A stretch of DNA of 64,000 bases from Stigmatella ashevillena (GTDB lineage Bacteria > Myxococcota > Myxococcia > Myxococcales > Myxococcaceae): positions 1,364,001 to 1,428,000 of the forward strand of contig NZ_JAQNDM010000002.1 in the NCBI RefSeq assembly GCF_028368975.1, read 5' to 3'. Each line of letters opens with the position of its first letter. The first letter of the stretch is position 1. The translations under genes were made by a program, and so were the position numbers. The notes below the pieces were generated by a model. It saw only the letters and a list, made by a program, of their open reading frames with translations. It had not been told where the DNA came from and did not search any database. This document shows positions 1-64,000 of this stretch, piece after piece.

Positions 1-3000
1 CGACTCACTCTTCTTCAACATCTCTCCCAAGGAAGCCGAGCTGATGGATCCTCAGCAGCGGCTCTTCCTGGAAGTGGCCTACGAGGCCATCGAAGACGCA
101 GGCCATACGCGCCGGACGCTGGGACGTGATGTGGGCGTCTACGTCGGCGTCATGGCCAACAACTACCTGCTCTTCAGCGCCAGTGCCTCCCTTGCCGGCC
201 ACAGCCCTTACCCCTACGCGGACAACTACCAGGTCGCCAACCGCGTCTCCTACTTCCTGGACCTGAGCGGCCCGAGCCTGTCCATCGATACGGCTTGCTC
301 CGCCTCGGGCGTGGCCCTCCATACGGCCTGCGAGGCACTCCGCTCCGGTGCGTGCAAGACCGCCATCGCCGGTGGCGTCAACCTGATCCTGCACCCCTAC
401 CGCTACATCCAGTACTCGCAGATGACCATGCTGTCGCGAGACGAGCGGTGCCGGGCATTCGGCAGTGAAGCGCAAGGCTTTGTCATGGGCGAAGGGGTGG
501 GCGCCGTCCTGCTCAAGCCCTTGAGCCAGGCCCTCCGCGACGGAGACCACATCCACGGCGTCATCAAGGGCAGCGCCGTCAATCACGGGGGAAAGACCAG
601 TGGCTTCACCGTGCCAAACCCCACGGCACAAAGCACCCTGGTGGCCGAGGCCCTGGAGAAAGCGGGAGTGGATGCGCGCTCCATGAGCTACATGGAGGCA
701 CACGGCACCGGCACACCGCTGGGCGACCCGATAGAAATCCGAGGGCTCACCGCCGCCTTCCGCCGCAACACCACCGACGCGCAGTTCTGCGCCATCGGCA
801 GTGTGAAGCCCAGCATCGGCCACCTTGAGCCCGCGGCCGCCATCGCGGGGCTGACCAAGGTCCTGCTCCAGATGAGGCATGGCACCCTGGTTCCGTCCCT
901 CAACTCCCAGGTGCTCAGTCCGTACATCGACTTCGAGGGTTCGCCCTTCTACGTCCAGCGCGAACGCTCCGAGTGGAAGCGCCCACGCTGGCAGCACAAC
1001 GGCGCCACCGTGGAAGCGCCCCGCCGGGCGGGCATCAGCTCCTTTGGAGCCGGCGGGGTCAACGCACACATCCTGGTGGAGGAGTTTGTCCCGGAGCCCT
1101 CCCCCACGTCCCTGCCTCAGGGACCCGCGCTCATCATTCTGTCCGCCAAGAACGCGGAGCGGCTGCGGGACAGCCTGGAGCGATTCCAGCGCTATCTTGC
1201 CCAGCAAGAACAGCTCGCTCCCCATCAGCGGCCCACCCTGGGAGACATTGCCTACACGTTGCAGGTGGGACGTGAGGCGTTCGAGGAGCGGGTGGCGCTC
1301 GTCGTTCAGGACAAAGAGGAACTCTCTCGGAAGCTGGCCCAACTGCTCGCGGGCGAGCGGAACCTGGAAAGAGTCTTCGCCGCCAACCTCAAGGGACAAG
1401 GTGGAACCCCAGGCACCAGCGCCGCGGGAGAAGACGCCCCTGAGCTCATCCAGTCCCACATCCGCGACGGCCGCCTGGACGCACTGGGGAAACTCTGGGC
1501 TCAGGGCTCGGAGATTCCCTGGGAACAGCTCCACGCAGGCAAGACCCAGCGCCGGGTGCCCCTGCCGACCTACCCGTTCGCCCGGATCCGTCACTGGCTC
1601 CCGGATACGGGGATGCTCACCCTTTCCCGGCAAGTCCACGCACCAGAAGGCCGACCCGCCTCCAGCAAGCCGCACCCCATGCTGGCCCGCGAGAACTCCA
1701 CGGAGGGGAAGCAGCGCTTCGAAGCCCAGTGGGATGGGAGCGAGTTCTACCTGCGGGACCATGTCGTGGCGGCTCGCAAAACCCTCCCAGGGGTCGCCTA
1801 CCTGGAACTGGCCCGTGCAGCCGGAGCGCTGGGCCGAGGAGGAAGCGTCGGGCGTCTGAGGGGCATGGTGTGGTCTCAGCCCATCATCGTCGCGGGGACT
1901 CCCGTGGAAGCCGGCGTTGAACTCCAAGCGGTCAAGAGTGGCACCGAGGTTATCATTGGCACGAGCACGCCAGGAGGCAGTCCCCTCGTCCACGCGCGAT
2001 GCCGTTTGGGGGAGGCGCCTTCCGAGACGGTCTCTCCGCCTGCCGTTTTCGAGCTGGAAGCCATCCGGCAGCGCTGCCCGTACCGCAAAAGCCATTCCGA
2101 GGTGTACGCAGGCTTCAACCTCCAAGGCTTCGCGTACGGCCCCACATTTCAGACGATCCAGGAGCACCTGAGCTCGGACACCGAGGCATTCTCCACTTTG
2201 GAGTTGCCAGCCGCGGCGGGCGAAGTCAGCGACTTCGGGCTGCATCCCTCACTGCTGGATGGCGCACTTCAGACCGTCATCGCCAAGGTCCGCACCCACG
2301 AGACCTACCTGCCCTTCGCGCTCGACGAGTTGACCCTCCACCACCCGCTCTCCCGGAAGTGCCACGCCTATGTGCGCTTCGAGCGGGAGGATGCGGATCA
2401 GCTCCGATGCAATGTCTGGTTGCTCGATGAGGGGGGCCGGGCACTCGTGAGCTTCCAAGGACTCACCCTGCGCGCGCTCAAGACAAAGGCAGCAGAGGTG
2501 CCTCTGGAAGCGATCCTCTACCGCCCAAGCTGGGAGCGCGCGGACGCTCCCGCCCTCGAGCTGCCCGCGCGGGAGACGACGTTCCTGCTCTTCGATGAGG
2601 ACGAGGGCCGGTTCCACGCATGGAAGCACTTCCTGGGTGAGCGGGGCTTCCCTCCTGGGAACGTTCACCTCGTCCTCCCTGGGCCACGCCATGCGAATCT
2701 CGGAGGAGAACGGCACCAGATCCGTCAGGACGATGCGGCAGACCACCTGGCGCTCCTTCAGGGGCTCCCTGGAACCGGTCCCCTCGCTGTCCTTTACTTC
2801 TGGCAACCCCGCTCCACGGACTCGGGAGCGCCCCTCGAGGGGACCAACCTCTTCTCTCTCCTCGCGCTGAGCCAGGCGTTGCTCACCCTGAAGCAGCGCC
2901 AAGAGATACGGCTGCTCGCCTTCTGTGAGCCGGATGAGAAAGCGCCGGTGTCCGCCGCGGTGGGTGGCTTCATCCGCGCGCTGCCCCACGAGAGCACCCG

Positions 3001-6000
3001 CATCCAGCCCCGAGCCATTCAGCTTGGAACTCAAGCCACGGGAGCCGACGTCGCCCTCATCCTCCGTGAGTTGCGTGCAACGGATGGCTCTGAGGTCCGC
3101 CTCGACTCGACAGGCCGCCACGTACGCCGTTTCCACCGGGCGCCCCGCGCGGATGCCGGGAACCCCATCCTCCGCGAGCACGGTGTCTACCTTATCACGG
3201 GGGGGGCGGGAGGACTGGGACGTCTCTTCACACGGCATCTGATCCAAAACTACCGCGCCTCGGTGGTCCTGACGGGGCGCTCCGCCCTCACCAACGAACA
3301 CCGCCGGGAACTTGGGATCCTTCAGGCTACCGGCGCCCGGGTGCTCTATCTCCAGGCCGATGTCACCCAGCCTGAGAGCGCCGAGTGGGTGGTTCAAGAG
3401 ATTCACTCCCGGTTCGGCCGCCTTCATGGCGTCATCCACGCGGCGGGTACCATCGAGGATGCGTACCTTTCCCAGAAGTCTCGCGACACCTTCAACCGGG
3501 TGCTGGCTCCCAAGATGAACGGGACCTGGTTCCTGGATCGTGCCACGGCATCAGAGCCACTCGACTTCTTCGCCACCTTCTCATCCGTGGCGTCCGTGTT
3601 CGGCAGCGCAGGCCAGACGGACTACGCCTCCGCCAACCGCTTCTTGGATGCCTACGCAGCGCACCGGCAGAAACTCGTCCAGGACGGCCACCGCAGCGGT
3701 CTCTCACTCTCCCTGAACTGGCCGCTCTGGCAGGAAGGCGGAATGCGGGTGGGAAAAGATACCGTGGACCTCACCGCACGCACCACCGGCCTGAAGCCTC
3801 TCGCCACCTCCTCAGGAATCCAGGCATTCGAGGAAGCGCTGCGCGCGGGAGGTCCCCAGCTCGCGGTGATGAGTGGCGACCGTGCGCGCATCGAACAGGC
3901 ACTGGGGCTTGGCGGAGTGGAGCCGCGAGCCTCGGCCCCTGTGGAGCCTGTGGTACGCCCTTCCGCGCCTTCAACGAGCGCCGCACGCCTGCCGGGCCTT
4001 TCCGAGGAGGAAGTCCTCGGAAAGCTCCAGGACTTCCTCCTCAGGAAGTCCTCCGAACTGCTCAAGGTCAACGTCAACGACATCTACCCAGACGACGACA
4101 TGAGCAACTATGGCTTTGACTCCATCTCATTGACGGAGCTGGCCAATACACTCAACGACACATTCGATCTGACTCTGACGCCGGTGGTCTTCTTCGAGAA
4201 TCCCACCATCGGGGGGCTCGCGCGCTACCTGATGGAGCACCACCGCCCCGCTTTCTCTGCCCATTACAATGCCGAGAGCGAAGCCTCCAAGCCGTCGTCA
4301 GAATCCGCTCCGAGAGAAGCCGAGCCATCTCTGGCGCCCGTGATCATCCGCCCAGAGACATCTCCGCGAGCAGCGTCCCAGCAACTTCCTGAAGCATCCT
4401 TCCCGCCGCCACAGGCTCCGGCGGCGCCGTCCCCTTCTGTGTCCTCTTCTGTTCGTCCTGGCACGGTGGAGCCTATCGCCATCATCGGCATGTCGGGCGT
4501 TTTCCCCCAGTCACCTGATCTGGAGTCCTTCTGGACGAACCTGCTTGCGGGCAAGGATCTCATCCGGGAGATCCCCGAGGACAGATGGGACTGGAGGAGC
4601 TGGTACGGCGACCCCAAGCGGGAACCAAACAAGACGATGTGCAAATGGGGAGGCTTCCTCAACGAAGTCGACACCTTCGATGCACTCTTCTTCAACATCT
4701 CCCCGCGCGAAGCACAGCTCATGGATCCGCAACAGCGGATTTTCCTCGAGACGGCATGGCATGCGATTGAAAACGCAGGTTACAGCCCGCAGCGCTTGTC
4801 GGGCTCGGCCACTGGCGTATTCGTTGGCGTGACGTTGCACGACTACCTGGAACTCGCGCTGCAATCGAGCCTGGACATCGTCGCCCACACCTCGACTGGC
4901 AACGTCCACAGCATCGTGCCCAACCGGCTCAGCTACCTGCTGAACCTCCGGGGCCCCAGCGAGCCCATCGACACCGCGTGCTCCAGCTCGCTGGTGGCAC
5001 TGCACCGCGCGGTGCGGGCCCTCCAGGGCGGAGATTGCGACATGGCCATCGTGGGAGGGGTCAACGTCCTGTTGTCCCCCACCATGTTCGTTTCCTTCAG
5101 CAAGGCCGGGATGTTGGCCAGTGACGGGCGTTGCAAGACGTTCGACGCACGTGCGGACGGCTATGTCCGAGGAGAGGGAGCTGGCGCGGTGCTGCTCAAG
5201 CCTCTCAGCAAGGCCGAGGCGGACGGCGATACCATCCACGCCATCATTCGCGGTACGGCCGTCAACCATGGTGGCCACGCCCACTCATTGACGGCTCCCA
5301 ATCCCTCGGCGCAGGCAGACCTGCTCGTCACTGCCTATGAGCGGGCAGGCATCTCTCCGGACACGGTGGGATACATCGAGGCACACGGCACCGGAACGGA
5401 GCTGGGCGACCCCATCGAGATCGACGGCCTGAAGAAGGCCTTCGACAGGCTGGCCGAGAAGACCGGGGCACCCAAGGGGAATGGGGTTACCTGTGGGCTC
5501 GGTGCGGTGAAGACCAACATCGGCCACCTGGAGTGTGCTTCGGGCATGGCGGGGTTGCTCAAAACGCTGCTGGCGATGAAGCACCGCACGCTTCCGCCCA
5601 GCATCCACTTCCAGCAGATCAACCCCTATATCGATCTCAAAGGCAGCCCGTTCTACATCGTCGACTCACCGCGTCCTTGGGAGCCGCTCAAGGGCCCGGG
5701 GGGCGCGCAGGCACCGCTGCGTGCGGGCATCAGCTCCTTCGGATTCGGCGGGGTCAATGCGCACGTTGTTATCGAGGAGTACGTGTCCCAGCCGCGGCTC
5801 CCTACAAGCGATGCCGCCCAGCTGTTCGTCCTTTCCGCGCGGGATGGCGATCGCCTGAAGGACTATGCACGGAAGCTGAAGGACTTCGCTGCCTCCCGTT
5901 TGGAGAACAAGCACGCACAGCCCTCCCTGGCGGATGTGGCCTACACGTACCAGGTAGGCCGCGATGCCATGGACTTCCGCCTGGCGGTCATCGCCCGCTC

Positions 6001-9000
6001 CGAGCAGGAGCTGATCTCGCGCCTGGAGTCGTTCCTGGCGGACAAGGCCCCTTCGGACACGGTCTTCACCGGTCAGCGGCCCACCCGTAAGCAGCCATCG
6101 CTCCTGACTCTTGGCGATGACGAAGACGATCGCGCCTATCTCCGCTCCCTGCTCGCCAAAGGCAAGGTGACGAAGCTGGCGGCGCTCTGGGTGCAAGGCC
6201 AGGACATGGATTGGACGGTGCTGCACGAAGGCCGACAACCACAGCGTGTTCCCGTTCCCTCCTACCCCTTCGCCCGGGAAAAGCACTGGCTGCCGAAGGC
6301 CGCTCCTGGGGAGACGTCCTCTCCGCGGGCCCTCCCAGCCCCCGCTCCTGAACCCAAGGTGGCGCCTCAGGCCGCCCCCTCGGGAAAAAAGCTGCTGCTC
6401 GTCAAGAACTGGCGGCCCGCGCCACTCGGCGTCACCGCGCATTCCCTGAGGGGCACGTACCTCGTGCTTCTCAATGGAGAGGGCGCGATCGATATCCTGA
6501 AAGATCTCGGCTCTCAGCCCGAGTGCCAGTGGATTGCGATCAAGGGCGCCACGGGCCTGCCTCGGCTCAGCTCACGGGAGCACGAACTCGACTTCTCGAA
6601 CCATGCCCAAGGCACCCAGCTCATCCAGGAACTGATGACACGCCACCCTCAGGTGGACGGACTGGTGGACCTGTCAGACATCTACGCTGCCCCCAGCGAG
6701 GCGGCGGAGCCCGCTGCCGGCAAGCTCGCCCTCCTCCAAGGGTTTCTGCGACACTCCGGTCAACGGCCGCTCCGGATCCTGCATGTGACGCGAGGACTTG
6801 TCCCTTTCGAGAATGACCGCCGTACCCTCGCTGGGGCTACGATGGCAGGTATCGTCCGGATGCTCAGCGCTGAGTACGGGCGCATCCACGCCACCACCAT
6901 CGACGTGGACCTGGGATGCGATCGCGCGGAGGAACTCCTGTCTCTGGTGGCGATTGAGTCATCCCTCGACACCACCGTGGGCGAGGTGTGCTACCGCAAA
7001 GGCACCCGGTACCTCCCGCACCTCCACGAAGCGCCAATCCAGACTCCCAGAGACCCAGCGCGCTTCGGCCCATTCGCGGTGGACCCGTCCCGCGCCTACG
7101 CCATCACCGGCGGGACGGGCGGACTTGGCTTCGAGGCAGCCCGGACCCTACTCGCCAAAGGCGCTCGCCGCTTTGCGCTCCTGGGCGCAAGACCGCTTCC
7201 TCCGCGCGACTCCTGGACCCGCCTGCTCGCGGAAGGCAAGGCAGAGCCAGACACGGCCGCCCGTATCCAGCGGGTGCTCGAATTGGAGCAAGGAGGAGCC
7301 CAGGTGGCCCTGTACCAGGGCCCGCTGAGCGACGAGCCAAGGCTGGCCGCCTTCTTCTCGGATGTCCGCAAGCGGCTCGGCGGCATCGCTGGCGTCATCC
7401 ACTGCGCCGGCAGCGTCTCCCAGCGTCCCCCCTCATTCTGGCAAAAAGACATGGAGGACATGCGGCGTGTCTGGGAGCCCAAGGTTCGGGGCCTTCTCAC
7501 GCTGAAAGAGGTGCTCCGGTCCGACACACCGGATTTCTTCCTGCTCTATTCGTCCATCTCCTCCGTGGTGCCTTCGCTGGCCGTGGGCATGGCGGACTAT
7601 GCGAGCGCCAATGGTTTCCTGGATGCCTTCGCGGCGTATCAGGAAGGCAAAAGCCGCACGCGCTTCCTGGCGGTCGACTGGCCGAGCTGGAAGGGCACCG
7701 GAATGGGGGAAATCTCCAGCCCCCGGTACACAGGCCTTGGCTTCACGGCCCACAGCGTTCACGAAGGAATGGAGTTGCTCGAATCCGCGCTGCTTCACTC
7801 GAGTTCGTCGAGCGTGATGCCGTGCGTGGTCAATGAGGCGGTCTTGAAGCCAGACCGGCTGCTGCTGACCAAGGGAAGCGAGCCCGCCGCCCCGGTGACG
7901 CCTGCGTCAGTCCCGGCCCCCCAGCCTGCATCCACGACGGACCTGTTCTCCGCGACCCGGACGTTGGTTCTGGAATTGCTGGCCCGGGAGCTGATGATCG
8001 ACAAGGCCCGCTTCCAAGGGGACACGCCCTTTGGTGACTATGGTGTGGACTCCATCGTCATCGCGGACCTGGTCACCAAGATGGAGCGATTCACTGGCAA
8101 GCCCGTGGATCCCTCCCTGATCCTCGAATACCCCACGCTCGATGGTTTCAGCCGATACCTGAGCGAGCACTACCGGCAAGGCATCGAGGCGTTCCTCGGC
8201 CAGACCCATGCTGCACCGCCTCAGGCCCCCGCCCCCGTCCAGGCGCCTCCAGCACCCGGGGTCATCAGCGAGCCCGTTGAGACCCGCCAGACCGTCCCGG
8301 TGCCTCCCCGAGAACCCCAGACAGCTCCCGCTTCGCGCGGTCTCATCGCGGTCATCGGCGCGGCCTGCCGCGTCCCGGGCGCGGCAGACCTGGAGTCTTT
8401 CTGGGAGAACCTGCGCACGGGCCGCTGCACCATCGCCGAGGTGCCGCGCTCACGATGGAGCGTTGAGGAGCTGTACCGCCCCACCCACGAGAAGGGAAAG
8501 AGCATCAGCAAGTGGGGAGGGTTCCTCGACGACATCGAGTACTTCGATCCCTCCTATTTTGGAATTCCAGAGGAAGATGCTGCACACGTCGATCCGCTCA
8601 TCCGTCTCTTCCTGGAGTGCTGCGATCAGACGCTGCGCAATGCAGGCTACGCGAAGACGGACCTCTGGAACCGACGGGTGGGGACATTCGTAGGCTCGGG
8701 GACCAGTACCTACGGCAGCCGCATCCTCGTCCCCAGCCGAGGCACCGCGACAGGCTTGAACCAGAACTTCATCGCCGCCCATGCCGCCCACGTCTTCAAT
8801 TTCAAGGGCCCCAACATGGTCGTGGACACCGCGTGCTCGTCCTCCCTGACGAGCATCTACCTGGCCTGCCAGAGCCTGCTGGCCGGTGAGTGTGAGGTGG
8901 CCTTGGCGGGGGGAGTGGACCTCCTGCTCGATGAAGTCCCCTACCTCAAGCTGAGCGAAGCCAAAGCCCTGTCTCCCGATGGCCGCTGCCACACCTTCGA

Positions 9001-9811
9001 CATCAAGGCCAACGGTTTCGTCCCGGGCGAGGGCGCGGGCGCGATCCTCCTCAAGCCCCTGGAACGAGCCATCGCGGATGGGGACCGCATCCTGTCCGTC
9101 ATTGAAGCGTGCGCCATGAACAACGACGGGCACACCATGGGCCTCACCACGCCCAACATGCAGGCGCAACAGGAAGTGGTGCAGAGCGCCCTGGAGAAGG
9201 CCGGTGTCAGCGCCCGGAGCGTCACCTACGTGGAGACTCACGGCACGGGGACGATGATTGGCGACCCCATCGAGCTCAAGGGGCTCACCCACGTCTTCCG
9301 GCGCGACACCGCCGACAACCAGTTCTGCGCGGTGGGCAGCCTCAAGACGAACATCGGCCATTTGATGCTCGCGGCGGGCATCGCCGGATTCATCAAGGTG
9401 ACGCTGTCCCTCCAGAACAAACTCATCCCGCCGACCCTGCACTGCGACGAGCCCAACCCGCGCTTCTCCTTCGATACGTCGCCGTTCACCCCCGCGCTCT
9501 CAGCCCGGGAGTGGGTGCCCTACCAGGGTGTGCGCCGCGCGGGCATCAGCGCCTTCGGGTTTGGAGGCACCAACTGCCACATCCTCGTGCGTGATTTCGA
9601 TCCAACCCTCCTGGCCGAGTACCAGGTGAGGCGCTCTCCACTGCCCCCCGCGGACTTCCGCAAGAAGCGGTACTGGTTCGACAAACCCGCTGCCATTGCC
9701 CCAAGCCGCCCCAAGCCACCCCTTGTGCGAGATCTCCCGCCCGGCCCCCCTTCCCAGCCCGTTCTCAACGGCTCCCGCGGACTGCTCGTCCTCGAGGACT
9801 CCGGTCCCTGA
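1..9811 (+). CDS. trans-AT PKS protein A (5' end outside window): KS1-DH-KR-ACP, KS2-KR-ACP, KS3
   Basis: Large AT-less modular polyketide synthase. It opens inside KS1 (first full codon at 2), so the start codon lies upstream. Domains by position: KS1 to ~1090 (Cys at 296), DH ~1670-2480, KR ~3170-3930, ACP ~3990-4250 (GFDSI), KS2 ~4450-5790 (Cys at 4979), KR ~6380-7850, ACP ~7930-8180 (GVDSI), KS3 ~8335-9600 (Cys at 8834). All three KSs keep Cys-His-His. The DH has HVVAARKTLP, so the usual glycine of HxxxGxxxxP is alanine, but LLDGALQ is intact. The first KR carries the IED motif of B-type KRs; the second lacks that Asp. No AT is present, so loading must come in trans from the AT-ER protein at 43228. 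The protein ends just after KS3; the DH-ACP of that module opens the next protein. Confidence 0.96.
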   Translation, partial: DSLFFNISPKEAELMDPQQRLFLEVAYEAIEDAGHTRRTLGRDVGVYVGVMANNYLLFSASASLAGHSPYPYADNYQVANRVSYFLDLSGPSLSIDTACSASGVALHTACEALRSGACKTAIAGGVNLILHPYRYIQYSQMTMLSRDERCRAFGSEAQGFVMGEGVGAVLLKPLSQALRDGDHIHGVIKGSAVNHGGKTSGFTVPNPTAQSTLVAEALEKAGVDARSMSYMEAHGTGTPLGDPIEIRGLTAAFRRNTTDAQFCAIGSVKPSIGHLEPAAAIAGLTKVLLQMRHGTLVPSLNSQVLSPYIDFEGSPFYVQRERSEWKRPRWQHNGATVEAPRRAGISSFGAGGVNAHILVEEFVPEPSPTSLPQGPALIILSAKNAERLRDSLERFQRYLAQQEQLAPHQRPTLGDIAYTLQVGREAFEERVALVVQDKEELSRKLAQLLAGERNLERVFAANLKGQGGTPGTSAAGEDAPELIQSHIRDGRLDALGKLWAQGSEIPWEQLHAGKTQRRVPLPTYPFARIRHWLPDTGMLTLSRQVHAPEGRPASSKPHPMLARENSTEGKQRFEAQWDGSEFYLRDHVVAARKTLPGVAYLELARAAGALGRGGSVGRLRGMVWSQPIIVAGTPVEAGVELQAVKSGTEVIIGTSTPGGSPLVHARCRLGEAPSETVSPPAVFELEAIRQRCPYRKSHSEVYAGFNLQGFAYGPTFQTIQEHLSSDTEAFSTLELPAAAGEVSDFGLHPSLLDGALQTVIAKVRTHETYLPFALDELTLHHPLSRKCHAYVRFEREDADQLRCNVWLLDEGGRALVSFQGLTLRALKTKAAEVPLEAILYRPSWERADAPALELPARETTFLLFDEDEGRFHAWKHFLGERGFPPGNVHLVLPGPRHANLGGERHQIRQDDAADHLALLQGLPGTGPLAVLYFWQPRSTDSGAPLEGTNLFSLLALSQALLTLKQRQEIRLLAFCEPDEKAPVSAAVGGFIRALPHESTRIQPRAIQLGTQATGADVALILRELRATDGSEVRLDSTGRHVRRFHRAPRADAGNPILREHGVYLITGGAGGLGRLFTRHLIQNYRASVVLTGRSALTNEHRRELGILQATGARVLYLQADVTQPESAEWVVQEIHSRFGRLHGVIHAAGTIEDAYLSQKSRDTFNRVLAPKMNGTWFLDRATASEPLDFFATFSSVASVFGSAGQTDYASANRFLDAYAAHRQKLVQDGHRSGLSLSLNWPLWQEGGMRVGKDTVDLTARTTGLKPLATSSGIQAFEEALRAGGPQLAVMSGDRARIEQALGLGGVEPRASAPVEPVVRPSAPSTSAARLPGLSEEEVLGKLQDFLLRKSSELLKVNVNDIYPDDDMSNYGFDSISLTELANTLNDTFDLTLTPVVFFENPTIGGLARYLMEHHRPAFSAHYNAESEASKPSSESAPREAEPSLAPVIIRPETSPRAASQQLPEASFPPPQAPAAPSPSVSSSVRPGTVEPIAIIGMSGVFPQSPDLESFWTNLLAGKDLIREIPEDRWDWRSWYGDPKREPNKTMCKWGGFLNEVDTFDALFFNISPREAQLMDPQQRIFLETAWHAIENAGYSPQRLSGSATGVFVGVTLHDYLELALQSSLDIVAHTSTGNVHSIVPNRLSYLLNLRGPSEPIDTACSSSLVALHRAVRALQGGDCDMAIVGGVNVLLSPTMFVSFSKAGMLASDGRCKTFDARADGYVRGEGAGAVLLKPLSKAEADGDTIHAIIRGTAVNHGGHAHSLTAPNPSAQADLLVTAYERAGISPDTVGYIEAHGTGTELGDPIEIDGLKKAFDRLAEKTGAPKGNGVTCGLGAVKTNIGHLECASGMAGLLKTLLAMKHRTLPPSIHFQQINPYIDLKGSPFYIVDSPRPWEPLKGPGGAQAPLRAGISSFGFGGVNAHVVIEEYVSQPRLPTSDAAQLFVLSARDGDRLKDYARKLKDFAASRLENKHAQPSLADVAYTYQVGRDAMDFRLAVIARSEQELISRLESFLADKAPSDTVFTGQRPTRKQPSLLTLGDDEDDRAYLRSLLAKGKVTKLAALWVQGQDMDWTVLHEGRQPQRVPVPSYPFAREKHWLPKAAPGETSSPRALPAPAPEPKVAPQAAPSGKKLLLVKNWRPAPLGVTAHSLRGTYLVLLNGEGAIDILKDLGSQPECQWIAIKGATGLPRLSSREHELDFSNHAQGTQLIQELMTRHPQVDGLVDLSDIYAAPSEAAEPAAGKLALLQGFLRHSGQRPLRILHVTRGLVPFENDRRTLAGATMAGIVRMLSAEYGRIHATTIDVDLGCDRAEELLSLVAIESSLDTTVGEVCYRKGTRYLPHLHEAPIQTPRDPARFGPFAVDPSRAYAITGGTGGLGFEAARTLLAKGARRFALLGARPLPPRDSWTRLLAEGKAEPDTAARIQRVLELEQGGAQVALYQGPLSDEPRLAAFFSDVRKRLGGIAGVIHCAGSVSQRPPSFWQKDMEDMRRVWEPKVRGLLTLKEVLRSDTPDFFLLYSSISSVVPSLAVGMADYASANGFLDAFAAYQEGKSRTRFLAVDWPSWKGTGMGEISSPRYTGLGFTAHSVHEGMELLESALLHSSSSSVMPCVVNEAVLKPDRLLLTKGSEPAAPVTPASVPAPQPASTTDLFSATRTLVLELLARELMIDKARFQGDTPFGDYGVDSIVIADLVTKMERFTGKPVDPSLILEYPTLDGFSRYLSEHYRQGIEAFLGQTHAAPPQAPAPVQAPPAPGVISEPVETRQTVPVPPREPQTAPASRGLIAVIGAACRVPGAADLESFWENLRTGRCTIAEVPRSRWSVEELYRPTHEKGKSISKWGGFLDDIEYFDPSYFGIPEEDAAHVDPLIRLFLECCDQTLRNAGYAKTDLWNRRVGTFVGSGTSTYGSRILVPSRGTATGLNQNFIAAHAAHVFNFKGPNMVVDTACSSSLTSIYLACQSLLAGECEVALAGGVDLLLDEVPYLKLSEAKALSPDGRCHTFDIKANGFVPGEGAGAILLKPLERAIADGDRILSVIEACAMNNDGHTMGLTTPNMQAQQEVVQSALEKAGVSARSVTYVETHGTGTMIGDPIELKGLTHVFRRDTADNQFCAVGSLKTNIGHLMLAAGIAGFIKVTLSLQNKLIPPTLHCDEPNPRFSFDTSPFTPALSAREWVPYQGVRRAGISAFGFGGTNCHILVRDFDPTLLAEYQVRRSPLPPADFRKKRYWFDKPAAIAPSRPKPPLVRDLPPGPPSQPVLNGSRGLLVLEDSGP

Positions 9812-9878
9812 GGCCTCCGCCGTCATCCCTTGGCGGCATCATCGTCTTCTCCTCCTTCCTGGCTAGACTGAACCCGCG

Positions 9879-12800
9879 ATGGCCATCACTACCAAGCGCT
9901 TCAAGACGACCGTCCTCCACGACGACTACATGGTGCGCGATCACCTCGTGCACGGTGTGCGCATCCTGCCCGGCGTTTTCTTCCTGGATCTGTCGTACCG
10001 GATGGCCAGGCAAATGGGGCTGGACACCCAGCAGGTCGAGCTGCGCCGGTGCCTCTTCATCGAACCGATCGCCGTCACCGAGGCGTACGACAAACAGGTC
10101 CAGATCTCCATCGAGCCACAAGAAGGCCACGCAGTCATTTCGGTCGAAAGCCGCAAGGTCAAGAACGGTGCCGCGCTCGAGGAGCAATGGACATCCAACT
10201 TCACGGGCGAACTCCACCTCGTTGCGCCTGGCCCTGTGCCGCGACTGGATGTCAGCCGCATCCAGGCAGAGGCCTCACGGAAGGCCGACGCGGATGAGCT
10301 CTACGCATTCGCCCGGTCCGTGGAGATTCATCACCAGGAGTTCATGAAGGCCCTGGGGACGCTCCACTACGGTCCCAAGTCGTTGCTGGCCGAGGTGACG
10401 CTGAGCGGACTTGCGCAAGGCTATCTGGACCATTTCCACATCCACCCGGCCTACCTCGACTTCTCGACCCTGATGCCGTTCTGTCTTTTCGAGAAGGACG
10501 CGGCAACGGATCGCCAGCCTTTCATTCCCATCTTCATCGAGGCCTTCCGTGCCTATGGCCCGCTGAGCCGCTCCTGCTATGCCTATGTGGAGCAGACCCA
10601 ACGGCAGAGCCTCGCGACCGACACGGTCTATAGTGACATCCAGCTCTTTGGCCAAGATGGCGAGCTGCTCGTCCACTTCCGGAAGTTTTGTGCGAAGAAG
10701 ATCCGGACCAAGGGGCTCATCACCCAGCACCAGACGGTAAGCGCCCCGGTCGAAGCCTCACGAGAGCCTTCCCCGAAGCCCGCGGCGGCTCCGCCCCCCG
10801 CCCCTTCGCGCGTCAGCACCTCCTCGGATCCGCGCGAACGGGTTCAAGCGGAGCTGGCGGCCATCGTGGCCCGCGCGTTGAAGCGAGCTCCAGAAGACGT
10901 CGATCCCCGAGCTGGGTTCTACGAGCAGGGGCTCGCCTCGGTGGATCTTCTCCAGATTGTCCGGTCCCTCGAAGCCAGGCTTGGACGCGAGCTGTACCCC
11001 ACCCTTCTCTTCGAATACACAACCGTCTCAGCGCTTTCAGGCTATCTGGTAGAGCAGTTTGGTGACCTGCTGACGGGGCCGCAGGAGACCTCCGTCCCCG
11101 AGCCCGCTGCAACTCCCCAAGCTGCCCCTCCCCAAGCCGCCCCGGCCGCGCTGGCGCACGTCGAGCCCCCCAAACCGGCGCACCGTGCTCGAGCTACCCA
11201 CGAGGAAGGACCCAGCGATGAGATTGCCATCGTGGGTGTGGCGGGACGCTATCCTCAGGCGCGGACCCTGGCCGAGTTCTGGAACAACCTGAAGGCTGGA
11301 AGGGATTGCATCACCGAGGTTCCCCCTTCGCGATGGGATGTTTCGGAATACTTCGATGCTGAGCGCGGAAAACCTGGGCGCACCTACAGCAAGTGGGGGG
11401 GATTCGTAGACGGCGTAGACGAGTTTGATCCCCTCTTCTTCAACATCTCGCCACGAGAGGCGGAGATGATGGATCCCCAGGAGCGGCTCTTCCTGGAGAC
11501 GGCTTGGGCGACCTTGGAGGACGCGGGGTACACGCGCGAGCGATTGGGTACGGGCAAGGGCAACGACATTGGAGTCTTCGCCGGGGTGATGTGGAGCGAT
11601 TACCAGCTCTTTGGCCTGGAAGAATCCCTCAAGGGCAATCCCGTGGTTGCGGGCTCTTGGTTCTCTTCGGTGGCCAACCGCGTCTCGTACTTTCTCAATC
11701 TCCAGGGCCCCAGTATCCCGCTGGACACGGCCTGTTCCTCTTCTCTCTATGCCATTCATCTGGCTTGCGAGAGTATCCGGCGAGGTGAATGCAGCGCGGC
11801 CCTCGCGGGGGGTGTGAATGCATCTCTGCACCCTTCCAAGTACGTCAAGCTGAGCGAACTGCAAATGCTGTCGAGTGACGGCCGTTGCCGGACGTTTGGC
11901 AAAGGCGGCAGCGGTTATGTTCCCGGTGAGGGCGTAGGTGCCGTGCTGCTCAAGCCCTTGAAGCGGGCCATCGCCGACGGAGACCACATCTACGCGGTCA
12001 TCCGGTCCACCGCGATCAACCACGGGGGACGTACCAGCGGCTTCTCCGTTCCCAGCCCGGACGCGCAGGCGAGGCTCATCCGCGAAGCGTTGGCGAGAGC
12101 CCGTGTGCCGGTCTCATCGATCAGCTACATCGAGGCGCACGGCACGGGTACCTCGCTGGGAGACCCCATCGAGATCGCGGGACTGACGAGCGCCTTCCGG
12201 GGCGAGAGCTCGGAGAAGGGCTTCTGCGCAGTCGGCTCACTGAAGTCCAACATCGGCCACCTGGAGGCCGCTGCGGGCATCGCGGGCTTGACCAAGATCC
12301 TCCTGTGCATGAAGCACCGCACGCTGGTTCCTTCACTGCACTCACGAGAACTCAACCCCAGCATCCCTTTCACGGACACCCCCTTCTACGTTCCCCAGGA
12401 GGCTCGTCCCTGGGAGAAACGGGCGGGCCACCCCCGGAGGGCGGGCATCAGCTCCTTCGGCGCGGGGGGCGCCAATGCCCACATCGTTCTCGAGGAGTAC
12501 GAGGATCCTCGCTCCGGCCATGAAGCGGCCTTGGGGCATCACCCACAGCTCATCGTGCTGTCTGCGCGCACACCTGAGCGCCTCCAAGAGCAGGTACGCC
12601 AGTTCCGGGACTTCCTGGCCACGAACAGCGAGGCCCGGCTCGAGGACGTCGCATACACCCTTCAGGTAGGCCGCGAGACGATGGAAGCGCGGCTCGCGGT
12701 GGTGGCTCATGACAGGGCCGAGCTGCGCCGGACATTGGATGGTTATCTCGAAGGCAGCCCGGAAGCGTCGCGGCACGTGCTGACAGGGCATGTGAAGCGC

Positions 12801-15800
12801 AACACGGGTGGACTCGGCAGCGAGTCCGAGGATCAGGCCTATCTGCACTCGCTGTGGCAGGGCGGCAAGCTCAGCAAGCTCGCATCCCTGTGGACAGAAG
12901 GCGCGGAGATCACCTGGAACAAGCTCGAGCATCCCGTGGCAGCTCGCTGCATTCCCCTTCCCACGTATCCTTTTGCGCGCAAGCGTTGCTGGGTCCCCCA
13001 AAAGCCCGCGAACGCGGTGATGGCAAAACCTCGGGAAGCCGCGATGCCAGCGCTGCATCCCCTGCTCGATGCCAACACATCCACGCTGGAAGGCTCACGT
13101 TTCCAGAAGCATTTCTCTGGTTCAGAGTTCTACGTGGCAGACCATGTCGTCCGTGAGCACCGGTTGCTTCCTGGTGTCGTCTCGCTGGAGATGGCTCGAG
13201 CCGCAGGTGTGTTTGCCAGCGAGTCCGATGTCTTCCATCTACAGAACATCGTCTGGCTCAGCCCTCTCGTGGTGGATGAACCCAGGAACGTCACCCTGCG
13301 GCTCCAGCCCCGGAACGCGCACGTCGAGTTCGAGTTGGTCACGGGAACGGGTTCCCAAGCGAACGTACACGTCCGGGGCAAATTCACCTCCCGCCGCAAG
13401 GACACGGTTCAGGAGCAACCCCCACAGTCTTCACTCGAGGAGATCCGGCGGCGCTGCACGCAGCAGATCGACCACCCAGCCGTATATGCTGGGTTCACGG
13501 GCCGAGGCTTTCGCTATGGGCCTGGACTGCGTGTCATCCAGACACTGCGTACGGGTCCCCAAGAAGCCCTTGCCGAACTGCGCCTGCCAGAGCACTTGCT
13601 GGGAGATGCCAGCGCTTATGTGCTGCACCCTGCCCTGCTCGATGGAGCACTTCAGGCAGTCTCTGGCCTCACACCTCCCAGCACATCGGGCGAGAGTGAG
13701 CTGCTGCCGTTCTCCTTGGGAGAGGTACATGTCTTCGGCCCCCTCCCCGCCCATTGCTTTGTGCACGTCACCCAGTCGGTCGGCCATGAGGGACCTGCCG
13801 GAGCGGCACACCGCTTCCACCTGCACCTGCTGGATGAAACAGGACGCGAACTCGCTACCCTGCGAGACTTCACCCTGCGCAGAATGGCGCGCGAAGAGCT
13901 TCCCTCCCGCCCAGCGGCAGGCACAGCAAAAGGACTGCTCGTCTACGAGCCTTGCTGGGAGGACACCCCGGCCCAGGCTCCGAGTAACCTGGCAGAAGGG
14001 AGTGCCCAGCGGCCGGTCTTGCTGTTCGAGCGAGATGAGGAACAAGCGCAAGAACTGAGGCGTCTGCTGCGCGAGCAGCACAGCGAGTCACCGATCATCC
14101 TGGTGCAGCCCGGCGAAGGATTCCGCTGCATCTCTCCAGAGTCTTATCAGATTGACCCCGCCCGCGAAGAGGACTACCGGCAATTGCTGGAGGCATTGCG
14201 AGAGCGCGGGCTGCGCCCCTCGGCCCTTTTCCACCTTTGGAACCGAGCCGCGCGTCCCCTGGCGTTTGATGGCGCAGTTGACGCCAGCAGCCTGGCCAGC
14301 GACCTCAAGGAGCAATTCCGGCTGGGATTGCAGTCACTCTTCCTCCTCGTCCGGACATTGCCCACGCTCCGTTTGAAAGAGCGGCTCCCGATCATCTACG
14401 CCTTCCATGGTGAAGGCGACCAACCTCAGCATTCCGCAGTCGCAGGTCTCGCACGAAGCGCCGTCCTGGAGAACCCCAAGGCACAGGTGAGAACCGTCCA
14501 GCTCACCGAGCGAAGCGCGGGTGCTTCCACCGACTGGAACATTCTCCTGCGTGAGGCTCAAGCTTCGGACGCCGTGGAGGTCCGCTGGACGGCTTCCGGC
14601 AGGCAGGCACGCCGCTTCTCGGAAATCCCCCTTCCTTCTTCTGAAGAACGAAGCCCTGGACTCCTCCGCAACCAAGGGGTCTATCTCATCACGGGCGGAG
14701 CGGGAGGGTTGGGACTGGTGTTTGCCCGGTATCTCGCCCGCCAGTGTCAAGCCCGTATCGCCCTTGTGGGCCGCTCGCCCTTGGACACCGAGCGCCGCGC
14801 CGCGCTGGCTGGCTTGGAAGCGCTGGGCGCGGAAGTACTGTACCTGGCGGTGGATGTCGCGGACGCCGCGGCACTGCGAGGGGCAGTCACCCAGGTCCGG
14901 GATCGCTTCGGTGCCCTTCATGGAATCATCCATGCGGCGGGCGTCATTGAAGACGCCATGGCCGTCAACAAATCGCTGGATTCCTTCAAGCGCGTCCTTG
15001 CCCCCAAGAGCCTGGGGACACTGAATCTCGATAACGCTACCCGAAGCGTGCCTCTCGATTTCATGGTGCTGTTTTCCTCGGCCTCCGCCGTTTTCGGCAG
15101 TCTCGGGCAGACGGACTACGCTGCGGGGAACCAGTTCATGGACTCCTTCGCCTCGCTTCGGGAGAGCCTGAGAGAGCGAGGATTGAGAAGCGGCCGGACG
15201 CTTTCCCTCAACTGGCCCCTGTGGCGTGAAGGAGGCATGCGCATCCATGCCGAGGTCGAGGAGATGATCCTCCGGAATACCGGCCTCCGGGTCTTGGAGA
15301 CGGAGCAAGGCCTCGCGGCCTTTGCGTCAGTCCAGGCGCTTCCCCATGCCCAGCTCATGCCGCTGGTCGGGGACACGGCCATCATCCACAAACGCATTGA
15401 GCTCGCCAGCCGCCCCGTCGTGAGGCGTCCCGCGGCCCCTCGGCCGTTGACGATCGTCCCGCCGAGTCAAGACCCCCTGCCCACCCCCGTTCCGCTGGCG
15501 CCAAACCCCGGAGAACAACAGGCTCACCTGGAACAAGGTCTGAGTGCGATCTGCTCAACGCTGCTCAAGGTCGCCGAGGATGAACTCGACGTTGAGGCTG
15601 ACTTCAGCGACTACGGGGTGGATTCGCTGATGATCATGAAGCTGTTGGACCACGTCGAGGAGCACTATGGGGTCAGCCTCGATCCGAGCGCGTTGACGGA
15701 ACATCCTTCAATCCGTTCGCTGGCGAAGCATCTCGTCAAGGATCACGGCGGCGCGTTACAGGTCAAGGTTCCCCCGCAGGCCACCCATTCGCCTCCCCAG

Positions 15801-17426
15801 TTGCACGCCGTTCCAGATCTGACCAGTTCCGGCACGGGGACGCCGCCCCCTCTGAGACCTGCCACAGAAGCTCCCACACTCCCCACCCCACCCCCGTTCC
15901 TTGCATCTGCCGCCCGGACAGACAACACACCACGGCGCGTGGCTGTCATTGGCATGGCTTGCCGCTTCCCAGGCTCGAGCAACATCGAGGCATTCTGGGA
16001 CAACCTGACGGCAGCGAGGGATCTCATCACCACGGTGCCCGTGGAACGCTGGAATGCGGAGCAATACTACGATCCGCGCAAGGCAATCCCCAACAAGAGC
16101 TACTCGAAATGGGGAGGGTTCATGACAGGCGTTGACCTGTTCGATGCAGCCTTCTTCGGGATTTCGAGCCAGGACGCGGCCTGGATGGACCCACAGCAAC
16201 GCATTGCCCTGGAGACAGCACAAGAGTTGTTGGACCGCTCTGGCTACTCAAAGGACGAGGTTGCCCACACCCGGACGGCGGTCTTCCTGGGAGCCACCGC
16301 CAATGATTATGTGCGCAGCGGTTTCCGAGGAAAGGCTCCATCCACCCCACAACTGCTCCTGAATACCCTTCAGAACATGGTGGCGGCGCGGATCTCCCAC
16401 TTCTACGACTTGAGGGGACCGTCACTGATCGTGGACACGGCGTGCTCTTCATCCCTGGTGGCCATCCACCATGCTTGCCGGAGCATCCAGGCCGGAGAGT
16501 CGGACATGGCCATCGCAGGTGGCCTGTATCTGCTGTTGGATCCCTTCCTCCACGTCAGTTTCAGTCAAGCCCAGGTGCTCTCCACGGACGGGCGCACCCG
16601 TATCTTCGACCGCACGGCCAATGGCTTCACGCCAGGAGAAGGCGTGGGCATGGTGCTCCTCAAGGACTACGAGCAGGCCGTACGCGATGGGGATCGCATC
16701 CTGGCCACCGTCCTTGGCTCTGCCGTCAACAACGACGGGCGTACCCTCGGAGCGACGATGCCCAGCAAGGAAGCGCAGGTGGCGGTCATCGAGGGGGCCC
16801 TGCACGCGGCAGCAATCTCCGCGGACTCCATCAGCTACCTGGAGACCCATGGGTCAGGCAATGCCTTCGGAGATCCGCTGGAAATTCATGCCGCCAGTGA
16901 GGTTTACGGCCGCCATACCAACCAACGGCAGTACTGCGGTGTGGGCTCGGTCAAATCGAACATCGGTGCCCTTCTCCAAGCAGGAGGAGCCGCGAGCTTC
17001 ATCAAGACCGTGCTCTCGCTTCAGCACCGGCAACTCCCGGCAACCCTCCACTGTGAGGAGCCTCACCGCCGGTTCCGCTTCGCGGAAACTCCTTTCTTCC
17101 CAGTCACAACGTCACGCCCCTGGGAGCCGCAGTCCAAGGTCCGCCGCGCCGCTATCTCCGCTCTCGGAATGGGTGGCACCAACTGCCACCTCATCCTGGG
17201 TGAAGGCAATGAGCAGCACCCTGGCTACCAACCCACCCGCCAACCCTTGCCCATGACGCAGCTCCAACGGAAACGGTATTGGGTGTCTCCCGCCGAGCCT
17301 CTCGCCGTGCCTCAAGAGGCTCCGCAGATGGAGCAGGTTCTCGATGCACTCTCGCAAGGCACCATGGCCTTGGACGAAGCGGTGCACACGCTCCTGAGCG
17401 GCGACACCGCGAAGTTGCGGAACTGA
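9879..17426 (+). CDS. trans-AT PKS protein B: DH-ACP, KS4-DH-KR-ACP, KS5(0), C-terminal docking domain
   Basis: Second assembly-line protein (2515 aa), 67 nt after protein A. It opens directly with a DH-like hotdog domain (residues 1-~275; His22, Gly26, Pro31, Asp194) that completes the module begun by KS3. Next come ACP ~10820-11080 (Ser in GLASVDL), KS4 ~11210-12510 (Cys619), DH ~13040-13900, KR ~14660-15400 (GGAGGLG, IED), ACP ~15510-15760 (GVDSL) and KS5 ~15940-17210 (Cys2189). The KS4-module DH reads HVVREHRLLP, with Glu in place of Gly, but keeps LLDGALQ. KS5 has NIGA instead of NIGH (Ala2364) and a divergent HGSGN, so it should not condense. The last ~35 residues resemble a four-helix-bundle docking half, pairing with protein C. 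No Shine-Dalgarno is visible before the ATG. Confidence 0.96.
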   Translation: MAITTKRFKTTVLHDDYMVRDHLVHGVRILPGVFFLDLSYRMARQMGLDTQQVELRRCLFIEPIAVTEAYDKQVQISIEPQEGHAVISVESRKVKNGAALEEQWTSNFTGELHLVAPGPVPRLDVSRIQAEASRKADADELYAFARSVEIHHQEFMKALGTLHYGPKSLLAEVTLSGLAQGYLDHFHIHPAYLDFSTLMPFCLFEKDAATDRQPFIPIFIEAFRAYGPLSRSCYAYVEQTQRQSLATDTVYSDIQLFGQDGELLVHFRKFCAKKIRTKGLITQHQTVSAPVEASREPSPKPAAAPPPAPSRVSTSSDPRERVQAELAAIVARALKRAPEDVDPRAGFYEQGLASVDLLQIVRSLEARLGRELYPTLLFEYTTVSALSGYLVEQFGDLLTGPQETSVPEPAATPQAAPPQAAPAALAHVEPPKPAHRARATHEEGPSDEIAIVGVAGRYPQARTLAEFWNNLKAGRDCITEVPPSRWDVSEYFDAERGKPGRTYSKWGGFVDGVDEFDPLFFNISPREAEMMDPQERLFLETAWATLEDAGYTRERLGTGKGNDIGVFAGVMWSDYQLFGLEESLKGNPVVAGSWFSSVANRVSYFLNLQGPSIPLDTACSSSLYAIHLACESIRRGECSAALAGGVNASLHPSKYVKLSELQMLSSDGRCRTFGKGGSGYVPGEGVGAVLLKPLKRAIADGDHIYAVIRSTAINHGGRTSGFSVPSPDAQARLIREALARARVPVSSISYIEAHGTGTSLGDPIEIAGLTSAFRGESSEKGFCAVGSLKSNIGHLEAAAGIAGLTKILLCMKHRTLVPSLHSRELNPSIPFTDTPFYVPQEARPWEKRAGHPRRAGISSFGAGGANAHIVLEEYEDPRSGHEAALGHHPQLIVLSARTPERLQEQVRQFRDFLATNSEARLEDVAYTLQVGRETMEARLAVVAHDRAELRRTLDGYLEGSPEASRHVLTGHVKRNTGGLGSESEDQAYLHSLWQGGKLSKLASLWTEGAEITWNKLEHPVAARCIPLPTYPFARKRCWVPQKPANAVMAKPREAAMPALHPLLDANTSTLEGSRFQKHFSGSEFYVADHVVREHRLLPGVVSLEMARAAGVFASESDVFHLQNIVWLSPLVVDEPRNVTLRLQPRNAHVEFELVTGTGSQANVHVRGKFTSRRKDTVQEQPPQSSLEEIRRRCTQQIDHPAVYAGFTGRGFRYGPGLRVIQTLRTGPQEALAELRLPEHLLGDASAYVLHPALLDGALQAVSGLTPPSTSGESELLPFSLGEVHVFGPLPAHCFVHVTQSVGHEGPAGAAHRFHLHLLDETGRELATLRDFTLRRMAREELPSRPAAGTAKGLLVYEPCWEDTPAQAPSNLAEGSAQRPVLLFERDEEQAQELRRLLREQHSESPIILVQPGEGFRCISPESYQIDPAREEDYRQLLEALRERGLRPSALFHLWNRAARPLAFDGAVDASSLASDLKEQFRLGLQSLFLLVRTLPTLRLKERLPIIYAFHGEGDQPQHSAVAGLARSAVLENPKAQVRTVQLTERSAGASTDWNILLREAQASDAVEVRWTASGRQARRFSEIPLPSSEERSPGLLRNQGVYLITGGAGGLGLVFARYLARQCQARIALVGRSPLDTERRAALAGLEALGAEVLYLAVDVADAAALRGAVTQVRDRFGALHGIIHAAGVIEDAMAVNKSLDSFKRVLAPKSLGTLNLDNATRSVPLDFMVLFSSASAVFGSLGQTDYAAGNQFMDSFASLRESLRERGLRSGRTLSLNWPLWREGGMRIHAEVEEMILRNTGLRVLETEQGLAAFASVQALPHAQLMPLVGDTAIIHKRIELASRPVVRRPAAPRPLTIVPPSQDPLPTPVPLAPNPGEQQAHLEQGLSAICSTLLKVAEDELDVEADFSDYGVDSLMIMKLLDHVEEHYGVSLDPSALTEHPSIRSLAKHLVKDHGGALQVKVPPQATHSPPQLHAVPDLTSSGTGTPPPLRPATEAPTLPTPPPFLASAARTDNTPRRVAVIGMACRFPGSSNIEAFWDNLTAARDLITTVPVERWNAEQYYDPRKAIPNKSYSKWGGFMTGVDLFDAAFFGISSQDAAWMDPQQRIALETAQELLDRSGYSKDEVAHTRTAVFLGATANDYVRSGFRGKAPSTPQLLLNTLQNMVAARISHFYDLRGPSLIVDTACSSSLVAIHHACRSIQAGESDMAIAGGLYLLLDPFLHVSFSQAQVLSTDGRTRIFDRTANGFTPGEGVGMVLLKDYEQAVRDGDRILATVLGSAVNNDGRTLGATMPSKEAQVAVIEGALHAAAISADSISYLETHGSGNAFGDPLEIHAASEVYGRHTNQRQYCGVGSVKSNIGALLQAGGAASFIKTVLSLQHRQLPATLHCEEPHRRFRFAETPFFPVTTSRPWEPQSKVRRAAISALGMGGTNCHLILGEGNEQHPGYQPTRQPLPMTQLQRKRYWVSPAEPLAVPQEAPQMEQVLDALSQGTMALDEAVHTLLSGDTAKLRN
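15940..17210 (+). other. Domain KS5: predicted non-elongating ketosynthase (KS0)
   Basis: The nucleophile Cys2189 (DTACSSS) is present, so acyl transfer onto the KS is possible. The second catalytic histidine is Ala2364 (codon at 16968; NIGA instead of NIGH), and the first motif reads HGSGN rather than HGTGT. Without that histidine, decarboxylative condensation should fail. The domain probably passes the chain to the ACP at the start of protein C unchanged. Confidence 0.85.
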
Positions 17427-17459
17427 TTTCGGGTCAAGAAACGCGCCACGGAGAGAGTC

Positions 17460-20400
17460 TTGAAAACGACCAACACACCCCAAGCGCATACCCGGGAGAT
17501 TCTGGAAAAGTTCCTCCAGAAGAAGCTCTCGCGCGAGGAGGCGCTTGCGCTCTTGAAGAGCCGCCCCTCCACTCCGGAGAACCCAACGCCCGTGCCCACG
17601 GAAACCTCGGGGAACCTCGCGCTGGCCCCAGGCGAGCTTCCCGCGCCGCGAGGCATCTCGCTCGAGGAAGCCGCGACGAACTACCTGACGCGGCACATGG
17701 CGGCGCTGGGTAAGGGGACGCGCCCTGAGCGGAACTTCATGGAGCTGGGCCTGGGTTCCGCGGACCTCATGGCGCTGAACACACAACTGGAACAGGACCT
17801 GGGCATTGATCTGGTGCCCACCGTCTTCTTCAACCATTCCAGTATCGGGCGGCTGGCGAACCACCTCGCAACCACGTTCCCGGAACAGCTCACCCAAGCC
17901 CTGCTCAAAGGGCGCCAGGAAGCACCGCCCAGCGCACCCACCCCTGAGCCAATCGCGCCCCCTCCTCCCTCGTTTTCTCCGGAAGAGAAAACACAGTCCA
18001 CCCTCGGCGTACGCGAGGACGACATCGCCATCATTGGCATGGCGGGGATGTTCGCCCAGTCTCCAGACCTTGAATCGTTTTGGAGCAACCTGACTTCCGA
18101 GAAGGCCCTGATCGAAGAAGTCCCGCTCAGCCGATGGGATCCCGCGCCCTGGTACGATCCCTCTCAATCCCGGCCTGACACGATTGCTTGCAAGTGGGGC
18201 AGCTTCGTTCCAGACGTAGACAAGTTTGACCCCTTGTTCTTCCACATCTCGCCCCGTGAAGCGGAGGTGATGGATCCACAACTGCGGTTGCTGCTCCAGA
18301 CCCTCTACAACACCGCCGAGGATGCGGGGTGCCTCCGCACCCTCCGGGGATCGCGCACGGGCATGTTCGTTGGCGCCTGTTTCCGCGACTACAACGAAGA
18401 GATGCTGCGGCTTGGGCTCAGCGTAGGCCCCCATGATGGGACGGGGAACGCCGCGACGATGCTGGCCAACCGCCCTTCTTTCTTCTTCGATCTCAAGGGA
18501 CCCAGCCTCACGGTTGATACCGCCTGTTCGTCTTCACTGGTGGCATTGCATCTGGCCTGCCAGGCATTGCGGCGCGGTGAGTGCGAGATGGCCTTTGCTG
18601 GGGGAGTGAATCTCATCCTCAGCCCGAGGCATTACCTCCACTTTTCCGCCATGAAGGCGCTTTCTCCTACCGGGCGTTGCCACACGTTCGACAGCTCGGC
18701 GGATGGTTATGTCCCCGGCGAGGGCGTCGCCGCCGTGCTCCTCAAGCCACTGGCTCAGGCCCTCCAGGATGGGGATCCCATCCATGCCGTCATCAAAGGG
18801 TCCGCCGTCAACCATGGCGGCTATACCAACTCCATCACTGCCCCCAGTCCGGCCATGCAGGCGGAACTCCTGCTGGAGGCCTGGAAAGATGCCGGTATCG
18901 AGCCAGAGACGCTGAGCTACATCGAGGCGCATGGAACGGGAACGCGGCTGGGGGACCCCATCGAGGTGGATGGACTGAAACTGGCCTTCTCGCGGCACAC
19001 CACGAAACAGCGCTTCTGTGCCCTGGGTTCAGCCAAAGCCCACCTGGGCCATACGGAAGCCGCCGCCGGAATCGCGGGCATCATCAAGGTCGTCCTCTCG
19101 ATGCAGCATGGGCTGATCCCTACCATGCCGGGCTTTCGAGAACTCAACCCCTACATCAAGCTCGATGGCAGCCCGCTGTACATCAACGAAAAACCGAAGG
19201 CCTGGCTCACCGCCGTGGGCCTGCCACGGCGCTCCGGCGTGAGCTCGTTTGGCTTTGGCGGGGCCAATGCACACGTGGTTCTGGAGGAGTACGTCAGGCC
19301 ACGCGAGTCAGAAGTTCCCGCAATCCCTCAACCTTTCCCTTTCTCTGCTCAAGACCACAAGCGCTTGCGTGAGCTGGCGGAGAAGTTCCATTCCCGTCTG
19401 TCCAGCCAGACGAGCTTGTCGCTTCTGGAGACGGCGCATACCCTGCAAACGGGACGGGACGAACTGCCCGCCCGCCTGGTCATCATCGCCCGCTCCCAAA
19501 CGGACTTGTTGGATGGGCTGACCGCCTTCCTCGAAGCCCGTGAGACTACCTCGCCGCTTCTCGTGCGTCTCCAGGAGGGCAGCCCCGTCCTCCTCCGCCC
19601 CGAAGAGGCCTCTGCACAGGGGGCCGTTGAAAAACTCGCAGGGCGATGGTTGCTCGGAGAGCAGGTCATCTGGCCTCTCCTCTCCAATGATTCCACACCG
19701 CAGCGTGTCTCTCTGCCCACCTCCACGTTCGCACGGGAGCGCTACTGGCTGGAGGGGCAGTCCGCTGCCGCTGCGGAGACCGTGCCCGTCTCACCTCCGC
19801 CTCTCCAGCCCCCTGCAGCACCAGAACTGGCATGGTTCAAGACCGAGTGGAGCCCTGCGTCCCTGACGGGCCTGGCCGACACGCAAGAGCCGCTCGGAAC
19901 CGTTCTGCTCTTCATCCCTTCAGGCTTCGATAGCGCGCCGCTGGAAGGGAATCTTCGCGAAGCGAAGAGCTCCACTGGCTTGGTCCGCGTCCGGCCAGGT
20001 GCTCAATTCCGTTGCATCGGCCCGCATGACTACGAAATAGCACCGGGGAAGGCCGAGGATTACGAGCGCCTCCTCACGGCATTGGCCGACGAAGGCATCC
20101 GCTTCGGGCACATCCTTTTCAACTGGGCAGAGAGCCCTCGCTTCGAGACACCCAGTGCACTGCTGGCCTCGCTTGATGAGGCGCTCCAGCAAAGCGTCTA
20201 CCCCCTCGTCCATCTCACCCAGGCCTTGCTGTCGCGGCGCAAGGGCGAACGCGTCAAACTGCTCTGCGTCCATCCAACGGGCGAGGGCACGGTTTCAGCC
20301 CACCATGAAGCCCTGGCCGGCTTTGCCCGAGCGGTGACGGCCTCTGCGCCCTGGCTGACATTCCGCATCCTCGGAATAGAAGAGTCTGGCACAGCGCACG

Positions 20401-23400
20401 AGTCGCTGGCGAAGCATGCACTGCCAGAGCTTCAGGCCGAGGGCCCCTCTCTGCCAGTGGAGGTTCGCTATCAAGGCGGGCAGCGACAGGCGCGCCAGGT
20501 CATCCATGTTCCACCCGCGGAGGCCTTGGCCATCACGGAGCCTGCCTTCCGAGAGAATGGCATCTACCTGGTGACCGGCGGCGCGGGTGTCCTGGGCTAC
20601 GAAGTGGCCAAGCATCTGGCCAAGCGGTACCGTGCCCGGCTGATATTGACGGGGCGCTCTCCCCTGGATGATGAGACGCGCCGGAAGCTGTCCCAACTGG
20701 AAGAGATGGGGGCAGATGCCGTCTATCTCCGTGCGGACGTGGCCTCGCGCAAAGACATGGATCACTGCTTGGCGTATGCCAAAGCCCGCTTCTCCGGGCT
20801 CCACGGCATCATCCATTGCGCGGGTCTGCTGAAGGAAGGAACGCTCGCCAGCAAGAGCCTTTCAGATTTCGAGGCTACCCTCTCCGCCAAGATTCAGGGC
20901 ACGTTGACGCTTGACCATGTGACCCGGGCAGAGCCCCTCGATGTCTTCGTCGTCTTCTCCTCTGTGTCCACGTTGATTGGTACGGCGTTGGCGTCCGATT
21001 ACGCCACTGCCAACCGGTTCTTGGACAGCTTCGCCAGCCAGCGAGCGTCTCTGCAACAGCGTGGCCTGCGCCACGGGCAGACACTCTCTATCGGCTATCC
21101 CTACTGGCGTGAGGGTGGCATGCGGATGTCCACGGAGAAGGAGGCCATGGTCACCCAGGCGACAGGCATGGAGCCTCTTTCCATCTCGCATGGCCTTCAA
21201 GCCCTGGAGACCGCTGTCGGGCTTGGCCGACGCCAAGGCCTATCTCATGTCGTGACTGGATTTGGAAAGCTGGAGAAGATGCAGAGGGCCTTCCAGAGCG
21301 CCCCCCCCCAGGCTGCCTCCGGATCGTCTCATGTCCCCACGGCGGTGCCACCCAAGCCTCAATCCAGCCCAATCCACCGAGAGAAGCTCGAGGGGAGGCT
21401 CACAGCCGATCTCGCGAATATCGTGGTGAAGATCCTCCGGCTGAAATCTTCCGTGGACGCAAGGGCTGATCTGTCTGGGTATGGGTTCGAGTCGATCACC
21501 ATTGTTGAGTTCATTCAGGAGCTCAACACCCGGTATGGGACAAAGCTTTCACCCGCTCTCTTCTACGAACACCGAACCCTCGAGAGCTATGCACGCTTGC
21601 TTCTCGAGGAGCACGCTTCCAACGTTCTTCGGGCCTATCCAGATGCCGCTCCTCCAGCGGAGAGCATCCTCTCCCCTCCCTCCGTCTCTCCTTCAGAGAC
21701 TCTCCCTCGCGCTCCCCTGCCTGCCGTCCCCGTGAAGAGTGCGGCACTGCCTCTGGCCGAAGACATCGCCGTCATCGGAATGGCCGGCGTGTTCCCAGGC
21801 TCTCCAGACCTTGAGACGTTCTGGCGCAACATCGTGTCTGGCAAGGATCTCGTTGGCGAGATTCCGCGGGAACGGTTCAATTGGGAATCCTTTCATGGAG
21901 AAGCCGTTCCCGAGGACCGGCGCATCACGAGTTCACAGGGCGGGTTTATCGCGGATGTCGACCGTTTCGATCCCCTCTTCTTTGGGCTCTCACCTCTCGA
22001 AGCAGAGGTGATGGACCCACAGCAGCGTCTCTTTCTAGAAACGGTTTGGCGAACCCTCGAGGACGCGGGCTATAAGCCAGAGGCACTCTCTCAGCAAAAG
22101 ACAGGCGTTTTCGTCGGCGTCTCCAACGTCGACTACCGGGACGTGCTCGCGGCAGCAGGGCGGTTGTCCGAGGTGTACATCACCACAGGGCTGTCCACGT
22201 CGCTGGTGGCCAACCGCATCTCCTATTTGTTCGATTGGCGAGGTCCCAGCGAGCCTGTGGACACAGGGTGCTCCAGCTCGCTGGTGGCGCTGCACCGCGC
22301 CGTGGCCGCGCTCCATTCCAGAGACTGCACCGCAGCCATCGTGGGCGGCGTCAACCTGCTCCTCAGCCCCACGCCCTTCATCGCCTGCAGCCGGGCGGGC
22401 ATGCTGTCTCCGGACGGCCGGTGCATGACCTTTGACAAGCGCGCCAATGGTTATGTGCGCGGCGAGGGAGCAGGGGCTGTACTGCTCAAGCCCCTTTCCC
22501 AGGCCATCGCCGATGGAGATCGCATCCATGCCCTCATCCGGGGAACCGGCGTCAACCATGGTGGCCATGCGCAGGGGCTGACCGTCCCCAATCCTCGGGC
22601 CCAATCGGAGGTGCTCATCTCCGTGTATGAAAAAGCAGGCGTGGATCCCGCCACGCTCGGCTACATCGAGACGCACGGAACAGGAACCTCCCTGGGAGAC
22701 CCTGTCGAGATCAGTGGCTTGCGAAAGCTCTTCTCTCACTTCCACGGCAACCCGCCGCCAACGAGAGCCCGCTGTGGACTCGGGACGGTCAAAACCAATA
22801 TTGGCCATCTGGAGTCCGCTGCCGGCATTGCCGGGATCATCAAGGTGATCCTCTCCTTGAAGCACCGCACCCTCCCAGCCAGCCTGCACTGTCAGGAGCT
22901 GAACCCGTTCATGTCCCTCGCGGACAGCCCCCTGTACGTCGTGAAAGAGACGCAGCCCTGGGAGCCTCTCCTCGACCAACAGAGTCAGGTCCTGCCCCGC
23001 CGTGCGGGGGTGAGCTCTTTCGGATTCGGCGGGGTGAACGCGCACGTCCTGCTTGAAGAGTACGCAGGGCCACCCGTGGCCCAGTCCTTCCCTCCGGCCA
23101 GCAAGGACGGGAGGGAGCTGATCGTTCTTTCCGCGAAGGCCCTGGACCGCTTGACCGAATCCGCCAAACGGCTGGCCTCCTTCCTCCAACGCGATGAAGC
23201 ACGCGCTCTTGCGCTGCCTGACATTGCCCACACATTGCAAGTTGGCCGACGCGAAATGGAACACCGGTTGGCCATCGCCACGGGCTCCGTGGAAGAGCTG
23301 AGCCAACGCCTGGAAGACTTCGTCGCAGGCCGGAAGCATGCCGACATCGTCACCGGCCGTGCTTCAACGGAAGGGCACACCCTCCGGATGCTTGGGGAGA

Positions 23401-26090
23401 GTGATGAAGGCAAGGCATTCCTGAACAGCCTGGTGCGGAAGGGCGCGCTCATGGATCTGGGGCGGCTCTGGACACAGGGAACCTCCCTGCCCTGGTCCAT
23501 CCTGGGCGACTCCCAGTCACGTCGGCGTATCTCCCTGCCTGGGTATCCGTTTGCACGCTTGCGATGCTGGGCCTCGCCAGACGGGAGTTCCTTCCCCGTC
23601 CCCACAGCACCTGCCATCTCCACAACGAACATTGCCTCTGCCCCTGCCCCTGTTCCTCTGCCGTCCCCTGTTCCTCCGCCGCCCCTTGTTTCGCGCCCAA
23701 ATGCCCGACCAGAGGATCTGCACGAAGCAGTTTGCGAGTATCTACAATCCGTGATCGCCCAGGTGCTCAAGCTCACACCCGGCAACATTGATGTCGAAGC
23801 ACCCTTCCCGGACTACGGCATCGATTCACTGGTGGCCGTGAACATCGTCAAGTTCATGGAGCCTGCCTTCGGCACCCTTCAGCGCGCTCTGCTCTTCGAG
23901 CACGTCTCCATCTCCTCTCTGGCTGCATTCCTCGTAGCGGAGCACCAAGATCGATGCGCGGCATTGCTGGCGCCCAACGCCACAGCCGAACCCATGGCAC
24001 AGCCACCGGCATCCCCTCCGGAGTCTGTCCCCGCGCCTCAAGTCTCCGCGCCGAGCACTCGGCCGCACGGTAAAACACCTCTTCATCCGACGGTCCCAGC
24101 CTCGACGGACATCGCGATCATCGGCATGGCCGGAATCTTTCCGGGCTCCCGAGACCTCAAGACGTTCTGGCGCAACCTGGAGGAATGCCGGGATCTGATC
24201 AGCGAAGTTCCCCCAGACCGGTTCGACTGGCGAAAGCACTTCGGAGACTCGAAGCGTGAGGCGCACAAGAGCATCACCCGGTGGGGCGGATTCATCGATG
24301 AGGTTGACCGGTTCGATCCGCTCTTCTTCAACATTTCCCCGCGTGAAGCGGAGTTGATGGATCCCAAGCAACGCATCTTTCTCGAGGTGGTCTGGAAGAC
24401 AATCGAGGATGCGGGATACCGCCCGTCACGGCTCAGAAAAACGAACACGGGCGTCTTCGTGGGAACGACGAGCATGGACTACTATCAGGTCCTCCACGAC
24501 GCCCAGGTCCATGACGACGCCTATGCCCCCACGGGTCTCGCGCCTGCCGTGCTGGCCAACCGTGTCTCCTTCCTGTTGGGCCTTCATGGCCCCAGTGAGC
24601 CCGTGGATACGGCCTGCTCCAGTTCTTTGGTGGCCCTCCACAACGCCGTCAGAGCCATCCAGACGGGCGACTGCGACATGGCCCTAGCCGGTGGCGTCAA
24701 CGTCCTGCTCACCCCGGACTTGTTCGTGGCCTTCAGCCAAGGCGGCTTCATGTCTCCAGACGGGCGGTGCAAATCCTTCTCGCGGCGGGCCAACGGCTTC
24801 GTCCGCGGCGAAGGAGCAGGCGCCGTGCTGCTCAAGCCCCTCCACCGCGCCATCGCGGACGGGGACCACATCCATGGCATCATCAAGGGTTCAGGCGTCA
24901 ATCATGGAGGTGAGGTGCAGTCCCTCACGGTTCCCAATCCCTGGGCACAGGCAGAGCTCATCTCCAAGGTGCTCGACCGGGCAGGCATCGATCCCGAGAC
25001 CGTTGGCTATATCGAGGCGCACGGGACAGGAACCGCCCTGGGAGATCCGATCGAGGTGAACGGTCTTGAGCGCGCCTTCTCGCACGTATTGAAGAAAGAG
25101 GGGCGCGCACCGAGCCGGACGGGCTACTGCGGCATTGGGGCGCTCAAGAGCAACATCGGCCACCTGGAGGCCGCCGCAGGCATCGCGGGGGTTATCAAGG
25201 TTCTGCTGGCCATGAAGCACCGCCAACTGCCAGGCATCGTCCACCTCGAAGCGGTCAACCCGGACATCCAGCTTCAAGGCAGTCCTTTCTACCTGCTCGA
25301 GCAGACCCGCCCTTGGGAGCCGCTGAAAGACGCCCAGGGACAACCTCTCCCCCGCCGGGCTGGCGTCACATCGCTTGGCTTCGGTGGCTCCAATGCGCAC
25401 ATGGTGCTGGAGGAGTTCCTTCCTCCTTCAGAGGACGCGCACCCCCCTTCCGCTCCCCATGAACCCCACCTGTTCGTTCTCTCCGCCAAGACCGGCTCCT
25501 CGCTGCGTGAGCAAGCTGCGAACCTGTTGGCCCATCTGATGGAAGGGCGCATCAGCGATGAGAACCTCGCGGACATCGCCTGGACCCTCCAGGACGGGCG
25601 GGATGCCATGCCTGCACGATTGGCCGTGGTGGCCCGGAGCACCGAGGAGCTGAGAGCCCGGTACCAGGAGTGGCTGGAAGGAAAGGCCTCCGGACAGAAC
25701 GTGCTGATGGGGACCGTACCGTCCAAGCGTGGCTCGAAGAAGCCAGCCTCGAATGGACACACCAGCGATCCGAGGTTGGAAGCGGCCCTGGCCAACCGCG
25801 AGCTTCTCACCCTCGCAGCGCTGTGGACGTCTGGAACGGACATTCCCTGGGAGTCGCTGCATCCCACGGGAGGACGGAGACGTGTTCAGCTGCCCACCTA
25901 CCCATTCGCCCGCGACCGGTATTGGCCTCAACCCGTCCTGCAGTCAGCGCCTCCCGTCCCCGCCTCTCCGGTGGGGGCACGTCCGGAAACGCCGCAATCT
26001 GGCGCGAAAGAAGACCTGCGAGAGCTGCTGCTTCAGCTCAAGCGTCGAGAACGCTCGGTTGACGACGTCGCACGCCTTTTGAAGAGCTGA
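17460..26090 (+). CDS. trans-AT PKS protein C: docking-ACP, KS6-KR-ACP, KS7-ACP, KS8-docking
   Basis: Third assembly-line protein (2876 aa), with a TTG start 33 nt after protein B and GGAGAG just ahead of it. Residues 1-~37 (EILEKFLQKKLSREEALALL) look like an N-terminal four-helix-bundle docking half. An ACP (~17640-17900, GLGSADL) follows and completes the KS5 module. Then KS6 ~18010-19300 (Cys356), KR ~20550-21260 (GGAGVLG), ACP ~21370-21630 (GFESI), KS7 ~21750-23070 (Cys1604 in DTGCSSS), ACP ~23710-23960 (GIDSL), KS8 ~24100-25430 (Cys2386) and a C-terminal docking half (LRELLLQLKRRERSVDDVAR). All three KSs keep the full Cys-His-His set. The KS7 module has no reductive domain and should leave a beta-ketone. 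The KS6 KR lacks the usual Asp motif (LKE), so its stereotype is unclear. KS8 hands over to the KR-ACP at the start of protein D. Confidence 0.96.
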   Translation: MKTTNTPQAHTREILEKFLQKKLSREEALALLKSRPSTPENPTPVPTETSGNLALAPGELPAPRGISLEEAATNYLTRHMAALGKGTRPERNFMELGLGSADLMALNTQLEQDLGIDLVPTVFFNHSSIGRLANHLATTFPEQLTQALLKGRQEAPPSAPTPEPIAPPPPSFSPEEKTQSTLGVREDDIAIIGMAGMFAQSPDLESFWSNLTSEKALIEEVPLSRWDPAPWYDPSQSRPDTIACKWGSFVPDVDKFDPLFFHISPREAEVMDPQLRLLLQTLYNTAEDAGCLRTLRGSRTGMFVGACFRDYNEEMLRLGLSVGPHDGTGNAATMLANRPSFFFDLKGPSLTVDTACSSSLVALHLACQALRRGECEMAFAGGVNLILSPRHYLHFSAMKALSPTGRCHTFDSSADGYVPGEGVAAVLLKPLAQALQDGDPIHAVIKGSAVNHGGYTNSITAPSPAMQAELLLEAWKDAGIEPETLSYIEAHGTGTRLGDPIEVDGLKLAFSRHTTKQRFCALGSAKAHLGHTEAAAGIAGIIKVVLSMQHGLIPTMPGFRELNPYIKLDGSPLYINEKPKAWLTAVGLPRRSGVSSFGFGGANAHVVLEEYVRPRESEVPAIPQPFPFSAQDHKRLRELAEKFHSRLSSQTSLSLLETAHTLQTGRDELPARLVIIARSQTDLLDGLTAFLEARETTSPLLVRLQEGSPVLLRPEEASAQGAVEKLAGRWLLGEQVIWPLLSNDSTPQRVSLPTSTFARERYWLEGQSAAAAETVPVSPPPLQPPAAPELAWFKTEWSPASLTGLADTQEPLGTVLLFIPSGFDSAPLEGNLREAKSSTGLVRVRPGAQFRCIGPHDYEIAPGKAEDYERLLTALADEGIRFGHILFNWAESPRFETPSALLASLDEALQQSVYPLVHLTQALLSRRKGERVKLLCVHPTGEGTVSAHHEALAGFARAVTASAPWLTFRILGIEESGTAHESLAKHALPELQAEGPSLPVEVRYQGGQRQARQVIHVPPAEALAITEPAFRENGIYLVTGGAGVLGYEVAKHLAKRYRARLILTGRSPLDDETRRKLSQLEEMGADAVYLRADVASRKDMDHCLAYAKARFSGLHGIIHCAGLLKEGTLASKSLSDFEATLSAKIQGTLTLDHVTRAEPLDVFVVFSSVSTLIGTALASDYATANRFLDSFASQRASLQQRGLRHGQTLSIGYPYWREGGMRMSTEKEAMVTQATGMEPLSISHGLQALETAVGLGRRQGLSHVVTGFGKLEKMQRAFQSAPPQAASGSSHVPTAVPPKPQSSPIHREKLEGRLTADLANIVVKILRLKSSVDARADLSGYGFESITIVEFIQELNTRYGTKLSPALFYEHRTLESYARLLLEEHASNVLRAYPDAAPPAESILSPPSVSPSETLPRAPLPAVPVKSAALPLAEDIAVIGMAGVFPGSPDLETFWRNIVSGKDLVGEIPRERFNWESFHGEAVPEDRRITSSQGGFIADVDRFDPLFFGLSPLEAEVMDPQQRLFLETVWRTLEDAGYKPEALSQQKTGVFVGVSNVDYRDVLAAAGRLSEVYITTGLSTSLVANRISYLFDWRGPSEPVDTGCSSSLVALHRAVAALHSRDCTAAIVGGVNLLLSPTPFIACSRAGMLSPDGRCMTFDKRANGYVRGEGAGAVLLKPLSQAIADGDRIHALIRGTGVNHGGHAQGLTVPNPRAQSEVLISVYEKAGVDPATLGYIETHGTGTSLGDPVEISGLRKLFSHFHGNPPPTRARCGLGTVKTNIGHLESAAGIAGIIKVILSLKHRTLPASLHCQELNPFMSLADSPLYVVKETQPWEPLLDQQSQVLPRRAGVSSFGFGGVNAHVLLEEYAGPPVAQSFPPASKDGRELIVLSAKALDRLTESAKRLASFLQRDEARALALPDIAHTLQVGRREMEHRLAIATGSVEELSQRLEDFVAGRKHADIVTGRASTEGHTLRMLGESDEGKAFLNSLVRKGALMDLGRLWTQGTSLPWSILGDSQSRRRISLPGYPFARLRCWASPDGSSFPVPTAPAISTTNIASAPAPVPLPSPVPPPPLVSRPNARPEDLHEAVCEYLQSVIAQVLKLTPGNIDVEAPFPDYGIDSLVAVNIVKFMEPAFGTLQRALLFEHVSISSLAAFLVAEHQDRCAALLAPNATAEPMAQPPASPPESVPAPQVSAPSTRPHGKTPLHPTVPASTDIAIIGMAGIFPGSRDLKTFWRNLEECRDLISEVPPDRFDWRKHFGDSKREAHKSITRWGGFIDEVDRFDPLFFNISPREAELMDPKQRIFLEVVWKTIEDAGYRPSRLRKTNTGVFVGTTSMDYYQVLHDAQVHDDAYAPTGLAPAVLANRVSFLLGLHGPSEPVDTACSSSLVALHNAVRAIQTGDCDMALAGGVNVLLTPDLFVAFSQGGFMSPDGRCKSFSRRANGFVRGEGAGAVLLKPLHRAIADGDHIHGIIKGSGVNHGGEVQSLTVPNPWAQAELISKVLDRAGIDPETVGYIEAHGTGTALGDPIEVNGLERAFSHVLKKEGRAPSRTGYCGIGALKSNIGHLEAAAGIAGVIKVLLAMKHRQLPGIVHLEAVNPDIQLQGSPFYLLEQTRPWEPLKDAQGQPLPRRAGVTSLGFGGSNAHMVLEEFLPPSEDAHPPSAPHEPHLFVLSAKTGSSLREQAANLLAHLMEGRISDENLADIAWTLQDGRDAMPARLAVVARSTEELRARYQEWLEGKASGQNVLMGTVPSKRGSKKPASNGHTSDPRLEAALANRELLTLAALWTSGTDIPWESLHPTGGRRRVQLPTYPFARDRYWPQPVLQSAPPVPASPVGARPETPQSGAKEDLRELLLQLKRRERSVDDVARLLKS

Positions 26091-26135
26091 GCTCTCCTTG
26101 GAACCCCGAACAACCGCCTTGCCCCCGTTGGATCC

Positions 26136-29100
26136 ATGAATCTCGACAAGCGGCAGATCCTCCACCAAGTGGAGAGTGGTGAGCTGGACATTGAGACGGG
26201 CGTGGAGCTTCTCTCCCGCCTGATGAGCAGCGGCACGCCCGCTTCCCGCCCGGAGCCCGCTGCCCCTGGCCCAGCTCATGAGCACGTCTATTTTGAAGCG
26301 TGCTGGACGGCGGCGGCGGCACCGACAGAGCGCTTGGCTCCGGGACAGCGCGTCCTGGTCACCGGAGAAGGTGCAGCCTCTTTCGAGGCGCTTCGGCTGG
26401 CGCTCGCAGGGCACCAGAGCGTGTTCGTCACGCGGGCCGCTGCCTTCCGCCAGGTGGCCAGCGGCCATTATGAATTGGATCCGGCGAGCCCGGGCGACTG
26501 CGCGAAGCTCATGGCCCAGCTCGCGCAGGAGGGCTTCTCGCCCACCCACGTGCTTCACCTGTGGCAGGGCGGCGCATCGGACCCCATCGATGAGCCGGGC
26601 CTGCGAAGCCAACTGGAGTCAAGCGTCCTGCCGGTGTTCGCCCTCGTCAAGGCACTGCTCGGCCAGGTGCCGAAGCATGACGTCTTCCTGCTCTCGGCGG
26701 CATTGGGACGAGGAGGGGCCGCCGCATGCTCCGCCGTCGCCGGTTTCCTGAGCGTGGCGGCCCAGGAGAATCCAAGGCTGCGAGGCAAAGCGCTCCATCT
26801 GCCAACGGCCTCTTCCGCCGCAGAGCGCACGGCCAGCGAGCTGCTTGTCACAGAACTCTCGAGCGGCACGTCGGCCGATCTCGAAGTGCGCTACAGCGCA
26901 GGTCAGCGTCAGCTCCGCAAGCTCACGGAGTTCTCTCGGCCGTCAAACACCGGCTCCAAGCCCCTGCGCAAAGGTGGTGTGTATCTCATCACTGGAGGAG
27001 CGGGCGGGCTCGGTTTGCTGTTTGCGCGCCATCTGGTGGATGAATGCGGCGCCCGGCTCGTCCTGACGGGACGCAGTCCGCACCCCTCGGCCCACCAGCA
27101 AGCCGCCTTGCGCGAACTCGAGGCCCGTGGCGGACAGGCACTGTACTGCCAGGCGAATGTCACCTCGCTGACCGACATGGAGCGCGTGGTTCGGACGGCC
27201 AAGGAGCACTTCGGACGGCTCAGCGGTGTCATCCACGCCGCCGGCCTCATCGAAGATGCCTTCATCATCCGGAAGGAGATCGACTCCTTCCGCCGGGTCT
27301 TGGCGCCCAAGGCATATGGCGCACTCGCGCTCGATCAGGCCACCCGCGAAGAGCCTCTCGACTTCTTCGTCCTTTTCTCCTCCACCGCTACCTTGCTTGG
27401 GCGAGCGGGCCAGGGGGACTACGCCGCAGCGAACTTGTTCATGGACGAGTTCGCAGCCACGAGAAATGCCCTGACGCTCCAGGGGCAGCGCTCCGGCCAC
27501 TCCGTCAGCATTGCCTGGCCTCTGTGGCAAGGCGGTGGAATGACCATCACGGAGGAGGACCGTGAGGCCCTGACACGCTTGGCGGGCATGGACGTCCTGT
27601 CCACCGAAGCGGGCCTCGCCGCGTTCTCGGACGCCCTGCGAAGCAACCGGTCTCATGTGGCGGTTCTCTACGGTGATGCGCCGCGCATCCGCCCATTCGT
27701 CGAGCGCCGGACGGCCCAGCGCGCATCTGCCTCCTCTGGCCCTTCGCAGGCTCGCGGCCATGTGGAGCGAGAGGTCCTGTTGCGCGGTGCGCAGGAGTAC
27801 TTGCTGGACCTCCTCTCGCGTGAGACGCGCCTCCCCCGTGAACGCATTGATGTCTCCCAAGGCCTGGACTCCATCGGCCTGGACTCGATGCTCATCAACC
27901 GGCTGAATCTGGTGCTTGAGGACGGATTTGGTGCGCTCTCGAAGACGCTCTTCTTCGAATACCAGAGCATCCAAGAGCTCGCCGCCTACTTCGCTGACAA
28001 CCACGCCTCGGAGCTGGCCACCGTCCTGCGCATTGCTCCCACCGCCGCAAGCGCCCCTTCTCCTTCCGGCAGCCTCCTCTCTAAAACGGAATCCTCTTCC
28101 ACCGCAGCGCCCTCCACACAAACCCAGGAGGCGTCCGCGCCCGCTCGCGATGGAGACATTGCCATCATCGGCGTGAGCGGCCGGTACCCCGATGCCGAGA
28201 ACCTCCCCGAGTTCTGGGAGAACCTGTCCTCGGGACGCAACAGCGTGGGACATGTACCAGCGGAGCGTTGGGATCTCTCGCGCTATCCCGGCCTGGAGCT
28301 GACAGCCCGCGAGCGCCAGGGGCTTCAATGGGGCTCCTTCCTCCGGGAGGTGGATGCATTTGATCCGCTGTTCTTCAACATCGCTCCGCGAGATGCGGAA
28401 CTGATGGACCCGCAGGAGCGCCTCTTCCTGGAGACGGCCTGGGCCTCCCTGGAAGACGCGGGCTACTCGCGGCAGGAGTTGCATCGTACCTGCCGCGAAG
28501 GCGATGAGACCCGCGTCGGGGTTTTCGCAGGCGTTACCTTTGGCCAGTACCAAGGCATTGGCGTCGAAGAGTGGGGAAAGGGCAACTACATCAGTCCTGG
28601 CTCCTCCTACTGGTCCATCGCCAACCGCCTCTCGTATGTGCTGAACCTGCACGGTCCCAGCATGCCGGTGGACACCGCCTGTTCCTCTTCCTTGACCGCC
28701 GTGCACATGGCCTGTGAGAGCTTGCGCCGCGGAGACTGCAAGATGGCCATCGCGGGGGGGGTCAATCTGAACATTCACCCCGCGAAGCACGTGGCCTTGG
28801 CCCGGCTGAAATTCCTGTCCACCGAGGGCAAGTGCCGGGCATTTGGCGAGGGGGGCGATGGGTACGTTCCCGGCGAGGGCGTGGGTGCCGTGGTGCTCAA
28901 GCCCCTCGCGCAGGCTCGCGCGGATGGCGACCACATTTATGCCGTCATCAAGGGCAGCACCATCAACCACGGAGGGAAGACCAACGGCTACACCGTTCCC
29001 AATCCCAACGCGCAGGCGAGCCTCATCTCGCGAGCCTTGCAAGATGCGCATGTGGATGCGCGCACCATCAGCTACGTGGAAGCTCACGGGACGGGGACTT

Positions 29101-32100
29101 CGCTGGGAGACCCCATCGAACTCACAGGTCTGAACAAGGCCTTCCGTGCCCATACACGCGACAAGCAGTTCTGCGCGCTCGGCTCGGTCAAGACCAACAT
29201 CGGGCATCTCGAGTCCGCCGCGGGCATCGCCTCGCTGACCAAGGTGCTCTTACAGTTCCAGCATCAGCAGCTCGCCCCCTCCCTCCATGCGGAGACGCTG
29301 AACCGGAACATCGACTTCAACTCCTCTCCCTTCTTCGTGCAGCGCGAGTTGGGTCCTTGGAAGGTCCCCTCCACGGCGGCAAGCCCCCGGCGCGCGTCCA
29401 TCAGCTCCTTCGGGGCGGGCGGGGCCAACGCACACCTCATCATCGAGGAGTACGTCGCGCCTCGCATCGACGAGGTCACCTCGGCAGGGACCGAGTTGGT
29501 GCTGTTATCCGCGAAGAACCCCGAGAGGCTGCGGGTCTATGCAGCCCGGCTCAAACAGCACCTTCAGAGCCAACTGACATCGTCCAGCGCCCCTCTCTCT
29601 CTGAAAGACATCGCCTTCACACAGCAAGTAGGCCGGGAGGCGCTTGAGGAGCGTCTGGCGTTGGTGGTGGAGAGCGTCGACGAGCTTGTGGCGCGGCTGG
29701 CGGACTTCGAGGAAGGCCGGGCTGGCGGAGCCCTGGTCTTTACTGGACGCGTACCGGAGGACCGCGCCTCCAAGGCGCTGGACGTATCTCGCACCGTGGA
29801 GTTCATCCAGCGCAAGGATTGGACATCCCTGGCCCGGTTGTGGATCGAAGGCCATTCCGTCCCATGGGGCGAGGCCTTCCGTGATCAGCATCGTCACCGT
29901 GTTCCCCTGCCGTCCTATCCGTTCGAGCGCAAGCGCTTCTGGGTCCCTTTGAGTGACCGCAGCACCGGAATGGTTCATACAGCGCCCTCGCTCGCCCCCA
30001 TGCTGGATCGGGTGGTTCCCAGCCTGCGCGGAGCCGTCTTCGAAAAGACGTTCCGCGCCGATGAGCGCCTGCTGCGGGACCACCATGTCCAAGGGACGCC
30101 CGTGTTGGCCGGGGTGGCCCAATTGGAGATGGTGCGTGAGGCAGCCGAGGCCGCAGGGGGAGGCTCAGAGGTCTCGGTGCACGACGTGGTATGGCTCTCT
30201 CCCGTCAAGATCTCGCCCGAGGCGGGGTTGGTGCGGCTGACACTGGAGCCCCGCGAGGAGGGAGCTTCCTTCGAGATGACCCTGCCGGGGGCCGCAGTCA
30301 CCTGCTCTCGTGGACAGCTGCGCTTCCAGGATCCTGCGTCCGTGAAGCTTCCCCCTCAGGTGGATCTTCAGGCCCTCCGAGCCCGGTGCCAGCGGCGAAT
30401 CGGCAAAGAGACGCTGTACGCGGGATTCCGGTCCGTGGGGATCGAGTACGGCCCCTCGTTCCAGTGCGTGGAGGACCTCTGGGTGCAAGGCCGCGAGGCC
30501 TTGGGTGAGCTTCGCCTGGCCCCTGAGTTCCTCCAGGACTCAGAGCGCTATGCGCTGCCTCCCCCGCTGGTGGATGCCGCATTGCACACCTTGCAAGGCT
30601 TGCTCTCCGCTGATGCAGGGGACGGCGGCGCACAGACCCTCATCCCGTTCTCCGTGGCGGAGCTGATGGTCTACGGACGCCTCCCCGCCCGCTGCTTCTC
30701 CTACGCTCAGCTCAGCGAGAGCAACCCGGCCAGTGGTGTGGCTCGCTTCAATGTCGCCATTCTGGACGAGTCCGGGCGGTGTCTCGTCGTCATCAAGGAC
30801 TTCACCGCGCGCAGGCTTCGGCCGGTGCAGGAGACCCCTCCAGCCCCCACTTCCACCCCCACCCCCACTTCCGAGCTGGGCATTCTCTATCAGCCGCGCT
30901 GGAAGCCGCAGCCTCTCGCCTCTTCCGGAAGAGCGCCCCGACCAGAAGGTAGAACGGTGCTCATCTTCACGCACGCGAATGATTGTGGGCTGGGAGACGC
31001 CCTCGCGGAACTTCATGGCACACACCGCACCGTCCGGGTCGGGCTGGGAGATATGTGGAGCGACGAGGGCCCCAACCGCCGGGGCATCGACCAGCGCAAC
31101 CCACAGCACTATGGGCGGGTGCTCGCGGAAATCGGCGATCTGTCCGCCGTCTACTTCCTGGGGGGCATGCAATCGAAGCGCTACAGCTCCCATGACTTGC
31201 GGCAGCTGGATCGAATGGAAGAGCGAGGGGTCTTCTCGCTCCTCCGCCTGACCCGACTCCTCGCCGAACGCCCCCCCAGTGGCCTCCAGCTAAAAGTCGT
31301 CACCAACGACGTTCACCACGTACGGGACGGCGACACGGCCCACAACCCCTTCGCCGCCGCGCTCGTGGGCTTTACCAAGGTCCTCTCGCGCGAATTCAGC
31401 CAGCTTCGGGTCACTTGCATCGATGTGGCCAGTGCCGAGCTCAGCGAGGGCGGCAGCTCCGCGGAAGCAGTGCTGCACGCCCTGGCGGAGGAGCCCGGAG
31501 AGACGGCGGGCCTCCAGTGGGCGCTCCGTGAGGGACGGCGCTTCGTGCAGACGCTCGAAGCCGTGGAATTGCCAGAGCCCCTTGCGCCGACCCTGCCGCT
31601 GATCGAACGAGGGGTGTACCTCATCCTCGGCGGGGCGGGCGGTCTCGGCCTGACGGTCTCGGAGCACCTCGCCCGGAAGTACCGCGCGCGCCTTATCCTC
31701 GTGGGCCGCAGTCCCCTGCGTGAGGACATCCAACAGCGCATCCAGGCCATCGAGGCTCTCGGCGCAGAGGTGCTCTACCTCCAAGCGGATCTGAGCGATC
31801 TGGATTCGATGCGGGGCGTCGTTCGCGAGGCGAGACACCGCTTCGGCGCCATTTCTGGCGTCATCCATTCGGCCATCGTCCTGCGGGACGGAATCATCGG
31901 CCGGATGACGGAGGAGCAGCTCCGCTCGGCCCTGGCCCCCAAGACACGGGGCATGGTCATCCTGAACCACGTTCTGGAAGCAGAACCGGTTGACTTCCTC
32001 GCCTTCTTCTCCTCGGCCATCTCCTTCACGGGAGCTGCCGGCCAAGCCAACTACGCCGCGGCTTCCACCTTCGAGGACAGCTTCGCCCTCTACCTCGACC

Positions 32101-35100
32101 AGCGCATGAAGCGTCCGGTCCGCATCTTCAACTGGGGTTTCTGGGGTGAAGTCGGTGTCGTCGCCACGGATGACTACCGGGAGCGGATGGCACGGCGTGG
32201 CGTTGGGGCGCTCTCCCGCGAGGAGGGCCTCCACATCTTCGAGCGCGTCATGGCAGGCCGCGCCACTCAGATCTTCCCCCTCAAGCTCCAGCCGGAGCTT
32301 CTCGAGTTCTTCAAGATGGATCCTACCCACCCTCGCGCCCCCTTGCCCGAGACGTTCCCTTCCGTGCTCTCCCAGGTGAATGCGCGGCTGGAGGGCTTCA
32401 TCGGCCAGGGCCCTGACATTCCCGGCAATGAAGCACTGCTTCCCATCGAGCAGCACGGACGGCTGTTGCTCCTCCGCGCGTTCCAGGAAATGGGCGTGAT
32501 GCGTACGCCGGGCGAGCGCTATCCCCAGGAAGCGCTGCGGGAGCGGCTGCAGATCCAGCCCAGCTACGCGCGGCTGTACGAGGCCATGCTGGACATCCTC
32601 TCCAAGGCGGGCTTCGTCAAGCTCTCGGGGGGCTTCATCGAGGTGATGCCCGCAGTGAGCACTTCCAGCGCCCAGACCAGCCCCGAGCACCTCCGGGCAC
32701 ATCAGGACTCAGTGCTCGCGCGCCTGCCGGATGGCCGGGCCTTCATAACGCTTCTGGAGGCTTGCGTCACCTCGCTTCCCCAGGTTCTCACTGGCCGGAA
32801 GACCCACTTGGAAGTGATGTTCCCGGGCGGCTCCAAGGCGCTTGTCGAGAACATCTACAAGGGCAACCGCCGGTCGGACTATTTCAATGAGCTGGTCTGC
32901 CAGGGGGTGCTGTCCGTCCTGGAGAAGCGCCTCGCGGATTCTCCTGGGCAGAAGATCGCCCTCCTGGAGATTGGCTCGGGCACAGGCGGTACCAGCGGCC
33001 GCGTCTTCGAGGCCATCCAAGCGCATGGGCCGCGCCTGTCCTATGACTATACGGATATCTCGAAGGGATTCGTGACGCATGGCCAGCGGACCTTCGGGAG
33101 CCGATATCCCTTTGCCTCATTCAAGGTCCTGGATGTCGAAAAGGACGTCACCGCTCAAGGATTCCAGCCAGGCACCTACGACATCATCCTGGCCACCAAC
33201 GTCCTGCATGCCACCCGGGACATCCGCAACACGCTTCATCACGCGAAGCTGCTGCTCAAGACCAACGGCGTCATCCTCATCAACGAGGTGACCCAGGTCC
33301 AGGACTTCACCACCCTGACCTTTGGCCTCACGAGTGGGTGGTGGCTGTACGAGGACGCTCCCGTGCGGCTGCCCCACTCTCCCCTGCTCGGACTGCGTGA
33401 GTGGCGCTCCGTGCTGGAGGATCTCGGCTTCCGCCGGGTGACGGGCTTTGGATTGCCCCGCGGCCGTCCCGCGTGGGATGGACAGAACGTCATTCTCGCG
33501 GAGAGTGACGGTTGGATCGATGCGGCGCTTCGCCCAGCCCCCTCCAAGCCCTCAACACCCTCCATGGAACAGCAACGGCCCACTCCGGAAGCGCCTCGCT
33601 TCAATACCGAAGACCTGCGCGAGCGCACCCTCCTTTTCCTCAGGAACACCCTCGCGGACGTCCTGAAGATGGACCCCTCGGAATTCGAGCCCGGCGCCAC
33701 TTTTGAGACCTACGGCGTGGACTCTCTCGTGGGCATGGACTTCCTCGACAAGCTGGGGGGGGACTTTCCCAGCCTGCCAAAAACCCTCCTCTTCGAGCAC
33801 ATCACGCTCGCGCAGCTCACGACCCACTTCCTGCAGAAGTTCCCCGAGGTGTTGCGAAGCAAGCTCGGCGGAGCCCCCAAGGAAGAGCGCCAGGTCCGGA
33901 CCGAGGGCGCACGAACTTCGCCTCCCTCTGCCTCCGCGCCCCGGGACACCGCGCCCAGGAACACGGCGCCCATCGTGGACGCGGCCTCCCTGTTTGGAGG
34001 AGCCCCCCAAGAGTCCGCTCCCCCTCCAGCCGCCTTGAGGGAAGAGCCTCCAGCACGGCGGGAGGACGGTATCGCCATCATCGGCGTCAGCGGCCGTTAC
34101 CCCATGGCAGAGGATCTGCGGGCCTTCTGGACGAACTTGCGAGAGGGCCGCTCCGCATTCACGGAGGTGCCTCCGGACCGGTGGAGCCAGGACGCTTACC
34201 ACGATGCCTCGGGCGAGCGTCCCGGCACGACCTACCACCGCTGGGGAGCATTCCTCTCGGATGTGGACAAGTTCGATCCGCTCTTCTTTGGCATCTCCCC
34301 CCGCGAAGCCCAGCTCATGGACCCGCAGGAGCGGCTGTTCCTGCAGACGGCCTGGGCCACGATGGAAGACGCGTGTTGGACCAGCGAGCAGCTCAACCGC
34401 TATGCGCACTCCTCGGGAGGACAGGGCGTCGGTGTATTCGTGGGAGTGATGTACGGCCCCTACCAGCTCCTGGCCGCGGAAGAGTGGGCCCGGGGTAACC
34501 GGGTGGACGCACAGTCCGCGTACTGGTCGATCGCCAACCGCGTGTCCTACAGCCTGGACTTCCGCGGACCGAGCATGGCCATAGACACCGCGTGCTCGTC
34601 TTCGCTCACCGCCATCCACCTGGCCTGCGAGAGCATCCGGCGCGGCGAGTGCCGGGCTGCGCTGGCGGGGGGGGTCAACCTCATCCTTCATCCCAGCCAC
34701 CATGTCGGGCTGGGAAAGATGTCCATGCTCTCGCGCAATGGAACCTGCCGTGCCTTTGGTGAAGGCGCGGATGGCTTCGTGCCCGGAGAGGGGGTGGGCT
34801 GCATCCTGCTCAAGCCGTTGGCCGACGCCATTCGCGACGGAGACCACATCTACGGCGTCATCCGCGGCTCCGCCGTGAACACCAACGGCAAAACGAGCGG
34901 CTACACCGTCCCCAGCCCCAACGCACAAGCCGATCTGATTGAGAGCGCGCTGAAGCGGTCCGGGGTGGATCCGCGCACGCTCTCATACGTCGAGGCGCAG
35001 GCCGTGGGCTCGGCATTGGCAGATCCCATCGAAGTCGTGGGCCTCACCAAGGCCTTCGAGCGCTTCACGGGAGAGCAGGGTTTCTGCGCCATCGGCTCCG

Positions 35101-38100
35101 TCAAGCCGAATGTGGGCCACCTCGAGGCGGCTTCAGGCATGGCGCAGCTCACCAAGCTGTTGCTGCAACTTCAGTACGGCCAGCTCGCGCCTTCTCTGGG
35201 CGCCGATCGCCTCAATCCCTACATCGACTTCGACCATTCGCCCTTCCGTGTGCAGAGACAAGGAGGCGCGTGGCCAGAGCCCCGGGATTCCGTCACCGGG
35301 CAGCGTCAGCCCCGGCGAGCGGCCGTCAGCTCCTTCGGCGCGGGCGGGGCCAACGCCCACCTCATCATCGAAGAGCACGTCTCGCTGGCAGAGCGCACCG
35401 CAGCGCGGGAGGAGAAACTTCCTCAGCTCGTGGTTTTGTCCGCGAGAAAGCCCGAGCGGCTGGCCGAACAGGTCCAGCGGTTGCACAGCTTTCTCTCGGA
35501 CACGCTGTCCGCCTCGAGGGTGGATTTTACCCTCGCGGATGTGGCGTATTCGCTCCAGACAGGCCGAGAGGCCATGAACGTAAGGTTGGCGGTGATTGCG
35601 AGCGATCTCCGCTCGCTCTTGGAGTCGCTCTCACACTTCCTCTCGGGGCGCACGGCCTCTCCCCGCGTGTTGACCGGCACGGTCAAGAAGAGCGCCCGCC
35701 CGGCCCCCCTGTCCGCAGAGACCGTACGGCAGGCCCGTGTCTCGGGCAGGCTGGAATCCATCGCCTCCGCCTGGGTCGAAGGTGCGGAGGTGGATTGGAC
35801 GTTGCTTCACCCGGACTCTCGTCAGCAGCGCCTCTCGCTGCCCTCCTACCCGTTCGCGAAGGAGCGGTACTGGCTGGAGAGCACCGCGCCCATCGCGACC
35901 CAATCTGCCGAAGCACCCACGACCGAGGTTCCTCTCCAGGAACCTCTCCCCATTTCTCCAACGAAGGAAGCCACGGTGCACGCCAGACACGAAGACCCGC
36001 GCGCAGCGGACGATCGAGCCCTGCTCAAGAAGGTGCAGGATTGCTTGATCCAAGGCATCTCCGAGATTCTCAACGTCCGCGCTGCGGATGTGGATCTCGA
36101 TGAGCACCTGAGTGGCTACGGGTTTGACTCTATCTCACTCACGAAGTTCACGGCGTACGTCAACCGCCAGCTTGGCCTCGACATCAGCCCAGCGATCTTC
36201 TTCGAACACTCGACCGTGAACAGCTTCGCGGACTATCTGGTCAACGAGCGCCGCGAGGCACTCGTGGGGGCCCTGCTCAACACGGCCCAGTCCCTCTCCC
36301 CCCCCCCCGCCAGGCCGTCCGCGGAGACTCAGCACCGGAGCGCCCAGACGTCCCCGGCAGCAGAACTCCCCCCCAGCGAAACTCGAATCGCGGAGGTGCG
36401 TCCTCCTACGAGCGAGGCCAACCGCACGGCGGAGCCGATTGCCGTCATTGGCATGGCGGGCCGCTTCCCAGGCTCACCGGACCTGGGCCGCTACTGGGAG
36501 AACCTGCTCGCTGGCAAGGATCTCATCACCGAGATTCCCTCGGACCGCTTCGACTGGAAGGACATCTACGGCGATCCCCAGAAGGACCCTTCGAAGACTC
36601 CCTCCAAATGGGGCGGCTTCCTGCAGGATGTGGATCGCTTCGATGCCCTCTTCTTCAGCATCTCGCCGCGCGAGGCGAGAACGATGGACCCGCAGCAGCG
36701 TCTCTTCCTGGAGACGGTGTGGCAGACCCTCGAAGACGCCGGCTACTCTCCTTCCCAACTCGCGGGGACGTCCACGGGCCTGTTCGTGGGCGTCGCCGGC
36801 AGCGAGTACTCACACCTGCTGGCCCAGAGTGGCGTGGAGATCGACGGCCAGGCCGCCACGGGTAATGCGCACAGCATCCTCGCCAACCGCATCTCGTTCT
36901 TGATGGATCTCCACGGCCCGAGCGAGCCCGTGGACACCGCCTGCTCCAGCTCACTGGTGGCGGTGCATCGGGCCGTTCAGTCCATCCAGGCCGGTGAGTG
37001 CGACATGGCCATCGCCGGCGGTGTCAACGTGCTCCTGACGCCGGTGGGCTTCCTGGCCTTCGGCAAGTCCGGCATGCTGGCCAGCGATGGCCGGTGCAAG
37101 ACCTTCGATCAGCGCGCGGACGGCTACGTGCGAGGCGAGGGAGTTGGGGCCGTCCTTCTCAAGCCGCTGAGCCGGGCCGTGGCGGATGGGGATACCGTCT
37201 ACGGCATCATCAAGGGCACTGCCGTCAACCATGGAGGCCGGGCCAACTCGCTGACCGCGCCCAATCCCAACGCGCAGGCGGACCTCATCGTGCGTGCCAT
37301 GCGCCGGGCAGGCGTGGCACCCGAGACGATGGGATACATTGAGGCGCACGGAACCGGAACAGCGCTGGGCGATCCCATCGAGGTGAACGGGCTCAAGCGT
37401 GCCTTCCGGGAACTGGGCCTGAGCGGCGCGGATTGGAACCGGAAGTCCTGTGGATTGGGCACCGTCAAGACCAACATCGGCCACCTGGAGACAGCCGCGG
37501 GGATAGCGGGTCTCATCAAGCTGCTCTTGTCCTTGCGGAGCAAGCAGCTGCCTCCTCTCGTGCACTTCCAGAAGCTCAACGAGTACATCCAACTCGAGGA
37601 CAGTCCCTTCTACATCGTGGAGCGTGCCCAGGATTGGCAGCCCGCTAGAGACGCGCGGGGCACCGCTCTCCCCCGCCGGGCGGGCATCAGTTCCTTCGGC
37701 TTCGGTGGCGTCAACGTGCACGTGGTGTTGGAAGAGCACGTCTCGTCTCCCTCTTCCGAGGAGCCTGAATCGAGCGGCGAGGCCATCGTCCTGTCCGCAC
37801 GAAGTCCAGAGCAATTGAAGGTCTACGCAGAGGACCTCGTGGCCTTCCTGGAGAGAGACGCGGCTTCTCAAGCCCCTGCTCCCACGCGGATGGCGGACAT
37901 GGCGTACACGCTCCAGGTGGGCCGCGAAGCCATGTCCCACCGCCTGGCGCTGATCGTCCGGAATCGCCGGGAACTGGCCGAGAAGCTCCAGGCATTCGTT
38001 CGAGGCGAGGCGCCTGGCACGGATGTCTTCACCGGTGAAGACCGGGCGCACAAGGACGTCGTCTCGCTCTTCAGCGCAGACGGAGAAGACCAGGGCTACT

Positions 38101-40634
38101 TCCAGGAGCAGGCCCGGCGAGGGAACTTCCGCAAACTGGCGGCGCTCTGGGCCAAGGGCTTCCCCATCGATTGGGCATCCCTCATGCCGCGCGCGTCACG
38201 AAAGCGGGTGTCCTTGCCCACCAGTCCTTTCGCGCGGGAGCGCCACTGGCTGCCTCCTCCTGCCGTCAAGGCCTCGGCTCCGGCTCCTCGACAGGAAGCC
38301 GCCCCCACCCCGCCACCCCCTGTTGCCGCACGTCCCGCGCCGACACTGACCGTTGTCTCCGTGCCGACGCCAAGCACGCCGCCACCGAGCGAAGCGCGGC
38401 CCATCGCCGAGCCCATCCAGCCCGGCCAGGAGCGCGCGCCAGGACCCCGTGAGCGCATCCGAAACATCTTCGCGGAGTACATCGGTGTCGAGGCAGGCGC
38501 CGTCGATCCGGTACGGGAATTCACGTCCTATGGCATCGACTCGATTGCTGGCCTTCGGATCATGCAGCGCATCCAGCAACTCTACGGCGAGGAAGTACCG
38601 ATGCTCGCCATCATCGAGCACCCGACGCTCAACCGCTTCACGGATCACCTCCTTCAGAACTATGTGAAGGACGAGGCGCCCGCAGCAGTACAGGCGGCAC
38701 CTCCCCTGGCGAAGCCGCACGCCATCTCTCCGAGCGCCGAGCCTCCTCGCCCGGCGGCTTCTCCGCAGCGGGAAACCGCAAGCCCCCAGCCGCCTGTCCG
38801 GTCTGCGAGCGCGCCAGAGGTCCGGCTCGTGCCCTTCCAACCCCAGGGCGCGGAGACTCCCCTCATTGCCCTGCCAGGGAGTTGGGGAGATGTGGGCTGG
38901 CTCATCGAGTTCCTCCCCCATCTGGGCACGGCCCAACCCGTCCTCGGTCTGGAACTCGACCGCACGCCCACCCAAGGCGGCATCGAGTGCAGCGTGGAGG
39001 TTCTCGCCAAGGCGTGCGTGAAGGCGCTTCTGGCAGCCCGCCCATCCGGACCCTACCGGCTCGCCGCGTCCGGACTGGGAAGCAGCACGGCCCTGGAAGT
39101 TGCGCGGCAGTTGCAGGAGCTCGGCCACGAAGTGTCCGAGTTGCTCCTCATCGCCGCGTCAGGGCCGGGCCCTGTCCGTGAGGACGCGCTCATGCGGCAG
39201 GTGGGAGACTCCGCCTATGTGTTGACGTGCTTGGGCAACGCGCTGGGCCAGATGTGGAAGGCCTCGGACGCACTTCGGTACGACACACTGCCCGCAGGCG
39301 ACCTCTCCGCGCAGCGCCAGGGCCTCGTGCGGTTCCTCACCACGAAGACCGAGTGCCCCATTCCCAGCTCCAAGTTGGAGCCGTGGCTGGATGGTGCCAG
39401 CCGACAGTACGCGTTCGGGCTGATGGCCCTGGGCCGTTACCAGCCCCGTCCCCTCAGCCGTCCCCTGCAAGCGCTGTGGATCTCACCGAAGGCCTTGGAA
39501 ACGGGGCCCACCTCGGCCTACCGCCTGCCCTCATCCCCTGTGGAGGGGACTGGGACCGCCTCGGACTGGCAGACACTTCTCGGGGTGGCCCCCCGTGCGT
39601 TCGAGGCGCCCTACGATCGGTTCGAACTCTTGTCCGGCAAGGGCCTCGCCTGGGTGAAGGAGAAGGTGCTCACGCCGCAGCCGGCCGCGGTGAGGCCAGC
39701 GGCCTCCCCTCCTCCGCGGTCCATCATCGTGCCCATCAACAAGAACGGTGCACAGCGGCCTTCGTTCTGGGTGCACACCCTTCTGGGGGACGTCAGCTAC
39801 GGCCTGAACCTGTCCCACCACATGGGCATTGATTCCCCCCTCTTCGGCATCGAGCAGTTCGACATGGACGGCAACATCTTCCTGTTGCCCACCATTGAGG
39901 AGATGGCCTCCCGCTACATCGACTCCCTGAGAACCGCCCAGCCCGAAGGACCCTATGTGCTGGGGGGATACTCCTTCGGAGGAATCGTCGCGTTCGAGAT
40001 GGCCTACCAGCTCAATCAGCGGGGAGAGGAAGTCTCGAATCTGGTATTGATCGACTCGCTCATGCCAGGCACCGAGGTGTTCAGCTCCATCGACACCTCT
40101 GCCATCCAGACTGACGACTTCAGCATCATGGCGCTCATCCTCATCGGGAACTCTTTCGGCAATCGCTGGCATGCGGACCGGCACATCCTGATCGATGACA
40201 TCGCAGGCCACGACCGGGCCAAGCAGCTCGAGAGGGTGGCTCGACACCTCAAAGATCACTCGAAGACGGAGTTTTCCTTCGAGGAACTCCTGGAACTCGT
40301 TCGCGGCAATTACCAGACCATCACGTCGAACAACGATGCGCTCAACCGGTACCGGCCCAAGGGGCCCTTGGGTCCTCAGGTGAATGCCATGCTCTTTCAC
40401 GCCACCCTGGGCTTCGTGGGGCCCAACAATCCCAACAACATCCCCGAAGTGAAGATCCGGGTCTCGGACCGGACCAATGGCTTCGGCCGCTACATCTCCA
40501 ATGGCATCCGGATCATCGATCTTCCCGCTGACCACTACACCATCTGCACTGAGGAGTTCATCAAGGTGGTGGCTGAAAAGACCCGGGTCGCAACTGTTCC
40601 CATGCACGTCATCCCTACCGAGCGAGCATCGTAA
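26136..40634 (+). CDS. trans-AT PKS protein D: docking-KR-ACP, KS9-DH-KR-MT-ACP, KS10(0)-ACP, KS11-ACP-TE-TE
   Basis: Largest and terminal assembly-line protein (4832 aa). Residues 1-~32 form a docking half (ILHQVESGELDIETGVELL). Domains: KR ~26950-27700, ACP ~27770-28030 (Ser584), KS9 ~28145-29470 (Cys849), DH ~29985-30830, KR ~31600-32290 (GGAGGLG), C-methyltransferase ~32700-33500 (SAM motif LLEIGSGTGG), ACP ~33600-33860 (GVDSL), KS10 ~34060-35380 (Cys2820), ACP ~36010-36270 (GFDSI), KS11 ~36430-37750 (Cys3603), ACP ~38440-38670 (GIDSI), TE1 ~38810-39660 and TE2 ~39720-40610. The DH reads HHVQGTPVLA, with the motif proline replaced by Ala. KS10 has QAVGS in place of HGTGT and should be non-elongating. 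TE1 has lost its nucleophile and histidine; TE2 keeps GYSFGG and should release the chain by hydrolysis or macrolactonisation. The KS11 module has no KR, so a 3-oxo thioester would reach the TE unless it is processed in trans. Confidence 0.96.
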   Translation: MNLDKRQILHQVESGELDIETGVELLSRLMSSGTPASRPEPAAPGPAHEHVYFEACWTAAAAPTERLAPGQRVLVTGEGAASFEALRLALAGHQSVFVTRAAAFRQVASGHYELDPASPGDCAKLMAQLAQEGFSPTHVLHLWQGGASDPIDEPGLRSQLESSVLPVFALVKALLGQVPKHDVFLLSAALGRGGAAACSAVAGFLSVAAQENPRLRGKALHLPTASSAAERTASELLVTELSSGTSADLEVRYSAGQRQLRKLTEFSRPSNTGSKPLRKGGVYLITGGAGGLGLLFARHLVDECGARLVLTGRSPHPSAHQQAALRELEARGGQALYCQANVTSLTDMERVVRTAKEHFGRLSGVIHAAGLIEDAFIIRKEIDSFRRVLAPKAYGALALDQATREEPLDFFVLFSSTATLLGRAGQGDYAAANLFMDEFAATRNALTLQGQRSGHSVSIAWPLWQGGGMTITEEDREALTRLAGMDVLSTEAGLAAFSDALRSNRSHVAVLYGDAPRIRPFVERRTAQRASASSGPSQARGHVEREVLLRGAQEYLLDLLSRETRLPRERIDVSQGLDSIGLDSMLINRLNLVLEDGFGALSKTLFFEYQSIQELAAYFADNHASELATVLRIAPTAASAPSPSGSLLSKTESSSTAAPSTQTQEASAPARDGDIAIIGVSGRYPDAENLPEFWENLSSGRNSVGHVPAERWDLSRYPGLELTARERQGLQWGSFLREVDAFDPLFFNIAPRDAELMDPQERLFLETAWASLEDAGYSRQELHRTCREGDETRVGVFAGVTFGQYQGIGVEEWGKGNYISPGSSYWSIANRLSYVLNLHGPSMPVDTACSSSLTAVHMACESLRRGDCKMAIAGGVNLNIHPAKHVALARLKFLSTEGKCRAFGEGGDGYVPGEGVGAVVLKPLAQARADGDHIYAVIKGSTINHGGKTNGYTVPNPNAQASLISRALQDAHVDARTISYVEAHGTGTSLGDPIELTGLNKAFRAHTRDKQFCALGSVKTNIGHLESAAGIASLTKVLLQFQHQQLAPSLHAETLNRNIDFNSSPFFVQRELGPWKVPSTAASPRRASISSFGAGGANAHLIIEEYVAPRIDEVTSAGTELVLLSAKNPERLRVYAARLKQHLQSQLTSSSAPLSLKDIAFTQQVGREALEERLALVVESVDELVARLADFEEGRAGGALVFTGRVPEDRASKALDVSRTVEFIQRKDWTSLARLWIEGHSVPWGEAFRDQHRHRVPLPSYPFERKRFWVPLSDRSTGMVHTAPSLAPMLDRVVPSLRGAVFEKTFRADERLLRDHHVQGTPVLAGVAQLEMVREAAEAAGGGSEVSVHDVVWLSPVKISPEAGLVRLTLEPREEGASFEMTLPGAAVTCSRGQLRFQDPASVKLPPQVDLQALRARCQRRIGKETLYAGFRSVGIEYGPSFQCVEDLWVQGREALGELRLAPEFLQDSERYALPPPLVDAALHTLQGLLSADAGDGGAQTLIPFSVAELMVYGRLPARCFSYAQLSESNPASGVARFNVAILDESGRCLVVIKDFTARRLRPVQETPPAPTSTPTPTSELGILYQPRWKPQPLASSGRAPRPEGRTVLIFTHANDCGLGDALAELHGTHRTVRVGLGDMWSDEGPNRRGIDQRNPQHYGRVLAEIGDLSAVYFLGGMQSKRYSSHDLRQLDRMEERGVFSLLRLTRLLAERPPSGLQLKVVTNDVHHVRDGDTAHNPFAAALVGFTKVLSREFSQLRVTCIDVASAELSEGGSSAEAVLHALAEEPGETAGLQWALREGRRFVQTLEAVELPEPLAPTLPLIERGVYLILGGAGGLGLTVSEHLARKYRARLILVGRSPLREDIQQRIQAIEALGAEVLYLQADLSDLDSMRGVVREARHRFGAISGVIHSAIVLRDGIIGRMTEEQLRSALAPKTRGMVILNHVLEAEPVDFLAFFSSAISFTGAAGQANYAAASTFEDSFALYLDQRMKRPVRIFNWGFWGEVGVVATDDYRERMARRGVGALSREEGLHIFERVMAGRATQIFPLKLQPELLEFFKMDPTHPRAPLPETFPSVLSQVNARLEGFIGQGPDIPGNEALLPIEQHGRLLLLRAFQEMGVMRTPGERYPQEALRERLQIQPSYARLYEAMLDILSKAGFVKLSGGFIEVMPAVSTSSAQTSPEHLRAHQDSVLARLPDGRAFITLLEACVTSLPQVLTGRKTHLEVMFPGGSKALVENIYKGNRRSDYFNELVCQGVLSVLEKRLADSPGQKIALLEIGSGTGGTSGRVFEAIQAHGPRLSYDYTDISKGFVTHGQRTFGSRYPFASFKVLDVEKDVTAQGFQPGTYDIILATNVLHATRDIRNTLHHAKLLLKTNGVILINEVTQVQDFTTLTFGLTSGWWLYEDAPVRLPHSPLLGLREWRSVLEDLGFRRVTGFGLPRGRPAWDGQNVILAESDGWIDAALRPAPSKPSTPSMEQQRPTPEAPRFNTEDLRERTLLFLRNTLADVLKMDPSEFEPGATFETYGVDSLVGMDFLDKLGGDFPSLPKTLLFEHITLAQLTTHFLQKFPEVLRSKLGGAPKEERQVRTEGARTSPPSASAPRDTAPRNTAPIVDAASLFGGAPQESAPPPAALREEPPARREDGIAIIGVSGRYPMAEDLRAFWTNLREGRSAFTEVPPDRWSQDAYHDASGERPGTTYHRWGAFLSDVDKFDPLFFGISPREAQLMDPQERLFLQTAWATMEDACWTSEQLNRYAHSSGGQGVGVFVGVMYGPYQLLAAEEWARGNRVDAQSAYWSIANRVSYSLDFRGPSMAIDTACSSSLTAIHLACESIRRGECRAALAGGVNLILHPSHHVGLGKMSMLSRNGTCRAFGEGADGFVPGEGVGCILLKPLADAIRDGDHIYGVIRGSAVNTNGKTSGYTVPSPNAQADLIESALKRSGVDPRTLSYVEAQAVGSALADPIEVVGLTKAFERFTGEQGFCAIGSVKPNVGHLEAASGMAQLTKLLLQLQYGQLAPSLGADRLNPYIDFDHSPFRVQRQGGAWPEPRDSVTGQRQPRRAAVSSFGAGGANAHLIIEEHVSLAERTAAREEKLPQLVVLSARKPERLAEQVQRLHSFLSDTLSASRVDFTLADVAYSLQTGREAMNVRLAVIASDLRSLLESLSHFLSGRTASPRVLTGTVKKSARPAPLSAETVRQARVSGRLESIASAWVEGAEVDWTLLHPDSRQQRLSLPSYPFAKERYWLESTAPIATQSAEAPTTEVPLQEPLPISPTKEATVHARHEDPRAADDRALLKKVQDCLIQGISEILNVRAADVDLDEHLSGYGFDSISLTKFTAYVNRQLGLDISPAIFFEHSTVNSFADYLVNERREALVGALLNTAQSLSPPPARPSAETQHRSAQTSPAAELPPSETRIAEVRPPTSEANRTAEPIAVIGMAGRFPGSPDLGRYWENLLAGKDLITEIPSDRFDWKDIYGDPQKDPSKTPSKWGGFLQDVDRFDALFFSISPREARTMDPQQRLFLETVWQTLEDAGYSPSQLAGTSTGLFVGVAGSEYSHLLAQSGVEIDGQAATGNAHSILANRISFLMDLHGPSEPVDTACSSSLVAVHRAVQSIQAGECDMAIAGGVNVLLTPVGFLAFGKSGMLASDGRCKTFDQRADGYVRGEGVGAVLLKPLSRAVADGDTVYGIIKGTAVNHGGRANSLTAPNPNAQADLIVRAMRRAGVAPETMGYIEAHGTGTALGDPIEVNGLKRAFRELGLSGADWNRKSCGLGTVKTNIGHLETAAGIAGLIKLLLSLRSKQLPPLVHFQKLNEYIQLEDSPFYIVERAQDWQPARDARGTALPRRAGISSFGFGGVNVHVVLEEHVSSPSSEEPESSGEAIVLSARSPEQLKVYAEDLVAFLERDAASQAPAPTRMADMAYTLQVGREAMSHRLALIVRNRRELAEKLQAFVRGEAPGTDVFTGEDRAHKDVVSLFSADGEDQGYFQEQARRGNFRKLAALWAKGFPIDWASLMPRASRKRVSLPTSPFARERHWLPPPAVKASAPAPRQEAAPTPPPPVAARPAPTLTVVSVPTPSTPPPSEARPIAEPIQPGQERAPGPRERIRNIFAEYIGVEAGAVDPVREFTSYGIDSIAGLRIMQRIQQLYGEEVPMLAIIEHPTLNRFTDHLLQNYVKDEAPAAVQAAPPLAKPHAISPSAEPPRPAASPQRETASPQPPVRSASAPEVRLVPFQPQGAETPLIALPGSWGDVGWLIEFLPHLGTAQPVLGLELDRTPTQGGIECSVEVLAKACVKALLAARPSGPYRLAASGLGSSTALEVARQLQELGHEVSELLLIAASGPGPVREDALMRQVGDSAYVLTCLGNALGQMWKASDALRYDTLPAGDLSAQRQGLVRFLTTKTECPIPSSKLEPWLDGASRQYAFGLMALGRYQPRPLSRPLQALWISPKALETGPTSAYRLPSSPVEGTGTASDWQTLLGVAPRAFEAPYDRFELLSGKGLAWVKEKVLTPQPAAVRPAASPPPRSIIVPINKNGAQRPSFWVHTLLGDVSYGLNLSHHMGIDSPLFGIEQFDMDGNIFLLPTIEEMASRYIDSLRTAQPEGPYVLGGYSFGGIVAFEMAYQLNQRGEEVSNLVLIDSLMPGTEVFSSIDTSAIQTDDFSIMALILIGNSFGNRWHADRHILIDDIAGHDRAKQLERVARHLKDHSKTEFSFEELLELVRGNYQTITSNNDALNRYRPKGPLGPQVNAMLFHATLGFVGPNNPNNIPEVKIRVSDRTNGFGRYISNGIRIIDLPADHYTICTEEFIKVVAEKTRVATVPMHVIPTERAS
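34060..35380 (+). other. Domain KS10: predicted non-elongating ketosynthase (KS0)
   Basis: Cys2820 and the second histidine (NVGH) are intact, but the HGTGT motif is QAVGS, with Gln2955 (codon at 34998) replacing the catalytic histidine. This matches the common His-loss signature of non-elongating KSs in trans-AT PKSs. Its partner ACP lies at ~36010-36270 with no processing domain between, giving a KS0-ACP unit that would relay the alpha-methylated intermediate from the KS9 module. Confidence 0.88.
38810..39660 (+). other. Domain TE1: degenerate thioesterase (pseudo-TE)
   Basis: An alpha/beta-hydrolase-like domain between the last ACP and TE2. Aligned by eye with TE2, the nucleophile elbow reads ASGLGSS, placing Gly4313 (codon at 39072) where TE2 has Ser4613. 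The catalytic-histidine position reads YDRFELL, with Arg4495 (codon at 39618). Both changes predict loss of catalysis; a structural or substrate-gating role is possible. Confidence 0.8.
39720..40610 (+). other. Domain TE2: chain-releasing thioesterase
   Basis: C-terminal thioesterase of the assembly line. It keeps the nucleophile elbow GYSFGG (Ser4613, codon at 39972) and a plausible catalytic histidine in LPADHYT (His4800, codon at 40533). The fold order is normal for type I PKS/NRPS thioesterases. Release by hydrolysis or macrocyclisation cannot be told apart from sequence. Confidence 0.9.
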
Positions 40635-40678
40635 ACTCGGCGCCTCAGCAACCCCTCACGGAGTGGAGATCCCCATCC

Positions 40679-41758
40679 ATGGATTTCAGTGTCTACTTCT
40701 TCTCGGCGAATGATCAGGCTGACTTTGGCGCCAGGTACCGGTTCATCCTGGAGGTAGCCAAGTATGTCGACCGCAACAACTTCAAGGCCATCTGGACGCC
40801 CGAGCGCCACTTCCAGGAGTTCGGCGGGAGCTTTCCCAATCCGGCCGTGCTCAGCGCGGCGCTGGCCGTCACGACTCAGAACATCCAGCTGCGGGCAGGC
40901 AGCGTCGTGGTGCCACACCACCACCCGGCACGCATCGCCGAGGAATGGGCTCTCGTAGACCAGCTCTCCCAAGGGCGCGTAGGCCTCTGCCTCGCCACGG
41001 GTTGGCACCGCGGAGACTTCATCTTCTATCCGGAGAACTACACCAACCGCCGTGACTGGACCTTCGGCCACATCGAGACGCTGAGAAACCTCTGGGCGGG
41101 CCGTCCCGTGACTTTTCCGGGCGTCGAGGGCCAGCCCGTGGAAGTGCGCTCCTTCCCTCGCCCCCACCGCAAGGACTTGCCGCTGTGGCTCGTCCACAGC
41201 TCCAACCCGGAGACGTGGATCAAGGCCGGAGAGTTGGGGCTCAACATCCTGACCCTGCTCGACAACTGGGATCGGCTCACCTCCAACATCGCCGCCTACC
41301 GTGCGTCACTCGAGAAGCACGGCTTTGACCCGAAGGCCGGCATCGTGACCATGGGGGTTCACACCTTCATCGGGAACGATGACGCCAAGGTGCGCCAGAC
41401 CGTCGCCCAGCCCATCAAACAGTACCTGAGCACCTTCCTCACCCAGCGCAAGGCGGACGCCAACCTGCAAGGCGCGTCCAAGCAGATCGAAGAGAAGGAA
41501 AAGGAGATGCTGGCCGGACTTGCCTTCGAGGACATGTACGAGAAGCGCTCCCTGCTCGGCACCCTTCCCAAGTGTGCGAACATGGTCAAGAAGATGCAGG
41601 AAGTGGGCGTCAACGAAGTCGCCTGCATCGTGGACTTCGGCCTGGACTTCCAGACCGTGCTCGACGCCCTACCTCAGGTCAACGAGCTGAGGGCCATGTT
41701 CGAACCCCAGGTCCCCGCAGCGGCCACAGCAGGCATGGCCTGGTACTACAACCGCTGA
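40679..41758 (+). CDS. Free-standing luciferase-like flavin monooxygenase (LLM)
   Basis: A 359-aa bacterial luciferase-like monooxygenase of the natural-product type that is often found as a domain inside PKSs and NRPSs. Recognisable family stretches are MDFSVYFFSANDQ at the N-terminus, WTPERHFQEFGG near residue 40, LRAGSVVVPHHHPARIAEEW and LATGWHRGDF. The family uses reduced flavin and oxygen, usually to hydroxylate enzyme-bound intermediates. Here it should act in trans on an ACP-bound chain or on the released product. The gene starts 44 nt after PKS D on the same strand, with GGAG ahead of the ATG, so it is probably co-transcribed with the PKS genes. The exact carbon oxidised cannot be inferred. 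Confidence 0.9.
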   Translation: MDFSVYFFSANDQADFGARYRFILEVAKYVDRNNFKAIWTPERHFQEFGGSFPNPAVLSAALAVTTQNIQLRAGSVVVPHHHPARIAEEWALVDQLSQGRVGLCLATGWHRGDFIFYPENYTNRRDWTFGHIETLRNLWAGRPVTFPGVEGQPVEVRSFPRPHRKDLPLWLVHSSNPETWIKAGELGLNILTLLDNWDRLTSNIAAYRASLEKHGFDPKAGIVTMGVHTFIGNDDAKVRQTVAQPIKQYLSTFLTQRKADANLQGASKQIEEKEKEMLAGLAFEDMYEKRSLLGTLPKCANMVKKMQEVGVNEVACIVDFGLDFQTVLDALPQVNELRAMFEPQVPAAATAGMAWYYNR

Positions 41759-41828
41759 GACATACGCCGTTCACTCACCCCCTGTTTTGATCCATTCCCT
41801 CTTGCTGTCCCCCCAAGGAGCATGCCTC

Positions 41829-43142
41829 ATGCCATCTCTCAATCCCCAACCCCTGCCCGCCCTCAACGGTGCCGACCCCATTCACGGAGGCCGTCACGAT
41901 ACCGAATTCCACACCCCCCAGCGCGTGCTGCTGGAGCGTGCCTGGAAGCGCGCGCTGGATGCGAAGAAGCGGCTGGTCATCCGCGTCACCGCGCCCTGGG
42001 CCGATGAGTGCGCCATGTTCGACGAGAGCCTCGCCAAGGGCGGCGCTGAGCTGAACAAAGTGCTGGAGCGCGTAGAGACTCTGGTGCTCGACGACAACGA
42101 GTTCGAGCGTGGGCACCAGGCGGACTACCTCATCTCAGACTTGATGCACCTGCACACCGTCTACCTGGTCGATCCCGCCACGAAGGCTTGGTCGGTCATC
42201 CCCAATGTGTCCGACGCGGGACTGCTCACCCGGTACATCACCCTCTGGCTGGACTCCACGGACTTCCCTGCCACCCTCCAGCGGCTCATCAAGGAGTTCA
42301 AGCCAGCCGACGCCGCCCAGCTGCCTCCCTTGCAGCACCTGGTGCACACCGCGCTGCAGACGACGGCGTACAGCCGCAGCTACGAGGAGACCTTTGCCTT
42401 CTTCCGTCAGGTGCGGGAGCTGGCCGAGAAGAACAAGGAACTCTTCACCGGTCTGGACTTCGCCGCTCTGGAGATCAAGACCGTTCAGACGCTCATCAAC
42501 GTCGGGCGCATCACCTTCGAGGACGTGAAGTCCTTGAACCCGGAACTGTATGCGCGGATGGCGGGTGTCCCCGAGCACCTGCTCGAGGCGCGGCTCTACA
42601 ACGGCGTCGGCGTTCTCGTCCGCAAGCAAGGCCTTCGCGCCGCCGCCGAGGCCGCCGGGGCGCTGATGGAGGCCCTTCACAAGGAGCTGCCCACCTCGAT
42701 GGTCACCCACGAAGGGGTCACCATTCCCACCACGGGCATCCGCATCAAGAACGAGTCCATGGTGAAGATCCTCCAGGCGCGGGCCGGTCTCATCACCCGT
42801 GAGCAGGCGGTGGCCTTCGCCAACGAGGCCGAGGCGGCTGGGGTCGAGTTCTACTTCCGTGACAACATCCACCAGATCTTCATCGCGCTTCAGGACTACG
42901 AGAAGGCGGCCGATCTGGTGGAGAAGGCCCTGCCCGAGTGGATCGTCTTCTATGACGGCCTCGTCGCCAAGATGAAGGCCATGGGTGAGAACTTCACAGC
43001 CAAGGGCCAGCCGCAGATGGCGCAGATGCTGGCCCTCAAGGCCTCCGTCTACGGCAAGGTCAAGGAGCGGGCCTTGAAGGCACGCCATGAGCGCGCCGCT
43101 ACGCTGCGCCAGAAGATCGTTTGCCCGAGCCTGAAGGCGTAG
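41829..43142 (+). CDS. Unrecognised 437-aa protein, possibly with a thioredoxin-like N-terminal region
   Basis: I do not recognise this family. The ATG at 41829 is chosen because AAGGAG stands at 41814-41819; an upstream in-frame TTG at 41787 lacks such a site. Residues ~40-130 (LVIRVTAPWADECAMFDESL followed by a strand-rich stretch) weakly resemble a thioredoxin fold without the CxxC pair. The remainder is mostly helical and rich in Ala, Lys, Glu and Leu, with no transmembrane segment or signal peptide, so it is probably cytosolic. It lies between the LLM and AT-ER genes on the same strand, 70 nt after the LLM stop, which ties it to the polyketide pathway. A perfect hairpin follows its stop codon. 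A scaffold or redox-partner role would be a guess. Confidence 0.75.
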   Translation: MPSLNPQPLPALNGADPIHGGRHDTEFHTPQRVLLERAWKRALDAKKRLVIRVTAPWADECAMFDESLAKGGAELNKVLERVETLVLDDNEFERGHQADYLISDLMHLHTVYLVDPATKAWSVIPNVSDAGLLTRYITLWLDSTDFPATLQRLIKEFKPADAAQLPPLQHLVHTALQTTAYSRSYEETFAFFRQVRELAEKNKELFTGLDFAALEIKTVQTLINVGRITFEDVKSLNPELYARMAGVPEHLLEARLYNGVGVLVRKQGLRAAAEAAGALMEALHKELPTSMVTHEGVTIPTTGIRIKNESMVKILQARAGLITREQAVAFANEAEAAGVEFYFRDNIHQIFIALQDYEKAADLVEKALPEWIVFYDGLVAKMKAMGENFTAKGQPQMAQMLALKASVYGKVKERALKARHERAATLRQKIVCPSLKA

Positions 43143-43164
43143 GACGCCCGCCACCGTTAGCAAA

Positions 43165-43190
43165 CCGGGAAGCAGTCCCTTGCTTCCCGG
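43165..43190 (+). terminator. Perfect 10-bp hairpin after the unknown gene, before AT-ER
   Basis: The arms CCGGGAAGCA (43165-43174) and TGCTTCCCGG (43181-43190) are exact inverted repeats around a 6-nt loop, 23 nt after the preceding stop codon. Pyrimidine-rich sequence follows but there is no true U-run, so it may be a partial terminator or an mRNA-stabilising element that sets AT-ER expression apart from the genes ahead. Confidence 0.65.
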
Positions 43191-43227
43191 CTCCTTCCTT
43201 TCCCATGCCCCGTCGCAGGAGGAGTTC

Positions 43228-45513
43228 TTGAGCCGAATCTTCGTCTTCCCTGGGCAAGGATCCCAACGGACTGGCATGGGCGCTGACCTCTTCCAGGCCT
43301 TTCCGGGACTGGTGGATCAGGCCAGCAACCTGCTGGGCTACTCTGTTCGCCAGCTCTGCCTGGAGAACCCGGATGGACGGCTGGACCTCACGGAGTACAC
43401 CCAGCCAGCCCTGTTCGTGGTCAATGCGCTCAGCTACCTGCTACGCACGGAGCGGACCCGGGAGACACCCGACTTCGTGGCAGGACACAGTCTGGGCGAG
43501 TACAACGCCCTGTTCGCCGCGGGCGTGGTGAGCTTCGAGACAGGCTTGAAGCTCGTTCAGCGCCGGGGCGAGCTGATGGCCCGTGCCTCCGGGGGAGGAA
43601 TGTGTGCCGTGGTCGGCCTGCCCCTGGAGCGGCTGCACGAGCTTCTGGCGCAAGCTCCGGAAGTGGACATCGCCAACTTCAACGCCCCGCTTCAGACGGT
43701 TCTGGCGGGCTCCCTGGAGGCATTGGCAGCGCTCCGCCAGCCCCTGCTCGACGCGGGGGCCCGCGCGGTGGTCTCTCTCAAGGTGAGCGCCCCTTTTCAC
43801 TCTCGGTATATGCACGCGGCTCAGCGTGAGTTCGCGGCCTTCGTCGAGGGGTTTCGCTTCTCCGCGCCGCGCATGCCCGTCATCGCCAACGTCGATGCCC
43901 GGCCCTACACACTCGCCAACGTCCGGGACAACCTCTCCCGGCAGATCGCATCTCCCGTCCGCTGGACAGAGACGGTGCAATGGCTGATGCAGGCAGCGCA
44001 TCAACCCACTTTCGAAGAGCTGGGCGTTGGAGACGTGCTGACAGGCCTCATCCGGAAAATCCAAGCCGCCCCCCCCACGCCCCATGAACCTCCCCAGAAG
44101 ACACGCATTTCAGCGAAACATGACGAAGAGAGCAGGTCTCCCGTGGTGAGTAGCAACGGCCGGTTCACCGCTCAGTCCCTGGGATGCGCCGAGTTCCGGC
44201 GCGACCACGGCACCCGCTATGCCTATGTGGCGGGGGCCATGTACAAGGGGATTGCCTCCGAAGCGTTCGTCATCCGCATGGGCAAGGCAGGCCTCCTCAG
44301 CTACCTGGGCACGGGCGGGCTGAAGATGGACCGGATCGAAGAGGGCATCCGGAAGATCCAGGCAGCCCTCCCTCCAGGCGCCCCCTACGGGCTGAACCTG
44401 CTGTCGGATCTGGAGCGGCCCGAGCGGGAGGAGGCCGTGGTCGACATGTACCTCCGCTATGGCGTCACCCGGGTGGAGGCCGCAGCCTACATGCAGGTCA
44501 CCCCCAGCCTGGTGCGCTACCGGTGCCAGGGCCTGCGCCGCGCTCCGGACGGCTCCACCCTGGCCACGAACAAGGTGCTGGCCAAGGTGTCCCGCCCCGA
44601 GGTGGCAGAGGCCTTCCTCAGCCCGCCCCCGGAACGCATCCTCAAGAAGCTCCTCGAGACGGGGAAGATCTCACCGGAACAAGCAGCTTTGTCCCGTGAC
44701 TTTCCCATGTGTGACGACCTGTGCGCGGAGGCAGACTCCGGTGGGCACACGGACCAGGCGGTGGCCTCCATCCTGCTGCCCGCGATGTTGATGCTGCGCG
44801 ACGAGGTGTCGCGCAAGCATGGTTACCGGAAGAAGATCCGCGTGGGGGCCGCAGGCGGCATCGGTACACCCCATGCCGTCGCGTCGGCCTTCATCCTGGG
44901 CTCGGACTTCGTGCTCACGGGCAGCATCAATCAATGCACCGTGGAGGCAGGCCTCAGCGATACGGCCAAGGACATGCTCCAGCAAGCGGACATCCAGGAC
45001 ACGGAGATGGCGCCCGCCGGAGACATGTTCGAGCTGGGCGCCAAAGTCCAGGTGTTCAGCAAGGGCCTCTTCTTCCCTGCCCGTGCCAACAAGCTCTACG
45101 AGCTGTACCGCCGCTACAACTCCTTGGAGGAGATCGACGAGAAGACGCGGGAGCAGATCCAGACGCGCTACTTCAAGCGGAGCTTCGACGAGGTCTGGCG
45201 GGAGACCCGGGAATACTACCAGCGGGCGCACCCGCAGAGCCTGGAGAAAGCGGAGAAGAGCCCCAAGCACCGCATGGCGCTCATGTTCAAGTGGTACTTC
45301 GTCCACTCCACCCGGCTGGCCATTCGCGGCTCGGAGGATCAGCGCGTGGACTATCAAATCCAGTGTGGACCCGCGATCGGCGCCTTCAACCGGTACGTGA
45401 AGGGCACCGCGCTGGAGTCCTGGCGCAACCGTCATGTGGACGGTATCGCCGAGTTGATGATGACGCGCACCGCGGAGTACCTGCAGCAGCGGTTCGCGGC
45501 ATTGCAAGGTTAG
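43228..45513 (+). CDS. trans-acting malonyl-CoA acyltransferase / FMN enoylreductase didomain (AT-ER)
   Basis: A 761-aa fusion of a FabD-like acyltransferase and a PfaD-like enoylreductase, the usual trans-acting pair of trans-AT PKSs. The AT (residues 1-~290) opens with FVFPGQGSQ and has GHSLGEY (Ser88) and APFHSRY (His191). It should charge the AT-less ACPs of proteins A-D with malonyl units. The ER (~310-761) is a TIM-barrel flavoprotein type, with GLNLLSDL, VGAAGGIGTPHAVASAF and a long conserved tail (HRMALMFKWYF). It should reduce enoyl-ACP double bonds in trans, since no module has its own ER. The TTG start at 43228 is chosen because AGGAGG stands at 43217-43222. The longer frame from 43180 has no such site. 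The 3' end lies 7 nt from the convergent thioesterase gene. Confidence 0.95.
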   Translation: MSRIFVFPGQGSQRTGMGADLFQAFPGLVDQASNLLGYSVRQLCLENPDGRLDLTEYTQPALFVVNALSYLLRTERTRETPDFVAGHSLGEYNALFAAGVVSFETGLKLVQRRGELMARASGGGMCAVVGLPLERLHELLAQAPEVDIANFNAPLQTVLAGSLEALAALRQPLLDAGARAVVSLKVSAPFHSRYMHAAQREFAAFVEGFRFSAPRMPVIANVDARPYTLANVRDNLSRQIASPVRWTETVQWLMQAAHQPTFEELGVGDVLTGLIRKIQAAPPTPHEPPQKTRISAKHDEESRSPVVSSNGRFTAQSLGCAEFRRDHGTRYAYVAGAMYKGIASEAFVIRMGKAGLLSYLGTGGLKMDRIEEGIRKIQAALPPGAPYGLNLLSDLERPEREEAVVDMYLRYGVTRVEAAAYMQVTPSLVRYRCQGLRRAPDGSTLATNKVLAKVSRPEVAEAFLSPPPERILKKLLETGKISPEQAALSRDFPMCDDLCAEADSGGHTDQAVASILLPAMLMLRDEVSRKHGYRKKIRVGAAGGIGTPHAVASAFILGSDFVLTGSINQCTVEAGLSDTAKDMLQQADIQDTEMAPAGDMFELGAKVQVFSKGLFFPARANKLYELYRRYNSLEEIDEKTREQIQTRYFKRSFDEVWRETREYYQRAHPQSLEKAEKSPKHRMALMFKWYFVHSTRLAIRGSEDQRVDYQIQCGPAIGAFNRYVKGTALESWRNRHVDGIAELMMTRTAEYLQQRFAALQG

Positions 45514-45520
45514 CCCCTGC

Positions 45521-46300
45521 TCAAGGCACCAGGAGCTGGACGAGGTGTTGTGACAGGCTGCTGAGAAGCCCCTCCCGGGAGCCGCCCTTGTCGTTGAGGT
45601 AGAAGTGGCCTCCCGGGAACATCTGCCGAGAGAACCCGGCGGAGGTATGTGCCTTCCAGGCGTCCAGCTCCTCCGGGAGGGCCCGAGAATCATCATGCCC
45701 ACCGAAAGTGGCAATGGGACAGTCGAGCGGCGGCTCGGCAACGTATGCATAGGTCTCCAGCACCGCGAAGTCTCCCCGCAAGCAGGGCAAGTAGACCTTC
45801 AAGAGCTCAGGTACCTCCAAGATGGAGCGCTGAATGCCGTTGTACCGCTTGATCAGCTCATCGACGAAAGCGGGCTGCGGCAAGGCATGAATCGGAGTAT
45901 CCAAGTGCTGAATATGAGGTGCGTGGCGGCCTGAGATGAGCAACTCCAGCGGCTGACCTCCCCCTTGCCGACGCAGTTCCCGGGCCACCTCGAAGGCCAC
46001 CAGTCCGCCCATGCTGTGCCCGAAGAACGCAAACGGACAGTCCAGCTCGGACTTGAGGACGGGAACCAAGGCCTCGACAATCGCGGTCATCGAGGTGAGG
46101 GGCGGCTCCTTGATGCGTGTCTCCCGTCCCGGCAACCGGACGAGGACCACCTCTACCCCCGGAGGCATGGCATTCGCCCATCCGTGATACACGGTCGTTC
46201 CCGCGCCCGCATAGGAGAAGCAGAACAGACGGACCATGGCCGTCGCATCGGGCCGGGGATGCACCAACCAGCGGCTGGCCGCACTGCTCGCATCACTCAT
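45521..46300 (-). CDS. Type II (editing) thioesterase
   Basis: A 259-aa discrete alpha/beta-hydrolase thioesterase of the GrsT/RifR type. These enzymes clear ACPs and KSs of stalled or wrong acyl groups in PKS and NRPS systems. Visible catalytic motifs are FGHSMGG (Ser96), a GGHDD stretch for the acid, and PGGHFYL for the histidine. An early LFCFSYAGAG and the RLPGRETR stretch are typical of the family. The start at 46300 is favoured because AGGAGG (46311-46316 on +) lies 10 nt ahead; longer in-frame starts fall too close to or beyond that site. It is the last gene of the minus-strand ABC operon and converges on AT-ER. A hairpin with a short U-run stands just ahead of its ribosome site, so expression probably depends on read-through or attenuation. 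Confidence 0.93.
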   Translation of the reverse strand: MSDASSAASRWLVHPRPDATAMVRLFCFSYAGAGTTVYHGWANAMPPGVEVVLVRLPGRETRIKEPPLTSMTAIVEALVPVLKSELDCPFAFFGHSMGGLVAFEVARELRRQGGGQPLELLISGRHAPHIQHLDTPIHALPQPAFVDELIKRYNGIQRSILEVPELLKVYLPCLRGDFAVLETYAYVAEPPLDCPIATFGGHDDSRALPEELDAWKAHTSAGFSRQMFPGGHFYLNDKGGSREGLLSSLSQHLVQLLVP

Positions 46301-46325
46301 CTCTCTCATTCCTCCTAAAAGCAGA

Positions 46326-46355
46326 GGGCCCGCAGGCCACATGGCCGACGGGCCC
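46326..46355 (-). terminator. Two-tier hairpin with U-run between lipoprotein-sorting gene and type II TE
   Basis: The outer arms GGGCCCG (46326-46332) and CGGGCCC (46349-46355) pair exactly. The inner arms GGCC (46335-46338) and GGCC (46343-46346) close a 4-nt loop, with one 2-nt internal mismatch. Read on the minus strand, the stem is followed by TCTGCTTTTA and then the AGGAGG of the thioesterase gene. That layout suggests an intrinsic terminator or attenuator inside the operon. Confidence 0.7.
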
Positions 46356-46375
46356 CCCGGGCACGGCTTGAAACC

Positions 46376-47239
46376 TCAGAAGTTGGACGTCCGCTCCAGA
46401 TTGCGCACGTCGAAGATACCGGTCGGCACATCTGCTCCGAACTTGATATCGCTCAACACAAGCTCCGTCCGCGTTCCCTGTTTCAGCTTGTCCTCCATGA
46501 TAAAACGTTTCGGGTAGAAACGTTCACCGATTTTTTCGATGTCCGCCAGCCGCAGCTGTTTCAAGAGCTTGCCCGTGGTGGCATAGCGCTCTTCCTTCAC
46601 GGGAAGCAGCGATGTCTTGGAGATCCATTGCTTGATCTCCGCGTAGGACACGCCCTTGTTCTTCGCCTTGAGGTGCACCACGTAGACAGACTCGCCGTCG
46701 AGGGTCTCCTGCGGGAGCAGCTCGCCGTCGTAGTTGTCCAGCAGTGTCTTGTTTTCCGTCATGTCCTCATACGAGAGGTCCGAGCCCATCACCGACTGGC
46801 GCAGCATGTGTCCAGAGAGCTTCACCGTCTTCTCGGTGCGCGGGAAGTACGTCCACAGTTGCCCCCCGAGCTTGAGGAAGCGGGTGCCCTTGTCCCGATC
46901 TGGCTTGAGGAAGATGATGAAGGAGTCCTGCTGTCCCCGTGCGAAGAGCTTCAGCTCTTTCTCGCGTGTCTCATCCGGCGAGACGATGATCATCTTCGCG
47001 ACGGCCGCCCGGGTGTCGAACGTGAGCTGTGCATCCACGCGCGCCAGGATTTCCTTCACGGACTGGAGATCGGGGGCTGCACCGGGGGTAGGTGCCGCCA
47101 CAGCGGCCGGTGCGGCCGCGGGGGGTTTGGCAGCCGTCTCATCCGCCCAGCCCACAGCCGGGCCCGCCAACGTTAAACAGAGCATGGCTGGCGCCAGCCT
47201 TCGCCCGCCCCTCTTCATCGCGCTGCCGCTGATCTTCAT
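46376..47239 (-). CDS. Outer-membrane lipoprotein-sorting (LolA-like) periplasmic protein
   Basis: A 287-aa secreted protein. The N-terminus MKISGSAMKRGGRR followed by LAPAMLCLTLAGPAVGWA is a clear signal peptide, with likely cleavage after the WA near residue 32. A low-complexity Ala/Pro linker follows. The mature region has the beta-rich pattern of the LolA-like lipoprotein-sorting family often found next to FtsX-type ABC permeases (KLGGQLWTYFPRTEKTVKL, VVHLKAKN). Such proteins are thought to carry lipoproteins or lipids across the periplasm. There is no lipobox Cys, so it should be soluble in the periplasm. It is 49 nt downstream of the second permease gene. A shorter start at the Met at residue 8 is possible, but the upstream GAGG suits the first Met better. 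Confidence 0.82.
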   Translation of the reverse strand: MKISGSAMKRGGRRLAPAMLCLTLAGPAVGWADETAAKPPAAAPAAVAAPTPGAAPDLQSVKEILARVDAQLTFDTRAAVAKMIIVSPDETREKELKLFARGQQDSFIIFLKPDRDKGTRFLKLGGQLWTYFPRTEKTVKLSGHMLRQSVMGSDLSYEDMTENKTLLDNYDGELLPQETLDGESVYVVHLKAKNKGVSYAEIKQWISKTSLLPVKEERYATTGKLLKQLRLADIEKIGERFYPKRFIMEDKLKQGTRTELVLSDIKFGADVPTGIFDVRNLERTSNF

Positions 47240-47288
47240 GATGTCGTCCTCACGGAAAATCGCCTTGCCGACCCAAGCCTTGGTTGTC

Positions 47289-48512
47289 CTAACCCTTTGT
47301 CATCGCATCCTGGGGCGTCATCGACAGGGTCTTCATGACGGGAACCACCATCCCCAGGATGCCCAGCAACACGCCCAATACCATCCCCGTCACCACGGCG
47401 TCGGCGGTGAAGTCACCCCGCAGGACCGAGATCGCGATGGGCAGCCCCTTCACCTTGTCCGTGGCCACTGTGAGACCCACCGTGTGCAGGTACCACCCGA
47501 GTGGAACGGCGAAGACGAGGCCTATCACGCTGCCCAACGCGCCATAGAGGCTCGCCTCATAGAGAAACGAAGCCACGATGCCCCGGCGTGACAGCCCCAG
47601 GGCCATCAGCACCCCCACCTCCCTGCGTCGCTCCAGCACGGAGACCATCATCATGTTCAGGATGCCAAGCCCCGCCACGAAGCAGATGATGAAGGAAATG
47701 CCCTTGCGGACCCCGAGAAGGGTCTTGTGAATGCTCAGCAGGAAGGTGTCGTCTTGCCAGGTCCGTAGGGCCGTTCCCTCGGGAAGAACCCCTGATGCGC
47801 GAATCCGGGCCGCCAGGGCCATGGCCCCCGCATAGTCCGCACCGTACAGCACGAGTTTGGAGACCCCATCTTCCATGGCCAAGAACTCCTGTGCCGCACT
47901 GACGGGCAGGTACACCGCTCTATTCGATGTCTTGTTTCCGAGGTCGAATACACCCGCCAGCTCGAAGTCATCCGCGGAAAACGAGTCATACCGGTCTTTT
48001 CCCAGCAACGTCACCTTGTCGCCCGGCTTGAGCCCCAGGTCGTCGGCCACGGTCTTGCCCAGCAAGATGGCTTTCTGCCCTCGCTGGAGGTAGCTGCCCG
48101 CCACGATGCTGCGCGGAATGCTCGAGCGCTGCCCGAAGACGTCCACGTCCACCGCGGTTGCACGGATCGCCTTGTTGTTCTCCCCGCTCTGCACCAGCAC
48201 GCCGAAGTCGATGCGCTGAGCGACGGACTTCACCCCGTCAACCTGCAACAACTTCTCCTTGAGCCCGGTGCTGTCCGGCACAGAGTACTTGAGCGGATTG
48301 AGTCGGCTCTTGTCGAAGTAGTCCTGCCGGGCGATCACCACTTCGCCAGACTCGCCCACCAGTTCCAGGAAGATCTGTTTCTCCACCCCCCTGGCCAGGG
48401 TGATACCACCCACGATGAAGACAACAGAAATGGCAATGGCCGCCAGGGCGAGGGCAGCGCGTGTCCGCTGACGGAAGATGTTCTTGAAGCCCAGTCGAAT
48501 GAGATAACGCAA
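47289..48512 (-). CDS. FtsX-type ABC transporter permease (second of pair)
   Basis: A 407-aa MacB/LolC/E-like permease. The N-terminus (MRYLIRLGFKNIFRQRTRAA) leads into the first membrane helix near residues 20-42. A large periplasmic domain follows (~43-270), then three C-terminal helices, including FIICFVAGLGILNMMMVSVL with the conserved ERRREVGVLMALG coupling stretch right after it. This is the standard four-helix layout. With the neighbouring permease it would form a heterodimer served by the ATPase encoded at 49776-50537. These mechanotransmission-type transporters usually move lipoproteins or drive periplasmic partners rather than pump small molecules through the membrane. Confidence 0.9.
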   Translation of the reverse strand: MRYLIRLGFKNIFRQRTRAALALAAIAISVVFIVGGITLARGVEKQIFLELVGESGEVVIARQDYFDKSRLNPLKYSVPDSTGLKEKLLQVDGVKSVAQRIDFGVLVQSGENNKAIRATAVDVDVFGQRSSIPRSIVAGSYLQRGQKAILLGKTVADDLGLKPGDKVTLLGKDRYDSFSADDFELAGVFDLGNKTSNRAVYLPVSAAQEFLAMEDGVSKLVLYGADYAGAMALAARIRASGVLPEGTALRTWQDDTFLLSIHKTLLGVRKGISFIICFVAGLGILNMMMVSVLERRREVGVLMALGLSRRGIVASFLYEASLYGALGSVIGLVFAVPLGWYLHTVGLTVATDKVKGLPIAISVLRGDFTADAVVTGMVLGVLLGILGMVVPVMKTLSMTPQDAMTKG

Positions 48513-48558
48513 AGGAAGCTCCTGTCTGGCAGGACGAAGACACGTCAGCCGCGGGCGG

Positions 48559-49776
48559 CTAGCGCTTCATCGCCTCCATGGGGCTGAGCCGTGAGAACTT
48601 GATGGCCGGATAGAGTGCCGCCAGCGCGGCGACGATGAGCCCCGTCATGAACGACGACACGACGCGGGCAGGTGACAAGTCCACATAAAGCATGGTGCTC
48701 ATGGACACCGTGATGTTCCCGGAAGAGGCCATGGACGACATATCGATGCCGCTGCGCATCGAGTAGATGGCGGCACTTCCGAGAAGAGCCCCCATTAGCG
48801 CTCCCAGCACGCCAATCACTCCCGCTTCCACCATGAGCATCGCGGCCATGCGCTCCGTCTGCAAGCCGAGCGCGCGGTAGGTACCGATCTCCCGGATGCG
48901 CTCGAAGGCGCTCATCACCATGGTATTGGCGATGCTGGTGGCCGCCACCAGCATGATGAGGAAGACCAGGGCGTTGAGGGACTTCCGGCGGACCTGATTC
49001 ACGCTGAGCACCGGGGCGGCGCGCTCCTGCCACGTTTGCATGAAGAGCCCCTGCGCCTGCAGCGTGGACGCATGCCGCGACTGCACCTCCAACGCCAGCG
49101 CATCCCGCGGCACGAAGCCCACCACCTCGGACACAGAGTGGGCCGAGTCCAGCAGTTCCTGTGCCTTCTTCAGGGGGATGAAGAAGGTGGTGGAGTCAAC
49201 GGCGGCATTGGAGCTGCGGATGATGCCGGCGACGACAAACTCCTCCGCGGTGTAGGTGCCAAAGCGGGTGCGCGCCAGGAGCGTCGCCGTGGATCCCGGC
49301 TCCAACCCCAGCGGCTCGGCCAGCCCAGAGCCCACCCAGACGGGGTTCTGCTCCGGCTTGACGGGAGCAGATCGGATCACGGGAAGCTCGAACGCCGCCA
49401 GATACGACTCGGGCTCGATGCCCACGCCCCTGGCCTGCAACCCATCACGCCCGTTGCTCAGCTCCGCGGGAAAGCTCAGGCGTGGGTGGAGTTGAGCCTC
49501 CATGGAATCTCCCCAGGACGCCTTCTGCTTCTCCCACTCCTCCACCAGCGGGCCGATCTCGTTCTCTTCCTCCGCCTCCAGATAGCCCTTCGCCATGATC
49601 CGGAAGTGCCCCGTGTCCGAGCGGATCTGTCCGCGGATGACGGAGCTGTCGAGCCCATCGATGAAGGACAGGCCCAGGACCATCATGAACACGCCAACGA
49701 AAATGGACACCGCCGTCAACAACGAGCGGCGCATCTTGCGGAACGTGTTCTTCAGCGCGATTCGCAGCAGGAACAT
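48559..49776 (-). CDS. FtsX-type ABC transporter permease (first of pair)
   Basis: A permease of about 405 aa with the same four-helix layout as its neighbour: first helix in LLTAVSIFVGVFMMVLGLSF, a periplasmic domain, then helices near LNALVFLIMLVAATSIANTM, MLMVEAGVIGVLGALMGALL and VVSSFMTGLIVAALAALYPA. The coupling motif reads AFERIREIGTYRALGL. The ATG at 49776 shares a base with the ATPase stop codon (TGATG), and a GTG three bases upstream is also in frame; either start means translational coupling to the ATPase. It is 46 nt ahead of the second permease. Sequence divergence between the two permeases suggests an old duplication and a working heterodimer. Confidence 0.9.
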   Translation of the reverse strand: MFLLRIALKNTFRKMRRSLLTAVSIFVGVFMMVLGLSFIDGLDSSVIRGQIRSDTGHFRIMAKGYLEAEEENEIGPLVEEWEKQKASWGDSMEAQLHPRLSFPAELSNGRDGLQARGVGIEPESYLAAFELPVIRSAPVKPEQNPVWVGSGLAEPLGLEPGSTATLLARTRFGTYTAEEFVVAGIIRSSNAAVDSTTFFIPLKKAQELLDSAHSVSEVVGFVPRDALALEVQSRHASTLQAQGLFMQTWQERAAPVLSVNQVRRKSLNALVFLIMLVAATSIANTMVMSAFERIREIGTYRALGLQTERMAAMLMVEAGVIGVLGALMGALLGSAAIYSMRSGIDMSSMASSGNITVSMSTMLYVDLSPARVVSSFMTGLIVAALAALYPAIKFSRLSPMEAMKR

Positions 49777-50537
49777 CACCCACGCTCCTCAATGCCGGTG
49801 ATCTTGCCGTCACGCAGCTTCACCAACCGGTTGGCGTACTCCATCACCAGTTGATCGTGAGACGAGAAGATGAAGGTGGTCCCGAACGTGCTGTTGAGGT
49901 CCTTCATCAGGTGAAGGATTTCCCTCGCGGTGGTGCTGTCCAGGTTGGCGGTGGGCTCATCCGCCAGCAGCACGGCGGGCCGCTTCACCAGCGCGCGGGC
50001 AATGGCCACGCGCTGCTGCTGGCCACCCGAAAGCTGCCGCGGGAGCCGGTGGGACAAATGCTTGAGGCCCACCCGTTCCAGCACGGGGTTGATGATCTCC
50101 GCCATCTGTCCACGCGACTTGCCGCCTTGGATCTGCAGCGGCAGCTCGACGTTCTCGTAGACGGTCAACACCGGAATGAGGTTGAACTCCTGGAAGATGA
50201 AGCCGATCCGCTCCTTGCGGAAATCCGTCAGCCGCCGTGAGTCGAGCGTGCTGAGGTCCACGCCATCCACGATGACCTTGCCGGAGGTGGGGGAATCAAT
50301 GGCTCCGATCATGTTCAGGCAAGTGGACTTGCCCGAGCCAGAGGGGCCCGTCAGCGCGACGAACGCCCCTTTCTCGATCGCCAGATCCACACCATCCACC
50401 GCCTTCACCGCCGTCTCCCCAGCGCCGTAGGCCCGCGTGGCCTGCTGGAGCAAGACCACCGACGTCTTGTTCACGTGTTCAGGAACCACCCCGGAGGACT
50501 CCGGAACAGGGGACTTCACTTGGACATTCTGACTCAT
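49776..50537 (-). CDS. ABC transporter ATP-binding protein (MacB/LolD type)
   Basis: A 253-aa nucleotide-binding subunit. Seen directly: Walker A GPSGSGKST (~residues 64-72), Q-loop in FIFQEFNLIP, signature LSGGQQQR, Walker B AVLLADEPTANLD and the H-loop in FSSHDQLV. The FQEFNLIPVLTVYENVELPL stretch is typical of the LolD/MacB branch that pairs with FtsX-type permeases. The start at 50537 (MSQNVQ) is preferred; the frame runs further upstream to 50645, but that would overlap the porin-like gene and add an atypical Arg-rich leader. It lies 22 nt after the porin-like gene and overlaps the next permease start. It supplies the energy for the transporter encoded by this operon. Confidence 0.93.
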   Translation of the reverse strand: MSQNVQVKSPVPESSGVVPEHVNKTSVVLLQQATRAYGAGETAVKAVDGVDLAIEKGAFVALTGPSGSGKSTCLNMIGAIDSPTSGKVIVDGVDLSTLDSRRLTDFRKERIGFIFQEFNLIPVLTVYENVELPLQIQGGKSRGQMAEIINPVLERVGLKHLSHRLPRQLSGGQQQRVAIARALVKRPAVLLADEPTANLDSTTAREILHLMKDLNSTFGTTFIFSSHDQLVMEYANRLVKLRDGKITGIEERG

Positions 50538-50559
50538 GTGTTCGCCTTGTACCTGAACG

Positions 50560-51642
50560 CTAGAAACGCCAGTCGAGATAGAGCTCGAGCGTGCGCGTCG
50601 ACAACGCACCCTCCAAGGGGTGCCCGCTTCCGGGCTTGTATTCACCGATTCCGCTCACTCCCCCGAGCAGCAGCCCTCGAACCGTGACCTCCAGGTTGTC
50701 GAAGAAATACCGCCCGACCCCCAGCGACACGAAACCCGAGCGATCCTCGAGGTTACCGATGATGGACAACTTGAGGAAGGTGATCTCGTTGAGCCCGAGA
50801 TCCGCCATCAACGAAACGTATTGACGGCCCAAGAAGGGGCGGCGGCCTTCCAAGTAGGCGGTGAAGTCATAGTCATCCACCCCCGTGCCCCCCGAGCTGT
50901 CCCGGTAGTACTGCGCGGAGAGCGTCAGACGCTCCAGCACGGTGAAGGAATAGTCCACTCCCACCACGACCCGGTACGAGGCTTTGCCCTCCCGTGGCAG
51001 GTGAACTGCCCCCTCGACCCAGTAGCCAACCCACAGATCTCCCTTCACATCCACGCCGATGATCTGCTCGTCCCGCCGCCGGTCATCCGCGGCCAGCAGG
51101 GCGAGCCCCGTGGACCCCAGCAACGTCTCTCCCCGAAGCAGGGACAATGCCTTGCCGTCGGGAAAAGCCACCAGCCCCAGCACCCGGGAGGTGGGAGTCA
51201 GCGAAATGGCCGCACGGGCAGAATCCACGCCGCGCTTCTCCACCGCGAAGTTCAGCGCGGTGTTGAAGTCGACCAGGTCGATGGGATTCCAGATGAGCGC
51301 GGAGCCCATGTTGATGGCCTGGCGGCCAATGCGCAGATCCCACTTCTCGAAGCGGTAATCGATAAAGGCCCTGTCCACCGTCAGTTGGCCTTCTGATTTC
51401 TTCGCGGCCTGCCCGATCACCCGCTGTGCGTTCACCGTTACCACCGAGGACAGCTCCTCGGAGAAGGCCACCGTGAACTCGGGCCGCACGTTGAATTCCG
51501 AGCTGTAGTTCTCCGAGTCCAGCGGGCTGAAGAGGTAGGACCGGCTGCGAAGGCTGCCAGCAATGTTCGTCGAGACTTCGGCCTGAGCCACCGAGCCGAG
51601 AACAACCCCCAACAGTCCCCAGAGTACACCCACCCGCCTCAC
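50560..51642 (-). CDS. Outer-membrane beta-barrel (porin-like) protein
   Basis: An exported protein of about 360 aa. The chosen GTG start at 51642 gives VRRVGVLWGLLGVVLGSVAQA, a good signal peptide, with GGAGAG just ahead. Upstream in-frame starts up to 51753 exist but would bury the signal. The mature part alternates polar and hydrophobic residues in strand-length runs (for example YSSEFNVRPEFTVAFSEEL, WDLRIGRQAINMGSALIW) and ends in LELYLDWRF, with the terminal Phe expected of a barrel recognised by the BAM machinery. It is the first gene of the minus-strand ABC operon, so it could be the outer-membrane exit or a barrel dependent on that system. The precise porin family is not recognised. 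Confidence 0.75.
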   Translation of the reverse strand: MRRVGVLWGLLGVVLGSVAQAEVSTNIAGSLRSRSYLFSPLDSENYSSEFNVRPEFTVAFSEELSSVVTVNAQRVIGQAAKKSEGQLTVDRAFIDYRFEKWDLRIGRQAINMGSALIWNPIDLVDFNTALNFAVEKRGVDSARAAISLTPTSRVLGLVAFPDGKALSLLRGETLLGSTGLALLAADDRRRDEQIIGVDVKGDLWVGYWVEGAVHLPREGKASYRVVVGVDYSFTVLERLTLSAQYYRDSSGGTGVDDYDFTAYLEGRRPFLGRQYVSLMADLGLNEITFLKLSIIGNLEDRSGFVSLGVGRYFFDNLEVTVRGLLLGGVSGIGEYKPGSGHPLEGALSTRTLELYLDWRF

Positions 51643-51911
51643 GCTTCTCTCCAACCCACGCGCATGCACGGCCAAGGTATGCACCTCTGTGGACACCCCC
51701 TCGTCACCCGCGCGCCCTCTCAAGATGGTCCGGACGTTAACACTACCCGGCACCTGGCATGCAATGCCGTAATTTCTACAAATTCATGGATTTCTTTATT
51801 TACCGACTTCAACCCCCGTAAAATACGCACCCGCTGGATGTTTCCTTCTTTACTACACCGCTTTATCCGGCAATACTGGGGATTCCAAGAGTTCTTGAAC
51901 GGGATCGTTGC
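51643..51911. promoter_or_regulatory. AT-rich divergent promoter region with a short palindrome
   Basis: This is the gap between the divergent porin-like and YczE-type genes. Its middle (about 51765-51850) is clearly more AT-rich than the surrounding coding DNA, as expected for promoters reading both ways. A 13-nt inverted repeat, GGCAT-GCA-ATGCC, lies at 51756-51768 and could be a regulator site. No confident -35/-10 pair is identified. Confidence 0.45.
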
Positions 51912-52601
51912 ATGGACCTTTACTGGAAGCGCTTCTCTGAGTTTTGGGCTCCACGTTTTGAGCAGGTGCAGTACTTCCTCTACCTGCTCGGCTGTGTCCT
52001 GTTTTCCTTCGGTGCCAACTTCTTCATTGCCTCACACCTGGGCACGGACCCTCTGGATGTGATGGCGCTGGGACTCATCCAGCATGTGCCTTGGATGACC
52101 GTGGGCATGGCACATGGCGGCTTCGCAGCGCTGTGCCTGGGGGTCTGGGCAATATGGAACCGCAAGGCTCCCCCGCTGTCGCCCTTCGTGACGTTCTTCC
52201 TCTGCGGCAGCCTCATTGACCTCTGGATGCACATCCAGGTCGCGAACGCCTTTCTGTTCCTTCCCCCTTTTCCGATGATGCTCATCGGCGTCGTGCTGTG
52301 CGCCTATGGCTCGTCGCTCATCATCATGAGCGGCATCGGGATCCGAGCGATGGATCTCGTCGCCATCTCCATGGTGAACAAGTGGCGCCTGCCTTTCTGG
52401 GCCAGCAAAGGGGCGCTTGAGGTGCTGCTGCTCGTCTCAGGATGGATCCTGGGAGGGCCGATTGGCATCGGGACCCTCTTCTTCCTGGCCTTCGTCGGCT
52501 GGCTCATCCAGCCCTTGATGTGGGCCAACAACCAGTTTTTGAAACTGCGGAACTACGGGCTGGAGGTCTCCCAGTCCGGCCCGACCAGCCAGCTCACATA
52601 G
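51912..52601 (+). CDS. YczE/YyaS/YitT-family integral membrane protein
   Basis: A 229-aa polytopic membrane protein with about five to six hydrophobic segments, the first being QYFLYLLGCVLFSFGANFFI. The stretches LGTDPLDVMALGL and SGIGIRAMDLVAI, each a turn with G-x-(D/A)-x-(M/D)DL-like spacing, look like the two repeats of this family. The biochemical role of the family is unknown. In Bacillus amyloliquefaciens, the relative YczE supports bacillomycin D production, which makes its place beside PKS genes notable. It is divergent from the ABC operon and convergent, 15 nt apart, with the next membrane-protein gene. No strong ribosome site is visible ahead of the ATG. Confidence 0.78.
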   Translation: MDLYWKRFSEFWAPRFEQVQYFLYLLGCVLFSFGANFFIASHLGTDPLDVMALGLIQHVPWMTVGMAHGGFAALCLGVWAIWNRKAPPLSPFVTFFLCGSLIDLWMHIQVANAFLFLPPFPMMLIGVVLCAYGSSLIIMSGIGIRAMDLVAISMVNKWRLPFWASKGALEVLLLVSGWILGGPIGIGTLFFLAFVGWLIQPLMWANNQFLKLRNYGLEVSQSGPTSQLT

Positions 52602-52616
52602 CGAGCAGGCAACGCA

Positions 52617-53117
52617 TCACCGGCCAGCACGGATTTTTCGCCTGTTCTGGAGGGTGAAGTATCCCACGGCAATCGCCGCGTCGCAGATGAGCAGACCCAC
52701 CAAGGCGGGAGCGACAACGGCCATCCCGCCTTCATCGCTGACGACGCTCCAGGCCACCTTCGCGACCGCAATGAAGTTGAGAAGGATCAGTCCGTATTTC
52801 CAGGACCGTTTCCAGAAGGCCAGCGCCAGCGCGAAGAGGGACAGCGGCACCAGCGAGGAGAGGAGGATTTTGGAGAGTGGCCAGTTCCCCGTGAGGTACT
52901 CCTTCTCCATCTCCAGGAAGCCCTGGACTTCTGCATCCAACACCCTGGGCTTGGGAAACCAGAACATGCTGGAGAGCAGAGCCACCAGCGTCAAGATGAT
53001 GCCCCACGCGCTCCGCTTGTAGGCAAAGAAGCAAAACGGGATGAGGAACAACGGCCGGACGTACCAACTCCAAACGTTCTGATGCCTTTCGAACATCCAA
53101 TTGAAGACGTCGTGCAT
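52617..53117 (-). CDS. Hypothetical integral membrane protein
   Basis: A 166-aa protein of unknown function with five likely membrane helices: VWSWYVRPLFLIPFCFFAY, SAWGIILTLVALLSSMFWF, ILLSSLVPLSLFALALAFW, YGLILLNFIAVAKVAWSVV and a final segment near MAVVAPALVGLLICDAAIAV. The short N-terminus (MHDVFNWMFERHQN) has no signal peptide, and the C-terminus is basic (NRRKIRAGR). I do not recognise the family. It is convergent with the YczE-type gene and divergent from the SRPBCC gene, so it is probably a single-gene transcript. A link to either PKS is not shown. Confidence 0.7.
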   Translation of the reverse strand: MHDVFNWMFERHQNVWSWYVRPLFLIPFCFFAYKRSAWGIILTLVALLSSMFWFPKPRVLDAEVQGFLEMEKEYLTGNWPLSKILLSSLVPLSLFALALAFWKRSWKYGLILLNFIAVAKVAWSVVSDEGGMAVVAPALVGLLICDAAIAVGYFTLQNRRKIRAGR

Positions 53118-53405
53118 GGGCCGCTCATATCACCCATCTTCCGTACAGCCAGATTGAATCCGCCCTGGGGACTCCGCAGCGGAGGCTCCAGCCCTTCGCA
53201 TGGAGGGAGGAACCCGCGCCGCGCGGACCGGCCACTGAAAGCACGACCCACAGCACCGCAACCCTCACTTTCCGGGGATTAACGCGAGGGAGGTTTGCCC
53301 GCACAGTGGCGTTCATGCCGCCGAACCCTTTATGGAGTCCTCCTGTCCGCGAACCGTTCCCGGAAACTTGGATCCGGCGGGGATCGCGAAATGAAGGAGC
53401 GCGCC
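53118..53405. promoter_or_regulatory. Divergent intergenic region, mostly featureless
   Basis: This stretch separates the hypothetical membrane protein gene from the SRPBCC gene. It must hold promoters for both, but no convincing -35/-10 pair is visible. Several short GC-rich inverted repeats occur (such as CTCCG-CAG-CGGAG), none stronger than expected for this base composition. AAGGAG near 53395 is the ribosome site of the downstream gene. Confidence 0.4.
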
Positions 53406-53954
53406 ATGCTGAAACCGATTCTCCTGTCTGTCGCCGGGGCTGTCGCCCTTGGAGTGCTCGTGGTGCTCGTGCTCGCGTCCCGCAAGCCGGAGTCCTTCCA
53501 CATCGAGCGGCGCACGGTCATTGCGGCACCACCCGAGGCGGTCTTCCCCCACCTCAACGACTTCCGCCGCTGGGCCAGGTGGTCACCCTGGGAAAAGCTC
53601 GATCCCTCGATGCAGAAGACGTATGGCGGCCCACCGAGCGGTGTGGGCTCGACCTATGCGTGGCGCGGCGACAGCAAGGCAGGTGAAGGAACGATGACCA
53701 TCCTCGAGAGCCGCCCGAGTGAGCTTCTCACACTGCGCCTCGAGTTCCTCAAGCCGTTCCCCGCCACGAATACGGTCACCTACACCCTGGTGCCGAAGGC
53801 AGGCGGCACGGAGATCACGTGGGCGATGGACGGCAAGAACACGTTCATGGGGAAGATCTTCGCCGTCTTCTTCGACATGGACGCCCTCATTGGAAAGGAC
53901 TTCGAGAGGGGCCTTGCGGATTTGAAGCAGGTCTCGGAAGAAGCAGGCCCGTAG
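53406..53954 (+). CDS. Membrane-anchored SRPBCC (START-like) family protein
   Basis: A 182-aa protein. The N-terminal helix LLSVAGAVALGVLVVLVLA is a membrane anchor, followed by an SRPBCC hydrophobic-ligand-binding fold. Typical family stretches are HIERRTVIAAPPEAVFPHLNDFRRWARWSPWE and TVTYTLVPKAGGTEITWAMDG. The fold binds lipids or polyketide-like ligands, and some members act as cyclases, but no catalytic role can be claimed here. The ATG at 53406 is chosen because AAGGAG lies 6 nt upstream. The gene stands alone, 157 nt ahead of the first P450, and may belong to neither PKS cluster. Confidence 0.85.
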   Translation: MLKPILLSVAGAVALGVLVVLVLASRKPESFHIERRTVIAAPPEAVFPHLNDFRRWARWSPWEKLDPSMQKTYGGPPSGVGSTYAWRGDSKAGEGTMTILESRPSELLTLRLEFLKPFPATNTVTYTLVPKAGGTEITWAMDGKNTFMGKIFAVFFDMDALIGKDFERGLADLKQVSEEAGP

Positions 53955-54035
53955 ACCCACGGATCTTCACAACTGCCCGTGAAACGAGAAACCGTCTTCT
54001 CATGCTCGCAGTCTACAAGAGATGTTCACACTTTT

Positions 54036-54074
54036 GAGGTCAACTCAGGACTTCCGAGGTAAACGTCTTGAGGT
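54036..54074 (+). repeat. Three GAGGT direct repeats upstream of the P450 pair
   Basis: GAGGT occurs at 54036, 54056 and 54070. The first two extend to GAGGTCAAC and GAGGTAAAC, a 9-mer with one mismatch, spaced 20 bp apart, or about two helical turns. The set sits 38-76 nt ahead of the first P450 start. It could be an activator or repressor site; this is inference from pattern only. Confidence 0.4.
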
Positions 54075-54111
54075 GCCACCGCAGCGTCGAATGTGCTAAC
54101 TAGACGACGCT

Positions 54112-55542
54112 ATGGCGACCTCCACCCCCGAAACTCGCGATCAGCCGCAAGTTGCGCCTTTCATTCTCAACCACGTCGGTGACGTCTCGCGCCCGCGCCG
54201 GGGCATGTCGACCGCCGCCGACCTCGCGCACCTGCCCGGAGAGGCAGGCATCGTCGCCAACGTTCGCAACACGCTCGGCTGGGTGCGGCGTGGCAACGAA
54301 CATCTGCTGGAACAGCATCGCCGCTTCGGACCGGTCTACCGGACGGTGTTTGCCGGCTACACGGTCGTCTGCGTCGCCGACCCCGAGATGGTCATGTCCA
54401 TCGCGCGCGATGATCACACCTGGTCCACCGCGCTGGCGTGGCTCACGTTCTTCCAGGGGATCGACGCCAAGATCAACGCCGCGCAGGTCGACTCTCCCCT
54501 CTTTCTGGACTTCAAGCCGCATCGGGACGCCCGGAAGATCCTGCAGCCGGCGTTCGGCCACACGGCCACTGCCGGTTACTTCGATGCCGCGACGCCTCTC
54601 TTCGAGAAGGCCATTGACCGGTGGGTGGCGCAAGGCCGCGTGTCGTTCAAGGAAGAAATCCGGAGCCTGCTGGTGGAGGTGTCAACGCGCATCTTCCTGG
54701 GCGTCGACAGCGGGGCCACCGAGTTCGAGCACGCGCTGATCGACTACTGGGAGGGACCGCTCTCGCTGTCGCGAAGCGCGCTGCTCAGCGCCAAGTGGCG
54801 CCGCTCGATACGAGGTCATCGCGTGCTGTGCGAGATGCTGCGCTCGCGGATCGCCGAGCGCCGCGCTACCGGTGGCGACGACTTGTTCAGCCGCCTCTGC
54901 GCCAAGACGCAGGAGTCCGACGCGTTGCTCGACGACGACGGCCTGGTGCGACTGGTGATTGGCGTCATGGCCGCAGCGTTCGCCACCACGTCTTCCGGAC
55001 TGGCCAGCATGGCCTATCTCCTCGCCATTCACCCGGAGTGGCAGGAGCGGATGCGCGAGGAAGCGTTCGCGGTCTCCAAGGGGCGGGTATCCTATGAGGA
55101 CAGCAAGCAGCTCGAGGTGAGTTCGCGCGTCTGGAAGGAGACGATGCGCCTCTACCCCATCGCGCCGTACTGCGCGCGGAGGGCTCTGCACGACGTCGAC
55201 CTGGGCCAGTTTCGGATCCCGGCGGGCACCTTCGTCATGGGGCTGATCTCGGTGGTCATGCAGGACGGCTCGTTGTGGAGCAATCCGCAGCGCTTCGACC
55301 CGGACCGCTTCACCGAAGAGCGCGCCGAGGACAAGAAGAGCAAGGCGTCCTTCCTGCCATTCGGAACTGGTGCTCACACTTGCACCGGCATGCACCTGGC
55401 GAACGCCGAGGCGAAGTCCTTCTGGCATGCGATGCTCACGCGCTGCCGCTTCACGCTCGAGCGCAGCTACCAGGGGCGTCACACGTACAATCCGGCCGGC
55501 ATCGTCTCGGGCGACGTCAAACTCCGGATCGAGCGGCTTTGA
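54112..55542 (+). CDS. Cytochrome P450 monooxygenase 1
   Basis: A 476-aa soluble-type P450. The heme loop is FGTGAHTCTG, with thiolate ligand Cys424. The K-helix ExxR is WKETMRLYP, and the meander FDPDRF is present. The I-helix reads AAFATT around residues 288-293, so the acidic residue of the usual (A/G)Gx(D/E)TT motif is Ala291 while Thr292 remains. No N-terminal membrane helix is seen. The ATG at 54112 has no ribosome site, but the frame opens cleanly there. A second P450 gene follows after 25 nt on the same strand, and both converge on the cis-AT PKS, making them likely tailoring enzymes of that product. They need a ferredoxin/reductase pair that is not encoded in the window. Confidence 0.93.
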   Translation: MATSTPETRDQPQVAPFILNHVGDVSRPRRGMSTAADLAHLPGEAGIVANVRNTLGWVRRGNEHLLEQHRRFGPVYRTVFAGYTVVCVADPEMVMSIARDDHTWSTALAWLTFFQGIDAKINAAQVDSPLFLDFKPHRDARKILQPAFGHTATAGYFDAATPLFEKAIDRWVAQGRVSFKEEIRSLLVEVSTRIFLGVDSGATEFEHALIDYWEGPLSLSRSALLSAKWRRSIRGHRVLCEMLRSRIAERRATGGDDLFSRLCAKTQESDALLDDDGLVRLVIGVMAAAFATTSSGLASMAYLLAIHPEWQERMREEAFAVSKGRVSYEDSKQLEVSSRVWKETMRLYPIAPYCARRALHDVDLGQFRIPAGTFVMGLISVVMQDGSLWSNPQRFDPDRFTEERAEDKKSKASFLPFGTGAHTCTGMHLANAEAKSFWHAMLTRCRFTLERSYQGRHTYNPAGIVSGDVKLRIERL

Positions 55543-55567
55543 TGATCACCAGTCAGGAGAAGCACTG

Positions 55568-56878
55568 ATGTCGGTCGAACAACCCAATCGCTCCGCGTCA
55601 TTCGGGGGCCACCAAGCCCCTCCCTCGACAGCCCAGCAACTGCCCACCGTGCTGGAGGGCTTCGATCTGACCGATCAGGCCCGGTTCTCGAGCGGATTTC
55701 CCCACCAGGTCTTCGCTCGTCTGCGCCGAGACGCGCCCGTGCTCTTCCATCCGCCGGGACAAAGCATCGACGGCGATGGCTTCTGGGTGCTGAGCAGGCA
55801 CGCCGACATCCGCGAGGCGGCGGCCAACCCCGCCTTCTCCTCTCGTGGCGGCGGCGGGCGTCCCAGCGGGGGCACGCACATCGACGATGCCCGGCCGGAG
55901 CTGCCCGGCGTCCTGTTCAACATGATGGATGATCCGCGCCATCAGGATTTCAAGGACGTGATGACCCCCGCAGTGGGACGGCAGTCCCTGGCCACACTGG
56001 AGGGCAAGCTTCGCCCGTACGCGTCCGAGTTGGTGTCCTCGCTGCTTGCACGCGGCCGCTGTGACTTCGCCACCGAAGTGGGCGCCACCGTCGGCGCACA
56101 CGCGGTCTCGCTGCTGTTGGGGATCCCACCCCAGGACTGGCCGCTGTTCGCCGAATGGACCGCGATCTTGATGGGCTTCGACGATCGCGAGGCCGGTCGG
56201 CCCACCGAGCGCAGTCAGAAGATCCACATGGATATCTTTCGCTACGGTTGCCAGCTGCTGGCTGCCAAGCGAGCCGCCCCGTCGGACGACCTGACCTCGC
56301 TGCTGGCGGGCGGAAAGCTGTCCAGCAGCAGCGGCGAGGGGCCTCTCACCGATCTGGAGCGGCAGACCTGTTTCTGCTTGATGGTGCTGGCGGGGACCGA
56401 GTCCACCCGGAACATGATTGCCGGCGGGGTCTTGGCACTGGCTGAGAACCCCGAGCAATGGCGAGCCCTGCGCGCCGATCGCTCGTTGTTGCCGGGCGCC
56501 GTGGAGGAGATCCTCCGCTGGACTTCTCCCACGCCGTACAACCGGCGCACCGCCACCCGCGATATCCAGATTCGCGACACCCAGATCCGGGCTGGCGACA
56601 AGGTGACGCTGTGGTGGACGTCGGCCAACCGGGACGAGGAGGTATTCTCGAATCCGTTCTCCTTCGACATCCGGCGGAAGCCCAATCCGCACCTGGCCTT
56701 CGGCTACGGCAGCCATACCTGCTTCGGCGACCACCTCGGCAGACTTGAGATACGCGTGGTGTTGGAAGCCCTGCTCGATCGGATCGAACGGATTGAGCTC
56801 ACTGGGCAGGTTGCCTGGGCAGGTAGCAACAAGCACACCGTGCTGCTAGGCATGCCGGTGGCGTTGACTGGAGCGTAA
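55568..56878 (+). CDS. Cytochrome P450 monooxygenase 2
   Basis: A 436-aa bacterial class P450. The heme loop is FGYGSHTCFG (Cys385), the I-helix AGTEST is canonical, and EEILRW carries the ExxR. The length and layout fit soluble bacterial P450s that hydroxylate terpenoid or polyketide substrates. The ATG at 55568 follows CAGGAG at a normal distance; the frame runs open upstream to 55370 but overlaps the first P450, so that extension is rejected. With the 25-nt gap, the two P450 genes probably form one transcript ending at the hairpin at 56894. Its low similarity to P450 1 suggests that the two oxidise different positions. Confidence 0.94.
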   Translation: MSVEQPNRSASFGGHQAPPSTAQQLPTVLEGFDLTDQARFSSGFPHQVFARLRRDAPVLFHPPGQSIDGDGFWVLSRHADIREAAANPAFSSRGGGGRPSGGTHIDDARPELPGVLFNMMDDPRHQDFKDVMTPAVGRQSLATLEGKLRPYASELVSSLLARGRCDFATEVGATVGAHAVSLLLGIPPQDWPLFAEWTAILMGFDDREAGRPTERSQKIHMDIFRYGCQLLAAKRAAPSDDLTSLLAGGKLSSSSGEGPLTDLERQTCFCLMVLAGTESTRNMIAGGVLALAENPEQWRALRADRSLLPGAVEEILRWTSPTPYNRRTATRDIQIRDTQIRAGDKVTLWWTSANRDEEVFSNPFSFDIRRKPNPHLAFGYGSHTCFGDHLGRLEIRVVLEALLDRIERIELTGQVAWAGSNKHTVLLGMPVALTGA

Positions 56879-56893
56879 AGCACCCCGCGCGTC

Positions 56894-56920
56894 CTGCGGC
56901 CCTCGGGTGGAGGGCCGCAG
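56894..56920. terminator. Perfect 11-bp hairpin between convergent P450 and PKS genes
   Basis: The arms CTGCGGCCCTC (56894-56904) and GAGGGCCGCAG (56910-56920) are exact inverted repeats around a 5-nt loop. The hairpin sits in the 60-nt gap between two convergent stop codons, where a shared terminator is expected. No U-run follows on either strand, so termination would rest on the stem. Confidence 0.75.
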
Positions 56921-56938
56921 CGCCCGCCGCGGAAGGGC

Positions 56939-59900
56939 TTACAGGCGTCTCACCAGTGACGCCAGGCGCTCTTCGATGAGTGCCCTCTCCGCCTCGGTCA
57001 GATCCTCAAGATCGTCCTCAGGAGAATCCTCCTCGAGAGAATCATTCGCAGCGGGAGCCGCGCTCTCGACGGCCGATGGGCGCGGTGGCTCTCCCGCCGG
57101 CTGGAGCTGCTGGGCGAGGTGCTCGGTCAGGGCCTCGATGTTCGGATAGGTCCACAGCAAGACTGCGGGGAAGGCCAGCCCGAACAGGCTCTCCAAGCGA
57201 TTCCTCAGCTCCAAGCTGAGCAGCGAGTCAAACCCGAGCGACATCAAAGGTGCCTGCGGCTCGAGGAACTGGGCGTCGAGCCGGAGTACACGCCCGATCT
57301 CTTGCCGCAATAGGAGCGCGAGGCGCGCCCGGAGTTCCTTGGGAGGGGCGACGCGCAGCGACTCGAGGTCTCGCAACTTGGTGCGGGCAGAGCCTCCCTG
57401 CTGCACCTCGCGCATGATCTCGACGAAACGCTTCGAGCGAGCCAGATGAGGAGACGACTCGATCCACTGCCGCGGATCGAGCGCGATGACCGCTACGTTC
57501 GCCGCGCCGCGCTCCAACAGGCCACCCAGCGCCTCCAGGCCGTCGGCCGGACTCATCCCAATGATGCCTCGGTGGGAGAGGCGCTCGCCACGGCTGGCTT
57601 GCAGCGTGGCCATGCCGACCTCCGAGAAGGCCCCCCAGTTGACGCTGAGCGCTGGCAAACCGCGAGCGCGTCGAGCCAGGGCGATCGCGTCGAGGGCCGC
57701 ATTGGCGGCGGCGTAGTTGCTCTGTCCGGGCGCGCCGATCAGGGCGGCGGCCGACGAGAAGAACACGAAGAAGTCGAGTTCGGACTCGCTCGTGAGCTCG
57801 TGCAGGTGCAGTGCGCCGAGGACCTTGGGCGAAAGCACCCGCTGGTAACGATCGGGCGTCTGCTGCTCCAGCAGACCGTCGTCGACGATGCCAGCGGCGT
57901 GAACAACGCCGCGCAGCGGGCCGAGCTGGCAGGCTCGCTCAACTGCCTGAGCAAGCTGCGCCCGGTCAGCGGCATCGGCGGCGACCACTTCCACACCCGT
58001 GCCGCGGGCGCGGAGTTCATGCAGAGCCTCGCGCTGCGCCTCGGTCTCCACACCACGGCGGCCCACCAGCACCAGATTCTTGGCGCCGCTCTCTGCGAGC
58101 CAGCCGGCCAGGCGCAGACCAAGACCCCCGAGACCGCCGGTGATCAAATAGCTGCCGCCATCGCTGCGCACAGTGACACCACTGGCCGCGCTGAGACGGG
58201 CCGAACGGGCAACTCGGCCGACGTGGCGGAGCCCTTGACGGAAGACGACCTCCTCTTCACGATCGCGCGCCACGAGCTCGGCGAGCAACGCCTCGGTCCC
58301 ATCAGTCCCGGGCTCGAGATCGATCCGCGCAAAGCCCAGCATGGGGTGCTCGTGAAGAAAGCTGCGGGCCATTCCCCAGAGGAGCGCCGCAGCGATATCC
58401 ATGGCGCCTTTCTCATCGCCGACTCGCTGGGCGCCCCGCGTGACGATACTCAGACGCGGCGGGTCTCGCAGCGACGCCGCAGTGAGCGCCTGCGTGGCGT
58501 GCAAGAGGCCAGCAGCCTCCTGAGAGGCGCGCTCGGAGGGCCAAGTCAGCGGTTCGCCCACCCGAGGGCCACCCGAGAGGCCCCAAAGGAAGACCACTTC
58601 GCGCAGAGGGGCGCCGCCAGCAAGTGCGGCCACGAGTTGGTCGAAGTCGGTGCGCCGCCCTGGAGCCACAACGTACGCCGAGGGGGCGATGCGAGCGAAG
58701 GCGTCGCCAGACGTCACCGTGATGCACTCGTCCCCACGGGCGCGCAGTTGCCCGGCGAGACGATCGGCAACGCCGTGTGCATCGGCGAACAAAAGCCAGC
58801 GCCCACCCACAGAAAGCTGCGCCGCCGTAGACAGCGGCTGCCGATCCCATCGCGTCTCGTACAACCAATCGCTCCAAGCCGGTCTTCCACTGGCCGACAG
58901 GGCGGCACGGGAGACGCGCCGCAACCGCAACCCTTCGACGCGGGCAACCACGCGTTCATCGGCCGCAAGGACGACCGCGTCACCAATGAGAAAGGCTTCG
59001 TCGTCTCCCGGCTGGTAGCGAGCGTGGCAGTGCAGCGGTTCGTCCCCGCCGCCATCCTCACCACCGTAGACCTCAAAGCGATCGATCGAAAAGGGAACAT
59101 ACGCGTGCTCCGCGCTCTCCGGGACAGCCGCCGCAATGGTCTGAAAGACCGCGTCCAGCTGCGCCGGGTGGAAGACCGACTGGGAACCTGCGCTTCCACT
59201 CGCGAGCGCAGCGGGGCGCTCCAGGATCGACCTGGCCTCGCGTGGGCCAGTCCACAGTTGGCGAATCCAGCGAAACGTGGGCCCCAGTTCGATACCTCGC
59301 AGTGAGTTGCGTTCGTAGAACGCGGCAGGCTCAAGCTCGGTGACCGCCGCGCTTGCCGCGTGGACTGGCGCCCATGTGGCCCGATCCACGGCGGGCTCAA
59401 GGCGAGAGATAAAGCCGGTGACGTGATCGTCCCAGGTCCCGGAACGCTTCGGCGGTACGGCCAGGCTGGCACGCCTGAACCGCGTCTTTCCTCCATCACG
59501 AGGCAGCGCAGTCAAGTGAATCGTCGGCGAGTCGTTAGGGCCCGCGAGCAACGCCTGCGGAAAGGTCACCGCCTCCAGGACACACTGCTCGCTTCCGACC
59601 AGCTCACGGGCAACCGACAGCACCGCGGCCAGGTGAAAGGCGCCGGGTACCACGACATCGTCGAAGATCCGGTGATCTTCCAGGTAGGGATACTCGGCGA
59701 GCTGGAACCGGTCCACGAAGTGCACTTCGTCGCCAGGGCTGAGCACCTGCTGGCCTGCCAGCGCCGAGACTCCAGAGGCATCGACATCAACGTGCGTCGA
59801 GCCCGAGGAGCGCGCGGCTTCCCAGTACCGCTCGCGCTGCCACGGGTACGTTGGCAGCAACACGCTGGGCTGGGCCGATCGGAAGATCTTGCTCCAATCG

Positions 59901-62542
59901 ACCGGATGACCGCTCGCATGGAGCATGGCCAGCGATTCGCTCAGAGCGCCCAGCTCGGGCTGGCCCCGGCGCAGCGACGCCGCGATGACGCGCCGCTCGC
60001 CGAGCGTCTGCTCGATCGCCATGGCGAGAATGGGATGGGGGCTGATCTCGAGAAAGCGGCCGCACCCAGTACGGTCAAGGGTGGTGATCGCATCCGCGAA
60101 CCGGACCATCTGGCGGAGGTTACGAGCCCAATAATCGCCATCCAACGAGCTGCCCGCTACCTCACCTCCAGTGACCGTGGAGATCATGGGGACGCCGCCA
60201 CTGCGAGGCCGGAGCCCAGCAAGCCGCCGACGGAACTCTTCGAGGAGTGGCGTCACCTGCGGACTGTGAGAGGCCACATCAATCTTCACCTTGCGCGCGA
60301 ACACCCCGTCGGCCGCAAGCTCCGCGAGGAGTTCTTCGATCGCCGCAAGCTGCCCCGACACCACGGTGGAACCAGGAGCGTTGACGGCGCCGATCGAGAG
60401 GTGGGTCTCGTAGCGAGCGAGCCTCCTCTCCACGTCGGCGGCGGGCAGCTCGATCATCGCCATGCCACCCTGGTTGCTGATGCGCATCAACAGCTCACTG
60501 CGAACCGCAACAAGGAGCGCGGCATCCTCAAGGGTGAGTGCCCCCGCGACGTGCGCGGCGGAGATCTCCCCCACGCTGTGGCCAGTCACTGCCGCCGGCT
60601 CAATCCCCCAAGATCGCCAGAGCTGCACGATGGCCACCTGGATGGCGAACAGGAGCGGCTGTACCACCTCACCCCTTGCCAATTCTGGTGGCGGCGCGCC
60701 GTCACGAAACGCATCGAGGATCAGGACTCCGTGCGGCTCCAGCGCGGCAGCGGTAGCGCGCAGACTGTCGCGAAACACCTCCGAGGCGGCAAACAGCTCT
60801 CGGCCCATCCCCACCCACTGCGACCCCTGTCCAGAGAATACGAAGGCGAGCTTCGCGGCACGCCCGGGCTCGACCCGCCCGGAGAACACGCCGGGATGAG
60901 CCGCCTCATCGTGGAACGCATCCAGGGCGGCGAGCCACGCCTCGCGAGTGGTGCCGGTAATCGCGAGCCGGTGTTCGTGGTGAGAGCGCCGCAGCGCTGC
61001 GGTGTGCACGATGGCCTGCAGCGGCGCATTGAACTCTGGCGATGCCAGACGGCGGCGATAAGCAGCGGCGAGTTCGTGAAGGGCTGGCGGCGTGCGCGCC
61101 GACAGCACGAGGACACACGGCTCGACGGTCGAGGCTGCCGAGTCTGCAAGGAGGGGCGCGGACTCGGCCGCACGCTCGCGAGCCTCCTCCAGGATGACGT
61201 GCACGTTGGTGCCACTGAGCCCAAAGGAACTCACGCCAGCGATCAATAGTGCGGGAGAAACCCAATCGGTGAGCTGAGTGGGAACTCGCAGCGGAAGGCG
61301 TTGCCAATCCACATGGGGATTGGGCCGCGAGAAATGCAGGCTGGCCGGGAGCTGCTTGTGCTGAAGCATCAGGACGGCCTTCATGAGACCGGTGATGCCC
61401 GCTGCCGTCTCCAGGTGTCCCAGATTGCTCTTGACCGAACCCACCCAGAGCGGTTGCTCCGTGGTTCGCCCCTCAGCGATCGCGCCGAGCGCGTCAAGCT
61501 CAATGGGATCACCGAGCAATGTCGCGGTGCCATGGGCCTCAACGTAATCGAGGCTTCGCGGCTCGATTCCAGCGTTCCGGCAAGCACGCCGGATGACAGC
61601 CTGCTGCGCGAGTCCATTGGGAACCGTCAGGCCACTCGAGGCGCCGTCGTGATTGACGGCCGAGCCGCGCAGTACAGCAAGGACGGGATCGCCATCAGCG
61701 CGCGCTCGAGACAGCCGCTTGAGCACGACCACCCCACAGCCCTCGCCACGGCCGTAGCCGTCCGCGGAGGCATCGAATGTCTTCGAGCGGCCGTCGGGCG
61801 AGATGTTGCCGGCTCGCGACAGGAAGATGAACGTCTCCGGGGAAACGATGAGGTTTACCCCGGCGGCGATCGCCACGTCGCTCTCCCCTGCCCTCAAGCT
61901 CTGGCACGCCAAGTGGACGGCAAGCAGCGACGACGAGCACGCCGTGTCCACGGTGAAGCTCGGCCCTTCCAGCCCCAGCAGGTACGAGAGCCGCCCCGCC
62001 GAGAAGCAGGTGGCATTGCCGGTACCGTCGTAGACGTCGATGTCCTTCGGCTTTCCGGCATAGGAGTGCCGCCGCAGGTAGTCGCTTGGGCTCGCCGCCA
62101 CGAACACGCCCGTGGCCGACTTCTCGAGCCGGTGAGGGGCCATCCCAGAGCGCTCAAGCGCCTCCCAGCTGACCTCGAGCAGCATGCGCTGCTGCGGATC
62201 CATGAGGATCGCCTCGCGAGGCGAGATACCGAAGAAACGGGCGTCGAACGTATCGATCGAATCGAGCATCCCGGCCCGGCGCGTGTACATCTTCCCGGAG
62301 GACTTCGGATCTGGATCGTAGAAGGCGGCGACATCGAAGCGGTCTGGTGAGACCTCCGAGGTAGCGTCCTGGCCGGACGATAGCAGCCGCCAGAAGTCCT
62401 CCGGGCTGGCCACCGAGCCAGGAAGACGGCACGACATCCCGAGGATGGCGATGGGCTCTGCGGTGAGCGAGAAGACCCTGGACTCGAGATCCCGGATGAC
62501 GTGGAAGGCCTGCTGAAGCGGCGTGGGCTTGGTGGCGGTCAT
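56939..62542 (-). CDS. cis-AT type I PKS, one module: KS-AT-DH-KR-ACP
   Basis: A 1867-aa classical modular PKS protein. A short N-terminal coil (residues 1-~27) suggests docking to the preceding protein. The KS spans ~28-450 (Cys202 in DTACSSS; HGTAT and NLGH intact). The AT spans ~560-860, with GHSVGE and VASH at the specificity site, pointing to methylmalonyl-CoA. The DH (~940-1220) has HRIFDDVVVP, with Asp in place of Gly, and HPAQLDAVFQ. The KR core (~1480-1660; GGLGGLG, VDD) suggests B-type reduction. The ACP (~1745-1820) has GFDSL. The expected product is an alpha-methyl enoyl unit. The tail is acidic then helical (LTEAERALIEERLASLVRRL), like a C-terminal docking coil, and there is no thioesterase. 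The gene starts 5 nt after the previous PKS stop codon. Unlike proteins A-D it carries its own AT. Confidence 0.95.
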   Translation of the reverse strand: MTATKPTPLQQAFHVIRDLESRVFSLTAEPIAILGMSCRLPGSVASPEDFWRLLSSGQDATSEVSPDRFDVAAFYDPDPKSSGKMYTRRAGMLDSIDTFDARFFGISPREAILMDPQQRMLLEVSWEALERSGMAPHRLEKSATGVFVAASPSDYLRRHSYAGKPKDIDVYDGTGNATCFSAGRLSYLLGLEGPSFTVDTACSSSLLAVHLACQSLRAGESDVAIAAGVNLIVSPETFIFLSRAGNISPDGRSKTFDASADGYGRGEGCGVVVLKRLSRARADGDPVLAVLRGSAVNHDGASSGLTVPNGLAQQAVIRRACRNAGIEPRSLDYVEAHGTATLLGDPIELDALGAIAEGRTTEQPLWVGSVKSNLGHLETAAGITGLMKAVLMLQHKQLPASLHFSRPNPHVDWQRLPLRVPTQLTDWVSPALLIAGVSSFGLSGTNVHVILEEARERAAESAPLLADSAASTVEPCVLVLSARTPPALHELAAAYRRRLASPEFNAPLQAIVHTAALRRSHHEHRLAITGTTREAWLAALDAFHDEAAHPGVFSGRVEPGRAAKLAFVFSGQGSQWVGMGRELFAASEVFRDSLRATAAALEPHGVLILDAFRDGAPPPELARGEVVQPLLFAIQVAIVQLWRSWGIEPAAVTGHSVGEISAAHVAGALTLEDAALLVAVRSELLMRISNQGGMAMIELPAADVERRLARYETHLSIGAVNAPGSTVVSGQLAAIEELLAELAADGVFARKVKIDVASHSPQVTPLLEEFRRRLAGLRPRSGGVPMISTVTGGEVAGSSLDGDYWARNLRQMVRFADAITTLDRTGCGRFLEISPHPILAMAIEQTLGERRVIAASLRRGQPELGALSESLAMLHASGHPVDWSKIFRSAQPSVLLPTYPWQRERYWEAARSSGSTHVDVDASGVSALAGQQVLSPGDEVHFVDRFQLAEYPYLEDHRIFDDVVVPGAFHLAAVLSVARELVGSEQCVLEAVTFPQALLAGPNDSPTIHLTALPRDGGKTRFRRASLAVPPKRSGTWDDHVTGFISRLEPAVDRATWAPVHAASAAVTELEPAAFYERNSLRGIELGPTFRWIRQLWTGPREARSILERPAALASGSAGSQSVFHPAQLDAVFQTIAAAVPESAEHAYVPFSIDRFEVYGGEDGGGDEPLHCHARYQPGDDEAFLIGDAVVLAADERVVARVEGLRLRRVSRAALSASGRPAWSDWLYETRWDRQPLSTAAQLSVGGRWLLFADAHGVADRLAGQLRARGDECITVTSGDAFARIAPSAYVVAPGRRTDFDQLVAALAGGAPLREVVFLWGLSGGPRVGEPLTWPSERASQEAAGLLHATQALTAASLRDPPRLSIVTRGAQRVGDEKGAMDIAAALLWGMARSFLHEHPMLGFARIDLEPGTDGTEALLAELVARDREEEVVFRQGLRHVGRVARSARLSAASGVTVRSDGGSYLITGGLGGLGLRLAGWLAESGAKNLVLVGRRGVETEAQREALHELRARGTGVEVVAADAADRAQLAQAVERACQLGPLRGVVHAAGIVDDGLLEQQTPDRYQRVLSPKVLGALHLHELTSESELDFFVFFSSAAALIGAPGQSNYAAANAALDAIALARRARGLPALSVNWGAFSEVGMATLQASRGERLSHRGIIGMSPADGLEALGGLLERGAANVAVIALDPRQWIESSPHLARSKRFVEIMREVQQGGSARTKLRDLESLRVAPPKELRARLALLLRQEIGRVLRLDAQFLEPQAPLMSLGFDSLLSLELRNRLESLFGLAFPAVLLWTYPNIEALTEHLAQQLQPAGEPPRPSAVESAAPAANDSLEEDSPEDDLEDLTEAERALIEERLASLVRRL

Positions 62543-62547
62543 TGCTG

Positions 62548-64000
62548 TTAGAGGCGCGAGTCGTACTTCTTCGCGATGAGTTCGGCGAGTTCGGCGTCCG
62601 AGAGTTCGCCCCCTTCATCCTCGCTCGGCTCCACCGGGCGCGCAGACTGAGTCTCCGCCGCGATGGCAGGAGAGATGGCTGCGGATGTGTCCGCAGGCAC
62701 AATCCCGGCGGAAGCAAGCATGGAGGCAAGGTGCTCTGTCAGAGCGCTGATGGTCGGGTAGTTGAACAACGTGGTGGCGGCAAGAGTGAGGTCGAGTTCG
62801 CGCTGCAGCCGGTTCCGGATCTCGATGGCCATGAGCGAGTCCATGCCCACCTCGACGAAGCGCCGCTTCGAGCCCAGCTCATCGCCAGCGCGTGCGCTCC
62901 ACCCCAGGGTGCGCTCCACGACTTGACGGACATGATCCTCGAGCAGCTGCTTTCGCTCGGCAGGAGCAGTCGCCAGGATCGTATCGCGAACGCGGACCTC
63001 GGCAACCTGCCCGCCAGCGCGGCGGGTCCCCTCTCCCGTTCCCGCCAACTCCCGGGTGAGCGACGCCCGTCGGCCTTCACCGTCGAGCACGGACCAATCC
63101 GCCGGCAAGACCGCGACTTGCGCCTCGCTGCTTGCCACGATGCGGTCGAGAGCACTCCATCCATCGGCAATCGACAGCGGGGTCCATCCCGAACCAAGCG
63201 TGCGGCGGCTGGTCTCGGCATCGAGACGAGCGATCATCCCCGCCTCCCAAGGCCCCCAGTTGATGGTGACAGCCGACGTGTGGTGCGCACGCTGGTGGTA
63301 GGCAAGCGCATCAAGGAACGCATTGGCCGCCGCGTAACTTGCCTGACCGAGCGGGCCCAAAAGCGAGGAGGCCGACGAGAAGTGGACGAAGAAGTCCAGG
63401 TCACGGGTGTTGCGGTGCAGATGCCAGGCACCGCGGACCTTGGGCCGTAGGACGCGCTCGAAGGCGTCCCACGATTGATTGACGATCAGGCCATCTTCAA
63501 CAATACCTGCCGCGTGGATCACACCACGCAACGGCGGCCCACGCTCCTCGAGCCGCTGTAGGAGCGTACGCACCGCACCGGCATCTCCGACATCGGCAAG
63601 CACGCTGTCGACCGTCACGCCCTCTGAGATCAATCCAGCGATGGCGGCCTGGGCACTCTCGCCAGGGCCGCGCCGACTCACCAACGTGATGCGTCTGGCA
63701 CCTCTCTGTGCCAGCCAACCCGCAACAGCCAGTCCCAGTGCGCCGTGCCCTCCAGTTACCAGGTAAGTCGCGTCGCGACGGATGGAGACTGGTGCGGTTC
63801 GCACCGGCAAGCGGCGCGCGAGTCGGGCGACAAGACGGCGGCCGCCACGCCAAGCGACGCGATCTTCGCCAAGCTCCCCCGTGGACGTGACCGTGAGTTC
63901 TCCGGCCAGCTCAGCGGCCAGCTCGCGCTCGGGGCGCTTCGCGCCCTCACCCGCTTCAAGATCCACCGCCCCACCCCAGATTTCCGGGTGTTCGGTGGCG
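62548..64000 (-). CDS. cis-AT type I PKS, C-terminal KR-ACP portion (5' end outside window)
   Basis: The C-terminal ~483 residues of a larger PKS that enters from beyond the window end. The frame is open through the edge: residues EHPEIWGG, typical of the structural half of a KR, are encoded at ~63972-63993, so the apparent GTG start at 63966 is not real. The KR has TGGHGALG, a VED motif suggesting B-type reduction, and the Tyr in QASYAAANAF. The ACP follows (VGMDSLMAIEIRNRL). The tail is acidic then helical (LSDAELAELIAKKYDSRL), a likely docking coil for the next protein. Whether this module has DH, ER or AT domains cannot be seen here. Confidence 0.93.
   Translation of the reverse strand, partial: ATEHPEIWGGAVDLEAGEGAKRPERELAAELAGELTVTSTGELGEDRVAWRGGRRLVARLARRLPVRTAPVSIRRDATYLVTGGHGALGLAVAGWLAQRGARRITLVSRRGPGESAQAAIAGLISEGVTVDSVLADVGDAGAVRTLLQRLEERGPPLRGVIHAAGIVEDGLIVNQSWDAFERVLRPKVRGAWHLHRNTRDLDFFVHFSSASSLLGPLGQASYAAANAFLDALAYHQRAHHTSAVTINWGPWEAGMIARLDAETSRRTLGSGWTPLSIADGWSALDRIVASSEAQVAVLPADWSVLDGEGRRASLTRELAGTGEGTRRAGGQVAEVRVRDTILATAPAERKQLLEDHVRQVVERTLGWSARAGDELGSKRRFVEVGMDSLMAIEIRNRLQRELDLTLAATTLFNYPTISALTEHLASMLASAGIVPADTSAAISPAIAAETQSARPVEPSEDEGGELSDAELAELIAKKYDSRL

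Follow-up and report, generated by a model that had tools for sequence, protein, structure and literature searches.

Organisation of the locus

The window analysed is a stretch of 64,000 nucleotides from Stigmatella ashevillena (assembly GCF_028368975.1, contig NZ_JAQNDM010000002.1, positions 1,364,001-1,428,000, forward strand). It includes genes for the PKS proteins MA to MD, followed by genes for a luciferase-like monooxygenase (LLM), a trans-acting AT fused to an enoyl reductase, and a free-standing type II thioesterase (Table 1). The assignment of the terminal protein, MD, to a trans-AT PKS is supported, as had been predicted, and MD ends in a KS-ACP-TE1-TE2 tail. The KS with the EAQAVG motif follows the DH-KR-cMT module, and TE1 follows the last ACP. 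A domain profile search detected no KR in the final module of MD, and the chain carried by ACP4 is therefore expected to be a β-keto chain, unless a KR acts in trans.

Table 1. Features of the S. ashevillena locus, with coordinates given in the window.
Feature	Coordinates	Strand	Details
Starter PKS protein MA	1..9811 (start ~4.07 kb upstream of the window)	+	MaoC-SDR-FkbH-ACP loading region, followed by KS modules
PKS protein MB	9879..17426	+	
PKS protein MC	17460..26090	+	
Terminal PKS protein MD	26136..40634	+	4832 aa; psiKR-KR-ACP / KS-DH-KR-cMT-ACP / KS0-ACP / KS-ACP-TE1-TE2
KS0	34068..35354	+	EAHGTG replaced by EAQAVG, presumed non-elongating; EAQATG in S. anulatus counterpart
KS3, last ketosynthase	36435..37715	+	EAHGTG intact; 66.5% identical to S. 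anulatus counterpart
ACP4, last ACP	38472..38654	+	54.1% identical to S. anulatus counterpart
TE1, pseudo-thioesterase	38814..39665	+	Residues 4227-4510; profiles built for this analysis
TE1 nucleophile position	39072..39074	+	Gly4313 (GGA)
TE1 acid position	39153..39155	+	Ala4340 (GCC)
TE1 histidine position	39618..39620	+	Arg4495 (CGG)
TE2, intact thioesterase	39714..40580	+	Residues 4527-4815; profiles built for this analysis
LLM, MupA/Atu3671 family	40679..41758	+	TIGR04020, 419.6 bits (cut-off 244.45)
Trans-acting AT fused to PfaD-type enoyl reductase (ER)	43180..45513	+	49% (AT) and 57% (ER) to S. anulatus
Free-standing type II thioesterase	45521..46342	-	PF00975, 159 bits; 39% to S. anulatus alpha/beta hydrolase

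Catalytic residues of TE1 and TE2

Two stretches of MD were assigned to PF00975, and in the scan of the S. ashevillena genome TE1 and TE2 scored 35.9 and 83.5 bits, respectively, both above the cut-off of 26.4. TE2 is intact, as predicted, with Ser4613 in GYSFG, Asp4640 in LIDS and His4800 in ADHY, and all of these residues are kept in the ortholog from Streptomyces anulatus described below. The codons of TE1 confirm glycine at the nucleophile position and arginine at the histidine position. The original prediction had described TE1 as doubly dead on this basis; both losses stand, but the count is three. The serine and aspartate of TE2 are 27 residues apart, and the same spacing from Gly4313 leads to Ala4340, hence TE1 is triply dead.

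TE1 has two histidines, at 4262 and 4331. No histidine was conserved in the alignment of the two known TE1 domains, nor was an alternative Ser/His pair; thus, there is no conserved alternative triad by which TE1 could be a normal enzyme after all. A frame or assembly artefact is an unlikely cause of the losses, as the reading frame is open through both TE domains and the losses recur in an independent genome. Judged from its sequence, TE1 is a member of the PF00975 family by fold and not a working thioesterase. TE1 and TE2 are only 24–25% identical, which marks their split as old.

An ortholog in Streptomyces anulatus

A tblastn search against plasmids revealed a PKS of S. anulatus with a matching TE1-TE2 tail. 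MD aligned with this protein (SC) in one HSP covering residues 181-4827 (40%). The S. anulatus TE1 has Gly, Gly and no His at the three TE1 positions. The two TE1 domains are 30.7% identical, with 251 of 284 positions aligned, and the corresponding values for TE2 and DH are 38.0% and 34.4% identity. In both organisms, an LLM gene lies directly downstream of the PKS gene, and the two LLM proteins are 57% identical, as compared with no more than 47% for others in the phylum among the matches listed.

In a tree of 49 rows, the TE1 pair grouped together (99/94), as did the TE2 pair (100/98); when one TE1 was omitted, placement of the remaining one was weak or unsure. The end branches were 1.98 and 2.31 for TE1 and 0.67 and 0.93 for TE2, i.e. 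2.5 to 3 times longer for TE1, as would be expected of relaxed constraint. The pair alignment included 17 conserved polar positions in the TE1 part and 47 in the TE2 part.

Given that the S. anulatus ortholog has an equal tail, an equally dead TE1 and an LLM gene next door, TE1 is, on this comparison, a pseudo-domain of old origin that has been retained, rather than a private copy that arose recently. This agrees with the conserved pseudo-domain originally proposed, and the keeping of a dead TE1 in a distant Streptomyces pathway suggests a job other than catalysis. The pair had also been expected in related myxobacteria, where it did not appear: no full-length match was found in 194 other Myxococcota genomes, apparently since the cluster itself is missing there. 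The TE1-TE2 pair is thus known from two clusters, and the co-conservation of TE1 with the LLM has the same sample of two.

Predicted fold of TE1

The predicted structure of TE1 (pTM 0.75, mean pLDDT 69) models as a complete thioesterase fold, in which the core is kept together with helices in the lid region, the lid being modelled at low confidence. The best PDB match is the TE of GbnD6 from the gladiolin pathway (9f7b; VIA Z 24.4, rmsd 3.1, 275 residues aligned), and the oocydin branching TE (7r0x; Z 20.8) is also among the top three. Both are TEs of trans-AT PKSs and their entries are described as thioesterases, whereas TE1 lacks all three catalytic residues. A single-sequence model of the TE1-TE2 tandem gave a pLDDT of 40.

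Predicted product and its release

Boron macrodiolides use a C3 starter. Loading of such a starter by FkbH is matched in MA, where FkbH (TIGR01686, 316 bits) is accompanied by MaoC and SDR domains, although FkbH starters are found elsewhere too and are not confined to boron macrodiolide PKSs. The terminal modules follow the order minimal, KR, methylating and minimal, and then the last KS. By description, this order fits the account of tartrolon KS10, KS11 and KS13 in PMC11260071, provided that KS13 is the final KS there. Known producers of boron macrodiolides (tartrolon, boromycin, aplasmomycin and hyaboron) include both myxobacteria and Streptomyces (PMC13028090). Taken together with the LLM, the FkbH starter and the arrangement of the final modules suggest that the product is probably of the boron-macrodiolide type (tartrolon/boromycin/hyaboron class).

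The TEs of conglobatin and elaiophylin biosynthesis dimerise and cyclise their substrates iteratively with a single active site, according to PMC4504003. These macrodiolide TEs are a likely analogue for the job of TE2, which is probably the sole catalyst of release; unlike the single TE active site described there, TE2 is preceded by a dead TE1.

Possible roles of TE1

KS0 is a known case of a dead domain that is kept in trans-AT PKSs. By analogy, TE1 may be regarded as a TE0 that has been kept where this trans-AT PKS releases its chain. Its function is probably non-catalytic: it would serve the last ACP, the LLM and TE2 as a platform between them or as a gate, gating being one of the roles originally suggested. 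The proposal as a whole, in which TE1 is an old, folded and dead TE kept as part of the release platform and TE2 alone is catalytic, is put forward tentatively, at a little short of an even chance. All acyl chemistry would fall to TE2, which would link two monomers and then cyclise them iteratively, as in conglobatin and elaiophylin biosynthesis. Less certainly, TE1, placed between ACP4 and TE2, would delay the hand-over to TE2 and/or position the chain, and the LLM would meanwhile hydroxylate the α carbon of the β-ketoacyl-ACP4.

In its most specific form, TE1 would dock the LLM at the last ACP and shield the labile α-hydroxy-β-keto chain from TE2 until hydroxylation has occurred, so that only finished monomers dimerise. 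This form is doubtful. The co-conservation of TE1 and the LLM in two clusters offers circumstantial backing for the recruitment of the LLM that was originally suggested. MupA requires a β-ketoacyl-ACP and interacts with domains around KS0, as stated in PMC10953402. As in the MupA-type α-hydroxylation bimodules (mupirocin; OocM in oocydin), an LLM of the same NCBIfam family and a KS0-ACP are present here. TE1 after a hydroxylated ACP4 would then resemble KS0 after the hydroxylated ACP of these bimodules; in contrast to them, the macrodiolide reading puts the hydroxylated ACP last, followed by TE1 in place of KS0. However, the KS0-ACP of MD sits one module upstream, just after a KR-bearing module, which is the setting where MupA works in mupirocin (PMC10953402). 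The LLM may therefore act there, leaving TE1 without an LLM role.

Among the alternatives to the release-platform proposal, it is improbable, yet worth weighing, that TE1 is a structural spacer or folding partner around which the synthase has been built, with no role towards the substrate or the LLM. The longer TE1 branches and the fewer conserved polar positions would suit a spacer, but TE1 can still be aligned across two phyla over most of its length, and the model retains a whole hydrolase fold that a spacer would not need. Also unlikely is that TE1 is a dimer holder, as was originally suggested, binding the hydroxyl end of a second monomer or a linear dimer without an acyl-enzyme, for TE2 to esterify and cyclise. 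The starter and module order suit macrodiolides, which is circumstantial, and the core and lid-region helices are retained in the TE1 model. Against this, one active site is enough for the conglobatin and elaiophylin TEs, and a dimeric product is here deduced from sequence. Decay of TE1 as a duplicate of TE2 that is being lost is very unlikely: it would account for the loss of all catalytic residues, the longer branches and a full-length pair in only 1 of 195 genomes of the phylum, but the nucleophile Gly and the acid and His losses recur in a Streptomyces protein that aligns over nearly all of MD, the split from TE2 is old, and the relatives also lack the full starter of the cluster, so that their missing TE1 tells nothing about decay.

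Comparison with tandem thioesterases of NRPSs

Two adjacent TEs also occur at the C-terminal end of the NRPSs for arthrofactin, lysobactin and teixobactin. The view that both copies are usually active in such tandems is too simple, as macrolactonization of lysobactin is attributed to the N-terminal TE alone (PMC11735501). For teixobactin, it is attributed to both TEs (PMC11735501). The present tandem differs from those of the lipopeptide NRPSs in its trans-AT PKS host and in its first copy, which has Gly4313 and no triad. If the TE0 reading is true, the pair would represent an additional type of tandem TE, with a conserved non-catalytic first copy, in Myxococcota and Actinomycetota. Dead domains kept by selection indicate that assembly lines employ folds as scaffolds and gates. 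A conserved dead TE, a live TE and an adjoining conserved oxygenase form a small testable system for the timing of release relative to the last tailoring step and for the pairing of two chains. For genome mining, a tandem TE should not be taken to imply two release reactions.

Organisation of the terminal PKS and its two thioesterases

The reading frame of the last PKS in the pathway (MD) encodes a protein of 4832 residues, for which Pfam, together with profiles derived from the protein's own domains, gave the order psiKR-KR-ACP, KS-DH-KR-cMT-ACP, KS-ACP, KS-ACP, followed by two thioesterases, TE1 and TE2. No AT domain was listed by Pfam in this protein and an AT-PfaD protein is encoded separately; hence, the host is a trans-AT PKS.

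Features of the cluster and its surroundings (positions in the window)
Feature	Position	Strand	Basis or remark
Terminal PKS (MD)	26136-40634	+	reading frame
TE1	38814-39665	+	Pfam, own-domain profiles
TE2	39714-40580	+	Pfam, own-domain profiles
LLM (MupA/Atu3671-family luciferase-like monooxygenase)	40679-41758		
451-aa frame between the LLM and AT-ER genes	41787-43142	+	Pfam, NCBIfam and plasmid searches without match
AT-PfaD protein	43180-45513		
Type II TE, LolA-like protein, two FtsX/MacB-type permeases, ABC ATPase, consecutive	45521-50645	-	
Cytochrome P450	54112-55542	+	184.5 bits
Second, different PKS	56939-64000	-	in-line AT domain

TE2 has a complete catalytic triad, as originally predicted, with Ser4613 in the nucleophile elbow GYSFG, the acid Asp4640 in LIDS 27 residues further on, and the base His4800 in ADHY. 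The corresponding residues of TE1 are Gly4313, Ala4340 (likewise +27 residues) and Arg4495. The two losses first noticed, at the nucleophile and the histidine position, are therefore real, and with the alanine at the acid position TE1 is triply dead. TE1 contains two histidines in total, and no His column is conserved when the two known TE1s (the second is from Streptomyces anulatus) are aligned, so that another working triad in TE1 is unlikely and was rejected; Ser4613, Asp4640 and His4800 are all kept in the alignment of the two TE2s. A frame or assembly error was also rejected, as identical losses are present in the second genome.

The Streptomyces anulatus counterpart

A tblastn search of 72,556 plasmid records revealed 321 with a match to the TE1-TE2 pair. 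Query coverage was at least 80% in 3 of the 321, and the match was in a single piece in one, S. anulatus NZ_CP109126.1. The other two represent the Methylosinus OB3b plasmid, which has one intact TE behind two ACPs and not a tandem. Beyond the listing, the plasmid comparison covers these three records and two of the partial matches ranked below them; of these two, Nostoc H4 has a single TE in the final 800 residues and Nostoc H5 one TE match. In the stretches compared, Ensifer canadensis shares the starter region and has one mid-protein TE, and two Streptomyces plasmids whose FkbH starter is split show no tandem.

The S. anulatus protein (4639 residues) gave one BLASTP match at 40% identity across residues 181-4827 of the window protein, and the main domain order is the same. 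Identity by domain is 66.5% for the last KS, 54.1% for the last ACP, 38.0% for TE2, 34.4% for DH and 30.7% for TE1 (251/284 positions). In S. anulatus TE1 the elbow is GHGLC, with Gly replacing Ser, LIDS is replaced by LLGT, and the third site has no His; placement of that site is uncertain by a few residues (DRAPWD), and that part of the domain lacks any His. The LLM gene lies directly downstream of the tandem PKS in both clusters. The two LLMs are 57% identical, and any other LLM is at most 47% identical among the matches listed in the phylum or in the 14 loci compared. The starter PKS protein MA and its S. anulatus counterpart SA match in two pieces (24-1914/1-1826 at 42% and 2360-4621/1953-4101 at 43%), and both include FkbH; the mid-line PKS differs between the clusters. 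Judged by sequence, the S. anulatus protein is a true counterpart of the 4832-residue PKS. The S. anulatus cluster also includes a P450.

Distribution of the pair

Among the matches listed for 195 genomes of the phylum (best six candidates per genome), this genome gave 1381.2 bits for the pair and no other more than 115.5 bits; with a two-sequence model of the pair, the values were 1192.1 bits and no more than 118.9 bits. TE1 alone gave no score above 55.3 bits in 59 relatives, apart from TE2 of the same protein (73.8 bits). The pair was not found in six congeners, and the 109 PF00975 matches from seven genomes of the genus, read by eye, included no other frame with two separate copies. Contigs of close relatives, a scan that possibly did not include this genome itself, yielded one locus, a 286-aa frame of an uncultured Bacteroidetes with a 65-residue match, and viral contigs yielded zero matches to the pair. 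Thus, within the phylum the pair seems limited to this genome. The MaoC-SDR-FkbH starter was matched over its whole length only here, with the FkbH part matched in 17 other genomes (best three candidates per genome); hence, the pair is probably missing from relatives because the cluster itself is absent. The proposal of a conserved pseudo-TE before a working TE therefore holds for the S. anulatus counterpart and found no comparable match in myxobacterial clusters or elsewhere among the matches listed in the 195 genomes.

In the same genus, a 2916-aa frame (G006:C13:318588-325931) has an FkbH region 43% identical to that of the window and one TE match, and represents a single-TE synthase with an FkbH starter.

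For a tree, the 59 TE matches in the compared loci were reduced to 44 by removing copies of the five seed domains and matches below 70 bits or 240 residues, and the five seeds were added. In the 49-row tree, the TE1s cluster together (99/94), as do the TE2s (100/98), and both groups sit with the Methylosinus TE (93/84). Branch lengths are 1.98 and 2.31 for TE1 and 0.67 and 0.93 for TE2, and the program warned of possible long-branch attraction and of a bootstrap short of settling. When either TE1 was omitted (trees from 21 loci), placement of the other was weak or unsure. Given the long branches and the unstable omission trees, orthology of the TE1s rests chiefly on their position in proteins that align over nearly their full length, and on the tree second. 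The simplest history is that a single duplication was followed by inactivation of the first copy, and that the pair had spread by the time the cluster's two lineages parted. The Methylosinus OB3b PKS (L079, 10164-21071) ends in ACP-ACP-TE, and its intact TE groups with the TEs of this pathway; by eye, a further carrier domain appears to follow that TE.

Predicted fold of TE1

Structure prediction was run on TE1 alone from a four-sequence alignment (TE1, TE2, the type II TE of the window and a frame of locus L039). The model (pTM 0.75, mean pLDDT 69) has its weakest parts within residues 124-159 and at 229-247. The closest PDB structure, by both Foldseek (E 5.9e-14, TM 0.78) and VIA (Z 24.4, rmsd 3.1, 275 aligned), is the GbnD6 TE from gladiolin synthase, and the oocydin branching TE ranks in the top three by both methods. 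In this model TE1 retains the appearance of a complete thioesterase, although the intact TE2 in so shallow an alignment may push the model to that fold. For TE1 and TE2 together, a model from one sequence reached pLDDT 40.

Relation to known tandem thioesterases

Tandem TEs occur in NRPSs such as those for arthrofactin, lysobactin and teixobactin. The tandem described here differs in that its host is a PKS and its first copy has no triad, and we know of no described case of this kind. Searches of the open-licence literature, with most subscription journals out of scope, listed no paper on a PKS whose first TE is dead. In PMC11735501, macrolactonization is assigned in lysobactin to the N-terminal TE alone and in teixobactin to either TE; PMC13320435 describes three active TEs, one within the NRPS and two free.

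Probable product

The loading region of the line is MaoC-SDR-FkbH-ACP. FkbH loading provides a glycerate-derived C3 starter reduced towards lactate, and the region suggests such a starter. Boron macrodiolides carry a hydroxyl on C2 and a masked ketone at C3, the output expected of an LLM acting on the unreduced last module. Boromycin is a Streptomyces product, and the two S. anulatus methyltransferase domains may match the methyl pattern of aplasmomycin, a lead only. We consider it moderately probable that the product is of the boron macrodiolide class. Rhizopodin was rejected, since the domain families listed across the PKS line include no NRPS domain.

The line ends with a minimal KS-ACP, a KR module, a DH-KR-cMT module, a minimal KS0-ACP (KS0, a presumed non-elongating KS with EAQAVG) and KS-ACP-TE-TE. 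Descriptions in PMC11260071, a 2024 engineering paper, place tartrolon KS10 and KS13 in a minimal KS-ACP architecture, with reduced intermediates as their natural substrates, and derive KS11 from a KR-ACP-KS unit. By these descriptions, tartrolon would have the same order counting back from the last KS, if KS13 is the last KS. Boron macrodiolide producers named in the available text of PMC13028090 and PMC13029266 are myxobacteria (tartrolon, hyaboron) and Streptomyces (aplasmomycin). The accessible portions of PMC7930024 and PMC7274485 contain nothing on the tartrolon TE region.

Proposed role of TE1

TE2 would be the sole release catalyst; in conglobatin and elaiophylin, a single TE is described as linking two monomers and then cyclising the dimer (PMC4504003). 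MupA and the window LLM share an NCBIfam family, by family name. According to the available part of PMC10953402, MupA activity is confined to a β-ketoacyl chain on an ACP, and MupA contacts the ACPs flanking a KS0; in the authors' view, stabilisation of a labile hydroxylated chain is a possible function of the bimodule. The last ACP of the window PKS (ACP4) should carry a β-ketoacyl chain. Behind this ACP comes a dead TE, not a dead KS. As this ACP should bear a MupA-type substrate and precedes TE1, we favour, by analogy, a role of TE1 as a platform or gate, the boldest form of which would have the LLM dock on TE1. However, only two cases of the pair are known and the TE1 branches are long. 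The KS0-ACP one module earlier, which comes after a KR-bearing module as in mupirocin, may be the real partner of the LLM instead of TE1. TE1 may also be a dimer holder or a mere spacer.

In MB, another PKS of the window, the KS at residue 2186 (about 16434) has HGSGN for HGTGT and NIGA for NIGH and, from these motifs, is likely a further non-elongating KS.

Neighbouring genes

The 451-aa frame is probably an operon member, and the row from the type II TE to the ABC ATPase is a possible export or self-protection set. As the second PKS has an in-line AT, a cis-AT cluster adjoins the trans-AT cluster.
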